Assembly: GCA_949710005.1 (NCBI GenBank)
Contig: OX453278.1
Location: forward strand, 2,664,501-2,728,500
Source of the DNA: Ricordea florida
Lineage: Eukaryota; Cnidaria; Anthozoa; Corallimorpharia; Ricordeidae
Direction of reading: 5' to 3'
Length of the DNA stretch: 64,000 nucleotides
This document shows positions 1-64,000 of this stretch, one piece after another; positions within the stretch are counted from its first letter, which is position 1, and each line of letters starts with the position of its first letter. A program made the position numbers and the translations under genes. The notes under the pieces are model-generated. The model did not search any database. It was not told the origin of the DNA and was given only the letters and a program-made list of their open reading frames with translations.

Positions 1-299
1 TTTCTGCCTGGGTTTTGTTATTGCAGGGTTACAGAGCTGCCCTCAAGTCAAAGAACTTTTGATATGAAATAAGGAGAACTGTACAAGTGCATTACTGTTT
101 GCCTCACGTTCTGTGCAGAGAATCCTTCAATGTCCTGCAGCTCACGTGAACTCCATGACTGGATCTTATTAGTCTTCTCACTAGAAACAACCAAGGAAAA
201 TATTTATTACTTGTATTACTTGTACACACAGTCAAACTACAATTTTGCCATCCTTGTGACTATAATTATTATTTTTAATGCTACCATTCTCATCATCAT

Positions 300-2480
300 C
301 ATTATGCCTATTACTAGAAGATCATTGACGAGAACCAACATGATCCCAAACAGTTATTCTCAGTTTTTGACAAGCTTCTTCATCATGAAATTGAACCCAA
401 AATACCTGACTCTGTGGATGATGAGTTCGTAGCAAATGCGCTTGCTGATTATTTTATTGAAAAGATCACCACAATACATGAGGAGTTGCAGGAAAAAGGG
501 GTACTACAGACCAGGCCCAACTGGAGCTGCTGTATAGTGACTCTGAGTTTAATTACTTCAAGTCTGTGTCATGTGATGAACTGTCTGATCTGGTTCCCAG
601 GTTGAGTTTTAAGTCCTACATGCTAGATCCAATACCCGCACCAGTCCTCAAAAACTGTTTTGATCTACTACTCCCATTTCTCACAAAGGTTGTGAACTGC
701 TCTCTGCAGAGCTGCACGTTGACTTCTGACATGAAACGGTTACCAACTATACAAGAATCATAGACCTATTTCTAATCCGATGTTTCTCTCCAAGTGCTGC
801 GAGAAGGTAGTTGTGAGTCAGTTCATTTCCCATCTGTGAGAAAACAAGCTTGAAGAAATTTTCCAGTCTGCTTGTAAAGTTGGCCATAGCACTGAAATAG
901 CAATGAATCAGCACTGTTGCGAGTCCATAATGATGTGCTATGTGCACTGGACAATGGAAGGTGTGTGATGTTGGTACTGCTGGACCTATCAGCAGCATTC
1001 GACACAGTGCATCACAGTATCCTACAATTCTGTCTCTCCCAGTGTGTGGGTGTACAGGGCTCTGCCTACACTTGGTTCGAGTCTTATACCTGTCCAGTCG
1101 CTCACAGTTTGTCCAAATCAGAGATACCTGTTCTTCTGATCGTCAATTGACCTGTGGTCTTCCCCAGGGGTCTGTGTTGGGCCCAATCTTATACTTGGTC
1201 TACACTTCCCCTCTCGGAGCTATCCAGAGTCGCCATGGTGTCAGGTTTCACATGTACGCATACAACACTCAACTGTACCTTAGCATGAAGACCACTAAAG
1301 TGGAGGACGTTGTGTCTAGGGTTGAAGCTTATTTGCGTGAGCTGAACAAGTGGTTGCTTTCAAACAATCTCCAATTTTTAAAAATTTAAACAATTCTTAA
1401 AAAATCAAACAATGGTAAGACTGAGCTCTTGGTTCTGCACACTAAACATGACCCTAAGCCACCATTATATTCAATTACTATGGGTGATTCTACTGTGGAG
1501 CCCACATCTAGTGCTCGGAACATTGGTGCTGTCTTTGATGACACCATGAGTTTTGAGGAACACGTCATTGATCTATGCAGGACTGCCTTTTTTCACATCA
1601 GGAACATTAGTCGCATACATCCATGCCTAAGTACTGACTCTACCAGAACACTAGCAGGGGTTTCAATAGAAGCCGGCAACCGTCGAATTTCGCCACCTAC
1701 TTCCCAAATCATCGCCGCCTACTTTCTAACATTAAATTTCTTTTTGGTCCCTTGAGTTTCTTGAGTCACAGAATTTCTCACCTGTTACTGCCGCCTACTT
1801 TAATATGGCCAGCCACCTACTTCAGAACTTATTGAAACCCCTGCACTAGTGCATGCCTTAGTAACGTCTCGATTAGATTACTGTAATGCACTTCTCTATG
1901 GCCTACCTGATTATCTTATTCAAAGGATACAATATGTTATGAATGCAGCAGCCAAAGTTATCACTTACAAGCGAAAGTTTGATCATGTCACTGAGCTGCA
2001 CTGGCTCACCATCCGCCAGCATATTGTTTCTAAGATCTTATTGTACACCTTTAAGGCACTCAATGGTGTGATACCTGACTGAGCTCATCTTTCTTTATGT
2101 TCCTAGGCAAACACTTAGGTCCGCTAACCAACTTCTGCTGGAGCAGCCAACACACAAACTCTAACTGATTAGCTTAAGGCCTTTCTCAATATGCACACCT
2201 TATCTCTGGAATTCCCTTCCATTTGATATTAAATGCAACATATCTGTCCCTATTTTTAAAGCTAAGCTCAAGACCTATCTTTTTTGAAAAGCCTTGCCCT
2301 ATTTTTTTGATTTTTGACTTTTCCGATTTTACGAGTTTTAGACTTTTCACTTTTTTGATTCTTAGGTTTCTAAATTGCTACATGTATATTTGTACATTTA
2401 AGCATATTGCGTGTTGATTATAGTTTATTTGACACTGCAAAGTGCATTCGGGCATTAGGAAAATGCACTATAGAAATCTT
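300..2480 (+). mobile_element. Decayed CR1-like non-LTR retrotransposon (reverse transcriptase part)
   Basis: Conceptual translation in several frames gives an ordered series of reverse transcriptase blocks: a linker near 414-500, the LLDLSAAFDTVHHSIL block near 967-1030, the GLPQGSVLGPILYLVY block near 1153-1205, a YAYNTQLY block near 1255-1278 where the catalytic box of this family is normally YADDTQLY, and a C-terminal block HALVTSRLDYCNALLYGLP near 1851-1910. The frame changes several times and stops intervene, and the catalytic aspartates are lost, so it cannot be active. The 3' end near 2440-2480 has the short tail usual in CR1-like elements. No EN domain is seen, so it is 5' truncated. 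A MITE sits inside it at 1655-1843. Confidence 0.85.
1655..1843. mobile_element. MITE nested in the LINE, with a 6-bp target duplication
   Basis: The ends are inverted copies (CAGGGGTTTCAATA at the left, TATTGAAACCCCTG at the right) and CACTAG flanks both sides (1649-1654 and 1844-1849). Removing the insert restores a continuous LINE reading from the TRTL residues into HALVTSRLDYC, so the insertion came after the LINE. No coding capacity. Confidence 0.8.
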
Positions 2481-2489
2481 TGTGAACTG

Positions 2490-3290
2490 GATGATTTTTT
2501 CCCGTTTGCTTCCTAAGGGAGTGAGTCATAGCCCATGACCAAAAGTCCCTTGGAGTTTTCTCCTTACTCTACAAAGTCTATGCTGTTCCTAGTAACGTAG
2601 TTTTCTGGAGCAATAAAATAACAATTTTGAAATTTTTGTTACACTTCTCAATGATCCTACCACAATTAGTACCACCTGCACAGTTCTCATGTTCCACATT
2701 ATTGCAATTTCTTTTAAGGTCCTGATACTTTTCAACTTTCTCATTATTATTATTATTAGTAGTAGTAGTAGTATTGGTATTCAGTTTTTTTTATTTATAT
2801 AAGCAAATACTTGCTAGATTTCCGTATGAACCCATACTATATTACGCATGCCGTACCTGTAGTATTTAGGATCAAGTACACACAAATATGTTTCTGTTTC
2901 CTAAAATGGAACAATTCAGCTACTGTACACACATGGGGTTCTATGAAAATCTAGCCATTGGTTCTGCTTAGCTAGTTGAGACACGTACTTGTTAACCAAG
3001 GAAAGGGGAATAAAATGTTGTAAGGTAGACATGTCCAATGCACAATCCAACATAATCGTTGTTCCCTTGAACTGTAGAACAAGACATGGCGACGAACTGG
3101 TGATTCCCAAAGAGTACTGCGAAATCCGAAGCAAGGATTTAGATAACAACGAAAAATGCTACATGTGATCTGAACTGTTTCCACTCCTTACCAGTTTCAT
3201 CCTTTCTTTTTGATCAATGACTGCAAATGCATCAAGTATCGAAGTTACCGCCGCGAAAAGTATTTAACGACATGTCGTCCGCCATTGTGA
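2490..3290. other. Intergenic stretch with no recognisable gene
   Basis: AT-rich DNA between the LINE and the foldback element. A short ATT/AGT simple repeat lies near 2742-2775. The open frames here are short, without codon bias or family resemblance. I see no gene. Confidence 0.5.
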
Positions 3291-3360
3291 ATAGGTACTT
3301 CATATATGATTCCTATAGTGTACCGATATATAGATTCATATACTGCACTCTATAGTACTT

Positions 3361-5300
3361 GCGTACTTGAATGTCTTGGCTTACTTCAGTAACTTGGCGT
3401 ACTTCAGATACTTTGCTTACTTCAGTAACTTGGCGTTCTTGAGGTACTTTGCCTACTTCAGTAACTTGGCGTACTTGAAGTACTTTGCCTACTTCAGTGA
3501 CTTGGCGTACTTGAGGTACTTTGCTTCCTTCAGTAACTTGGCGTGCTTGAGGTACTTTGCCTACTTCAGTAACTTGGCGTGCTTGAGGTACTTTGCCTAC
3601 TTCAGTAACTTGCCGTACTTGAGGTACTTTGCCTACTTCAGTAACTTGGCGTACTTGAGGTACTTTGCCTACTTTAGTTACTTGGCGTACTTGAGTGTCT
3701 TGGCTTACTTCAGTAACTTGGCGTGCTTGAGGTACTTTGCCTACTTCAGTAATTTGCCGTACTTGAGGTACTTTGCCTACTTTAGTTACTTGGCGTATTT
3801 GAGTGTCTTGGCTTACTTCAGTAACTTGCCGTGCTTGAGGTACTGTGCCTACTTCAGTAACTTGGCCTACTTGAAGTACTTTGCCTACTTCAGTGACTTG
3901 GCGTGCTTGAGGTACTTTGCTTCCTTCAGTAACTTGGCGTGCTTGAGGTACTTTGCCTACTTTAGTTACTTGGTGTACTTGAGTGTCTTGGCTTACTTCA
4001 GTAACTTGGCGTACTTGAGGTACTTTGCCTACTTCAGTAACTTGGCGTACTTGAGGTACTTTTCTTCCTTCAGTAACTTGGCGTGCTTGAGGTACTTTGC
4101 CTAGTTTAGTTATTTGGCGTACTTGAGTGTCTTGGCTTACTTCAGTAACTTGGCGTGCTTGAGGTACTTTGCCTACTTCAGTAACTTGGCGTACTTAAGG
4201 TACTTTGCCTAATTTAGTTACTTGGCGTACTTGAGTGTCTTGGCTTACTTCAGTAACTTGGCGTGCTTGAGGTACTTTGCCTACTTCAGTAACTTGGCGT
4301 ACTTGAGGTACTTTGCCTACTTTAGTTACTTGGCGTACTTGAGTGTCTTGGGTTACTTCAGTAACTTGCTGTGCTTGAGGTACTTTGCCTACTTCAGTAA
4401 CTTGGCGTACTTGAGGTACTTTGCCTACTTTAGTTACTTGGCGTACTTGAGTGTCTTGGCTTACTTCAGTAACTTGGCGTGCTTGAGGTACTTTGCCTAC
4501 TTCAGTAACTTGGCGTACTTGAGGTACTTTGCCTACTTTAGTTACTTGGCGTACTTGAGTGTCTTGGGTTACTTCAGTAACTTGCTGTGCTTGAGGTACT
4601 TTGCCTACTTCAGTAACTTGGCGTACTTGAGGTACTTTGCCTACTTTAGTTACTTGGCGTACTTGAGTGTCTTGGCTTACTTCAGTAACTTGGCGTGCTT
4701 GAGGTACTTTGCCCACTTCAGTAACTTGCCGTACTTGAGGTACTTTGCCTACTTTAGTTACTTGGCGTATTTGAGTGTCTTGGCTTACTTCAGTAACTTG
4801 CCGTGCTTGAAGTACTGTGCCTACTTCAGTAACTTGGCGTACTTGAAGTACTTTGCCTACTTCAGTGACTTGGCGTACTTGAGGTACTTTGCTTCCTTCA
4901 GTAACTTGGCGTGCTTGAGGTACTTTGCCTACTTTAGTTACTTGGTGTACTTGAGTGTCTTGGCTTACTTCAGTAACTTGCCGTGCTTGAGGTACTTTGA
5001 ATACTTCAGTAACTTGGCGTACTTGAGGTACTTTGCCTAATTTAGTTACTTGGCGTACTTCAGTGTCTTGGCTTACTTCAGTAACTTGCCGTGCTTGAGG
5101 TACTTTGCCTACTTCAGTAACTTGGCGTTCTTGAGGTACTTTGCCTACTTCAGTAACTTGGCGTGCTTAAGGTACTTTGCCTACTTCAGTAACTTGGCGT
5201 ACTTGAGTGTCTTGGCTTACTTCATGCTGTAACTTGGCGTACTTGAGGTACTTTGCTTACTTCAGTAACTTGGCATGCTTGAGTGTCTTGGCCTACTTCA
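3361..5300 (+). repeat. Left arm: 18/36-bp tandem array
   Basis: Three or four variants of an 18-bp unit alternate in higher-order blocks, some of 54, 72 or 90 bp. Because 18 is divisible by 3, most frames stay open for hundreds of codons and give apparent proteins of 12-residue repeats (YFSNLAYLRYFA) that are artefacts. Block patterns such as the SYLAYLSVL variant recur at several spacings, which indicates growth by unequal exchange of multi-unit blocks rather than of single units. Confidence 0.9.
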
Positions 5301-5311
5301 CTGACTTGGCA

Positions 5312-6735
5312 AGACACTCAAGCACGCCAAGTTACTGAAGTAAGCAAAGTACCTCAAGCACGCCAAGTTACTGAAGTAGGCAAAGTACTTCAAGTACGCC
5401 AAGTTACTGAAGTAGGCCAAGACACTTAAGTACGCCAAGTTACTGAAGTAGGCAAAGTACCTCAAGTACGCCAAGTTACTGAAGTAAGCAAAGTACCTCA
5501 AGCACGCCAAGTTACTGAAGTAGGCCAAGACACTTAAGTACGCCAAGTTACTGAAGTAGGCAAAGTACCTCAAGTACGCCAAGTTACTGAAGTAGGCAAA
5601 GTACCTCAAGTACGCCAAGTTACTGAAGTAAGCCAAGACACTCAAGTACGCCAAGTTACTGAAGTAGGCAAAGTGCCTCAAGCACGCCAAGTTACTGAAG
5701 TAGGCAAAGTACCTCAAGCACGCCAAGTTACTGAAGGAAGCAAAGTACCTCAAGCACGCCAAGTTACTGAAGTAGGCAAAGTATCTCAAGTACGCCAAGT
5801 TACTGAAGTAGGCAAAGTACCTCAAGCACGCCAAGTTACTGAAGGAAGCAAAGTACCTCAAGCACGCCAAGTTACTGAAGTAGGCCAAGACACTTAAGTA
5901 CGCCAAGTTACTGAAGTAAGCAAAGTACCTCAAGCACGCCAAGTTACTGAAGTAGGCAAAGTACCTCAAGTACGCCAAGTTACTGAAGTAGGCAAAGTAC
6001 CTCAAGTACGCCAAGTTACTGAAGTAAGCCAAGACACTCAAGTACGCCAAGTTACTGAAGTAGGCAAAGTACCTCAAGCACGCCAAGTTACTGAAGGAAG
6101 CAAAGTACCTCAAGCACGCCAAGTTACTGAAGTAGGCCAAGACACTTAAGTACGCCAAGTTACTGAAGTAAGCAAAGTACCTCAAGCACGCCAAGTTACT
6201 GAAGTAGGCAAAGTACCTCAAGTACGCCAAGTTACTGAAGTAGGCAAAGTACCTCAAGTACGCCAAGTTACTGAAGTAAGCCAAGACACTCAAGTACGCC
6301 AAGTTACTGAAGTAGGCAAAGTGCCTCAAGCACGCCAAGTTACTGAAGTAGGCAAAGTACCTCAAGTACGCCAAGTTACTGAAGTAGGCAAAGTACCTCA
6401 AGTACGCCAAGTTACTGAAGTAAGCCAAGACACTCAAGTACGCCAAGTTACTGAAGTAGGCAAAGTGCCTCAAGCACGCCAAGTTACTGAAGTAGGCAAA
6501 GTACCTCAAGCACGCCAAGTTACTGAAGGAAGCAAAGTACCTCAAGCACGCCAAGTTACTGAAGTAGGCAAAGTATCTCAAGTACGCCAAGTTACTGAAG
6601 TAGGCAAAGTACCTCAAGCACGCCAAGTTACTGAAGGAAGCAAAGTACCTCAAGCACGCCAAGTTACTGAAGTAGGCAAAGTATCTCAAGTACGCCAAGT
6701 TACTGAAGTGAGCCAAGACACTCAAGTACGCAAGT
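5312..6735 (-). repeat. Right arm: inverted copy of the 18/36-bp array
   Basis: Same unit as the left arm but inverted and shorter. Its apparent 475-residue minus-strand reading frame (5298-6725) is a repeat artefact. Unit variants differ in order and proportion from the left arm, so the arms have been expanding independently while the terminal inverted repeats stayed almost identical. Confidence 0.9.
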
Positions 6736-7028
6736 ACTAAAGAGTGCAGTATCTGAATCTATACATCGGTACACTATAGGAATCATATATGAAGTACCTA
6801 CCCCATTGTGGTTATTGACCGCTGGTCTTATAATTTGTCGGCTTATATTATTTACCTAACTCATTCCCTTTCAACTTCGGCTGCCACTCTGTAAAACTAG
6901 AATAGGAAAAAAATATACAAATAAAGTTTTACTTATTTGTGATATTCCCAAGAATGGGATTACAGCTCTGAAACTCTTGGCCTATTTTAAGGGATCAATC
7001 GGACGGTCGGAGGACCAGAAACAGCGCA

Positions 7029-7290
7029 CTCTTTGGTTCTGTCCTCGTGTACCGGTACACCAGGAAATAACCATTGTATTTTCTTTGTTTAGGAGTCATT
7101 GTTTAGCTGTAATGTATTGTTTGGTCTTTTGTATTGGCTCTTATGTACGGTACACGAGGATAGAACCCACTCTTTGCAGTCGCATCTACTTCCCTCAACC
7201 TCGTTCCCAGGTCCTTTTCCTTGAGTTTGGGCCTTTTCCCACCCAGCCTCAAACTCGGGGAAAAGGTCCTGGTAACGAGGTTGGTCTTGC
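7029..7290. repeat. Two adjacent short inverted-repeat elements
   Basis: The first (about 7029-7175) has related ends, TCCTCGTGTACCGGTAC against GTACGGTACACGAGGA. The second (about 7195-7287) has CAACCTCGTTCCCAGGTCC against GGTCCTGGTAACGAGGTTG around a short loop, and reads as a MITE-type hairpin. Neither codes. Confidence 0.65.
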
Positions 7291-7379
7291 CCCAAATTTC
7301 GGACGGCGCCGACGGCGCCCGTGCTTGCAAATCACTTCTCCCTTGACGTTGCGGTATTGTTAGAATTCGACAAAAAAGA

Positions 7380-8320
7380 GACGTAGTCGTTGATCGCGCG
7401 TTATCGATTTATTCTCGTTCTCACCGAGTAACGTTGATTACATGTGCTCGATATAGATAACAGATCAAATTTAGGATCAAGTGACGTATATACAAATAAA
7501 ACAAGCGCGTGACAGGAGCGTGACCTTGGATTATATAACACACCGTGTGTGATTTGTTACAGGGACAAAGTAGTTGTGTTAAATCAGCCAATCAGTCTAC
7601 CATTTGAAGGGGTTTTAAGTCTATAGCTGATCAAGACCGGTTTACTAAGGATCCTGCGCTATTCTGTCCCTGTTTGTACAAGGGACCTTTGCATGGTGGC
7701 AAAAACACATTTGAGTTTTGAAGACAGACTTGATTAGTTGAAGAGAACATGCACGAAAATGAAAGAGAGATCCACTTTCTCGCGTAGTGTGGTAAATTAC
7801 GAATTTTGGGCTTAAACCTGGACTATCCTAGAATTTAAGTAAATTGCGCCAAGAAAAGAGAAAACAAAACGCGGTCATTCCAATTGGTTATCAAAATCGA
7901 TCAGAGAGAAAATCACTGATGATTTGGGGCGTGTGCCATGTGTAGATCTTATAAGTGTGATAGTTCCACAGCAAGGTACCGTACTGTTCTTGTTTTTGAT
8001 TGGCTAAACTGAGGAGAGTAAAGACATAGGTTGCTAAATAGAGCGTGATTAAGTCGCATTGGAGCAACACCTTTTGCTGGTTTTTCATTTGTAGTTTTGA
8101 ATGTTTTATTACGTTATCTATTACTATATTGTGTACTAAAAACTGCTCTTCAGTAATGGGCCGTCGAAATCTTGCATTGTTAGAAAGATTAAAATTCACA
8201 CATTTTCACATCAATAAGTTGTGATGACCGCAAAGCTTTTTACATACATTTGCATATTTAAAAACATCAGCCAATTTTTCACTATAACAATTCCCGATAA
8301 TAAGTTAAGCACCTCTACTT
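7380..8320. other. Intergenic stretch with no recognisable gene
   Basis: Only short open frames with no family resemblance. The longest, on the minus strand at 7891-8199, shows no homology I recognise and no splice-consistent neighbours. Nothing else seen. Confidence 0.45.
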
Positions 8321-8321
8321 C

Positions 8322-8430
8322 TAGTCTGCTACACAGCCGTTAGTAGTGTCGTCACACAACGCTCCTCCCCACTTAGTTAGTGGGGAGGAGCGTTGCGTGA
8401 CGACACTAATAACGGCTGTGTAGCAGACTA
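8322..8430. mobile_element. Perfect-hairpin MITE
   Basis: An almost perfect palindrome: TAGTCTGCTACACAGCCGTT at the left and AACGGCTGTGTAGCAGACTA at the right, with a tight centre at about 8374-8381 (ACTTAGTTAGT). This is a foldback MITE without coding capacity. It is of the same general type as 39897-40015 but a different family. Confidence 0.85.
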
Positions 8431-8748
8431 CTCTACTTCCTGTATTTACGACTGGAGAAAGAATAAATAGAAGCAAAGGGCTCTCGAGATGGCTGTAATT
8501 TTTGAACAGCATGCATAACTAGTAGAAACCAAAGATACATAACGGTTTTGCATGAGCATATAAGCGATACTGAGGTCTTGCGTCTAACTAAGACTGTTAG
8601 ATTGCTCTTCCACAAATTCTCCAGGCTCAAAATGTCACCAACTTCATTATTTCACAACCCTTTTCTTTTGACATTCAAATCTTTACAGCAGCATGTAGCT
8701 GGATGTGATTGTTCCAATGAACCTAGTCTAATGGCCTTGCTCCCACGA

Positions 8749-8880
8749 GTCTGTTATAGCTCAATGTTAGAGCATCTAAACTTGTAATCGGAAGGTCGTA
8801 GGTTTGACTTCTATTGGGAGAACTCAAATTTGTTTTTTCCGAGCGGTTTGCTTGTGACAGTTCTGAAAAGTACATTTTTC
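8749..8880 (+). mobile_element. tRNA-derived SINE downstream of BRICHOS gene A
   Basis: A tRNA-like head (TAGCTCAATGTTAGAGCAT, then a B-box-like GTAGGTTTGACT) is followed by a tail containing TTGTGACAGTTCTGAAAAGTA. A related copy lies at 41635-41757 on the minus strand. Both copies sit roughly 160-320 bp past the stop codon of a BRICHOS gene and run antisense to it, so the SINE was probably already present when the gene was duplicated. It is not a functional tRNA: the arms do not pair and the head runs on into the tail. Confidence 0.65.
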
Positions 8881-8978
8881 CCCTTATTAAAGCTATCTTA
8901 ACTGCGGGAAGTAGTGCGTGAGTCTGTCCATACTTGTTATCAATCCTGTCACAGTCAATGATACACGGTTAACAATCC

Positions 8979-8984
8979 TTTATT
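8979..8984 (-). terminator. Poly(A) signal of BRICHOS gene A
   Basis: TTTATT on the plus strand is AATAAA on the gene strand, about 60 bp after the stop codon. The paralogue has AATAAA at 41481-41486, about 45 bp after its stop, in matching context. Confidence 0.7.
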
Positions 8985-9044
8985 GACACCATAAGCGGTT
9001 TGTGAAGTACAAGAAACTGTTATATTTGATTTATCGCAACATAG

Positions 9045-12000
9045 TTAGTTGTCGCAATAAGTGGTACAACAGACAATCTCATCATAGAGGTGAATAGTAA
9101 CACAGTCAAATTTCATTTTACCATCTTCCTCAATCCTCCCACATTTTCTTAAGTATGTGCAGGACTTTCCCTCTACGTAGCATCTCTTCTGGATGCTGTC
9201 TTGAGGGCAAAACTCCCGAGGTTGTAGGCCGGGAGGACATTTACCGTTGGGGCTGTTAGTCTGACGGCGTTTTCTAGTTATTCCTGGAGTTGCGTCATCT
9301 AGGAAATCAACAGTTATTGGATGAGGATGAGTATCATACTTTTCTCCATTGTTTTTATTAACCATTCACAAATAACGTAATAAAAACACATTTTTTCATC
9401 TTACACAGAAAAAGATGGTAGTTTAAACAGATGACGCAACATAAATAAAGAAAGAAAGAAATTGATAAATAAATAGATAAATAGATTAACTAATAAAATT
9501 AATACATGTTATGGTATTTGTAAAACAAAAATAATAACCGCGTTTAGCACATTAGTGAGTACATTTGATAGCAGGACTGAGGGTTTTTTAAGACAAAAAG
9601 GTGTCAAAGTATCGCCGGATCTTATTTTTATTGCAAATTGATCCTGCTGTTTAACGCCATAGAAATCGAGAGCGAATAATAAACGAATCATGTGTCGGTG
9701 AAGGAAATAACAAAATACTATAAATCTTCATGTGAAGACGTCGCCATTTTGAAAACGATCTTCAACCAAATGCTGTCTCATGGCTGATAGTCTGCAGAAG
9801 CTCAGCCAATTAGATTGCGGCATTTGCATTAGTCTACAAGTAGATACTTTACCAATATCTTATAGGCTGTGTTTTCACTAGGCCGATTAACTAGCTAAAT
9901 ATTTTTCCTAGGTGTTTGTTTACAGACCGACATTAGCTAGTTAAACATGACATCTGTTTTTACTGGGAAATTTTAAGCCACTAATAACTCGCAAGATTCA
10001 AATTACAAATCCGCACAGCTTTAAAAAATGGCGGGAGAGGAAGCGCTCCTATTGGGTTCACTAGTACTGATTCTCGCTATATTTTTGCGAAAGAGAAGGA
10101 GTTTCGTTCAGAGGATGCGATTAATGTCTCGGCAGATGCGGAGGGACTGAGCTTGTCGAGGGTGACGCATGTGGTATAGGAACTTGAGAAGAACTGCTGC
10201 TTGCCCGTAATGCGGGAAACAGGTAAGGCCCTGAACGAGGGATCTGAGCATCTAAATTGTAAAACGGCGAAAGAATTGGGAAGAGTTTTGCAATTCGTCA
10301 GCCATTTTTACAAGCATACTCGGTTTTGTCTCGGAAGAACCACGAGGCGAGCGTCTGGAAAATAATTTGCCAGATTGTTTTGGCAGTCATCTGTCACTAC
10401 ACGCGATGCGATTGGCTGCGGTATTTGTTGGGACAAGTTAAACCATCTTGCGAGGTAGTGTAACTCTGCGTGAGTTTCCTGTCGAAAAGGCGAGAAAACC
10501 CGTTGTTTTTCCTTGTGAAAACAGTTGGCATTGTTAACTCGCTAAACACTAGACAAAGTGTTTTCACTGCATTTCCGGACTTTTCTGACTTTAACTAGCT
10601 AACTGATTGTCCTAGTGAAAACACGACCATAGTCAGTGAACTGTGTTTCGGAGACTTGACAGGTCAGAGGTTCTTCAGCGGTTACACTGACCCAAGGCCA
10701 CGGCACTTCTTATTTGACAATCATGAAACCAAGTTTGTTCGGTTTTTTAAGTCTGTTATTTTTTCCTACGAAGTAATAGTGGCATACGGTGGCCCACAAC
10801 TGTCACGGCGAAAAGAAAAAGCTCACGGCGAAAAGAAAAAGCTCACGGCGAAAAGAAAAAGCTCACGGCGAAAAGAAAAAGCTCACGGCGAAAAGAAAAA
10901 GCTTACGGCAAAAAGAAAAAGCTCACGGCGAAGAGAAAAAGATTACGGCAAAAAGAAAAAGCTCACGGCGAAAAGAAAAAGCTCACGGCAAAAAGAAAAA
11001 TTCCAACCGGTCAGCGGTTGGTGGTTAGCGGTCACAGAGAATAGGACGGTAACTACTTGGTGTAGTCATGGTAACTACTTGGTGTAGGCACTCACACAGT
11101 AAAGACAATAAAGTAAGCCTGATAGGATGATTAAGGACACTGAAGTACGGCTGGAGTACAGCTGAGGTTGCTAAAGTAAAGCTTGGCGACTATATTTATA
11201 AAGCAGACCACTCTATTTATGGGGTGAATCGAACCTCTCAATCCACAGCCTACACCAAGTAGTTACCAGTCACAGTAACTACAGTAACTACTTGCACCAA
11301 GTACAAATATAAGAGTCTTATATTTGAATACAGAAAATAAGAAATAAGAAACACGATACGCGCAGAAAAATAGTGTGCAAGGAGCGCCATAGAGGTACAC
11401 ACGAGTCGAACAAAAATATATAAAGAACCTCTCAAATATAAAACTCACAACTGATCAGACCAATCTACTTTCAAAGGGGCTAAAGTTTATTCCTACACCC
11501 GTGACAAAAAAGATAACATCAGGTATCAACTGATGCGAGATTTAAATCATTTTGTGAGACGAATGCGTCTCCAATATATGTATCACGGTGAGAATAGCGA
11601 ACCACACCCCTTCCATGTTAAATCAAACTGGAACCCACCAGTTCAACCATCAGTTACAATAGAAAGCTACCTAGAAGAGGTTAAGTTACAACTCGCTGAA
11701 ATAGAGATTGCCAAGCCAAATAACAACCTGCGTTATAACTAACTCAAAGCGATCAAAGTGCTAAAAGATAACCCTGAAGCCAACATTAAAAAGGCAGATA
11801 AGGGTTCCACTACAGTCGTTATGAACAAACATGATAAAATTGCAGAGGGTCAGATCCAACTAAACGATGAAGAAAACTACAGACCCCTTGCAACACCTAT
11901 GGTGGAGGAAACTTCTGCTAGGGTCCAGCGACTTATAAGAGAACTCCACCAAAGCCACCATATAGATGCAATGACTAGATAATGGCTATCTCAAAAGGCA

Positions 12001-15000
12001 AATCCACCGCGTATTCCAGAATTCTACACCCTCACAAAGATTCATAAGGCTAACCCAGTCGGTAGACCTATCATATCAGGCTGCGAAGGCCCTACTGAAC
12101 CTGTATCATCATTTGTAGATAGTCTGCTTCAGCCTATAGCTAAGCTACAAAATTCGTATCTAAAAGATACGACAGACTTTATCAACTTCCTAGAGAATAC
12201 GGAAGTCCCAGAAAACACCATCCTTGTGTCTATGGATGTGACCAGCCTGTACACAAACCTACAGCAGGAGGAAGGCATTACTACCGTGGGCACCGCATAC
12301 GAGCGTTTCCATAAAAACAAGCCTCCTATTCCAACCCATTTCCTAAGAGATGCTCAGACTTATACTAAAGGAGAATTCTTTCCAGTTTAATGGAAAAAAA
12401 TTATCTCCAGATACACGGAACCGCTATGGGAAATAAAATGACAGTCTCTTTTGCCAACCTATTTATGGCAGAGGTTGAGACAGAAATCCTGAATAAGAGC
12501 ACAGAAAAGCCACCGGTGTGGAAAAGAGACATCGATGATGTGTTCTCTTTATGGAACATAAGAATTGAGAATATAAATGGGTTCATTGAACAGGCTAACA
12601 GACATCATCTAACCATTAAATTCACGGCTGAAATATCAGACAAAGAAACCATTTTCTTGGATACTTGCGTTTACAAAAGCGACAGATGTAGACAAAGATC
12701 TTTCCTTGACGTGCGAACTCACTACAAGCCGACAGAAACATTTCAGTACACACATTTCGCTTCCTGCCACCCACCAGGGGTCAGTAAAGGCTTCATCAAA
12801 GGCGAAGCACTCAGTCTGCTTCAAACTAACTCTTCAAAAAATACTTTTGAAGAGAATATTGTAGCATTTAGATCACGCCTTTACGCGAGAGGGTATCCAG
12901 ATATTCTGGTAAATAAAGTCCTCTCAGAAGTGAAATTCGAAGAGAGAAAGTCGGCTCTTCAACAAAATAAAAGAACGCGCTATAGAATTCTTCCTTTTGT
13001 CACACAATACCACCCAGCGGTGCCTAATTTAAAGAAAATCTTATTATTTTGAGCAAATGGCATCTAATACAGGATCGACCTTTGCTGAGTGAGATATACA
13101 AAGAGCCTCCCATCATATCGTACAAAAGAGGAAAATCGCTCAAGGGCATACTCGTTAGATCCAAACTCTTAAGGTAAAGAAACTACACTTGCGAACAGCG
13201 GGAGTCGTGTAGGCCTGTCACAACTTTTTTTAAACACTGCTACAGCTTGGAAATGATCATCGAAAGCTCGGGTCCGTGTCGTAAGCTCTATGACCGCTAA
13301 CCAACAACCGCTGACTGGCTAGAATTTTTCTTTTCGCTGTGAGCTTTTTCTTTTCGCTGTGAGCTTTTTCTTTTCGCCGTGAGCTTTTCCTTTTGGCCGT
13401 AAGCTTTTCTTTTTTTGCCGTGAGCTTTTTCTTTTCGCCGTGAGCTTTTTCTTTTCGCCGTGACAGTTGTGGGCCACCGTAGTGGCACAATTATAGAAAA
13501 TAATTGGACGATTTACGTCATCTTACTGGCAACACTGAGTTACGGAGGGAATAAGGGGTTGTGCGGGTTTCATAGCTTGAAATTATATTTTTATAGTTTC
13601 AATAAAAACTGAGTAGTTTTAAGATTGGAAACATTTCCGATTTTGAAGACTATGCAGAGTACCCTGGAACCTTTTAAAATAAGCTATGGGGGCACTTTAA
13701 AGATATTTGCTTTCGGCAGTTTTTATATACCGGATGAGTATTATTAAGGGCAAAGGTGCTCTTTTCTACTTCGGCATTTAACATTAAGTCTTTTTGTTAC
13801 CTTTTTGTTACTTACTAACCGCTAATGACTTTATGAATAATGGCTCCTGCTTTATGGAAAGTATAGTTTAATGGCATGCCACTGAAAGTTTTCAGCAGCA
13901 TTCAAATACATTAAACTTTATGACTCCTTAATTAACGCTACAGTAAAGTAGGACAAGTAGTAAGTAAATTAATTATAATCACGGAAACGTTTTACCGTCA
14001 TCTGGTATTATCATCCAATTGTTGTAGTCTTCTGAACGTTCTGCGTATAAGATGCGCAACCCTCGACAAAAGTGCTGAATTTTCGGTGAATTCCATGGCT
14101 CGTCGTTCGGTGCCTCGCCCCTGATGATAAGAGTGGAACTCGTAATGTCTGCTTCAGTTCCCTGCTGGTCCTGATGAAACGAAGAGAATCAGAGAATACC
14201 GTTCACACTCACTTTTCACCCACTCAATCTACCTGTCAAGAACATTATTCTGAAGAACTTCAAATTACTTCAGAATGACAACGAAACAGGTAGAATCTTC
14301 TCATGCACTACCCGACCACCACTCATCTCATTTTAACGTAACAAAAACGTAAGCGACTTTTTAGTTAGAAGTACACTAAAATCAAACGAATCACTGGCAC
14401 CTTTAACTGCACACGCAAAAGATGCAAAACGTGCCCTTTCATCCACAACACAGACAAAGTAACAGGACCTAAGCGATCGATTAAAATCACCGACCGCTTC
14501 ACATGCACTTCCGCCAATGTTATTTATTGCATAAAATGCGCCTTATGCAAGAAAATATACACCGGCGAGACCGGAAGAAGATTAGGTGACCGTCTCTGCG
14601 AACATCTGCGCGACGTCGAACGAAATGACAAATTGAGATGCATCTAAACCTGTAGCACGACACTTAAATTTACCTAACCACTCCACCCAAAACATGGCGG
14701 TATGAGGCCTTACCATGCATTAGGGCAACACGGAAAGCCGTAAAAACTTAGAACAGAAGTTTATCTTCCAACTCGGTTCTCTTAATCCCTACGGTATCAA
14801 CGAACGTTTCTCATTCATTTAATCATTCATCCAGTTTATTCACTTCCATTCACACACTTCTATGGTTCCACCAATAGCATGGCTCCAAATTTCTCTACGT
14901 AACCAGGAACATTGGTAATGTGCTCCTGACGTAACCCACAATCCTCTCTTTCGCTCCGACGAAGGGCTAACGCTCGAAACGTCAGCACCTCCCTTTTGCC

Positions 15001-18000
15001 TTATGGTGGTATAATTTACTTAATCAATTCGTTTAATTTACCCAATTTCTTGTGATCCAAAAAATGTGGTTTGTGAATTCAAAGTGCCGTTTCGTAGGGT
15101 TTTATTCGATTGATGTAAAACCAAAACTAAGTTAATTATTACCCAGGCCAATCACAATAGCGAATAGACAAAGTTCAAGGAAACCCAGCGACTATTTTTG
15201 GTAAAAATCTGTTTGGAAGCAAAGTGAGCTAGAATTTTAGAATATTGAACACACAGGCCCTCGGAATTTCGAACCGTGTATCTGAATCTGAGATTTTCAG
15301 TCCCTAAAACATCACCAAGAAGATTCGCAACAAGGGAAAAGTAGTCATTTACGTTTTCGGAAAGGATATTTTTGCAATTTTTGGCACTTAAAAAGGTCAC
15401 CTTGCAATTTCGGATGAGCAAATGGTTTGTTGGGAAGTTTTTAGAAGGTGCTGTCCAGCTAGCAATTCTCAGAAATGAAGATATCATTCACTAAAATTTT
15501 GGAACACTTCAATTTTTTGCTAAGATATCCGAACAGATCAAATTCTTCGAAGTGATAAAAAACATCTATTTAGACAGTCTTTAAACATTACAAGGAGCCT
15601 TGAAATGTCATTCAGAGGCTTTTGGCTCAATCTGCTCATTGGGTGCCCCAAAAAGTTCAGTGAACCAATATGAACGCAAATCAAGAGAAAATGAGGAAAG
15701 AGAACATAACCCCGTCTGATTATCTCGTTCCATGGCTGCGCGGTTTCCCCATGGCGCATTGAAATTACAACCACGTGATAAGAAGGACATTAGCCATTGG
15801 TCAGTTAAAATAGTTTCCGGATCTGAAAATAGATTCTGTCCCCTTGTCATAGTAAGGGACGGACCATTAGAAAAGTGATGGGGGGGGGGGGGTGGGGAAT
15901 TTTCAGCTTGCACGAATTTTTTTTTTCAGGTGAACCTCTCTGCACGAATTTTTTTTACTACGTGTGAAAAAGTCACAATTGGACCTTCCTTCTGCATGAA
16001 TTTTTTTTTTTACCTTCTTCTTTGCATGAATTTTTTTTTTTGGCATTTTGCCTTGCATGAATTTTTTTTGTTTCCCCCCCCCCCCCCATCACTTTTCTAA
16101 TGGTCCGTCCCTAAGAGAACCCAATATGGAAGATGCGTTCTCTTGCCTCATTTTCTCTTGCGCAAATTAAATACATGGTGGACAGGCAAATTAAAGCCAA
16201 CTATTTGCTTTTTCACTACGTACGACAACGGTTCATACATTTTGCATGGTCAAGTCCTGGGCGAGTTTCGTTGGGTTCGTCTGTTGGCTCCTCAAAGCAG
16301 TCACATAGCAAGCACCTTTCAGTGGGAAGCGATAAACCGTCACATTCTGTGAAGAAAAGTTTTTATGTCGGAACAATGATCAACTTAACTACTTAACAAA
16401 GGTCAGTTTCTCTAATCCCTAAAGAGTGATTTTACTTCCGGTAAAAACATCCACTTGCGTAAAGCTAAGACAGTTATTGATACTTACTGTGATGTTTCCA
16501 GTTAAAGACATGATTATATACGTAGATAATTCACAATTAGAGCAATCTTCAATTCCTAAACTGTTATTTTGTTTACTTCAAACTGTTTGGATTGTTGGAC
16601 GGAACAATTATGCTTGAATTGCACTCTTGCGAAATGCAGACATTTTAATCTTGCTTTAATTTTTTAAGACTGTTAATTTAAGACCAGTCACGTAATTCGT
16701 AATGAGTCCCAGGTAAGCTATATGTGATTGCGTCAGAATAAAAACCTTCACTTGGTTCTGCTAGCTTACTGTGTGTTGTGTCTTGGTATTGGCGGGGCCG
16801 CTTCGGCGCGTTTTTCAACATGGATCTCTCTTCGAAAGACATATATCTTTTATAACCTTCACCCCTTAACTGCATGCACGGCCGTCATAATCGAAGTCAT
16901 GCATGTGACGTGACCTATTTACTTTAAACTTTCTAGTCTCACATTTTCGGTCAAGCAGCTTGATTTGTGATCTACTGAGTAACGCATGGGGAAGCAGTCA
17001 ATCGAAGGTTTGCTAGACGTAGTAAATAGCCGCATGTGATGAAAATGTGGTTTCAATAAATTCTGTACTTACCAGGCCAAACAAATGCTTTACTGATGAC
17101 TCGTCCACTTGGTTGTGTTGAGGAACATGAAATGTTTCGATCCCGTCTTCAGTGTCTATTTCCAATTCTTCAGTGAACGTGGTCCCAGATTCTGTGACTT
17201 TGATTTTAAATCGAAGCACACCAAGAGAGCTATCAGGCTGTAAGACAAGGAATTCAATACGCCAATTTAGCCAAGGATTGGAACATTTTTCCATTAGTCT
17301 GACTCATTGATACAACCTTCAATGGCACCGTCGACAGCATTTCGCAATTGCCAAAAGTTTGCATATAATTTTCAATCGGACACATTCGCGAGTAGTAAAA
17401 GACCTTTAAAAGATCGCAGCTTTTGACGCGCACGGAAACAAAATTGTGATTAATTCAGTCTTCGGTTCTAATTATTTGCATTGAATCGTCGTCATCATGT
17501 CTAAAACTGCGGATTCATCTCTGCCGAGCTTTTTTGTCCTTGTACATAAATCATTCCTAACGAGGGATGTATATGCTGTTGCAAACAAAGTTTGTAAATT
17601 TACCTTGTGAGGTTCACTTCCAGGCAAAGACTTAGAAGTCACAGCAACGACCATCACGCAAACAAGAATAAAGAGTCTTCCCAAAAAAGCCTGCATGTTA
17701 TCAAACAAAAAAATGAAGAAGGGGTTATACTTCAGAGGATTTAAATCATCTCAGTTAGATAACTTTGATCTGTTTGATAAAGAGAGATTTAGCTCACTAC
17801 ACAACTATGGCCACACCAACAGAAAACATTCAGTGTGGCCAACCTTTTTAAGCTACGTAACAATATTACATAATACAAGGCTTTACTTTACGGTGTGGAT
17901 CGACTTGAAATGTGCAGTGTGACCAGTACTGCACTATGGTACTGTTTTACTATACAGTGTGGTCAGTATAACCTCTTCATCTGTGGATCAAATAATGTAG

Positions 18001-18692
18001 TGTGGTTTCATCTGTAAAAAATGCTGTTTGCCTTACTATAAAAAAGTGGCGCTTATGTGTACCATCTCCGTCAGAATATATGAGCGTTGCATTATAGCTT
18101 TCTTTTGACAGCTCCAGCTCATTTTTCTTATCAACAATAAAAGCTCCACGGGACAATAAAACAAGTGTAGACGCTTATGATTTAACACATTTGCAATGAA
18201 AAAGTCATGCAACCTATTTGTGTTTCAAATATTCGGTCTTAAAGCTATTTTCACGCGACTGTTAACTGCACACAATGGCCGGTTAGCTCAAACTCGCCCC
18301 ACGTAAGAGAATCCGGAAGCCACGAATTTTTCGCTTTTGTAATCCCAGAATTCTGGGCTTTAGAATCCGGAATCCAGCTAACGATTGGAATCCTAAATCA
18401 TAAACTCTTAAAGAAATGTAATACATTTAATCCCGTATTTTGTAAATCGAAAAAGAAAACAAACTTGTTGTGCTTTCTAACAACGTTTTTCAACATAGCA
18501 CAATTCGAACACGAAAACGAAATGCGAAGAAAAGCATTACAACAGAAAAAAGATGGAATCCAGCCCTTTTGGGGAATCCGGAATCCATAATGGGAATCCA
18601 GAATCCAAACTGTCATGGATTCCCTTACATGGGGCGATCAAACATTTCTAGCTATATAGTGCTCTACCAATTATCTGAAAATCCCTTACCAT
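9045..18692 (-). CDS. BRICHOS precursor A: secreted, furin-site, nine-cysteine C-terminal peptide
   Basis: Six exons on the minus strand: 18692-18690 (only the ATG), 17690-17604, 17237-17073, 16346-16239, 14170-13996 and 9298-9045. All have GT-AG borders and consistent phase, giving 263 residues. Residues 2-22 are a signal peptide (AFLGRLFILVCVMVVAVTS). Residues about 31-180 are a BRICHOS domain: the conserved cysteines lie in GACYVTAL (Cys98) and HFCRGL (Cys156), and the NDEPWNSPKIQHFCRGL stretch recalls the chondromodulin/tenomodulin BRICHOS end. The furin-type site TRKRR-Q follows (cut after Arg191), leaving a 72-residue peptide with nine Cys including a CC pair. BRICHOS domains act as intramolecular chaperones in the secretory pathway (family knowledge). 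The target of the mature peptide is unknown; signalling, matrix or defence roles are all possible. The last intron is 4.7 kb, against 0.87 kb in gene B, because it took in transposons. Start and exons match gene B codon for codon in length. Confidence 0.88.
9866..10627. mobile_element. Non-autonomous TIR transposon in intron 5 of BRICHOS gene A
   Basis: The ends are imperfect inverted repeats: GTGTTTTCACTAGGCCGATT at the left and, read inward from the right, GTGTTTTCACTAGGACAATC, each followed by a TTAGCTAG-like motif. A short open frame starts at 10028 (MAGEEALLLG, then basic residues) but stops within about 40 codons, and no transposase is recognised. I found no clear target duplication. 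Confidence 0.6.
10775..13493. mobile_element. Foldback-flanked composite element carrying a Penelope-like reverse transcriptase
   Basis: Left arm 10775-11037 and right arm 13311-13493 are inverted copies: a common outer edge (GGTGGCCCACAACTGTCACG), a tandem array of a 20-bp unit (AAAGCTCACGGCGAAAAGAA; about ten copies left, seven right) and a common inner edge (GTCAGCGGTTG-TGGTTAGCGG). The reverse transcriptase at 11461-13172 lies between them. A smaller inverted pair, GGTAACTACTTGGTGTAGGC at 11069-11088 and its complement at 11246-11265, is nested inside. Inverted terminal arms around Penelope-like elements are known, but the tandem structure of the arms is unusual. All of it sits in intron 5 of BRICHOS gene A. 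Confidence 0.75.
11461..13172 (+). pseudogene. Broken Penelope-like reverse transcriptase
   Basis: Ordered family blocks are readable: KADKGSTTVVMNK (near 11790), FYTLTKIHKANPVGRPIISG (12022-12081), SMDVTSLYTNLQQEEG (near 12231), IHGTAMGNKMTVSFANLFMAEVE (12411-12479), RDIDDVFSLW (near 12526), and ASCHPPGVSKGFIKGEAL (near 12760). Stops at about 11740, 11980 and 12388 interrupt it, and a frameshift in the A-run at 12391-12398 separates the halves. The catalytic box reads DIDD where the family usually has YIDD. No GIY-YIG endonuclease follows before the right arm. It is inactive. The first part stays in one frame across two stops, which suggests fairly recent decay. Confidence 0.88.
13500..13990. 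other. Intron 5 remainder, no recognisable feature
   Basis: AT-rich intronic DNA between the foldback arm and exon 5 of BRICHOS gene A. No gene, repeat or regulatory element recognised. Confidence 0.5.
14215..14647 (+). pseudogene. Penelope-like element 3' fragment with GIY-YIG endonuclease domain
   Basis: An open stretch from 14381 to the stop at 14645-14647 reads FNCTRKRCKTCPFIHNT, then IYCIKCALCKKIYTGETGRR and LCEHLRDVERND. This is the cysteine-rich linker and GIY-YIG core of Penelope-like elements, with the I-Y and Y-T-G positions and the following GRRLxDRL-EH helix visible. The piece just upstream (14222-14340, in another frame) matches the region before the linker, so a frameshift separates them. 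It lies on the plus strand inside intron 4 of minus-strand BRICHOS gene A. It may be the separated 3' half of the element at 11461-13172 or another copy. Further downstream, 14953-14987 (CTCCGACGAAGGGCTAACGC) resembles the tail of the same class of element. Confidence 0.8.
15120..15850. other. Intron 4 of BRICHOS gene A, no recognisable gene
   Basis: Minus-strand open frames at 15152-15487 and 15608-15913 show no family resemblance, and they lie inside the intron between exons 5 and 4. I see nothing further. Confidence 0.45.
15853..16114. mobile_element. PIF/Harbinger-like MITE with TAA target duplication
   Basis: The ends are inverted (GGGACGGACCATTAGAAAAG at the left, CTTTTCTAATGGTCCGTCCC at the right) with TAA on both sides. 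The inner ends are G-runs and C-runs, and the centre repeats a TGCATGAATTTTTTTT motif four or five times. A three-base TAA/TTA duplication is typical of the Harbinger group. It lies 125 bp from exon 4 of BRICHOS gene A. Confidence 0.75.
18295..18636. mobile_element. TIR element in intron 1 of BRICHOS gene A
   Basis: The ends CGCCCCACGTAAGAGAATCC and GGATTCCCTTACATGGGGCG are inverted repeats with few mismatches. The interior is rich in GGAATCC and its complement. No coding potential. It is absent from intron 1 of gene B, so it inserted after the duplication. Confidence 0.7.
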
Positions 18693-18805
18693 GAGTGTCG
18701 CTTTGCAGTCTCGAGGTTTGACGAACTGAAAAACTGAGCTGTTAGGTGAAACTGTTTATCTCTTTTCTCTGTAAAGAACATAAGTAGGCACGGCCGAACT
18801 GCGCC

Positions 18806-18812
18806 TTATATA
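18806..18812 (-). promoter_or_regulatory. TATA box of BRICHOS gene A
   Basis: TATATAA-type box on the minus strand inside GGTATATAAGGCGCAGTT, about 120 bp upstream of the ATG. BRICHOS gene B has the same motif, flanks and distance (37837-37843). The similarity continues about 200-250 bp further upstream, including a shared GATC-GTTGGCACTGAAACAA stretch, so the promoter was duplicated with the gene. Confidence 0.8.
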
Positions 18813-18952
18813 CCCGCGTCTACCTGGAATGCTTAAACCAGGTCAGCTTCCGTCGTGACTCTGTTTTTGGATTCACGTTTCAGTTCTAGGGAAGTATGTA
18901 TTCCTTCAAACGACAAGGAAGTAGTGAGGTCGGATTTCCTTTGTTTTTTTTT

Positions 18953-18979
18953 TTGTTGTTGTTGTTGTTGTTGTTGTTT
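18953..18979. repeat. GTT microsatellite upstream of BRICHOS gene A
   Basis: About nine GTT units, within the upstream region shared with gene B, where the same place has only AACAAAAAGC. The repeat expanded in copy A only. Confidence 0.85.
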
Positions 18980-19085
18980 CAGTGCCAACTGATCTATTTT
19001 CGCTACAGTCTGCCCATTTGTTTGTTTAAGGCAAACCAAATTTATATTTACCAACTCTCCTCTTAAGGAAGATTTCATGTTGCGA

Positions 19086-19347
19086 TGAGTGCTTCACTCA
19101 CAATAGAGAACAGAAGATAGAATCCCACTGTATTACTACAAACAGTATTACCGTACAGTACTGTTAAGTAGCTTTCAAAAGAATGGTCACACCGCATGGT
19201 TTGATCCACAGATGAAAAAGTTAGAAACACACTACATAGTAAAACAAACAGTACCAAGGTACAGTGCTGTTCAGTAGCTTTCCAAAGAATGGCCACTGTG
19301 CATGGTTTGGTCAAAAGATCAGGATGAAACAGTTAGAAGCACACAGT
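19086..19347. repeat. Tandem repeat of about 90-125 bp, copy 1 (upstream of BRICHOS gene A)
   Basis: Two to three copies of a unit with the landmarks CAGTACTGTTCAGTAGCTTT, CCAAAGAATGGTCACAC, GCATGGTTTGATCCACAGAT and AGTTAGAA-CACACTG. Related arrays lie in the last intron of the convertase-lectin gene (31180-31450) and intron 1 of BRICHOS gene B (38020-38330). Weaker copies lie in intron 1 of gene A (17800-18000). Function unknown. Confidence 0.75.
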
Positions 19348-19349
19348 AA

Positions 19350-20520
19350 TGGTAAAGTAAAAAAACATTGAGCAATCGGTTGCTCTTTCTTTCGGTTTTA
19401 TCCACAGATTCATTGAGTTCTAAATCTGGTCATTGCTTTACGGGTCCTTTAAATCATTCTCTTGGGGACAATCCAATCGAGAAGAACTCTGCAACCCGAG
19501 CTCGAAAAGATTGTTCCCAAAAAACAATCTTATCTTTGAAATGTTCAGCGAAAGAACTTTACCCAAACTTAATACAAGAAACGTTACCGAAAACTTCAGA
19601 ATGTCTTGCAGGGTGGCCATGTTTTTGGTACTTTAGGAAGTCCTAAAAGTTAAAAAAGTCCTAATCTTTCAGTCTGAATAAAACTTTTGTTCATCTTTGG
19701 GGTCATTAAGCTCTCGCGGTTTAGCACTGGAGGCAAAGTATTTACAAAAATGACCACCAGGTTCTGAGAAGTGTAAGAAAGCTCCCCAACGTTCTAATTT
19801 GTTTTGTTGCCGGTGGAAGTGTTGAGAAGAAGAAAGCAATCTCTGAATATACCGGTTAGAAACCTTAAGTAATGCATGTAACTCAGTTTAAAGAAACGGT
19901 TTCGCCATTAAATGGATAAAATGTTCACCAAGTGAATTATTCAGTGGCTCAGTGCTTGTTACTGTTTGCACAACTTGGCTGGCACACGTCAGGTTCGGCC
20001 GCTTCCGGAAATGTAATTTAAGACATCTAAGCAACCTACAAGGAAATTATATAATGATCTTATATGTCGTTCGTGAGTTAATTTACGATGTGGGTGACGA
20101 GGAAAGCCTACTCGCAAGTATTTTTTTATCATTTACAAACTTCTTTTTACATCTGGCCAAGCTAATTGAGCAAGTGTGTCGATTGATGTCCGAAACTTGT
20201 TGACTTCAATCGACAACTGACTGACTTTGATTAAACTGAGAAAATCAGTAAACTTTGGACTTTGGTTTCAGCTCCAAAGGAAGTCTGTTCAAGTATAATC
20301 TGAGAAGAAATCATGTCCCTGTTGCTGAAACGGAACTTGAAACTGATGCGGGTTCATGATTCGTATGACACGAGAGAGGCTCATTTTAAAATTTTTCATA
20401 ATTATGAAGTTTCAGATCTCAGCTGATTTCAATATAACATAACTAAAGGAAGAAGTTTTTAAAAGTTCGAAAACCTCTGTTCGCCGTTCGAGTTGCTTGC
20501 TCAGAGCATCTTCTTTTTTT
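19350..20520. other. Intergenic stretch upstream of the convertase-lectin gene
   Basis: Short open frames only (for example 19368-19646 and 19952-20203), with no family resemblance. The last 200 bp presumably hold the promoter and 5' untranslated region of the plus-strand gene starting at 20522. I see no clear TATA box. Confidence 0.45.
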
Positions 20521-20521
20521 C

Positions 20522-23500
20522 ATGCCAATTCTTAAAGCTTTTTGCCCCGTGGCGGGCACAATGGTTTTCAGATACCGCACAGTTTTCAACTTTATGTTAC
20601 TGTGCATGTTTCTAGCTCGTTATACGATTTTAAGCGTTACTGCTTCCTCTGCGATCAGTTATTTGAATAGCTGGGCCGTTCAAGTTCAAGGTGGATCACA
20701 CGTGGCTGAGACGCTAGCGCAGAAACACGGATTTTTATTCAAAGGGAAGGTACTGTGTTTTATGATTATCATTTTTAACTCGAGCCTTTACAAAACAACT
20801 TTTGAATGCTACTGCTCTTTAGTTTTTTCTTATAATTGTTGAAAATCATGATTTTATTTCAGAATCTCAACCGTACTGTTCGTGCTGCAAATGAAAACAA
20901 GAACTCAGAAATATGGGGTCGTGATGTGACACTTATCTAACTATTTTTGTGTCTTGTTTTAGATCTTTGATGATTTTTACCTGTTTGAACACAAGAGGGT
21001 AGCCAAGCGGTCCGCAGAGCGTTCCGAAACCAGTGGCGCTCTTTCACTTGAAAATGAGATGCAGGTTTGTGGATAAATGACAGTACTCTATAATCTAAAA
21101 ACATAAATGGGAACGTCCTTTGTGTTAGAGCATTTTCTGATGTTAGTGTATTCTTAAAAAAAATGATTTTCACTGAAGGACTGTACTTTGTGATCTACAG
21201 TGTTAACAAATCAAACGTTCATTCATTCTTTGCTGAAACGTTTCTCTCAATTTGCGTCAACAGGTCAGTTGGCTGATGCAGCAACGTGAAAAGAAAAGAG
21301 AACTGTATTCTACCACAACGTCGGCAACAGGATTTGTAAGAAAGAATATTGTTTTAAGGGCTAGACAGCTCTATCAAGAATTTCGATTCTCAAGGCAATT
21401 TCAAACTTTTCTTTAAGATTCAGTACCCTTGAAAGAATTCTCTTCATCCCCTCGATTGTTTGCATCAGTTTCTGTATGATTTCCTCAAGGCAGACATCTT
21501 TTTGTTAAGGCAAGATGTTGAGCAAACACGGGTGTTGGGCCAATCAGATCGATTTCATTTAATAATATCATTTTCTGTAATGATTTTTCAACAGGACAGG
21601 AGGATTATGCTCGACATGAACATAGAGTCAGCCTGGAAACGAGGTTATAATGGTCGTAATGTCAAGATATCAGTTGTAGACGATGGACTTTTCTATAATC
21701 ACCCGAGCTTACGGCCTAACTACGTATGTATCCTAAATACGCACGATTTATTTCACATGTTTATCTATTGCGATGGAGTCGGGGAAATCTGACCTACCTT
21801 TTATGAAATATTTTATTATGAAAACACAATTTTCAACCTTCCTAATATAAAAACATCGAGGATATATTTACTAGTCTAACAAAAGAGTAAAGTACAGATT
21901 AGAAAATGAAATAGGAAGTTGAAATGCGAATCATTGGAAAAAAAAAACGAATAAAAGCACTCTTATTGAGACATTGCCTTACATATTTTCCAATTACTTT
22001 ATTTTGGCGACAGCTACGTAATCGATTCATTACTTTGAGCCCCTTTGCAGTATTGTTGCATGCCAAATTGATCAAATGTTTAGCTGTTAATGGTTTGTTT
22101 CATTTTACTATAAACAGAATCGAGACAACAGTTTTGACGTGGTTTCGGATGACTATGATCCCAGTCCTCGAAATTGGCAAAACGGGTAGGTACCCTTCAT
22201 TTTAGCACGAGTATGATGAACAAAGTCAGTGAAACATGTGATCTTATCTTCCTTTTCAAAAAAACCTTTTCACGAGAATTTTTTATGAAAACCTTCTCTC
22301 ACTCTACAATTGATTTAACTCTTTTTGAAAGCCATGGGACAAAATCAGCTGGAGTCATAGCTGGGGTGAAAGAGCGGTACTCCTGCAGGCGCGGTGTTGC
22401 CAGTGATGCACGGATATCAGGTACTGATATTATGTGCAAGTCTAAGAGAGGATGGGTACATGAGGGAAAAACTGAGAAAGTGAGGGAAAATAAGGAAAAG
22501 GGAGGAGAAGAAAAGAAAGACAAAAATGAAGAAAGGAGAAAATTCCCCTAAAAACTAAGTGTAAAAAACAATTTCAGATTCAGTTTCACAATGGACCTTA
22601 CGACACGTAGCGTGTCGTTAGAAACTGTGACGAGACAAGAGTATCAAAATGTTTGATAAAGCTTCTTCAGTAAACATGATTCAGGATGAGTATGTTAAAA
22701 TGTTTGAATATTTGTTCTTAAACGGTTCATCGAACTATTTGGCTTTCTTTGAGCTATGCTCTGTTAGGAATGTTTGCTTCATCGAGCAGATAACACTTCG
22801 GAATAGTTCAGTAAATATCACTTTATCGTCACGGTGGTCTAATTATGGAGATTTTATTAAGAGAAAATTGTCGTTAAACTTCTTAGGCATTCGCCTTTTT
22901 GGCAACCGTATGACCACGGACCAGCAGGAAGCCAGAGCTCTAAGCTACAACCACGAGAGCACTGACATATATTCATGTAGTTGGGGACCTTCAGATACCG
23001 GCTGGAATGTAGACGGCCCCGGTCCATTAACAAAGCAAGCAATCAAGAAAGGAGCTACCAAGGTGCGTCGATATTTAACAATGAGACTCAATTAATCTAT
23101 GCTGTATTCCAGATTAAACTGCTTGAAAACCAAACCTTTCATTGCGGCACATACCTATAAAGCTTATATGTGGCATTACTCGCCCGAAGATTGGACTCAA
23201 GGCCAGGCAGGATAATGCCGGGCTCCAGTGTTTGGTTTACAGATAGAAGGCTGGGAGTAAAAACGTTAGAAGACGCTATCACGTTGGTTTCTTCATTTGG
23301 CAGGGTCGTCATGGTTTAGGATCCATATACATGTTTGCAGCAGGAAATGGAGGAATAAACTATGATTCCTGTGCGTACAACGGTTTTGCAAACAGCATTT
23401 ATACCGTCACAATCAATGGAGCCAATGAAGATGGGTCAGTTCCTAGGTACGCTGAGCCCTGCTCAGCTACCTTAGCTTCCGCATACAGTCTGGACAACAC

Positions 23501-26500
23501 CAAAGGAAGGGAAAACAAAGAGTTTGTGAGTATCTTGGTTTGACTCATTTAAACGTTTAGCTCCTATGTCAAGGTCGTGCTTCAATATTTTTAACAGAAA
23601 ACGACCGACACTTGGAATATCTGCAGCTCAAAGTTTGGTGGAACATCGTTAGCGAACTCAGTGGCATCTGGTATCGTCGCAATTGCCCTAGACACCGCTC
23701 ATGAGAACAGGTAGGCCAGCAAGGTTAACTTAATTACCGTTTTAGGGTAAAAATTGTTTCCCGATTCTCTTCTTTCGTTTTATTTGAGATAACTATTTTC
23801 AGATTGAATTTAACCTGGCGGGACATTCAGCATTTGATTGTACGGACCTCTAGATCTCAGTATTTGTGTTCTGAGGACTGGAAAACGAATGGTGCTGGAC
23901 TAAATGGTGAGATTGATAAAAAGAAACACATAGACAGTTAGGGAGACTGGTAGAGAATTGAAGGCCAAGGAAACACAAACACGCAGCACAGTGTTCACTG
24001 GTAAATAGAGAGAAATCGCCAGAAACAGACATACACAAAGCTAAACCTAATTCATGCATTGTTTTTATTCCAATATACAAGCAGACTGTACTGACAGCAG
24101 CCAGGCCATAAGCTATAGAGAAAAATTAATTATGTACGCAGATAGACACGTTAAGAGACCGTTTGTGAACAGAGACAAATAGGCTTAGACGTGGACGAAA
24201 CTGAAACCAGAGCAGGGAGGACAGAAAAACAGGGAACCGACTGCCCAGACAAATTTAAAAATAGAGAGAGATAGCCAAAAAATTTGAAATACGGGCAACT
24301 TACATGGGCAAGTAGACAGAAAAACTGGAAAACAAGTGCACAGACAAATAAATAGAAAGACACAAAGACAGAACAAACAAACACTTCAACTTCGGGAAAA
24401 ATACAGAAACTCTCAAACGAACAAAGCGACAGACGGACAAAAAGTCATCAGACAGAGAGCATGCCAGTCGTTATAACATTCCGGCAAAAAATCCAGGGCT
24501 AGATTCTAAGCATCTAACTGACTGAAGTTCTTCCCATGACCCGTCTCTCTAATACATATGTTCAGTCTCACAAGTCTCATCCGAAAACATTCTTTCTTGA
24601 GTGATATTTTTTTAGCTACAATAGACATAGAGTACAGCGGTCCGTTCTCATGGTGAATTATTTTACAGTGAGCAGTTACTTTGGGTTTGGACTTTTGGAT
24701 GCAGATGCCCTGGCAAGAATGGCGGCCAGATGGATAAGTGTACCGCAGCAAAACAGCTGCCAACTGTCTGTTAATCTCACAAACCAGATGAAGTAAGTAA
24801 TTGAAGTAACAAAGGAGTCAACCATAAATTGTACAAAAATCTAGCCTTTTAATTTTGTATTGATAATAATATTAGTATTTACCGACCACGTCAGAAACGT
24901 CGTCATTTTGAGTCATCTGATTGGCTCACTATCTCGGGATATTCAACATTATTATATCTACAACCCCTCGATATGAGCGTACGCGCGCTCTGATTGGTTC
25001 CCTACTCACAGTCTATTAGCTCCTATCCCATTAGTACGGAAAACGGCCATCGGGGAGGAAAAATTTCATAAATCATACTGCCAGGCATGGGAGAAATTCA
25101 AGTCTTGCTTGAAAAGAATATACCAAAAATACTACCGAAGCAAAGAAATATAAATATAGGATGAAATTAATCGACGGTAAGTGAGAAAAATTATATAGCG
25201 AAATTGACACGATTTTAACTGTTTATTACGAACTGAAGTAAATGAACTCTTGCAAAGTGCCGCCATTTTGAAACATCCATTGTACAGGAGCTCGTAATCT
25301 GAATATTTTATTTGCTTCAGCCTACTTTTTCCACTTTTAATTCTCAGACTGGTTTGCTAACTCGAAGAAACATGATTTGTCAAGTACATTAAAGGGATGT
25401 TTAAGAACGAGCTGGCCAGACTCGTGTTTGAAACTCTTTTACACATCGGCTCGACGACAAAATGTCGGCTCGACAACAAAATGGCTCTGCCTACAAAACA
25501 ACAGCAAAGTCGATTCCTGTAGTGCAAACTAGTTCAAATTTCTCACAATCGAGCGTTTAGGAATATAAGTGATAAAACAATTATCCCACTCAATCTCGTC
25601 GCAGCTCCTGTAAGATTCGATTGAGTGGGACAATTGATAACTATTCAACTCCTTGGAGATGAAACAGGAGGTAAATAGTGCCCGGGAGTTCTGAGAAATC
25701 CTCTTGCCCTGAGTTTTGGTCAAAGAAAAAGATGGACCGCATCAATTTTGTACGCAATTTTGTACACGCTTTTACGGGCAAAATATATTATTATCCACAG
25801 GTTTATCCCAGCTACAGTTCCCCGGATAATTCAACTAAATGTCACTGAGACAAACTGTCCAGGGGTAAATTTCTTGGAACACGTACAACTGCGTGTCAGT
25901 CTCGAGTTTACACGGCGCGGCTATCTGGAGATTGACCTAGTTTCTCCGTCGAACACAATTGTGAAGATCCTGCCGTCCCGTCAAAACGACGTTCTAGCCT
26001 CTAATCTGAGTAACTGGGAGCTACTAAGCATGCAGTTTTGGGGAGAAACTCCAAAAGGAACATGGTACATCAACATGACAAACAAATATCCAGAAGCAGG
26101 GTATAACAAAGGTATGGACGATACATTCTCATATTATTTAATTAACAATTATTCGCCGAATTCGAAGGCGAAGTGATTATCGGTGAATATTCGCCGATAA
26201 TCTGAGTCTGAGTCTGAGGCGAATAACTGTTTTAGCATAAATACACAGGTCATTATTTCAAACAAAGAAAAGAAAAAGCATTGTACAACACGAAAAAAAT
26301 TTATTTTATCAAAAGCGCGCGAACGACTGGCAGCCATTTTGCTCGTCGAGGTGATTATCGGCTGATAATCCGAGATAGCGAACCAATCGGAGCGCGTAAT
26401 TTTGTATAATCACCTGAGTATTTATACTAATAATGCATAAGCGAAAACTGAAAGAAGATCAGGCACCGGCGTGACGTGTTGGATATGTGATAAGTGACGT

Positions 26501-29500
26501 CATTAATTTCTCCAGTTAATGTGTTTCATCACATATCAAACAACTGGAATCTTTTCGAAGATATTCCGCTGCGCGTCGTATTTCAGCTCCGGACTCGGTG
26601 TTTGATCCATGATGAAACACTTTGTCTCGTGTTTGATGTATTGCAGCCACAACGCAATCTAGCACCGGACAATCAAAAAATCAAAAATCAAAAAATCAAA
26701 AATGGAAAAGCGGCCCCTATTAAGTCCTAAATACATTACTGGTATAAAGTCCCACGCGGCACTTGAGGCCGTCCCGAAACGCTATTAAAACTTGTTCTCC
26801 TGCTATCAAGCGTCCCCTAAGACGTTCAGTCATTTTATTCTCTTACACATACCTTGTCTCTGGGTAATAGCCTTTCATTTCTTTTTCTTCCCGCAACGAT
26901 TCGTTTGTGTCTGGTACACCAGGCTGCACCATCCCAACCATCTTTATTTCGTGTTCCTCAGGTTTTCCATTGGGGCTAAGTACTTTAATAAAGTACTTTT
27001 CATTTTCATTGTTACTTTTTATTTTACCAGAAATCTATAAGACTTGAAACGAGTAACGCACGTTCACAACTTGTCCAGATTCAATATTTCTCATGACCAT
27101 ATTTAGAAACTGCTTCTTCCAGTCTTTGAGCTTGTTTGGCCCTGATTGGTTTACTTGGTTTCACCTTCTTTCCAAATATAGTAGTTGGTAGATTGAATGT
27201 GGACAAGGTGTGGTTCAAGATATTCAATGACCAGTTACACATTCAAGTCTTAATGAGTTTCTGATTTTACCTAACTAGGTGTCATTGACCAGTTAACGCT
27301 TACTTTGTATGGAACGAAAAAAAATCCATTGACGAAACAAAACAAAGAGAACTTACAATCTGTTTTGCGGTCAAGAGAAAAGCGACCCTTGAGAAGATGT
27401 GTAAAAGATAGCAACAAACATGGTAAGAGATCTCTTATTTGTTGATGTTTATATTACTTCAGTGGGGAACGAGACTTTTGGTCAATACTGTTTGAAAGTC
27501 GTGCTTTAATTTGTGATAAGTTGGCTTTCATTGCCTCAACTGTACAAAATATTGGGAAACATGTATTTTTCTGTACAGTCTCAAGCAAACGCATATAAAT
27601 ACAATCCGAGTCCTCTCAATAGGAGTCGAACGTGTGACCGGTTTTAAACAAGTTACATTGTAATGTTAATTCGTGTCAGATTCCTCTAATCTTTTCTTAG
27701 TTGAAGAACTTTTGTCCCGGGAAATTAATTGGTTGCTTGAAATATGTTCCACAGCTTTAATAAAAGAACTTTAGTTTTCCTGTATCGTGGTGCATATTGC
27801 AAAAGGCGTGCATAGTGCTGAAACAAACGAACAACAAGTAACGTTCTAGGGATTTCTCTCAGACGAAGTGAAGAAAAGAGCCTTGCACAAGCTGCTGACG
27901 TCAAACTGATGCAGGCTGATGATGCGTCAACTCTGTGTCATCGGATACTGATGGCAACAAGTTTGACGGCGTGATCACAGGGTGCAAATTATGCAACAAA
28001 TATTCTAAATGCCATAAAGTTATTTTTCAGTTATTTTTCATGCTTTTAGGCGAAAGTACACAAAAGGAAATTCCCGAATGCCAGTCTGCAGCCAGCTACA
28101 CCAAACGTGAACATCGTCGGATGACTAGACCTTTTCTGAAAGACTACTTTTGGCCTCATGATGACTGCAAGGGTTGTGTGAAACTCTGCACAAGGGATTC
28201 ACGTTGTTTGTCTGCGAGCTGTTTGCCTGCCTGGGGATGGAAGGCTGGGAAGTGCCAGCTGAGTGCACACAACGGGAAAATAGCTTCCAATAAATTGAAG
28301 AGGGACTGGTATTGGGAATACTTTGAGAAGAACTGTTTTGGTATGAATTTCATTTCCATTTTTTTTCTTTCTCAGCGCTATTTTCTTTATAATTTATCCG
28401 TAAAATTATTTCAGTTTTAAAAGTACAACGCATATAATAAAAGAGCTAGTAAAGATTTGCGTTTTAGAAATCTTGTATTTTAATAAAAGGATTGTCAATA
28501 AATGATAGCTATGTTCGACAACAACCCATTCGAAAACTTTTTTAATAAGCGAAAGAGTGTCACAGTTATGCGAGCAAGTTACAAGCAGCTGTAACGATAA
28601 GATCTGAAAAAAACTCAGGTTTGAACGGGATCAACTGTTTTTAAGTTCTCTGACGATCTTACACTCATTAAAAATCATTCTTCCGCAGTTCACAGATATG
28701 AAATTTTCATATATTCACGTCCATTTGCAAACGTCGATGTGTTTTTTTCTTATCTCGTTTTTCGCTTTTTATTACTTGTTTCGTATGTAAGTACCAGCTC
28801 TTTTTTAAGACAACCTCTTTGTTCTTTAGCACCAACGACAATTTTGCCGACAAGTGAAGCCATACCAGTGAAGCCGGACAGCCACAATACTGAAATCAAA
28901 CCTAACAGGACATCAGGTAATCATAATTATCTTTTATAGCCCTGTGCAAGTAACCAAGAAAGTCTGACTTGACGAGGCATGCCTTTGCGGTCTGTTTTAA
29001 TATGGGCTTTCTTATCGATTGCTCCATTAGGGAACAGGGTTGGCGCAGTGGTGAGAGCGCTCGTTTTCCACCAGTGTGGCCTGGGTTTGATTCCCGTTCC
29101 CGGCGTCATACGTGGGCTGAGTTTGTTGTTTCTGTACTCTGCTCCGAGAGGGTTTTCTCCCGATACTCTGGGTTTCTCCTCTCCACCAAAACACCAACAT
29201 TTGATTTGATTTGATTTGAGATACAGTTGACTTGCACTCAAACAAAGTTCATTATTATTATTGGCTTCTGTTTAGTGCGTGACGAAAAAAGTAAATTAAA
29301 CGGGACAACTGAGAAGCCGATTCAGAAAAAAACATTTTTCATTTCTTAGGAACATAAGTTTAATTTTTGGTTTCTCTGTTATTTTCAACTTACATTTCAA
29401 ATCTTGATCATTTTACCCGAATCTTTCCAAAGCATCAAGAACCGTTCCACCAACAACTCAAAGGCTGCCTGTATCGCCAAAGATCGTTCAACCAGGTACG

Positions 29501-31629
29501 TTGAAAAAATTGAACTACAACATATACATTAGAGAACAAACTGACTGTCTATGACAACGTCAAAATGTAGTAAAGGTATGTTATAGCCATACATATGCGC
29601 ACTAAGGCAACAATGGTATAAGGGATAAAACCCTGTTGCTACCAAAAAAAAATTAAAAATTTAGCTCAAAAGCCAGCAGCCATGGACAGCTATATGACAG
29701 TCTCCTCACTTGCATCACATTACATGCCGGCCGGCAACCCCAGTTTCAATGCCGGTGCATAATAGGAATTGGAAGAGTGTTTTGAATTTAGTGTTAGCAA
29801 TTAGTTTTACCTGAAGACACTGTGAGAAATTGTTTCAATTTATAACCTAAAATCATTTAAGTAATCAAAAATTCTTATTCACGATAATTTGCTCGCCTTT
29901 TAGTTTAAAACTTAATTTACTTTTTGTGGTATTTAACGATTGAGTTCAAAGTATGCTTTTCGAGTTAAATAAACTTACATTCTTCATCAAAAACTCTTCA
30001 TTTAATTGATTACAAAAGCCTACTATGGGAATAGTTAACACTGAAGCCAAAGTAGATCCGTTCCATTTCTGAGGGAAAAAAATAACTGGGAAATGTTGGA
30101 TAGCCAACCAAGACTGACCATAGTAAAGTATTTGCGGCTAAGAACTCTTATAACAGATACTGAAGCACTCGACTTATTTCCCACTGGCCCACTCTTACTC
30201 TCGCTCGGCTATTTACATGAAGGAATGAAATTTTTTACTCAGAGCGTTCAATCTTTTATCCCCGGGAGGGGGGGGACTCCCATATGGAATGGACGGGGAT
30301 GCTCGTCGTCTCGCTTAAGGGTGTAAATTTCGGATTTTGGTCTCGCTTAGGGTGTTCTAGGCAAAATGTCATTATTTTTAGCTGTCAAGGTCTCGTTAAG
30401 GGTTGCACGCGAAGAAATAAAAAAACAGAAAGAATTTTGATTTTATGAGTCTGCATAAGCTTCGGTCACGCCCAGATTGATCTCTTTTAGGAGTTTAATT
30501 CAAACTTTCCATATGGGAGTCCCCACCCCCCCCCCTCCCCGGGCTTTTATCAGCCTTCTACTAGCTCAATGTTACAGGCTTGGTTGTTGTCCTATAAAGA
30601 TGTTGTTTATTTGTTTGTTTGTTGTTATGCAGTATTTTGATGGTTTTTCGTATCTTTCATCAGTTCTTTTTTTTTAATTTCAAGAATACACGTGCCACTC
30701 GGAGCCAGTCTGGTTCAAGTTTGGAACATCTTGCTACAAGATAAACCATAGAACAACAACCCGACAACAGGCACAGCGCATCTGTGCAAATGAACGAGGA
30801 CACTTGGTGATGATAACATCCCTGGAAGAAAACAAGTTCCTTACCGAGAAAATAGAGAGAACAAGCCAGCACTGGATCGGACTCAAAAGAAACTCATGGG
30901 GAACCTTTGTCTGGGACAGTACACACGGTGAACATATCGATTTTGAGTACTGGAGCCCTTATGAACCTAACAACTCCGGAGGAACAGAAGACTGCGCCCA
31001 AATCTCAGGAGGTCAAGGATTGTGGAACGACGTATCATGTCATGTTCGGCATTCCTTCATATGTGAAAGGGTGCGTAATAAATTCAGAAAATACAAGTCA
31101 ACACCAAACTTCATGAAAATTGTTTAGGAAATGTGTAGAAACAAACGATACCACGGTAAAAGTATCACAGCTTTCCGAAAAAACTGTTTCATACTGTCTA
31201 GTAAGATCAACAGATGATATGCAGAACCACACTTTATTGTAAGACAAACACTATCACAAAAATAGTACTGTTCAGTAGCTTTCCAAAGAATATTCACTCA
31301 TTTTCTCTTGTCACAGTGCATGGTTTGATTCACAGATGAAAACGTTAGACTGAACCACACTGTAGAGTAAAACAATCAGTACCAAAGTACAGTACTGTTC
31401 AGTAGCTTCCCAAAAATGGTCACACTGCATGGTTTGATCAAGAACTGAATGAAATATTTAACCGCATCATAGTAAAACGGAATAAATCAACGCGTCGCGC
31501 TGAAAGGCTTAACTAATTTTTGTTTGTTTTATGTTTGTTTAGGACGCAGAACGCGTTACAATGGCGAGTCAATCATCAACCGCGGATACTCCACTTGTTA
31601 TCGTGAAAAAGGCACATTTTAACGATTAG
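20522..31629 (+). CDS. Furin/kexin-type proprotein convertase with PAN/apple-like and C-type lectin domains
   Basis: Eighteen exons: 20522-20749, 20963-21064, 21264-21335, 21595-21723, 22118-22185, 22332-22420, 22887-23062, 23304-23525, 23598-23710, 23803-23906, 24669-24792, 25801-26111, 27279-27422, 28050-28340, 28830-28916, 29433-29495, 30685-31070 and 31543-31629. Every junction is GT-AG and in phase, giving 931 residues. Order: signal peptide (hydrophobic 24-44; Met14 is an alternative start); prodomain ending REKKR-E (Arg122) with an internal VAKR site; S8B catalytic domain with Asp163 (VVDDG), His201 (GHGT), Asn303 (AAGNGG) and Ser379 (GGTS); P domain to about 600; a Cys-rich PAN/apple-like block (about 628-724); a Pro/Thr linker; a long-form C-type lectin domain (775-903) with EPN (868-870) and WND (888-890), the mannose-type calcium site; and a short tail. 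No membrane anchor is seen, so the product is probably secreted or Golgi-soluble. It should cut after basic motifs. The last exon is the least certain: reading through the intron would add 18 residues and stop. Confidence 0.88.
25555..25647. repeat. Hairpin MITE in convertase intron 11
   Basis: AACAATTATCCCACTCAATC and GATTGAGTGGGACAATTGAT form the two arms around a short loop. Non-coding. Confidence 0.65.
26137..26430. mobile_element. Foldback MITE in convertase intron 12 (family shared with GEMIN5)
   Basis: A palindromic end (TTCGCCGAATTCGAAGGCGA, then GATTATCGGTGAATATTCGC) is followed by a body with CACGAAAAAAATTTATTTTA and CGAACGACTGGCAGCCATTT, and ends near CGAACCAATCGGAGCGCG. The same element lies in the opposite orientation at 55235-55500 in GEMIN5 intron 8. 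Confidence 0.75.
29033..29216 (+). mobile_element. tRNA-derived SINE in convertase intron 15
   Basis: The tRNA-like head has an A box (TTGGCGCAGTGGTGAGAGCG) and a B box (GGGTTTGATTCCCG). A body follows and ends in TTTGATTTGATTTGA units, the usual SINE structure. Open frames across it are artefacts. Confidence 0.85.
30261..30543. mobile_element. hAT-type MITE with an exact 8-bp target duplication
   Basis: The ends are inverted (CCCGGGAGGGGGGGACTCCC, and its complement at the right) and CTTTTATC flanks both sides exactly (30253-30260 and 30544-30551). An 8-bp duplication is the hAT signature. It lies 140 bp before the C-type lectin exon, in convertase intron 16. Confidence 0.88.
31180..31450. 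repeat. Tandem repeat copy 2 (last intron of the convertase-lectin gene)
   Basis: Two to three copies of the unit with CAGTACTGTTCAGTAGCTTT and ACTGCATGGTTTGATC, as at 19086-19347 and 38020-38330. It lies between the lectin exon and the short last exon. Confidence 0.75.
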
Positions 31630-31730
31630 TTTCGTGAGCATGTTTTACTTGAGTTGATGTCCACGCCTTGTCTTTTGGTCGCTAAAACGGGAAACTGATA
31701 AAGAAGAGAGTTTTGGTAGTCTTCAATGTC

Positions 31731-31736
31731 AATAAA
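31731..31736 (+). terminator. Poly(A) signal of the convertase-lectin gene
   Basis: AATAAA about 100 bp after the stop codon at 31627-31629, followed by a second ACAATAAATT at about 31748. This supports the placement of the last exon. Confidence 0.65.
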
Positions 31737-31759
31737 GACCGATAAGAACAATAAATTAA

Positions 31760-32870
31760 ATTTTTGCTTCAAAGTTCTCTAAACCCTGGGTTCATTAAAG
31801 GCAGCTACGCCGAGCTACGGCCTTAGTAGTACACTGCCTGTTACGCTGATTTTGTCCAATTATGTTGCGCTGGACGGGGCAAAGAGAGACCAGAGTACAG
31901 CAGGTTTATGCAGTATAAAGGGGTGGGGTCATCTTTAAAATGAAGTCTACATTGTTGTTGGTCATCGAAAAATCTTCACCCAGATACGAAAAAATCTCCC
32001 CACCCCCCTTCCCTCCTTCAGAATAATGACCGGTCCCCTTAATAAATCAATGCTGTGAATTCAAACAGATGACAATAATCTAGGAAGTTGACGAGTTTCA
32101 ACAGATCCAATACAGTGACTATAATTATGTATTTGTAATGACATGAATTGATCATCGCAGTTATGTACACAACTTAAGCAGCTGCTCTACCAACTGAGCT
32201 ATCAAGCCAACTGGGAGCAGGTCATATTGTGAGTTCGTAATATACCCGTAGGTGGAGAAGAATGATGAGCAGAATAATTATGTATTTATAACAAATTCTT
32301 AAAATAAACATAAGTGTAAGTGTTTGTTACTCGCTAAGGAGAATTACTCCTTGGAACTTTTTCAGTGGAATGGCTGATTATAATAGACAGGTGAAGCTGA
32401 TCAAAATATAAAGTTGGAGGCTAACCTACAATATGACAAAATATTTACTCACTTCATGGTAGCTGTCTTTACGGACAACGCTTCCTTTCAATCTACACCG
32501 TAAACGGCAAAAATGCAGCTTGTTTTTCGACCTTTTCCGTAACAAGGGAGTGGTGGGCACAGGCAAAAGCAAAGATCGAGGAAGAGATGAGAATGAAATT
32601 ACCGGAGCCGCCAACAAGGTATTGATAAAAAAATATAAACATAAAACCAAATGACTAAACAAAATTATACGGTGTGGTGTTAATATGAGAGGAAGAAGGG
32701 AACACAAGTGACTGGTGCTGAGTAGAAATTATGAAGCGGAACTCGGAAGGAAAGTGAAACGTCCATGAAAATATGTGCAAATCTCATGACAATTGCTCTG
32801 ATCAGCGTTGATGAATCAAAAGAAGGGAATCTTCGTCGTGCCTCTAGCTAAAGTTAGCAAGGTTAGTTTG
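31760..32870. other. Intergenic stretch with a tRNA-like SINE head and a dispersed repeat
   Basis: On the minus strand at about 32171-32216 there is a tRNA-like head, GGCTTGATAGCTCAGTTGGT followed by AGAGCAG, typical of a SINE. From 32458 to about 32640 lies a repeat whose inverted copy is at 48830-49000 (shared blocks AAGGTCGAAAAACA and GAAGGAAGCGTTGTC). No protein-coding gene is recognised. Confidence 0.6.
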
Positions 32871-32873
32871 TAT

Positions 32874-32965
32874 AAACGATGAAGTCGAAATCCACTTACA
32901 CTTGAGTTTGTAGTACTACGAACTCAAGTGAAAGTGGATTTCAACTTCATCGTTTATACAAACTA
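32874..32965. mobile_element. Near-perfect hairpin MITE
   Basis: TAGTTTGTATAAACGATGAA at the left pairs with TTCATCGTTTATACAAACTA at the right, with a centre of TAGTACTA. Non-coding. Confidence 0.85.
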
Positions 32966-33331
32966 GCAATTGTTTTAGTTTTTAGCTTTGATTGTATTAG
33001 GCATTCGGTCCCTTATAACACTCTTCTTTCTATTTACAATTCATGAGTCCAACCTCGCCTTCAAGGATTACTGCAGCTCGGTATGGGGATCCTGTTCCCA
33101 GAGCTAGTCTTTCTAAAAAGATACAAAAATTACAAAATCGTGCAGCACGCGTCAAAACGTTTTCAAATTACGATCGTAGTACTGATCAATTGTTATGGAT
33201 GGTTAACTGGGTTAAATTGGACCGTCAACCTCTTGTTGATAAATCAATATTAATGTACAAGATTGTACATAATATGGTTCCGGATTATCTTAATTCCCGC
33301 TTTGTCTTCCGTTCCGATACTTAAACCTAAA

Positions 33332-33438
33332 AACAATTAGATTATGAGCTCGAGATTTCTATCGCGTGATAGTTGACGAGGGCGCAGCCCGAGTCAACTA
33401 TCACGCATAGAAATCGAGAGCGAATAATCTAATTGTTT
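33332..33438. mobile_element. Foldback MITE (copy 1)
   Basis: Palindrome with ACAATTAGATTATGAGCTCG at the left and GCGAATAATCTAATTGT at the right. The inner arms, GTGATAGTTGAC and GTCAACTATCAC, are shared with 33939-34152. Confidence 0.75.
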
Positions 33439-33938
33439 TACTATAAATCTATTAGTTGTTCAAAACTTAAAAAAGCAAGACAGAATCTCCGATAATTGAC
33501 CAGGGCTTGTTGTTAGGCGACTGCTTCAAATACCGGTCAAAGGCACAGCGTATCGCTCGCAGCGAAGACACTTTGAATTCGCTTCCATTTTTTGCCGTAC
33601 AAAAGCATAAAAATCCTGTAAGCGTCTGTTAAGCTCTTCTTTGGACTGTTCTTCAATAGGAAGAGATAATTTCTGTTGGCTTGCGAACTATTCTAAAATT
33701 TGTTTAAATGCAACTTTTGTAAATTTAATTTTGTACTTTTAAAAGTTTCAATGAGTAGTAAATTCATTAAAGTCATTTTTCGACTCCTGTTCTTACCGTG
33801 AAAAATCTTCATACCATAACAGCCTCGACCAGTAAACTGTCTAAATCTTCTTCACGGACACTTCGAAAACGTGAAGAAGCGGACGCCATTTTGTTAGCAA
33901 GGGCACACTGCTACGCTATTCACTATCTATCACAGATA

Positions 33939-34152
33939 GCGTTCTATCACAAATGCCGCGCTCTGATTGGCTACGCTACCCACTATCTATTAAACAATTA
34001 GATTATTCGCTCCCGATTTCTATGCGTGATAGTTGACTAGGGCTGCGCCCTCGTCAACTATCAAGCGATAGAAATCTCGAGCTCATAATCTAATTGCTTA
34101 ATAGATAGTGGGTAGCGTAGCCAATCAGAGCGCGGTATTTGTTATAGAACGC
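33939..34152. mobile_element. Foldback MITE (copy 2, full arms)
   Basis: Long inverted arms: GCGTTCTATCACAAATGCCG through CTGATTGGCTACGCTACCCA pairs with the complement ending GGTATTTGTTATAGAACGC. The centre is the same as in copy 1. Confidence 0.8.
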
Positions 34153-34577
34153 TAGTAGATTTATACTAAAACTTAACAGATAGTGACTGTAGGCTTGCTA
34201 TCCCAGAGCCCCGCACTAATTATTGTAAAAGAAGTCTGTGCTACAGTGGAGCTGTACTGTGGAATAGTCTTCCCTCGGACATTTGACAGTCGCCATCTCT
34301 TAATGAATGTAAATCTAAGTTAAAGAAATATGATTTTAACAGTAGTCTTATCTTAGTTTTATTTTGCTTTTATGCACGGCTTCCTTGTAAAGCAGGTTTT
34401 AACAGCAATGCATTTTAGCATTTAATTTAAGTTAGGTACTTAGATTTATTCATTTAATTCAATATTGTATATTCCTGAAGGAAATACTGCGTCTAAATAA
34501 AGATTTTACCTTTACCTGAACTAGGCTGGTTGAAACAGGCTGTCTTATATATTTAATTAATATACTAATGAATATAA

Positions 34578-35230
34578 TCAACATATTAAAAGGAAAAGAT
34601 GTCGTATTCGCTTAATTGCGCCCAAAGCAGAAGCAATCTTTTTGCAAATGTTCTGTATATGACACTCCCAGTTTATGTTATGGTCAATGTGCACACCAAG
34701 AGATTTCGCAGATGACACCCGCTTCACTTGATGGTCATTTATACTGAAAGGAGGAATTTCAGAAAATGTTGATAACTTCTGTCTCGACGCAACTAACACT
34801 ACCTCAGTTTTTGTTAAGTTCAGGGTCAGTTTATTGGCTGATAGCCATGTGTACACCATGTTTAAATCATAGTTAAGACAGTCATCAATATGTTTTAAAT
34901 CTACGCTAGCGAAGGTGAGGCTGGTGTCATCTGCATACATTCTAGGTTGTGAAAAATGCAGACAATTTGGCAGGTCATTAACATATAAAAGAAAAAGTAA
35001 GGGTCCTAGAACTGTACCCTGGGGGACACCACATTTGACTAATTTTGGAGTAGACATGTTTGAGTGCGATTGCTTATAAATATGATGTAAATCATTTGTG
35101 ACAGAAACCGCGTATTCAATAAAATTGTAATTTTGTTAATAGAATATTGTGATCGACGGTGTTGAAAGCCTTTCTTAAATCTAGGAAAACAACGGCATTG
35201 ACGAAACCGCGCTGTAAAAATACAATTCCA
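34578..35230 (-). mobile_element. CR1-like LINE fragment, reverse transcriptase core
   Basis: Minus-strand reading gives KAFNTVDHNILL (about 35130-35170), then CGVPQGTVLGPLLFLLYVND, YADDTSLTFAS with the catalytic YADD intact, LSANKLTLNLTKTEVV and SLGVHIDHNINW. A frame change near 35060-35110 and truncation at both ends make it inactive. It is the best preserved LINE piece in the window. Confidence 0.88.
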
Positions 35231-35328
35231 TTTAACTTGGAATTGTTGCTGTTAGAGAGCGGACTTGTTTGATTGATTCTTCATGCTCAGTTCCGTTTTC
35301 TCAAAATGTTTCTTCTTCCGTTTTCTTC

Positions 35329-35377
35329 ACCACTGTCGAAGAGACATCAAGTAAAATAAACCTTGTGACGAGATAGG
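35329..35377 (+). pseudogene. Stray copy of an MRPL22 exon with an 11-bp deletion
   Basis: CACTGTCGAAGAGACATCAA followed by GTAAAATAAACCTTGTGAC matches the MRPL22 exon at 48349-48414 (gene strand TTGTCGAAGAGACATCAAGT, then AAAATCAACCTTGTGGC), with about 11 bp missing between the blocks. The flanks do not match neighbouring MRPL22 exons or introns in any obvious way. The deletion breaks the frame. I read it as a broken duplicate, not a functional exon. Confidence 0.6.
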
Positions 35378-35682
35378 GGTAGAAAAATAGAAACAGCCTG
35401 TTTAGCTAGTAGTGTATCTTTAGCATTTATTTCAATGGTCATGTACCTCTCTTCAATTCTAAGTTCTTTTTTTCGGTTTTATCGACCAGAAGACTAATCG
35501 TGAACCTAAACCGCTCAAGTAAACGTGTTCACAAAACTAATATAACGATATTAAGAGGATTATCCGTGGCTATTGTTTGCTCCCTCCATGGCAAGTAGTT
35601 CTGCGTTCTAAACAAACATAAAACAAACGAAAATTAGATAAGGTGTTATCGGGACGCGATGGTTCATTCCATCTTACTATAG

Positions 35683-35880
35683 TGGATCGGGCTCAAAAGA
35701 AATTCTAACAGAATCTTTATCTGGGACAGTAAACATGAAGACGACGTTGATTTTAAATACTGGAGCTTTGGTGAGCCGAACAACTCAAATGGAAAAGAAA
35801 ACTGCGCCGAAATCTCAGGAGGCAGTGGAATGTGGAATGACGTGCCATGTGACGCTAGGCGTTCCTCCATATGTGAAAGT
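35683..35880 (+). pseudogene. Truncated second C-type lectin exon
   Basis: This matches the second half of the lectin exon at 30685-31070, starting at WIGLKRNSNRIFIWDS and ending RRSSICES before a preserved GTACGT donor. The frame is open for 66 codons and keeps EPN and WND. The first half of the domain, with three of its six cysteines, is missing, and the donor now runs straight into the polymerase fragment at 35889. It is probably a pseudogene from a duplication of the convertase-lectin gene. Use as an alternative exon is possible but has no support here. Confidence 0.75.
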
Positions 35881-35888
35881 GTACGTAA

Positions 35889-37247
35889 TAAACCAATAGA
35901 AACACTCGTTTGTGAATCATCCTTGAATGCTCGTTTTAGTATATTCGTGGCTAGAATACCATCTTCTAAAGACTTACATCCAACTAAGACTTAAATTCCA
36001 TTCCTAAATAATTGGCTATTAATTGTTTTATCTCCAAGATTAATGATGAAGGTGTTTTGATTCTTAAATTTGCCGCTATTATATGGATTTATTCCGATAA
36101 TTTGTTCATCTAGTTCAATATCTACATTAACTGAACTTTGAATCCGAGATGTAATCGTCATCATAATTAATCTCAGGGGCTCTATAGTTTCCAACAGCAT
36201 AGGTATCAGTTGATATCTTTTCTGAGTATTCTTTTGTCATCAAACGGGGATAAGGCGACTTTCCTGATGTCTTCGGAATAGATATCATGCTTGTGGCTAT
36301 TAATGACGTTCATTTTCCTTATTTGTACTTCCTTGTTAAATAAAACAGCTTTATAATCCTCACGAGATATGGATTTTTTAATCACGGATTTTTTGATGCC
36401 TTTACACTTTTTGTGTTCCGTTTCATTCAGTATCCATTAAATAGGAATATAGCTTAGCTCTTAATGTAACTGATAATTTCTTTGATTTGCTCGCCTCCTG
36501 CCTCATCCTTAAATTTGCCTATGACTTCAAGTTCTTATTAACCCCTGTTTTAATTTCTGAGGCGTGATCTTTTGGAAAATAACTCGTATCGAACATGGAT
36601 TCTACATCTTGATTAATATCGAGGTAAAAATTCTTTGTTTTAATAAGATAACATAATGAATCCGTATTGGTGAAAAGCAGTTTCGCTTTATTTCCGTACG
36701 TATTTTGGTTTAATATGATTATAGTGGAATTGATACATTAAGGTTTACTCAAGTCTAAAATACACGCGCTTAGATAAACAGGCTTATCAAATGTTCATTC
36801 TGGTTTTCCCATATGTATTGCTGCTAAATTCTCATCAAATATAGTATAATGTTGGTAATTAGGTTGAATGATTAATTTCTTAGCGCTGTCTAGATCTTTG
36901 ACTAATTTGATATCTTTTCTATTCCTGATATTTTCCATCGTTTTACCAAACACGGAATTATTCATGAGTTTGAAGAAGTCCTTTTCAAAGTCATTCGTGG
37001 CTTTGGCTCTTCGGTTCGTATTTAAGTCAATATATTGCTTCATCCAAGTCGATTCCTCAAACGTAATGAATTTTAGTTGAAATTAAACCAAGATTAAGAT
37101 ATTGTTTTAGGTTTTCTCGATGTAATACATATTCAGTTTTGCTTTGGAACGTTGGAATGAGTTTTTTCTATATCTATTTTAAGATGTTCAGCGGCTAATG
37201 GATAGCCATTATGCAGATCATGCAAGTCTCTAGGATAACTTAAATTA
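35889..37247 (-). pseudogene. DNA polymerase B fragment (Polinton or virus-like), copy 1
   Basis: This stretch is nearly identical to 43563-44898 and encodes the same broken pieces on the minus strand: a KLMNNSVFGKTMENIRNR block of family B polymerases at 36795-37043 and a C-terminal piece at 35991-36200. Small indels and stops separate them. The match to copy 2 begins just after the lectin donor and ends sharply at about 37247, so this is a segment duplicated from copy 2 or from a third copy. It is not functional. Confidence 0.75.
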
Positions 37248-37249
37248 TA

Positions 37250-37800
37250 TGTCAGTGTTACGTCTAAGCTTTAAAAAATTCTTCCTCGGGTTATGTAATA
37301 CTGAGATCAGCTGTGACCTGAAACTTCCTATTCTGAAAGTTTGAACAAAAATATTTTTCAAGTCACCCGAAGTACATACCCGCATCTGGATTAAGTTCCC
37401 TTTCAGCAACAGGAACATTTCCATTCAGATGTTTTTTTGCGGAACACAAACTTCCTTTGTGGTTGAAACAACTTGTAATGGTAGTCCAAGTCATGAAAGC
37501 CAGAATGAACACCTAAATATACTTGAAATTACTTCCTTGTAGATTGGTCAGATGGGAAGCGGCCGAAACTGTCGCCGTCTCCTAGTCAAGCTGTTCAAAG
37601 AGTCTGATCATAAAGGTGAACATTTCATCCGTTTAATGGCGAAACCTTTGATTTATCTCATTTATTTCTGCAGACTGTGAAAATAGATCCGTTGGCACTG
37701 AAACAAAAAGCAAAGGAAATCCGAACTTACTACTTCCTTTATGGTTGAAGGAAGTTTCTTGAAACCGGAAACGTGAGACCAGAAACTCAGAGCAAAGAGG
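37250..37800. other. Upstream region of BRICHOS gene B
   Basis: From about 37660 the sequence resembles the region upstream of gene A (both contain GTTGGCACTGAAACA and GCAAAGGAAATCCGA-like blocks). 37250-37650 holds nothing I recognise. Confidence 0.55.
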
Positions 37801-37836
37801 GAAGCGCATGGCTGAAACATTCCAGGTAGACGCTGG

Positions 37837-37843
37837 TATATAA
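37837..37843 (+). promoter_or_regulatory. TATA box of BRICHOS gene B
   Basis: TATATAA within CTGGTATATAAGGCGCAGTT, 120 bp before the ATG. It matches gene A in sequence and spacing. Confidence 0.8.
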
Positions 37844-37956
37844 GGCGCAGTTCTACCGTGCCTTCTTGTCTACTTTATTGAGGAAAGTGATTCACATTTT
37901 CATCTAACAGCTTTTTCAGTTCGGCAAACCTCGAGGCTGCAACTGAACTGACACTC

Positions 37957-40900
37957 ATGGTAAGGGATTTTGATCACTATAGAGTTAGAATTGTTTGAGC
38001 TAACCGCTTTTATATGTAGTTTGCCGTGAGGTCTGCTGAAATAGTTTTAAGAACATACCTTTGCGAGAAATGGTCACAAAGCATGGTTTGATCCATAGAT
38101 GAAAAAGTAAGAAGCACACTGTATATAGTAAAACAAAAGATAACACAGTACAGTACTGTTCAGTAGCTTTCCAAAGAATGGTCACACGGCATGGTTTGAT
38201 CCACAGGTGAAAAAGTTAGAACCACACTGTATAGTAAGACAAACAGTAGCACAGTGCACTGAGTACTGCTTATTAGTAGCTATAAATTGGTCACACTGCA
38301 TACTTCAAGTTGATTCACAGTGTGAAGTAAAATAAGAAAGGATAGGCGCGCTGAGTGTTTTTTGTTAGTGTGGCCATAGTGGTGTAACCGTCTCTCTTTA
38401 TCAAACAGATCAAAGTGAAATCATCGGACTTGCATGACTTCTCTCACGTTTTTTGATAACAGGCTTTTTTGGGAAGAATCTTTATTCTTGTTTGCGTGAC
38501 GGTCGCTGCTGTGACTTCTAAGTCCATGCTGGGAAACAAACCACGTCAGGTAAATTAATAAACTTTGTCACCAGCCCATACATACCTCGCTAGAAAGGAT
38601 TTATGCACGAGGTCAAAAAAGTTCGGCAAAGAAGAATCAGTTTTACCCATGATCAAAACGATTCAGTTCAAATGCTTTCGAACTTGAACAAGACTGATTT
38701 AATCACAATTGTTTTGCCGGTTTGGTTAAAAGCTGTGAGTCTTAAGGTCATTTCCTGTTTTGAATGTGTCCGTTTGAAAATTAGACGCAGACTCTAGCAG
38801 TCGCAGAAATTACATCTCCGCGTGAATTCTGTCGACAGTCAATTGAGAACCGCTCTAAAACCACGAAAATGAAAGGTAGCATTAGTGACCAATGGGAAAA
38901 TCTTCTAACTGTTTGGTTTAGATGGAGTCAGTATTTAATTCTTTGTCTTACAGGCTGGTAGTTCTCCTGGTGTGTTTCGATTTAAATTCAAAACCACAGA
39001 ATCTGGGACCACGTTCACCGAAAAAGTGGAAATAGACACTGAGGACAGGACCGAGACATTTCATATTCCACAACACAACCAAGTCGACGAGGCATCAATA
39101 AAGCATTTGTTTGACCTGGTATGTACGGAACCTATGCCGCTGTTTCATCGCTTACTGTACTGTGTCGAGAACGCTTTTATTACTACTATACTGTGGTAGT
39201 AATACACATTGCGGTTACGCAGTAGATTATGATTTAAACTGTGTGACCAAAAATATGAGCTTGCAAAGTTTGAAATAGATTAGTCAAGTCCAATGTTTTA
39301 GTTACTTAGATGTTTGATGACGGCAAGCATGCAATTAAGGGGTTAAGGTTATAAAAACAATGTATCTTTGAAGAAAACAAAATGATAGTTTACGAATCGA
39401 AGAGTGCCTTCAATTGTGACCGATTGTTTATAAAAGTGGTGCCATTACAGTTTCATGTCAACAGAAACACGACCTCACAAACCTGATAGTTGTTCTAACC
39501 CAAGCTCTTTTGCTTTCAGAATGTAACAGTCTATCGTCTCCCACTGAAAGATGTTTGCTACGTGACAGCATTGAAGAGCCAACAGCCAAGGCCAATGAAA
39601 CTCGCCCGGGACTTGACCATGCAAAATGTATGAACGTATTAACAAGTGTCGTGCTTAATTCAAAACCAGATCGATGGCTTTGATTTCTCTATCCACCATG
39701 TATAAGTTGCATTCTCATTGCTTTTGGTTTTACACCCACTCTGCTAAGTAGCTTTGAATTCACGAACCACATTTTCAGAAAGCTTGTTTTATAAGCAATA
39801 CTTACATCCATTCGTGGAAATAGGTGGCAATACACTAATGCTACCATACTATCACAGCCATCACTTTTTTGAAAGATGTATTTTTCGGCATTGCTTCCCA
39901 CGCGGGCCTTCTTAGGGCTCGTCACGCAATCCTCCCCCACGAACGTTCACTCGCAATCCTTCCCCAAGTTCGTGGGGGAGGATTGCGTGACGAGCCCTAA
40001 GAAGGCCTGCGTGGGAGGCCATTTTCGGCACTGTCACAGGCAAACTCAAAAAAAAAAAATACTTTTTCATCATTCTGATTGTTTGCATTTCTCTTTTTAA
40101 ATTCACGTCACACTGAAATCAGGTTGTTTCTCTCCTATTCAGGGGAAGCAGGGAACTGAAGTATACATTACGCATTCAACCTATATCATCAGGGGCGAGG
40201 CACCGAACGACCAGCCATGGAATTCACCAAAAATTCAGGAGTTTTGTCGAGGCTTGGACCTCTTATACGCTGAACCTTCGGAGGACTCTGATAACTGGAT
40301 GATAACAAAAGATGACGGTAAACAGTTTCATTGATCATAATTAATTAGTTTATTGTAGCCTTAAGCTGGTTCATAAAGTTAATTTGACCGCTGCTGGAAA
40401 ACTGTCAATGGCACGAAGTTAAAATATGTGCTTTCATAAAGTCATCACCATTTAGTAAGTAACAGAAAAGTAAGGAAGAAGTATTTGTAAGCAGAAAAGA
40501 GCGTCCGCTTAAACCTTATTCGAGCTATCAAATAGTCACTCTAGAAGAGAACACGGTCACTATTCTTGTGTCGCAAATATGATTTTATTGGTTTTTCGTT
40601 TGAGTAGTTTATTGTTATTGTTTTTTTTTTGTTTATGTATCTATCTCTGTATCTATTTATGTTTTTTAATCCATTTAAACTAACATCTCTGTTATCTATG
40701 TACGACAAAATATGTTTTAATAACGTAATTTGTGAATCGGACAATGCAAGAATCCAGGGGAGAAATATCCTATTAAGAGACCGTTCATTTTTTAAGGGAT
40801 AGGGGGAGCTGGTGGGATTTGGGGGGACCATGCGAAAAAAAATGGCTTCAAAGGGGGGCCAACCCCAAAAAAATGAATTGGATTGTCAGTTGTCAAGTGA

Positions 40901-41436
40901 AATGTAACAGTTAATATGACATCAAGATGCATGTAGTGGCATTTGAACGTATTAATCTGTAAAATACCAGATGTAACTTTTTTTCGAGGGGGCCAAGGGG
41001 GGAGTAATCCCAAAAAATTCCTTTTGAAGGGGGGGGGGTCATGTGAAATAATTGGCAAGCTGAGGTGGGGTCACTCAATTTCCCACTGACACTCCCCCAA
41101 ATCCCACCAGCCCCCCCTATCCCTTAAAAAATGAACGGTCCCTAATCGTCATTAAATGACTGTCTGACCGTTGATTTCCTAGACGACGCGACTCCCGGAA
41201 GAACTAGGAAACGCCGTCAGTCTAACAGCCCTAGAGGTCAATGTCCTCCCAACCCGGACTTTAGGGCGGATTGCCCCATGGACAAAATTGAGAGGAGATG
41301 TCTTTTTAGAGGAAATGTTTGTACATACCTTAGAACCTGTGGGTTGATTGAAAAAAACAACAAAATCGAAACTGCCTGCGCCACTAGGCACGTCTATGAT
41401 GATCTCGTCTGTTGTACTAATTATTGCCGTGGATGA
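37957..41436 (+). CDS. BRICHOS precursor B: secreted, furin-site, nine-cysteine C-terminal peptide
   Basis: Six exons: 37957-37959 (ATG only), 38463-38549, 38954-39118, 39520-39627, 40143-40317 and 41183-41436. Borders are GT-AG with phases 0, 0, 0, 0 and 1, giving 263 residues. Signal peptide: AFLGRIFILVCVTVAAVTS. BRICHOS domain: about 31-180, with Cys98 in KDVCYVTAL and Cys156 in QEFCRGLDLL; NDQPWNSPKIQEFCRGL resembles the end of the chondromodulin/tenomodulin BRICHOS. TRKRR-Q (after Arg191) is a consensus furin site. The released 72-residue peptide has nine Cys, all aligned with gene A, while the residues between them differ much more. Nine is odd, so a covalent dimer or one free thiol is possible. 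Family knowledge gives a chaperone role for BRICHOS; the peptide's function is unknown. Exon lengths equal those of gene A throughout. Confidence 0.9.
38020..38330. repeat. Tandem repeat copy 3 (intron 1 of BRICHOS gene B)
   Basis: Two to three units with AGTACTGTTCAGTAGCTTTC and ATGGTTTGATCCACAGGTGA, as at 19086-19347 and 31180-31450. Confidence 0.75.
39897..40015. mobile_element. Hairpin MITE in intron 4 of BRICHOS gene B
   Basis: CCCACGCGGGCCTTCTTAGG and CCTAAGAAGGCCTGCGTGGG form the ends. The arms are almost perfect over about 45 bp (including CGTCACGCAATCCTCCCCCA) around a short loop. Confidence 0.85.
40777..41142. mobile_element. PIF/Harbinger-like MITE in intron 5 of BRICHOS gene B
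   Basis: The ends are inverted over about 50 bp (GACCGTTCATTTTTTAAGGG against CCCTTAAAAAATGAACGGTC) with TAA on both sides (40774-40776 and 41143-41145). The right end lies 40 bp before the acceptor of exon 6, so it may affect splicing. Confidence 0.78.
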
Positions 41437-41480
41437 AAGACAACAGTTTCTTGTACCTTAAACTCGCCCTTTATGGTGTT

Positions 41481-41486
41481 AATAAA
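41481..41486 (+). terminator. Poly(A) signal of BRICHOS gene B
   Basis: AATAAA 45 bp after the stop codon, in the same context as the gene A signal. Confidence 0.7.
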
Positions 41487-41634
41487 GGTTTGTTTATTAA
41501 CTGTATAAAATTGACTTTTACCTGAGTCAATCTTTCTCGCTACCATGCGCCGAGCAACTACAGGATTGATGACTACTATAGATATATAAACGCGCTTCTT
41601 CCCCCAGTTAAGATATAGCTAAGAGCGGAAGATA

Positions 41635-41757
41635 TATACTTTTCAGTACTGTCACAGGCAAACTCGGAAAAAGAAAATCCGGTTTCTCTTAAAGGAAGTC
41701 GAACCGAACCCCTTCCGATTACTACTTCGGGTGCTCTACCATTGAGCTACAGGAGGG
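41635..41757 (-). mobile_element. tRNA-derived SINE downstream of BRICHOS gene B
   Basis: On the minus strand, CTGTAGCTCAATGGTAGAGC is a tRNA-like A box. The body, containing TCGGAAGGGGTTCGGTTCGA and CTGTGACAGTACTGAAAAGT, matches the SINE at 8749-8880. Confidence 0.65.
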
Positions 41758-42335
41758 GGTCTGGAATGGGGGGGGAGGGGTCCTGATCCCGCATTCCCGC
41801 TGCTTTTTCACGCGAATCACGCATCCCAATTTTTTGTCATCGCTTTCCTGAATCTCGTTTTTCTTTCTTCAAAAATTTATTTAAATGAGGACTAATTTTT
41901 GCATAAGCTAATGAATTTAAGAGGTAGATTTGCTCTCTTGGTTGCTATTTTGATTTTACGCGTGTTGTGAGACTACTTTCAAAATGCAATTAGTTCTTCA
42001 TACCTTTTAAAATACGATAGAAGAGTCCGATGTAAAAGCGTTATAGGTCTTCCTGTACGCGTGCGCACTGTCCTTGAAAAAACGTTTATAGGAACACCCT
42101 CGACTTTGTCTTCTCCATTGGTGCTAGGAGGTGAGAATTTCCCGAATTCCTAAAAGTCAGGCAAGAATTCCCGCGTCAAATACCCAAATTCTTCTCAATC
42201 CCGAATCCCGAGAAGCAGTATATTTCGGCATCCCGTCAAGATATTTTGCGTTTTCCCGAATCTGGCACTATATTATGTATTTTGGTTAAATCCCAGATCC
42301 CGAAAATACCCTTCTAGACCCTGACAGGAGACTCG
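41756..42335. mobile_element. Probable TIR element without coding sequence
   Basis: GGGTCTGGAATGGG at the left and CCCTTCTAGACCCTG at the right are imperfect inverted ends. The interior has CCCGAATCCCG-type repeats. No open frame of note. 42340-42690 beyond it holds nothing I recognise. Confidence 0.5.
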
Positions 42336-42693
42336 AGGGAACAAGGCCATTATAACTTGACTAGGTTCATGGCAAAAAAAATCCTGCCTACCGCTAGGAT
42401 TTGAATGTCAAAGCGAAAGGATTTTGAAATAATAAAGATGATAGTTTGAGCCTAGAGAATTTGTGCAAGAACCTAATCTAACAGACTTAGTTAGATAAAA
42501 CGCCGATCATAGGCGATCGTAGGTACTGATGAGGTGAGGTTGCCTATAGGGATCGGCTATGTCAGATATTTACTAGCTAATGGCGAGCTTGAGGGAGGAG
42601 AGAAGAAACGCGCTACAGATCCGATATGGAGTTTAGAGGTTTTTGGATAGAATTGTTGTCATTAATTATAAAAATCGGCCCGTTCTTTATTAC

Positions 42694-43256
42694 TTAAAAA
42701 ATGGACCACGTGAGAGAAGAATTATTGGTTATTTCAAATGATACTGAGCTTCCGCCATAAAATTTCCTCATATTTTCAGTGCATCTCTTGCAGCATAAAA
42801 CCACGTTTGATTTAATGTGGCCTATTTTGTTATTCACGCGTTCTACTGTTACTAGATCAGAATCGTAATTAACGTATTGCAACTTAACTCGACAATCTTG
42901 GTAATAAAAATATAATCTTCTATTAAACCTCTCACTGAGAAACATCGATCTATAAAATTATTGGTGTCGTATAGATTATGTTCCATATCATAAGCTTTGC
43001 TGTGTTTAAGCCATGCTCTGATGGTGTCTGGCCACAGTCTTTTCGAATCAGTACATTTCCTACACTCCTGTTTCTCTAAAGTATGAATACATGTTTGTGA
43101 TCCGTTACTTGCTCGACTTTTTTTTTTGTTTTCCATGGTTAGATATTTATTCTTCATTTTGTAGTTTCTGAAGTAATCCCTACATTGGAAGCGGTTTTTC
43201 AGCTCTATACAATCTTTGTTAAAGTCACTAATAACTGAGTTTTCTCTCGTTTGCAT
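42694..43256 (-). pseudogene. Broken HNH-like protein of a Polinton or virus-like element
   Basis: Two overlapping minus-strand frames (42852-43256 and 42694-42945) read together as one protein broken by a frameshift near 42900. Paired cysteines (HTLEKQECRKC; VVLCCKRC), a TVERVNNKIGHIKSN block and the final CCKRC pair fit an HNH-type nuclease fold with zinc ligands. It lies on the same strand as, and downstream of, the polymerase fragments. Family assignment is tentative. Confidence 0.5.
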
Positions 43257-43290
43257 TTACACTTTTTAGTTTTTGTTTGATTCATATAGT

Positions 43291-43515
43291 CTATTGTTCT
43301 CTTTCATTGTTAACTATGTAACACAAATTCCACGAATAAATTCGTATGCCTCGTGTACTTGTTGATTTGTTGTAGCTGACGTGATATTTATTTTTCCTAA
43401 TCTGAATACAATAATCTTGACCTCTTTTTCCAAAGTTTTCGTGATAAACAATAATAATGCCACAATATTCATTCTTATCGTAAACACATTGAACAACATC
43501 AGATTGATTGTTCAT
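43291..43515 (-). pseudogene. Short unknown open frame between HNH-like and polymerase fragments
   Basis: 74 codons with no recognised family, lying on the same strand between two broken coding pieces of one element. Probably another piece of the same element. Confidence 0.3.
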
Positions 43516-43562
43516 TAATTCGACTAGCTTCTCTCGATTTATAGAAAAACCACAGTTTAGAT

Positions 43563-45500
43563 TAAACCAATAGAAACACTCGTTTGTGAATCATCCTTGA
43601 ATGTTCGTTTTAGTATATTCGTGGCTAGAATGCCATCTTCTTAAGACTTACATCCAACTAAGACTTAAATTCCATTCCTAAATAATTTGCTATTAATTGT
43701 TTTATCTCCAAGATTAATGATGAAGGTGTTTTGATTCTTAAATTTGCCGCTATTATATGGATTTATTCCAATAATTTGTTCATCTAGTTCAATATCTACA
43801 TTAACTGAACTTTGAATCCGAGATGTAATCGTCATCATAATTAATCTCAGGGGCTCTATAGTTTGCCACAGCATAGGTATCAGTTGATATCTTTTCTGAG
43901 TATTCTTTTGTCATCAAACGGGGATAAGGCGACTTTCCTGATGACTTCGGAATAGATATCATGCTTGTGGCTATTAATGACGTTCATTTTCCTTATTTGT
44001 ATTTCCTTGTTAAATAAAACAGCTTTATAATCCTCACGTGATATGGATTTTTGATGCCTTTACACTTTTTGTGTTCCGTTTCATTATCCATTAAAGAGGA
44101 ATATAGCTTAGCTCTTAATGCAACTGATGAATTCTTTGATTTGCTCGCCTCCTGCCTCATCCTTAAATTTGCCTATGACTTCAAGTTCTTATTAACCCCT
44201 GTTTTAATTTCTGAGGCGTGATCTTTTGGAAAATAACTCGTATCGAACATGGATTCTACATCTTGATTAATATCGAGGTAAAAATCCTTTGTTTTAATAA
44301 GATAACATAATGAATCCGTATTGGTGAAAAGCAGTTTCGCTTTATTTCTGTATTTTGGTTTAATATAATTATAGTGGAATTGATACATTAAGGTTTTACT
44401 CAAGTCTAAAATGCACGCGCTTAGATAAACAGGCTTATCAAATGTTCATTCTGGTTTTCCCATATGTATTGCTGCTAAATTCTCATCAAATATAGTATAA
44501 TGTTGGTAATTAGGTTGAATGATTAATTTCTTAGCGCTGTCTAGGTCTTTGACTAATTTGATATCTTTTCTATTCCTGATATTTTCCATCGTTTTACCAA
44601 ACACGGAATTATTCATGAGTTTGAAGAAGTCCTTTTCAAAGTCATTCGTGGCTTTGGCTCTTCGGTTCGTATTTAAGTCAATATATTGTTTCATCCAAGT
44701 CGATTCCTCAAACGTAATGAATTTTAGTTGAAATTAAACCAAGTTTAAGATATTGTTTTAGGTTTCCTCGATGTAATACATATTCAGTTTTGCTTTGGAG
44801 CGTTGGAATGAGTTTTTTTCTTTATCTATTTTAAGATGTTCAGCGGCTAATGGATAGTCATTATGCAGATCATGCAAGTCTCTAGGATAACTTAAATCAA
44901 CTTCCAAAATACATGGAATATTCGCCCAGTTATTTAATTCATTTTCAGTCATCCATCGAAATCCATGAGTTGGTAAGGATTTACTCATAACCCATCCATA
45001 TAAATTATTAGCGTTTAGGTATATTATAAATTGACTTGGTTTAGTAGGATCGATCGTAGTCTTTTTTGTATTTGTTATTGGCCTTCCTATATCATTTGTA
45101 ATTGATCGAAATCTGTTAGTAATTCATTCCAGTTCAACACCTGTTAGTTTCAAACAAGCGTCCCATGGCAAACTCGGTGCCGTAAAATACCATAGTGGAT
45201 CTAATTTGTAATGAGATTAACGTATATCTCGGAAATTCTCGAAGACGTCAGATAATAGTAGAACGTCTGATTTTAAATATAAGTCATGGTAATCTAAGAA
45301 GTATTTCATATTAAATGCATTCCATGCTTTAATCGCATGTTGGTGATCTTCCACAGATATAGGTTCTTCACTTAACTTGGAATAAAAGTCTGCTTTAGTT
45401 GGTAATTCTGTTGCTTTTATCTTTCGATAATTGTCAAAATAGTCATAAGGAAATACGCCTTTTCTGTGTAATAATTCTAATTGGCGACCTTGATAATGAG
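43563..45500 (-). pseudogene. DNA polymerase B fragments (Polinton or virus-like), copy 2
   Basis: Minus-strand pieces in transcription order: degraded upstream part (45000-45500), 44988-44758 (ends NMYYIEET), 44694-44446 (KLMNNSVFGKTMENIRNRKD, a family B polymerase motif), 44403-44173 (contains TNTDSL, where the catalytic motif is normally DTDS), and 43874-43665. Stops and frameshifts separate them. This suggests a protein-primed type of polymerase B as in Polintons or related viruses. It is non-functional as seen. A shorter near-identical copy lies at 35889-37247. Confidence 0.75.
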
Positions 45501-45544
45501 TTAATAGATTGAGGAATTTATATTTAGGTAAATTAGTTACTTTA

Positions 45545-45674
45545 TACTACTACATGAGAAATTCCTGTAATTTGATTGGCTAAGAGCAGTGGTATTTCCG
45601 CTTAATTTGAAATACCTACATGTGAAAATTACAAACCTTTTGCGAGTAGAAGTATAAACAAATAATAGCATGAT

Positions 45675-45706
<32 letters not shown>

Positions 45707-45850
45707 AGATATTTCAAAATTGTCTCAAATTTCACTCGCCTAACGGCTCTTGAAATTACGTACAACAATTTCGAAATATCCCTCGTGGTATTTATACCAA
45801 ATATCACTACAAACCATGCTATTACCTATACATATACCACTCGAAAGCGT
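45545..45850. mobile_element. Foldback MITE downstream of MRPL22
   Basis: Inverted blocks around 45690-45800: AAATACCACTCGAGATATTT pairs with AAATATCCCTCGTGGTATTT, and further outward ATAGCATGATTTGTACGTGA pairs with a CACTACAAACCATGCTAT block. It ends about 125 bp past the MRPL22 stop codon. Confidence 0.65.
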
Positions 45851-45961
45851 TGTATTCATGTAACTAGTACGTATTATAGGTTCCTAGTTTTGCGTAAGAG
45901 CGTAGAATTATTCGTGGGCCACTGAGAAAACATAACAACAATTTAAGGTAAGAGAACTTGT

Positions 45962-45967
45962 TTTATT
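45962..45967 (-). terminator. Poly(A) signal of MRPL22
   Basis: AATAAA on the gene strand, about ten bases after the stop codon, which gives a very short 3' untranslated region. Confidence 0.65.
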
Positions 45968-45975
45968 GATTATTT

Positions 45976-48414
45976 TCACCACCAAGCTAGCGAGTTACGG
46001 ATTCGTCTTGGATGTGCCGTGATCTCTTGTAATTCCGTCATGTGCTTCAGTCTTCTCTTGATGTTTCTCTCTGGTCCGGTTCCTTCCTTCAGTACAAGGA
46101 AGTAATGACTGTATTTTCTTCGCTGAATACCAAATCTTCCTCTAGCGTGAATTCTGATTTTCTTTATACATCGGCCATTGCCGACATATGACTCCGCTAC
46201 AAAGAAAAAATAAAAGGAGTTTAGACAAAGTTTGCTTCCGATGTTTAAGTTAGAACTGCAGGAATACTGCAAAGAAAATACTAACACTTGCACATGGGCA
46301 AACAAACTAAAGTAAAACACAAACAGTCACTGAAAAAAGCAAAGGTACGTAAGTTATTAAATTTAACTTATTATATTGTACCCTTTGAAATCAGGCATCT
46401 TTTTGACTGGACAAAGAACATGTCAAATGCTACACATAAAAACAAACAAACTTCCAGGGAGGATAATGGGAGACAAGAGTATTGTAAAGATACAAATGAA
46501 CATAATATAATAAGCATATTTATTACATTAAATTTAGTGGTACACTGAGTGGTTACTGGTAGCAAACTGACAAAATGATATCACATAATATGTGCATATA
46601 TAAATGATATCTGCACATGTGTGATATCACTAGGTAGCGTTTTTGTTATGATTGGTATTTGGTATACCACTAAATTCTATGTAATAAAAAGGAAGTTACA
46701 AGGTCTTTTGGGGATATGAGTGGCTGAGTGGTCTGGGTGCCAGACTTGTGATCTGCTCACGGTCCTGGGTTCAATTCCCATCCTGACCACTATCTAGATA
46801 TGTAACACGGTAATCCCAAGTTTCAGATCCTTGGCCACACTTGTGAATAGCCAACAGGTCTGCCTACCACCAGTTGGGTTTTTTAGCAAAGTTTATGTTG
46901 ACTGTCAATACTCGGAGATACTAGCTCTTCTGACCTACTCTTTAAATCCGAGTCAAAAAAATAAAGTACTAAATTGTTACAAATATGTCTCTTGTTTGTT
47001 GCGCTCACTTGAGAAATATTTTTCAACACTCAAAGATAGATTATATATATATCTGTGCAGCCGTGTAATGCCCTCTATATATCAACATACCAATCCACAG
47101 ATGGTTGGTGTCTAGTATTCCATACTTCTCTTTTGCCATTTTCTGAGCCTCTTGAATTACCTGAAGGAGTGTGCACAAGAACTCCATTTACTACATTCAT
47201 TAGTAGTTCTCCTTAGTGAAAGCCACTCGCTTGGCTACAGTAAAAGACACATGTAAATGACATGATACGAGGAAATCCTGTGCTAAACACAAGTACAGTA
47301 CCTCCTTTACAGATACTGCAGCCTTTTTGGGAGAGAAAGTCATTTGTTTAATGGCCTCTTCTACGGGAAGTCCACGGATCTGTAAAATAGGAAATGCTTT
47401 ATGAAAATAATGAACAAACCTGCAGCTGATAGTAAATATGCAAATAAACATCTGGTAAATTCTTAAGTCTTAAACTGCACTTTAATTTATGGATATTTAA
47501 AATATTTACGAAACTAAATCAATTGTCTAAATTTAGTTATAAGCATTTCCATGTCAGGTAATAATTACACAATGCTCATCTACAAGGTAAAAAATAAGCT
47601 CCACAGCCAACCCTAATGACTCCTGAAAAACAGACTAGACAGGAGTGTTGAAATTTCTTTCAGCTCATCCACATGTTATTAATATAAAGCATAATATGTA
47701 CAAAATTGGAGGCTTGAGTGCCCATTTGAGTAGATGCTACAATTATATATTAAGCATTACAAATACACAAAACATACTGGTCATACATACATACATACAT
47801 ACAGACAAACTTTATTTGAGTGTCAATCAGTATTTAGCTCTAAGCTGAGAGCTAATTGGGGACATCAATTAAAAAAGAAGTTAAAATTAATAAAAATATA
47901 CTCACCACTTACTTCAAATTCTAATTACGTATAACCTATTTGCTAATTGTAACCCATTAATAACATAACATAATGTAAAATGTGAATATTGTAATCTGTT
48001 TACAGTATAAAATTAGTTAAAATATAAAAGATTCAAAGGAGCACTAAAATAAGAGATCTTGGTCAGGACTAACAGGTTTGGCAGTCCCAGCTCCCATCCA
48101 ACAATCCTGTTATGTCCATTCCACGATTTGCACCTTTGAATGCATCAAGGCTCTGTTTTTGATGTAGGTTATTATCAATTTTGCTCCATAGATAGGGTCC
48201 CAGATATAGGATACTATGATTGTCGTATTTTATGGTGCTAACTTGAGGGACAGAGAAATCTTTATTACATAAATTGTATTTACTATTTGAGTTAGGAAAA
48301 ATGTCAGTAGTTTTGTCCATTCAAGGTTAAATTCTGTAAGATCCAAACCTGTCTTGCCACAAGGTTGATTTTACTTGGACTGCACTTGATGTCTCTTCGA
48401 CAATGGTAAATGGT
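45976..48414 (-). CDS. MRPL22: Mitochondrial ribosomal protein uL22m (3' exons; 5' end not resolved)
   Basis: Four in-phase minus-strand exons: 48414-48349 (TIYHCRRDIKCSPSKINLVARQ, 22 residues), 47379-47302 (IRGLPVEEAIKQMTFSPKKA...), 47160-47091 (VIQEAQKMAKEKYG...) and 46196-45976 (ESYVGNGRCIKKIRIHARGRFGI... to the stop). The YHCRR, IRG-EEAI and GRFGI blocks match the mitochondrial uL22 family: large-subunit protein, at the exit tunnel. The visible part is 144 residues; the human protein is about 206. The missing N-terminus would lie between 48415 and 50337. A candidate first exon is the minus-strand ATG at 50337 (MAARRGDPTSRVFAFTASLI), Arg-rich as in mitochondrial presequences, but I could not trace how it splices. 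The gene runs divergently from GEMIN5. Confidence 0.85.
46726..46840 (+). mobile_element. tRNA-derived SINE in an MRPL22 intron
   Basis: GTGGCTGAGTGGTCTGGGTG (A box) and CCTGGGTTCAATTCCCATCC (B box) form a tRNA-like head, followed by a body that is not tRNA. It is not counted as a tRNA gene because no proper anticodon arm or acceptor pairing is seen. Confidence 0.6.
47765..48330 (-). mobile_element. CR1-like LINE 3' end in an MRPL22 intron
   Basis: At 48320-48069 the minus strand reads STIKYDNHSILYLGPYLWSK and ends GSWDCQTC, the terminal block of CR1-like reverse transcriptases in cnidarians. A CATA microsatellite at about 47785-47800 lies at its distal edge. Confidence 0.7.
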
Positions 48415-48534
48415 CTGAAAAAAAAACAACTCCACTCTTCAGCAACAAGTAAGGTCCAGTTCAAAAAAACAGTACTGTGTTTTACAAAAATGTTATGAAA
48501 TTCAGACACAGTTAGAGATGGTGCAACAGCATCT

Positions 48535-48536
48535 GA

Positions 48537-48567
<31 letters not shown>

Positions 48568-48600
48568 TGTGTGTGTGAGTGAGTGAGTGAGTGTGTGTGT
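48535..48600. repeat. GT microsatellite
   Basis: About 30 GT units with a GTGA interruption, in an MRPL22 intron. Open frames made of Thr/His repeats here are artefacts. Confidence 0.95.
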
Positions 48601-48829
48601 GGGGGGGAGTGGGGGAGGCAGGAGGGGCATAGTAATGCCCCCTTTTTGCTGGAAAGAGGAGATACATAAGGAGGAAGAAATAACTGCAAAATTAATGCAT
48701 AATTCCAAGGGTGTTTCCCTCCCCATCTTTACCCTTCCTGATTTGCACTCACTACCAGCCACTTATGTTTCCTACTTTCTCATATACCAACACTGCCTCA
48801 TTTAATTTTGTTTAGTCATTGGTGTAATA

Positions 48830-49010
48830 TTTTTGTATTTTTGTCAATACCTCTGTTGGCGGCTCAGGTATTCCTTTCTCTTCCTCAATCTCTGCTTGTG
48901 TCTTTCCCCATAGTTCTCTCGTCACAGAAAAGGTCGAAAAACATGCTGCACTTGTGTGTAGCTTGGAAGGAAGCGTTGTCTGTAAGGATAGGTTCCTTGA
49001 AGTGAAAACA
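48830..49010. repeat. Dispersed repeat, inverted copy of 32458-32640
   Basis: Shared blocks include GTTGGCGGCTC, AAAAGGTCGAAAAACA and GAAGGAAGCGTTGTC. The type is unknown. 49010-49530 next to it shows no recognisable feature. Confidence 0.6.
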
Positions 49011-49533
49011 GAACCCTTTTTAAAATAATTTTTTTAGGAATCTCATTAAATTAAACTCAATGTAATATTCAACCTTAGGTCTTAGTCAGCCTAAAGTGGC
49101 CATTAGCTACCATATTCCAATGCAAATATCCTAGCAGTTATTCTCCTTAGAAACACACACTTTCTTAAATGTTAGTTTTGAGAATTTGCCTCATCCTCGG
49201 TGTGAAAACCTGTTACATTGATGAGTGACTTAAGCAAAGAAAATAATGGCGACAAAACAATAGAAACTACATGCAGGAATATAATTGCAAGAAAAAAAAA
49301 CAAAGAAAAACTTCACAGGTATTTACACCGAGGTAATAATATTGGATCAATCTAGTTAGATGACAATTATCTCAATTCTTGTGATCTGCTAGTGTTGACA
49401 GGTGAAGTCGCATGAGTGAAAGGGTTAACGTAAAACGCGGCATTAGGACAAGGCAGTACATGCAAGGTATTAAAAATCTCAATTTCCAAACGTGAGGGTT
49501 TAGCCTGGGTGGTATGTAAAGTGTGCAAGCTTT

Positions 49534-49673
49534 GGTAAGATTTCCTCACAGGTTCCTACCTCATTATGCATGCTGTAGCTGCACGGTTTCGTTCTCAGAA
49601 ATGTTTGCATGCGCACTTCCCAATTGAACTACAGCATGCATAATGAAGTAGGGACCTGTAAGGAAATCTTACC
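49534..49673. mobile_element. MITE family M, copy 1
   Basis: The inverted ends read GGTAAGATTTCC...TTATGCATGCTGTAG, with the complement at the other end. It lies in the opposite orientation to copy 2, 27 bp away. Confidence 0.8.
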
Positions 49674-49700
49674 CAAGCTTTCTCCATCAAGAAAATAATA

Positions 49701-49845
49701 GGTAAGATTTCCGCACAGGTCCCTACTTCATTATGCATGCTGTAGTTGAATTGTCTTGGGAAGTGCGCATGCAAACATTTCTGAGAACGAAACCGTACGG
49801 CTACAGCATTCATAATGAGGTAGGGAGCTGTGCGGAAATCTTACC
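49701..49845. mobile_element. MITE family M, copy 2
   Basis: GGTAAGATTTCCGCACAGGT at the left and ACCTGTGCGGAAATCTTACC-like at the right (here AGCTGTGCGG), with the central block GAATTGTCTTGGGAAGTGCG. Inverted relative to copy 1. Confidence 0.8.
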
Positions 49846-50072
49846 AAATAATATTCATGCTTCTTAAATCAATGTTAAGCTTGCAAATCAATACTCAAAG
49901 CGCATTTTTCAGAATATCCTGAATTGACAAAATAAATATCTCGTCCACTTGACAAAGTACAAATCTACGCTTACCGTAATTGAAACTGTACAATCTTTAG
50001 AAGACCTTCAACTGCAGAAGAAAAGAAAATAACAATTCGAGAAATATTTGGCTGGATTTCAATATCTCACCC

Positions 50073-50212
50073 CGTGCTTCAAAATGCATGCTGTAGTAAC
50101 CGTACTGTTCCTTTTTCAAAAACAACAACAACAATTATTTGCGCTTGCATTATCCTAGACTATACAGATACAGTATGCATAATGAACTATGGGGTGGTAA
50201 GGAAATCTAGCT
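50073..50212. mobile_element. Divergent family M MITE in the shared MRPL22/GEMIN5 promoter region
   Basis: Partial ends are visible: AAAATGCATGCTGTAG at the left and CAGTATGCATAATGAACTAT, then GGTAAGGAAATCTAG, at the right. It lies about 150 bp upstream of the GEMIN5 ATG and overlaps the end of the candidate MRPL22 first exon. Confidence 0.5.
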
Positions 50213-50357
50213 GTTCGTTTTATCAGAGATGCAGTAAATGCAAATACACGGGACGTTGGATCACCTCTGCGCGCGGCCATCTTGGATACAATCTTGGTAC
50301 ATGATCGAACACTCGAACCAGTCTTCCAGCACCACATTCATTGCCTCGTGCGGCAAC
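50213..50357. promoter_or_regulatory. Probable bidirectional promoter of GEMIN5 and MRPL22
   Basis: GC-richer than its surroundings (CTGCGCGCGGCCATCTTGG at 50269-50287), with an ATG on each strand: minus 50337 (candidate MRPL22) and plus 50358 (GEMIN5). AAGATGGCCGCGC on the minus strand resembles a YY1-type element often found at start sites of housekeeping genes. No TATA box. Confidence 0.5.
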
Positions 50358-53300
50358 ATGGCGGATGCGTCAAGGTTTGTACTTCCCGCTTCGCCGAACT
50401 GGTATTGTAGTTCAGTGGCAGACTGCAGTTTAACGGGAAAATACGCATTTGGTGCCAGAAACTGCGTTTATCTCCTTGATGTCCGTTTAGAGACGCCCGA
50501 GTTTGCTGGCCAGCTGGTTGGCCATTCAGAACGTGTGTCTGCCGTTTGTTTCTCAAAGCACCGACTCCACGCGAATTTTTTGGCGAGCGGCTCTGACGAC
50601 AGAACAGTGAAAATTTGGGATATAGAAACACAGCTGGCTCTTTTGGAGCACAAAGCACACAGCGTAAGAAATAAATATTTAGTGCTTATCTTTTTCTATT
50701 TTAGTATTTATTTTCTAGACACTTCATCACTTGGACATAAGAATGTTTCCTCGAACAGGTAGTGGGTTAAAAAAATTGAAAGCCTTCAAAGATTAGAGTT
50801 ACGCCTGGAATTGTCCGGGAGAAGAAATTTTAAAAGGAGAGATGTGTTTTTGGTTGAAACACTCACAAAGGAATGATTTCCACACAGGTCCCTACTTCAT
50901 TATGCATGCTGTAGTTGAATTGTCTTGGGAAGTGCGCGTGCAAACATTTCTGAGAACGAAACCGTACGGCTACAGCATGCATAATGAAGTAGGGACCTGT
51001 GCGGAAATCTTACCCTCACAAACCCCACCCCTCCCCACTCCCCTCCCCATTTTCCATTCCTGCTACCCTCCCAAAAAAGGGAAAAAATGTGCGGGTGGCA
51101 CGTACAGTTCTGTTAAGTTGATGCTCTACGTCTGCTCCTCATATTTAACGATGTATAATTATGTTAATAAATAACATAAAACTGTGGTTAAAAGTTACAC
51201 ATTGGAAAAATACGGGATAAATGTTTTTAAACACTTTGCAAAACCCAATGTTTCTTGTTGATTCAAGCTTCATCTTTTGATGTTCATTAGTGATGTCATT
51301 GATAAAGTTTTCTAACAGTGAAAGTCAGGATGGGAGAGGCTGAAAGTGATGTTGGAGAGGGGAACATGCCAAATATAATTTTGGTATATATAATGTATAA
51401 TGTGTTGTTTTACATGTGGCAAATACTGTTAGTAATTCTCCAATCATGCATTGTTTCAGGCTAAAGTTACAGCACTTGCGTGGTCTGCCCTTGTCACTGA
51501 CTTGGTTGTCTCAGGTAAGCTTGGGTACCATTCCTCAGAATTTTCCTTGAGACAGTTATTTTATCACTAAATTTACAGAGTATTGACTGACATTGTTTAA
51601 ACCTAACTTGAATTGGTTTTAGGGTACTCCAATATGGCATCATTGTCATCATCATCATTATCATCACCATCATCATTATTGTCATCATTGTCACTATCAA
51701 TAACTCATACCCGTTATTGACAATTGGGGTCCCTCCCATCGCCCTCTTGCAAGTGAGGCCTTTCTGTGGCTTGCAAGGTTTTGTTCAAACAGTGCTTTAC
51801 CCAGCTGAAATGTGAATCAGTGTGAGATTGCTTTTTTCACTGCCAGCTTGGTCAAATAAGTACCGTAGTCTTGGATTGTGTGCTGTTTACACAACAGGTG
51901 ATGAAAAGGGGCAGATTATTGCCTGGAGATATGCAGAGGCAAGTGTGGTGAGTGCCTGCCCCATCCAAGAACATATATTCTGCCTTGCATTTTCCTGTCT
52001 CTCAGAAGGTGACCTAGTAGTTGGGTAAGTGCAGCAATACGTTGTTCTCAGTTTTAGAAAGGTGACTAGTACTTTTTGTAGATATTGCAGAAAGCTGAAC
52101 ATTAGATACATTATTGGAAGGAAATTTTAAATAAATACTTTGTTAGGCTGCAGGTATATACAGGCCGAAGGTAGGGTGGGCTAGCTAGGGTGGGCTAGCT
52201 AGGGTGGGTTAGGGATTTTATTAATTAAGAGAGAAAAACTGATGCGGAAAAAATCTTGCAATAATCACAATAAATCAGTCAGCCATTTATTTGTAACTAG
52301 CAAACAAAGGGAAATTTATGTATGATACCTTATAGTCATGGAATTATTAGTATTCCTGACTTCCATTTGTAAAAATCTTCCTACTGCACATGTACTTTCT
52401 ATCCTTTATGATTAACATTTTTTTCATATCTTTGGATTGCTTGTAGTGTAAACGATGTAAACTAGAGTTGGCCTGTAAGTATAACTTAATGTGAAAATGT
52501 AATTTCCTTATGTAATGTTGTTTCTTGGTTTAAGGTACAAGAGTGGTGTCATACTGGTTCTTGTCATGGGAGGTGATGGTAGCATCTCTACGGTACACAG
52601 GCTCAGGGGACATTCTGGTGAAATTCACAGTCTTGCATGGTGCCCCACCCCTAAAGAGCATATTGATTTTGGTAAGTTTTCTTGGATCAATGTAAGTATC
52701 TTGTCAACCGCACACCTACACCTCCCCTAACCCAACAAGTTATAATAAGTTAAAACGTTAGTGTTAATGTTGGGTTAGGGGAGGGGTAGGTGCACACTTG
52801 CCCAAGATTTAATACTTAAATTGATCCGTTGTCTCTTTATGTGGTAATTATATATTAGGTCCTGCAGTATAAAAGTTCAGTGTCACCAACATACACTAGT
52901 ACATGCATGAAGATTTTCCAGCTGTGATCTTCTATTTACTATCTCTGTAGACGCTGGTAAAATCCTTACTTAAAGTTTAATGTACCTTTAGGTCCACTAC
53001 AAGAGAAGACTGCAGCAGCTGAAGGACATTTACTGGTGTCAGGCTCAAGAGATCAGACAGTGAGGCTTTGGGATACCTTGCATGGTAAAGTGTTATCTAT
53101 CTTACAGATGCCCAAGAGAGGCAGTCAGAAAGGGAGAGGCAGATATGATGGCTATGGTATCAAAGACAGGATGTGGCTCAGTGTCTGCTGGCCTGTGGCG
53201 TCACCTGGTCATGTTATTTCCAGTACTCATGGGTATGCCTGGTCTCACCATTCACTTACCAATCATTTAAACTCTTCATTTAATAACTAGTGTTTGTAAA

Positions 53301-56300
53301 TTTGATTGTCTGATAACAATCCTTTCACAAATCATCACCATTCAATGAATTGTCAGTAAATTAACTCTGCATCTAGTACTGTAGAAACTATTAAACTACA
53401 TGTAAGGTCAATATCCTGGTAAAGCAATTGTTGCAGTAGACTCAAAGAAGGCCTTGCAGACTCGGCCAGTATCATTCACTTAGGACAGTACGACTGTATC
53501 CTAGCCACCACTGAGCATTTTATTTGATAGCTCCAGCTTAGCTAGGGTATATCTGTTCCGAAGGTTGTCAGTGCCATTCCCACTTAGTTCTAAACTTTGC
53601 GATCAGAGATAATTCTCTGTGTCACCATTCACACTGCTATGTATGAACCTTTTTTGATATTCTAGTGGAGAGCTCTTGTTGTGGGACCTAAGCAAAGAAG
53701 GCAAAGAACAGCACCAATGCTTTGGTCTTGGACACACCAGAATTGTGTTTAACATCAGCTGTGATTTTGAAGGAACAAGAATAATCACAGCATCCATGGA
53801 CAGACAGGTAACCACAGGGGACCTGATATGAGAGACAGTGTTTCATCACATATCATATACTGTTTTTTAGTTTATGCTCATTTACAACTGATTTTGTATA
53901 ATGCAGATTATTGTTTGGGATCCCGAGTTCTTGCGGAGTCTTCACACCCTCCCGACCCTTGGCGGATTTGCCTACTCATTGGCCATCTCCCCCTTGGACC
54001 CTGGGACTGTGGGGGTAGGAGTAGGGGACAACATGGTTCGTGTATGGCAACCTACGTCAGCCTTAGGCCCCTATGAGACTGTCACTCTATGGCAAGGAGT
54101 CAAGTCAAAAGTTATGGTTGTAAGTAGAAAAAAAAAAAAACCTGAAAGCTGTGTTTGAAAGAAACTAGATTCAGTTCCCAGCTGTAGTTGTTTCGCATCG
54201 TCTTGTGATCCAGGAGAGACTGGTCGCTAAGGGAGATGAGTGTGAAGGGTTTACCTTCTAAAGAAACTGGTGCTGCGTCGATTGGGAGTTGAAACACACA
54301 AAATGAGTCTATGAAACGAGTTGATAAATGAAACCTGTAATACCGCTAGATAAAAGAAGATGCTGGCGTTAATCTCTTCGTCAGAGTAAATTCAGAAAGC
54401 AGATTCATATGTTTTCAGTTCTGTAGCTTGTATTTTATACTGAAGATATAGAATAACAACGACCAGCAAAACATTGTTCTCTTAACGTCTTTGTGAAGTT
54501 TTTTCTACTTAAAGTTCAGAAGAACTTTACTCATGGATGAGTCTTGTATGTCTTACTTCTATGATGATGTTATCCGCCACTAGTTTAAAGATAAGGAATT
54601 GACTCTACGGCCGTCTCGAAAAGAGTGTGCCAACAAAATTGAAACCATCTATCATCTTTAATTTTCAACTCATCCTTTAGTTCACCTGTAGTAGAAAAAA
54701 GTTTGTTTTTTCTTCCTTAAACTGATCAGATCCAGTGGCACCCAACAAAGGAAAGTGTTTTAGCCTTCGGAGCGGACGATGGGCAAGTCGGCCTGTACAA
54801 CGTGCTGTCTAAGAAGTAAGTCGCGCAGGAACTGTTCCTTGTGTACGTTGAGTGCCCACTGTAACGGAGGTAAAATGGCCAGAGAGAATATTATGCCACT
54901 TTCTACTTAGGATTCTGTACGAGGTCGAGTTCCGCAAGTGTGTGGCCTGGGAACCAACGTCATTTTGGCGGGAAAAATATGTGTAGCCGTCATCGTGTTC
55001 CTCAAAATTTTTTAGAAAATGTCGAAGTTGCAAAAGGGTTGTAATTTAACTACTCCTCATTCAAGAAGGCGACTAGACCTTTCATTCAAGTTTGACGTTT
55101 TTGAGGTGTTTACCTTTGAAAATAGGCCTGTTCTTCTCTCGCCATATTTTGCAATTTTCCTGCTCTGTTTTGTTTTCCTGTTGTTAGTATTAGCGGCAGA
55201 TTTTTGGTTGTGATAACTTGAATTTGTTTAAATACTCAGATGATTATACAAAATCGCACTCTCTGATTGGTTCGCTATCTCGGATTATCAGCCGATAATC
55301 ACCTCGACGAACTAAATGGCTGCCAGTCGTTCGCGCTTTTGATGAAATAAATTTTTTTCGTGTTGGACAATGCTTTTTCTTTTCTTTTCTTTTTTTGAAA
55401 TAATCACCTGTGTATTTATACTAAAACGATTATTCGCCGAAGGCGAAGTGATTATTGGTGAACATTCACCGATAATCACTTCGCCTTCGGCGAATAATTG
55501 TTAAATATTCTTTGCAGAGTGGATACTTCAGCCACCTATCACAAAAGGACAGTGTACTCGTTATCTTGGGGTCCACCCTGCCGCTGTTCAGGTACGTAAC
55601 TCCATTTTGAACCTAACAAATTTACCACATGCCATCTGACTCGCTGTGGAGTAACTATTATCGTCGGACAATATTGGCTCAAGTCATGGGATCTTTTAAG
55701 TCCTCTTGTTCCTCGGTGCAAAAGACAAGACGTTGAAGCAGAGGCGCTTGAAAATGTTTTCTCTCTAATTTCTAGTTTCCACTCCGCGCTTCTAACCACG
55801 GAAATGTCTCGGAAAAAAGAGAAATTCTGTTCTTTTGGTACCTATTAAGTTTTTTTTTTATGTTCTTATCTTCGCAACTGCTTAAGTTGCGTTATTACGT
55901 ATTTACCAATGCTAGGCTCACCTGCGGCTGACTCAGCCACAATGCGTCTGTACAGTTGTGGCGGCGATGGAAGCGTGTTCGCACACAACCCTAGTAACTT
56001 TATGGAAGATGCCATCGATGTGAACCATTTGATCCTTAAAACAAATCAGCTGAAGGTAGGAAAATTTCTCAGTAAGTAGAGTTTGTTTACTTTTTAAAAC
56101 TATCACTATTGAAACTTACAGTAAAAACCTCAGACCAGCTAGAAATTTCCAAGGTTCCGGTCGTGAACTCGGCATAATTCTATTAAACGCGAGTTTGCGT
56201 TTTTTATCACATATAAAACATTGAGAAGAGAGATGAAAATAAGACACTCGACTGATTAATTTTCGAGGTGCTTGCTACATGATGAAATATTTGCATAAGG

Positions 56301-59300
56301 TTTGATATTTTCAAATGAAATGATTTAGAATCAGAACGTTTTATCCGATATCCTGAACTTTTTTTGGCCCCAAAATGCCCCAGGTTTCGGTAGAAGTATC
56401 TTATTTGAGCGGAAAGGTAAATTATTATTTTCGTATTATTTTACATTTTAGATTTTAAAAACTATTGGGAACAAACTTTGACGCATTTTTCAGTAATATC
56501 AGTTACGGTTGCTTCAAATCTGATATTGATATCTCCTTGATACAGCACAAACCGTTTGGCCGGGCTGATGTCTCCTGGAGTCCTGATGGAACTGTGTTGG
56601 CTTTGGGTAATGAAGATGGGTAAGTCCACAAAACTCTTTTCAGAAAAACGGCAAAAGCAGTTGGCCATTTTGTTTCAGATTCTCCGCCCGAGTGATACTT
56701 AATAATCATACAAACAAGAGAAAGGAATAAAATGCCTTTATCAATAGGTTCCTTTTTTTCTTCCGCTTCGTGCGGCTTCACTGCTTGTCTGTCTCTTCCT
56801 GTCGATATTTTTGGAGGAACAACCGTGAAGTTAGTAGCGTTTTGGTTTTCACAGTCTGGTATGTCCGGGGTAACTTCCTCAGAAAACTTCTCTTTGTAAC
56901 TCTCCGCCTGGGTGTATTAATGGGTAGCAACGATATAAAGCTGGGGATGGCCTTGTCATGTGGAGGAGCTATAGTCCTAAGTGCTTCAACCTTAAGACAC
57001 CAGCGAGTTAAATTGTGGCTGTGTGGCCTTGGAGTTTCCTGTGCGCCTCAATCTCTATTGTTACATAGCGCTACCCCTGTGTTTTTTAGGTCCATCGAGT
57101 GTTATGTTCCCCCGGATCTGAACCAGGTCTGCAGTATCATTACCCATAGGAAGAGCATCACTACCCTTGCTTGGCATCATGGGTATAAAGAGCTTGATTT
57201 AGCAGGTAACAATTTTTTGTTAAGTAATTGCAGTCTGGGAACTAGATCGACGCATAACATTCAAACCTTTTGGCTTTTTATTCCCAATTGGAATCGTCAT
57301 CCAAAGGATAAAATGACGTCAATTGAAAGAAGGCGTTTTGGTGTAAATGTGAAGATATGGAATTACATGGTTAAATTCAAAGGGTTAAAATCAAAACCAG
57401 TATTGTGACTCAAAGTTTGACTGAAAGAGTTTGATATTAGAACCTCATTGTATGACTTGGCAACCGTATTTTTGTTCCTGTTATAGATTTGTTCTGGTAG
57501 TGTAAAAACGTAATGGCTTTTTTTCTGCAGAGAACATAAGTTGTAAATATTGGTTGGCGTCAGGCTCAAACGAATCAACCATTAATGTTCACGACCTTAA
57601 CGGCGTCCTACAGAAAGCGACGGGTATGTGTTTACTGTCAATTTTTCATCCTGTAACAAGACCAAATCATAGTGGCGAACACTTTTTAGTTTTAAGTCCA
57701 TATCTTTTAACTAAATTATTTCCAGTTTCATTTCTTCATGGGTGGGAATTGCCTTTTTGTTAATTCGATTATATATCTATCGCGCAGCCTCGAAACAGCT
57801 ATATTTCACGTCCCATGTGTCTCACAGTTCTCTCAAACTTTCTCTCGTATTTTCATCAGCGTTTGTAAGCACGCGTGCCTATTTCCCACGTACAAATAAT
57901 TTGAAATGGAAGTTTCCGGTTACATACAGTTTGTAAGGCACGGAACTGACTTGAACTGTGCTCTTTGTTAGTGCTGACATTCACTAAGTTTAGGCCCGTG
58001 AACAAATTACTAGTTAAGAGAAGTAGGTTTGCATCTCACTTACATCCCACCAACCGTCGGTCCCAAACCAACATTTTAATCGTTTTTGTATGGTGGTCAT
58101 TGTATTTTCCAGGTGAGTCTTCCAGTGCAGTACTCCAGGTGACACCGCTGACGAATAGTTTTCGTCAGTTGTCAGGTCATTCTGGTAGAGTCACTGGTTT
58201 GTGTTGGAGTCCTCATCAGTCTGAGCTGCTTCTTTCTTCTTCTTACGATGGAACTGCTCAGGTGAGTGAAAACGTCGACATACAACTCCAGAGATCAGAG
58301 GTAAAAACAGAACATCTGCTGGCGTAAAAACGCAACACCCGTCAACGATATAAGCTTTCTTTCCAGCAGTGTATAGAATTATTCCTGTCACTTCCAAGTT
58401 ATGACTAGTGATTTTCCTTCGTAAGTGCCACACACTTGCTCATAACTTAGTATGGAGAATTTGATGTTAACTCTTAAGATCTGAATAGTAATTCTCCTTA
58501 GTGAGCGCCGTACACCTTGTTGTATGTTAGCATGGAGAATTTAATGGTAGATTTGATCAATGATTTTGTCAACTCATTTCTCTTTTGTCAAGAATACAAT
58601 GATACTGTGAGGAGAAAGTACGTATTGATCATTTCAGCGAGTGAAAAAGTTGACATCCGCCGTGTACAAGACTTACTTCCGGCAAAAGGCGCGATAGCTT
58701 TTGCTATTTCTGAGTGGCTGTGCTCTCTTTCTTTTCACAATCATTTTCTTCTAATGATTCTACACCTTTGTATTAAGAGTACAGAGCACAATAAAGTTGT
58801 TGTTGTACAAACTTGAACTTGACTTCCAGCAGTGTCATTAAGGATACTTCCGGCACAAGAACAGAACGTGACATCCGGTAGTTGAGTTAACGTTACTTCT
58901 GGTATAAGCATAAACTTGACATCTAACAGTGGCGTTTTGGTTTCTTTTGGTCAGCAAACGTGTAGTTGCGGGAAGTTAACTTCCATTTTGTATAAAGGTT
59001 TGGGACGTAGTCAAAGGAGAACCTCTGCACAACTTCCGTGGCCACAGCAGCCGAGTGATGTGTGTAGTGTGGGGTTACCTGGACCCTGACTTGGTGTACA
59101 GTGGAGGAGAAGACGGGACTGTCAGACCCTGGCGTCCATCGCTGCAGCAGTATCGGCAGCCGCCAGTCCCAGGTAGGTAGATGCACTCTCGACGCGATCT
59201 ACACAGGACTAAAAAATACTGTTGTCTGCTGGTGTTTGATAACCTCAGCGGAAGAGCTCTTTGAGGTTTAGAAATGGTAGTGAACCAAGACGATTGCTTA

Positions 59301-62300
59301 CAGGAGTTAGTTCAGTCCAACGACCACTTCTAATAATGCGAGTCTTTTGTTTTCGAATACTAAGCCAATACCTCTGGTCTTATTTGAATCTTATTCAGTG
59401 CTTAAATTTTTCATGCCGATAATAGTATCAATGCTACCATACTTTTGAATATTACTTCGGTATTTACTTTTATTCATATATGACTCACTGTTTCTTATTG
59501 ATCAGGGGCCGGTTGTTCGAAGGCCGATTAGCGCTAACCCAGGGTTAAATTTTAACACGGGTTTCTTTTCCTCTTGTTAAAAAGCGTTTTCTCCGATAAC
59601 TTTCTCTATTTTATTCAGAGCATACAATCATCAAAAGTAATTATGCTGAATGTGCTTTTTAAGCTCTCATATCTGTATTTAAATTTCGCACTAACGCTAG
59701 GTTACCTTAACCCTGCTTCGAACAAACCAGCCCAGCAGGTAAGTATCTTACTACTTAACGGTAAAATTAGCAAGACTCCGGCTCCAAATTTTCGAAATTC
59801 GAGACTGAGATGGTTCAACGTCTGGCGTGCCCTAAATTTTATAGGCGTTAGGTTTAAATTGCGATAGGTCGATGTTGCTGACATTAACGCTGATGGATTA
59901 ACTTGTAGTTACTTTTCTGTTTACGCCATCATTCTCCTTAAACAGACAAGAAAACTGTGCAAAACCTGAGCAAATCATCAAAGAACAAAAAGAGTAAACA
60001 CAAAGCAAAAGTAAAGGAAGATTACGTTAGCGAGAAGGAGCTACGGCAACAACAGTGTGAGAAAAAGGATGAACTCACCGAAGGGGCAAATCTTCAAGGG
60101 ACGGAGAATTTGGGTGACCATCCTCATCAAGAACCGAAGCCTTATCCTCTTCACACTACTGACATTCATCCGGAGCAAGGTTTAACTGCGACCGAAAAAG
60201 AGGAAGAGGCGAAGTGCCAAGATTTAAACATAGCCAAGAAAACAGTAGAGCTAGAGAATAAGGAACCTGACAAGGAACCTAAGATTACTGAGGTGAAACA
60301 ACCGTATTTAAAGGACACAGTGAGCGAGGCTGTTGAGCACGACAAACCCGAACAAGGGATGGATGCTCTTTTCCAGCCAGAATCTGGTGCGCATTCTCCG
60401 CTACGATCCAGAGGTAATTAGAGAAAAGCTTTATTTCCTTATTTTTGCGTTCTACATCACTATGTACCTGAGACCGATAGTGTCTTCTCTTGCAGTTTCC
60501 TTAGAGACAGTTTTGTCCAAGAAAAAGAAAAAAGTAAAGTCGATGTTCCCTGTTTCGGCGGTAGCAGACAACAGATCAAAGGCCGTGACGCAGGAGGAGT
60601 GCGTTACATTAGCCAATATTCTGTACGGTAGGGTGGTGGCTAACAGTTGGTGTTTTGTAAGTTTGAGTTTGATGAGGGTATCGAGATACTACTCACGGGC
60701 GTGGATCGTTTCTATTTAGGTCAGGGTCCGGGCTCCTGTCAGGGCAAGGTATCATTGTCAGACGAATCAGCTAACCTTGGATTGTTTGGAGACAGGCGCA
60801 GTACTTACAGAATGTTCTCCAAGGAAGGTATCAACATCTAACACCTTTGACTAAATTCAAGTCTTTCCTTCCTTATTACAGAAGTTAGTGTCGCCATGTT
60901 TAACGGTTACTGTATTGTTACTACGTGTATGCTCGACTGTAGTTCTCTGTGAGAACTCACTCTCCACTATCATTGTCACAAACGTTGCAAATTGTCTTGC
61001 CCATAAAAAGGCTATTGTTTTCCAGTAAAGAGTTCTTCTTGTTACTTAACATCCATTATGGCTGCCGTTAATCTTTTTCATCAGGCCAGCATCACCAAGA
61101 GAATGGTAACCATGACTACCGACTTCAGCTGGAGATCTGGAAAGGAAACTTGGGTGGTGCCTTGCAGGTGGCGTCCAACAGCGGACAGCTTTGTGATTGG
61201 TTGGTTGCTCTTAGTCCCCTAGGTAATTTAGACCAATCATAGCAGGTCTTGTTTGATGTTAATTTTACAACGTTTATAACTCCTGTCTTATTTCACTCTA
61301 CTTTGAACTCTTGCAAGTGAAATGCTGCAATGCTACCAGAACTGAGACTTTGTTCCTCTCTTTCTAAGCTGGATATGATGTATGGATGAAGACAACGCGA
61401 GCGTTCGCTGATCAGCTGGTATCGCAGGGTGCTTATCATCGTGCCGTGTTGTACTACCTGGCGTGTCACGACATCTACAATGCTATTGACGTCTTTAGGA
61501 AACAGGCGATGTACAGGTAACGCGATGTCACACGATGAGTTACACTATGGATGAACCATAATACATTGCGTAATGAAGGCGTAGTGTGGTGGAGGAAACT
61601 CGTATGCAATGAAGAAAAACTTATTATTGCAGGGGGCTTTTTGTGGTGAAGTAAATCCACAACGAGATATGTCTGCAGTGTCAGATAAAAAGAGATGAGC
61701 TATTTCATCACATTTTGCTGCAAAATGTCATCACCAAATTGCTTTCTTTTCGGTTTCCACTCGCTACCATTCCACTCCTAGAAGTAGTAGATGTGCAAGC
61801 TTTTCTTGAAACATCGAATTGTAAAGCAAACATGACGAGAATTTAGCAAGATATCAACGCAATGAGCAACAAGATATTAACACCATTTTCCCAAACTAAC
61901 TTACAAGGAATGTACAGTACAATGGGCTCATCCCAAGAATGAACATGAAAGTTACTACATTAAGGAGAATCACCACTCAGATGCTACCTTTTATAAGTGA
62001 ATTTCAATAGTAGCAGGTCAACATCAGACTGCACCTTTGTTGGTTATATTATTTCTTAGTTATGAATTTTTTAACTCTCTTTACTTAAACGCAATAAACT
62101 TTCCGCTCACAGAGAAGCGATAGCTCTCGCAAAAGTGAGACTGTCACCCTTGGACCCAGTGCTCTTCGACCTGTACTCCACGTGGGCCCGCAAACTGGAG
62201 AGCGGCAATTCGTTTGAACAGGCTGCCAAATGGTAAGACCCCGATTACAGAAGTAAAATTCCTACTGTTAGGGGAGGTGTGGGTGGCGTCGGGTCTGTTA

Positions 62301-63918
62301 GTGCTGGAGAAAAGTCAGAAGTGTTGGATTTAAATTCCCCGCGTTTTGGTAAAACCTGCTGTATAGACCTTTGCCTGTAGTCGTAAATCTCGTTAAAAGT
62401 TCACTAGTTTTAAGTCAAATTCGTTATTACTAGTGACCAGGATTGCAAGAAAGCTTTTTTTGGAAGTTATTTGTACACAATTTCTACGCTGACTTCTGCG
62501 CTTGTGTTGTGCATTTGCTTTGTTGTATTTCACAGATGTGATTTGTGCGCTTGCAGATACACTTGCGTTATTACAGTTCACGTCTTCGTTTACTTGTACT
62601 TGAAATTCAGGAAGAATGAACCTCTAATTGAAGGTTACTACAGTTTTTATTTATCTACTTTCCACCTCTTTTATTTTAGTTACCTCGCAGTTCACTCGTC
62701 GTCTGAGGCAGTGCGCGTGTTGTTTAGACGTGGCGACGAGTCGTCGCTCAGAACAGCTTTTCAGGTGATAAATAATGTACAGTGTAATTCATAAAAAGTG
62801 AAAACTTAGCTAGAAATATTAACAAATGACAACGCGTCAGTGTAATCGTTTTAATCAACCGACAAAGAAGAACATCTCCGTCTGTCGCCTTTCCTAAGCA
62901 AATTTTCACAAATGATAGCGAACTTGACTGCCCCGTCTTCGCGAACTCCTTTCAAGATCGTGCTGCTCTGTGATGAAACTGAACTTGCCATCTTTCGCCT
63001 CTATTTACTGTGCAACTTGGTGCAAATAGAGAGTGGAGTTGATCTTCCCGTTTTTCTGTCCGCGAACTTCTTTCAAGGTGGCGCGGCTTTGTGGTGAAAC
63101 TGAGCTGGCTGGCTCTATCGCTCTCCGACTCGCTCATTGCTTTTTGGTGACATCAAACTGGAAAGAAGCTCTTGCCGTTTTGATGAAATGTCCCGGTTTG
63201 GAGGTAAGTGCAAAGTTGCGTGTCCCTGTGGGAGGGGTGAGTGGGACGAGCAGGGCAGTGGAAGTTACTCTAATGTAGACAGTGATGGAACGAGGGTTTA
63301 CGATTCAAGGTCAGTAGAAGAGGGAGAGGTGAAAGAGAATAACAGAGGACGGAGATGCGGGGGCGTAGAGGAGAAGCAGTGAGAAGAAGAGGTAGTTATA
63401 GAAAGGGAAAGACAGGATAGAGACTCGCTGATACACTTTCAGCTTGACAGACACAGATAAAAGGCCAGGTAAATGTTTATTCAGGATGCTGAAGTTAAAA
63501 CGTTATACAATTATTATGGACGAACGGTAGTTTTTATAAGTAGAATTTTACGTGTCTGTCTTTTTTTTTCTAATCTTCGATGTTCCTCTGTTTTTGTCAT
63601 GAAAAGTATTTTGTTTCTGAATTAAAGAATAAAAGCACATGCCGATTCTTATTTGAGTAGTACAACTTGTTATAGCTTGCTGCTACTTTCATCGGTTTTA
63701 GGTATTCTAGTCCTCGTTTTTTTTTCTTTCTTGTGGGTAAATTCTTTTTTATTCTCTCCGTTTTCCACAGGCTCACATCTTAAATCTTTGTGTTCACGAA
63801 CTTTTCTTCGTGAGTCTTCGTGAAGCTGGTAAAATTGATCGGGATATGGTCAAAGATGACTTTAGAACTGAGATCAGTTCTACGCTCGACAATAACACAA
63901 GCACAAGCGAACTGTTTG
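50358..63918 (+). CDS. GEMIN5: GEMIN5, WD-repeat RNA-binding subunit of the SMN complex (3' end beyond the window)
   Basis: Twenty-four in-phase exons: 50358-50663, 51460-51514, 51898-52024, 52535-52671, 52992-53232, 53666-53807, 53907-54119, 54730-54815, 55518-55591, 55916-56055, 56546-56619, 57090-57205, 57531-57623, 58113-58261, 58998-59172, 59946-60413, 60496-60627, 60720-60827, 61085-61222, 61369-61516, 62113-62232, 62680-62764, 63078-63203 and 63771-63918, then a donor. About 1200 codons are seen; the human protein has about 1508. The N-terminus matches the human start ([25 protein letters not shown]). A long WD-repeat region follows ([44 protein letters not shown]), then a Lys/Glu-rich linker in exon 16, then the helical dimerisation region ([45 protein letters not shown]). 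GEMIN5 recognises snRNAs for Sm-core assembly and also acts in translation (family knowledge). The 92-base intron at 60628-60719 is short but gives the best phase and length. Confidence 0.93.
50873..51014. mobile_element. MITE family M, copy 3, in GEMIN5 intron 1
   Basis: Almost identical to copy 2 (CAGGTCCCTACTTCATTATG at the left, CATAATGAAGTAGGGACCTG at the right), so the family was active fairly recently. Confidence 0.85.
51640..51705. repeat. TCA/ATC simple repeat in GEMIN5 intron 2
   Basis: An imperfect CATCAT/TTATCA array of about 65 bp. Non-coding. Confidence 0.85.
52716..52796. repeat. Inverted-repeat element in GEMIN5 intron 4
   Basis: GCACACCTACACCTCCCCTA and TAGGGGAGGGGTAGGTGCAC are the arms, around an AT-rich loop. 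Non-coding. Confidence 0.75.
55235..55500. mobile_element. Foldback MITE in GEMIN5 intron 8
   Basis: Same family as 26137-26430 but inverted: TCTGATTGGTTCGCTATCTC, GGCTGCCAGTCGTTCGCGCT, AATAAATTTTTTTCGTGTTG, then a palindromic end with CGAAGGCGAAGTGATTATTG. It stops about 17 bp before exon 9 (55518), so it supplies or crowds the 3' splice region. Confidence 0.8.
59505..59734. mobile_element. TIR MITE in GEMIN5 intron 15
   Basis: GGGGCCGGTTGTTCGAAGGC with CCCAGGGTTAA at the left, and TTAACCCTGCTTCGAACAAA-CCAGCCC at the right, are inverted ends. Non-coding, although an open frame at 59574-59867 runs across it. Confidence 0.65.
62917..62995 (+). repeat. Partial duplicate of GEMIN5 exon 23 with its acceptor
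   Basis: CGAACTCCTTTCAAG-ATCG, then TGATGAAACTGAACTTGCC, mirrors CGAACTTCTTTCAAG-GTGG, then TGGTGAAACTGAGCTGGC, at the start of exon 23 (63078-63203). The frame is open and would read [15 protein letters not shown]. The second half of the exon is not recognisable. It is probably a decaying tandem duplicate; an alternative exon cannot be excluded. Confidence 0.55.
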
Positions 63919-64000
63919 GTAAGTAAACCCTTCACTCTAAAAGTATCCATGCAACAAACTATTGACAGCGATAAAATCCACTTTGGAGATTTTTGAAACC

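Follow-up and report, generated by a model that had tools for sequence, protein, structure and literature searches.

A predicted proprotein convertase with a PAN-like and C-type lectin tail in the corallimorpharian Ricordea florida

We rebuilt, independently from the letters, an 18-exon gene (20522-31629, forward strand) in the window, a stretch of 64,000 nucleotides of Ricordea florida contig OX453278.1. We think it likely that this is a single gene whose product is a secreted and probably active proprotein convertase that depends on Ca2+ and belongs to a divergent clade, with a tail attached by exon shuffling that would hold the enzyme at glycans. The phase-1 intron just past the P domain would have been the docking point for this shuffling, which presumably added the PAN-like exon, the Pro/Thr stalk, and the exon for the mannose-type C-type lectin. 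In the proposed mechanism, the prodomain would be cut off at REKKR and the catalytic domain stabilised by the P domain, while the tail, by binding glycans or glycoproteins in the secretory route or outside the cell, would concentrate the protease at selected substrates. Convertase tails are known to help decide the site of enzyme action, and a lectin placing the enzyme on glycans is a reasonable proposal. If the lectin tail works in this way, it would link the processing of proproteins to the recognition of sugars.

Gene model and domain organisation

All 17 introns are GT-AG with consistent phases, leaving a single 931-residue frame that stops at 31629, and the eighteen splice-consistent exons of the original prediction were thus recovered in full. 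Exon 1 (20522-20749) carries the start, at Met1 or Met14, a signal-like hydrophobic stretch (judged by eye), and the beginning of the prodomain, the rest of which lies on exons 2 and 3 (20963-21064 and 21264-21335) and includes REKKR (residues 118-122), likely the prodomain's self-cleavage site. The S8 catalytic domain, with D163, H201, N303, and S379, spans exons 4-10 (21595-21723, 22118-22185, 22332-22420, 22887-23062, 23304-23525, 23598-23710, and 23803-23906), and exons 11-13 (24669-24792, 25801-26111, and 27279-27422) encode the end of this domain and the P domain, with exon 13 running to a phase-1 donor. Beyond it lie the PAN-like block with 8 Cys on exon 14 (28050-28340, phase 1-1), a Pro/Thr-rich stalk on exons 15-16 (28830-28916 and 29433-29495, phase 1-1), the C-type lectin domain (CTLD) on exon 17 (30685-31070), and the final 28 residues and stop on exon 18 (31543-31629), where no membrane segment is visible by eye. 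All exons are on the forward strand, and two AATAAA signals (31731 and 31750) lie 3' of the stop. Because exons 14, 15, and 16 are symmetric (phase 1-1), isoforms skipping them would keep the frame.

The domain order is therefore prodomain, S8 convertase, P domain, PAN-like block, Pro/Thr stalk, and CTLD. An HMM search of the 931-residue translation, suggested by the original prediction as a check, placed four Pfam domains above their cut-offs: S8_pro-domain (50-123, 1.7e-18), Peptidase_S8 (154-442, 3.7e-38), P_proprotein (501-588, 6.1e-17), and Lectin_C (800-903, 3.6e-22). The domain and catalytic-site features of an S8B proprotein convertase are present, with the S8 pro-domain, S8, and P domains in order and the Asp/His/Ser triad and oxyanion Asn at D163, H201, S379, and N303, confirming the complete convertase that had been predicted. 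The predicted mannose-type lectin domain was likewise borne out: EPN and WND with an intervening Glu form the mannose-type C-type lectin motif, and we found EPN at 868-870, Glu at 876, and WND at 888-890 within the Lectin_C match. The best solved matches of the CTLD were mannose-receptor-family proteins.

In the predicted cysteine-rich PAN-like block, with its 8 Cys, PAN_1 (666-723) scored 23.0 bits when the 112-aa piece was scanned alone, above the cut-off of 21.4, and 16.6 bits, below it, in the whole protein. Against solved chains the exon gave four weak matches, none of them a PAN domain, and a single-sequence structure model was uninformative (pLDDT 43). We regard "PAN-like" as a fair label for this predicted block.

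Catalytic site and S1 pocket

The best solved match of the protease was furin (6.7e-110 over 140-599). The triad, the oxyanion Asn, Asp258, Asp301, Glu331, Glu236, Asp264, and Asp154 are all kept, whereas, relative to furin, Asn replaces Asp306, Phe replaces Tyr308, Ala replaces Thr309, and Ser replaces Pro372 of GTSxxAP; in the alignment, a deletion of three residues next to the catalytic His (His201) also removes Asp191. The original prediction of a furin-type enzyme thus stands for the convertase domains and catalytic residues, but with Asp306, Tyr308, Thr309, Pro372, and Asp191 altered this is not a standard furin. Its S1 pocket departs from the acidic furin type in having Asp258 alongside an Asn at position 306. 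These S1-pocket changes, like the exons, phases, domains, and catalytic residues, are read directly from the DNA. A furin study describes the residues involved in the S1 conformational transition, on the basis of alignments, as conserved in all PCs (PMC8453481). Furin Asp306 is missing from all three members of the clade described below (the window gene, C5, and C15a) and kept in all eight other convertases found in the genome, making strict furin-type specificity of the lectin-tailed convertase doubtful. The sharing of this loss across a clade opens the specificity question to direct test.

The substitutions at Asp306 and Pro372, together with the deletion by His201, could mean weak or changed activity. 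Taken further, the loss of Asp306 and Pro372, the deletion before the catalytic His, and the Tyr308 to Phe and Thr309 to Ala changes would fit a single fused gene in which the protease has no or very little activity and serves as a glycan-binding scaffold or decoy. We consider this quite improbable, as all four catalytic residues and Asp258, Asp301, and Glu331 are kept, the dibasic site is retained in the prodomain, and the entire frame is open.

Sister convertases, the predicted fusion, and its neighbourhood

Two sister convertase genes in the same genome, C5 and C15a, have a P-domain exon open to a phase-1 donor, as in the window gene. Past this junction C5 reads in frame into TSP1 repeats (two ORFs matched TSP_1 at 5e-13 and 2.9e-12, with six TSP1-coding stretches in the C5 DNA examined), and C15a reads in frame into a linker and a hydrophobic segment with YVSL. 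The window gene, C5, and C15a formed a clade apart from the eight other convertases found in the genome and furin (UFBoot 100), both in a first tree that left out C9, which covers only 220 columns, and in a second that included it. C9, which we take to be PC7, and the window protein both have Ala309 and Thr316; a PC7-like identity for the clade, considered for these common residues, was rejected since the clade stayed separate at 100 with C9 included. The examined DNA of the ten other convertase genes, about 20-40 kb for each, gave no match to PAN or CTLD at an E value of 0.01 or below, so the PAN and lectin architecture was seen once.

Support for the fusion comes from the matching exon phases and from C5 and C15a, where the junction has the same phase but leads to other tails. 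The predicted protease-lectin fusion rests on gene anatomy; that a single transcript carries all exons, and that the protein is active, is secreted, binds glycans, and is targeted in this way, is inferred. Another reading of the locus is that it contains two genes, with the convertase stopping behind exon 13 or the PAN exon and a secreted lectin encoded by a gene of its own that begins in intron 14. A signal-like ORF in this intron (28698-28782) ends at a phase-1 donor, GTATGT, and could splice to exon 16 or 17, though by eye it has none of the small residues that signal cleavage needs, and splicing it to exon 15 would leave an intron of just 47 nt; a second, from 28979, has weaker donors (GTTTGA and GTTTGT). 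Intron 14 has three matches to the signal-ORF/phase-1-donor rule (two being nested starts of one ORF) versus an average of 0.35 per stretch in 46 equally long controls, but 22% of the controls contain at least one, so finding some is not rare. The 1,938 bp upstream of the PAN exon have no such match, which carries little weight as 80% of control stretches also have none.

At the convertase end, the exon 13 frame read on meets a stop at 27443, followed by AATAAA at 27759 (one of ten AATAAA within 26111-31629), and a short isoform ending there is possible. Against two genes, both sister genes, like the window gene, allow the exon at the P-domain end to be spliced in frame to additional exons, and stalk exons 15-16 link the PAN-like exon to the lectin exon in frame. 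Lectin exon 17 starts mid-codon and its preceding frame has no Met back to the nearest stop, so it requires an upstream exon. We therefore judge two genes unlikely and favour the single fused gene.

Within the clade, there seem to be three sister enzymes that have an altered cutting pocket in common and three different tails. One tentative extension, which we hold at well under even chances, is that in this clade with a rewired S1 pocket the phase-1 intron after the P domain may be a socket for exchangeable tails (a membrane tail with YVSL, a TSP1 array, or PAN and lectin) that would aim close relatives at different surfaces, the lectin member being a glycan-directed processing enzyme with substrates encoded by neighbouring BRICHOS-like genes. 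If one clade in a single genome does have three tails, that would offer a natural experiment in protease retargeting. The convertase-lectin gene is flanked on both sides by BRICHOS-like genes that form an inverted pair and carry RKRR sites, and from their position and RKRR site these precursors are plausible as the best local substrate candidates.

A partial duplicate (35586-35892) lies downstream: the exon 18 region recurs in inverted orientation at 35586-35642, and a copy of the lectin exon's second half is on the forward strand at 35683-35892. We treated the lectin copy as debris instead of a second gene, as it is half an exon beside an inverted exon 18 piece and a repeated element. Its frame is open, with dN 0.23 and dS 0.66 versus exon 17 over about 65 codons.

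Comparison with known convertases and lectins

Literature searches on proteases together with lectins gave no similar protein, as judged by titles and abstract openings, and the consulted part of an actiniarian immunome paper counts Lectin_C genes without the word "convertase" (PMC5094078). NSP6 (cnidarian nematocyst-specific protein 6) is described as a convertase clade represented across the major groups of cnidarians (PMC6134521). It too is a divergent clade, in which an S8 pro-domain is combined with S8 and P domains, but the description of Hydra NSP6 lists these three domains and no others, a comparison by description and not by sequence (PMC6134521).

The window protein shares S8 and P domains and the same catalytic residues with furin (PCSK3), with 44% identity where the catalytic and P regions align, but does not keep Asp306, Asp191, or Pro372 and has a PAN-like and CTLD tail. 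The furin tail is Cys-rich plus membrane. The original prediction of a new way to place a furin-type enzyme survives in part: placing by tail is already a known principle, through membrane tails in furin and PC7 and a Cys-rich domain in PC5/PACE4, and it is the module, PAN-like plus lectin, that is new. PC5A and PACE4 are secreted convertases positioned outside the cell by a C-terminal Cys-rich domain; they resemble the window protein in having a C-terminal module that places the enzyme, which in the window protein would be a lectin. Horseshoe crab factor C also combines a serine protease with a C-type lectin domain, but its protease is trypsin-type, of another fold. The closest solved relatives of the lectin domain, the CTLDs of PLA2R, DEC-205 (lymphocyte antigen 75), and the mannose receptor, belong to multi-CTLD receptors that, unlike the window protein, have no protease.

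Gene structure and the protease–lectin junction

Rebuilding the window convertase from DNA gave a gene of 18 exons from 20522 to 31629 (+) that encodes 931 residues followed by a stop, reproducing the splice-consistent model of the original prediction, with GT-AG at 17 of 17 introns, phases that agree, and catalytic residues at the predicted positions. Pfam profiles for the S8 pro-domain, S8 peptidase, P domain, and Lectin_C each exceeded their cut-offs in the translation; PAN_1 exceeded its own only when the PAN-like block was scanned by itself. The nearest solved structure to the protease half was furin (6.7e-110, residues 140-599), and among the best 60 of 183 matches the nearest to the lectin half were C-type lectin domains (CTLDs) of the mannose-receptor family. 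Because, by eye, the N terminus (Met1 or Met14) resembles a signal peptide and no membrane segment is seen in the last 28 residues, contributed by exon 18, the product is probably secreted.

The phases of the exons between the protease and lectin bear on whether these are one gene or two. Exon 13, the last of the P domain, closes in phase 1, and exons 14 (PAN-like), 15, and 16 (a Pro/Thr stalk) are each symmetric 1-1, a pattern of shuffled modules that we count in favor of one gene, as we do the junction phase common to the window gene and its two sister genes described below. Exon 17, which encodes the CTLD, begins mid-codon and has no Met in frame ahead of it back to the nearest stop, and therefore requires an upstream phase-1 exon, which also favors one gene. 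We searched for a separate lectin start with a simple rule for a signal-like first exon with a phase-1 donor, using stretches of matching length as controls. Intron 14 (28341-30684) held three matches, two of them nested starts in one ORF (28698-28782) and the third beginning at 28979, while 46 control stretches of its length averaged 0.35 matches, with at least one in 22%; these two ORFs are possible alternative lectin first exons. No such exon was found in 26112-28049, which says little because 80% of 56 same-length controls were also empty. Continued past its end, the exon 13 frame meets a stop at 27443, and an AATAAA follows at 27759, weak evidence because this hexamer appears ten times from 26111 to 31629. 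The intron 14 ORFs and this stop and AATAAA thus make a standalone lectin or short isoform possible. Exon phases and sister-gene junctions nevertheless suggest that a single transcript carrying both protease and lectin, as originally proposed, is likely.

A divergent convertase clade with three apparent tails

A PF00082 search of the Ricordea florida genome (538 Mb) returned at least 18 exon-level matches, grouped into 11 genes: the window gene, C5, C15a, C15b, C9, and two each of C7, C1, and C2. In trees from aligned rows pieced together from tblastn fragments, which contain gaps, the window gene, C5, and C15a grouped as a clade at UFBoot 100 whether C9 was excluded (355 columns) or included (for 210 selected columns as well as for the full alignment), though these trees did not settle the branching order inside the clade or the position of C9. 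In the same gapped rows, the window protein was 50% identical to C5, 51% to C15a, 44% to furin, and 48% to C2a.

The sister genes appear to carry tails of their own, as judged from frame and phase. The P-end exon of C5, at 30.18 Mb (C5:30181000-30210999), ends in phase 1, and its frame continues into the first TSP1 exon; the C5 DNA examined contains six consecutive TSP1-coding stretches, and two ORFs tested matched TSP_1 (5e-13 and 2.9e-12). A diverged copy of the C5 P-end exon also lies within this array. In C15a, at 4.07 Mb (C15:4068000-4087999), a P-end exon of 81 nt is followed by a Pro/Thr linker exon of 66 nt and then, in frame, by a hydrophobic segment and a short YVSL-containing tail. 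That one divergent convertase clade appears to bear three different tails is the larger finding, of more interest than a lone lectin fusion.

In furin numbering, the window protein retains Asp153, His194, Asn295, Ser368, Asp154, Glu236, Asp258, Asp264, Asp301, and Glu331; its residues 257, 230, and 308 are Ser, Arg, and Phe, and, as aligned with furin, the Asp191 position falls inside a 3-residue deletion. C5 has Lys at 264, its His194 exon lying outside the alignment, and C15a has HGN in place of HGT at the His motif and KSS in place of GTS at the Ser motif. At position 306 the window gene and C15a carry Asn and C5 carries Ser, but furin and all eight other genes have Asp. In the order window, C5, C15a, residue 372 is Ser/Ala/Ala, against Pro in 5/5 other genes covering the site (three lack cover), and residue 305 is Tyr/Phe/Tyr, against Cys in 7/8 others and Phe in C9. 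Residue 309 (Ala/Val/Ala; Thr in six others, Ile in C15b, Ala in C9) and residue 316 (Thr/Ala/Thr; Ser in 7/8 others, Thr in C9) also change outside the clade and are therefore not unique to it, as the change at 306 is. Excerpts of a furin structure paper place inhibitor contacts in the S1 pocket (Asp306, Asp258) and in S4 (Glu236, Asp264, Tyr308), describe Thr309 and Ser316 as central to an S1-sodium relay, and, on the basis of alignments, report conservation of the S1-transition residues across all PCs (PMC8453481). By its aligned residues the clade departs from this stated conservation, so it probably keeps a specificity for basic P1 residues, though a weaker or broader one.

BRICHOS-like neighbors and possible rearrangement of the locus

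Two BRICHOS-like genes flank the window convertase, the left (17690 to 9054, -) head to head with it and the right (38463 to 41436, +) the inverted partner on its other side; the joined right copy scored 22.5 bits against BRICHOS (E 1.3e-4), under the cut-off of 25. Both copies keep a TRKRRQ(S/T)NSP site ahead of a Cys-rich C-terminal part, and a basic site in this position is the layout of furin-type precursors among BRICHOS proteins. In the DNA examined for the other convertase genes, no BRICHOS match was better than E 2.7, and neither a PAN nor a CTLD match reached E 0.01.

Similarity between the inverted flanks comes in patches of 67-76% (8583-20463 vs 42495-37270) and stops ~60 bp short of the convertase start. 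Half a lectin exon (35683-35892, +) and an inverted piece of exon 18 (35586-35642) persist to the right of the window gene, so that side may formerly have carried a second convertase copy; as the two pieces lie on opposite strands, a lost copy requires more rearrangement. Two copies of a probably recent mobile element, 96% alike, occupy 35889-37245 and 43563-44897, and 3292-6800 is dense in short tandem and inverted repeats, with offsets often multiples of 36 bp.

Proposed glycan targeting and described convertases

Glycan targeting is the best explanation for how the window convertase may work, in which its tail would direct the protease to glycans. Among open-licence papers matched by searches pairing protease with lectin terms, no title or abstract opening describes a convertase–C-type lectin fusion, which does not imply absence from print. 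In excerpted text, convertases are named as neuropeptide processors (PMC7523074), and a count of sea anemone Lectin_C genes does not mention convertases (PMC5094078). The nearest lead in this literature, which also took in convertases of cnidarians or with TSP1 by title and abstract opening, is NSP6, described in excerpts as a clade of cnidarian convertases built of pro, S8, and P domains (PMC6134521).
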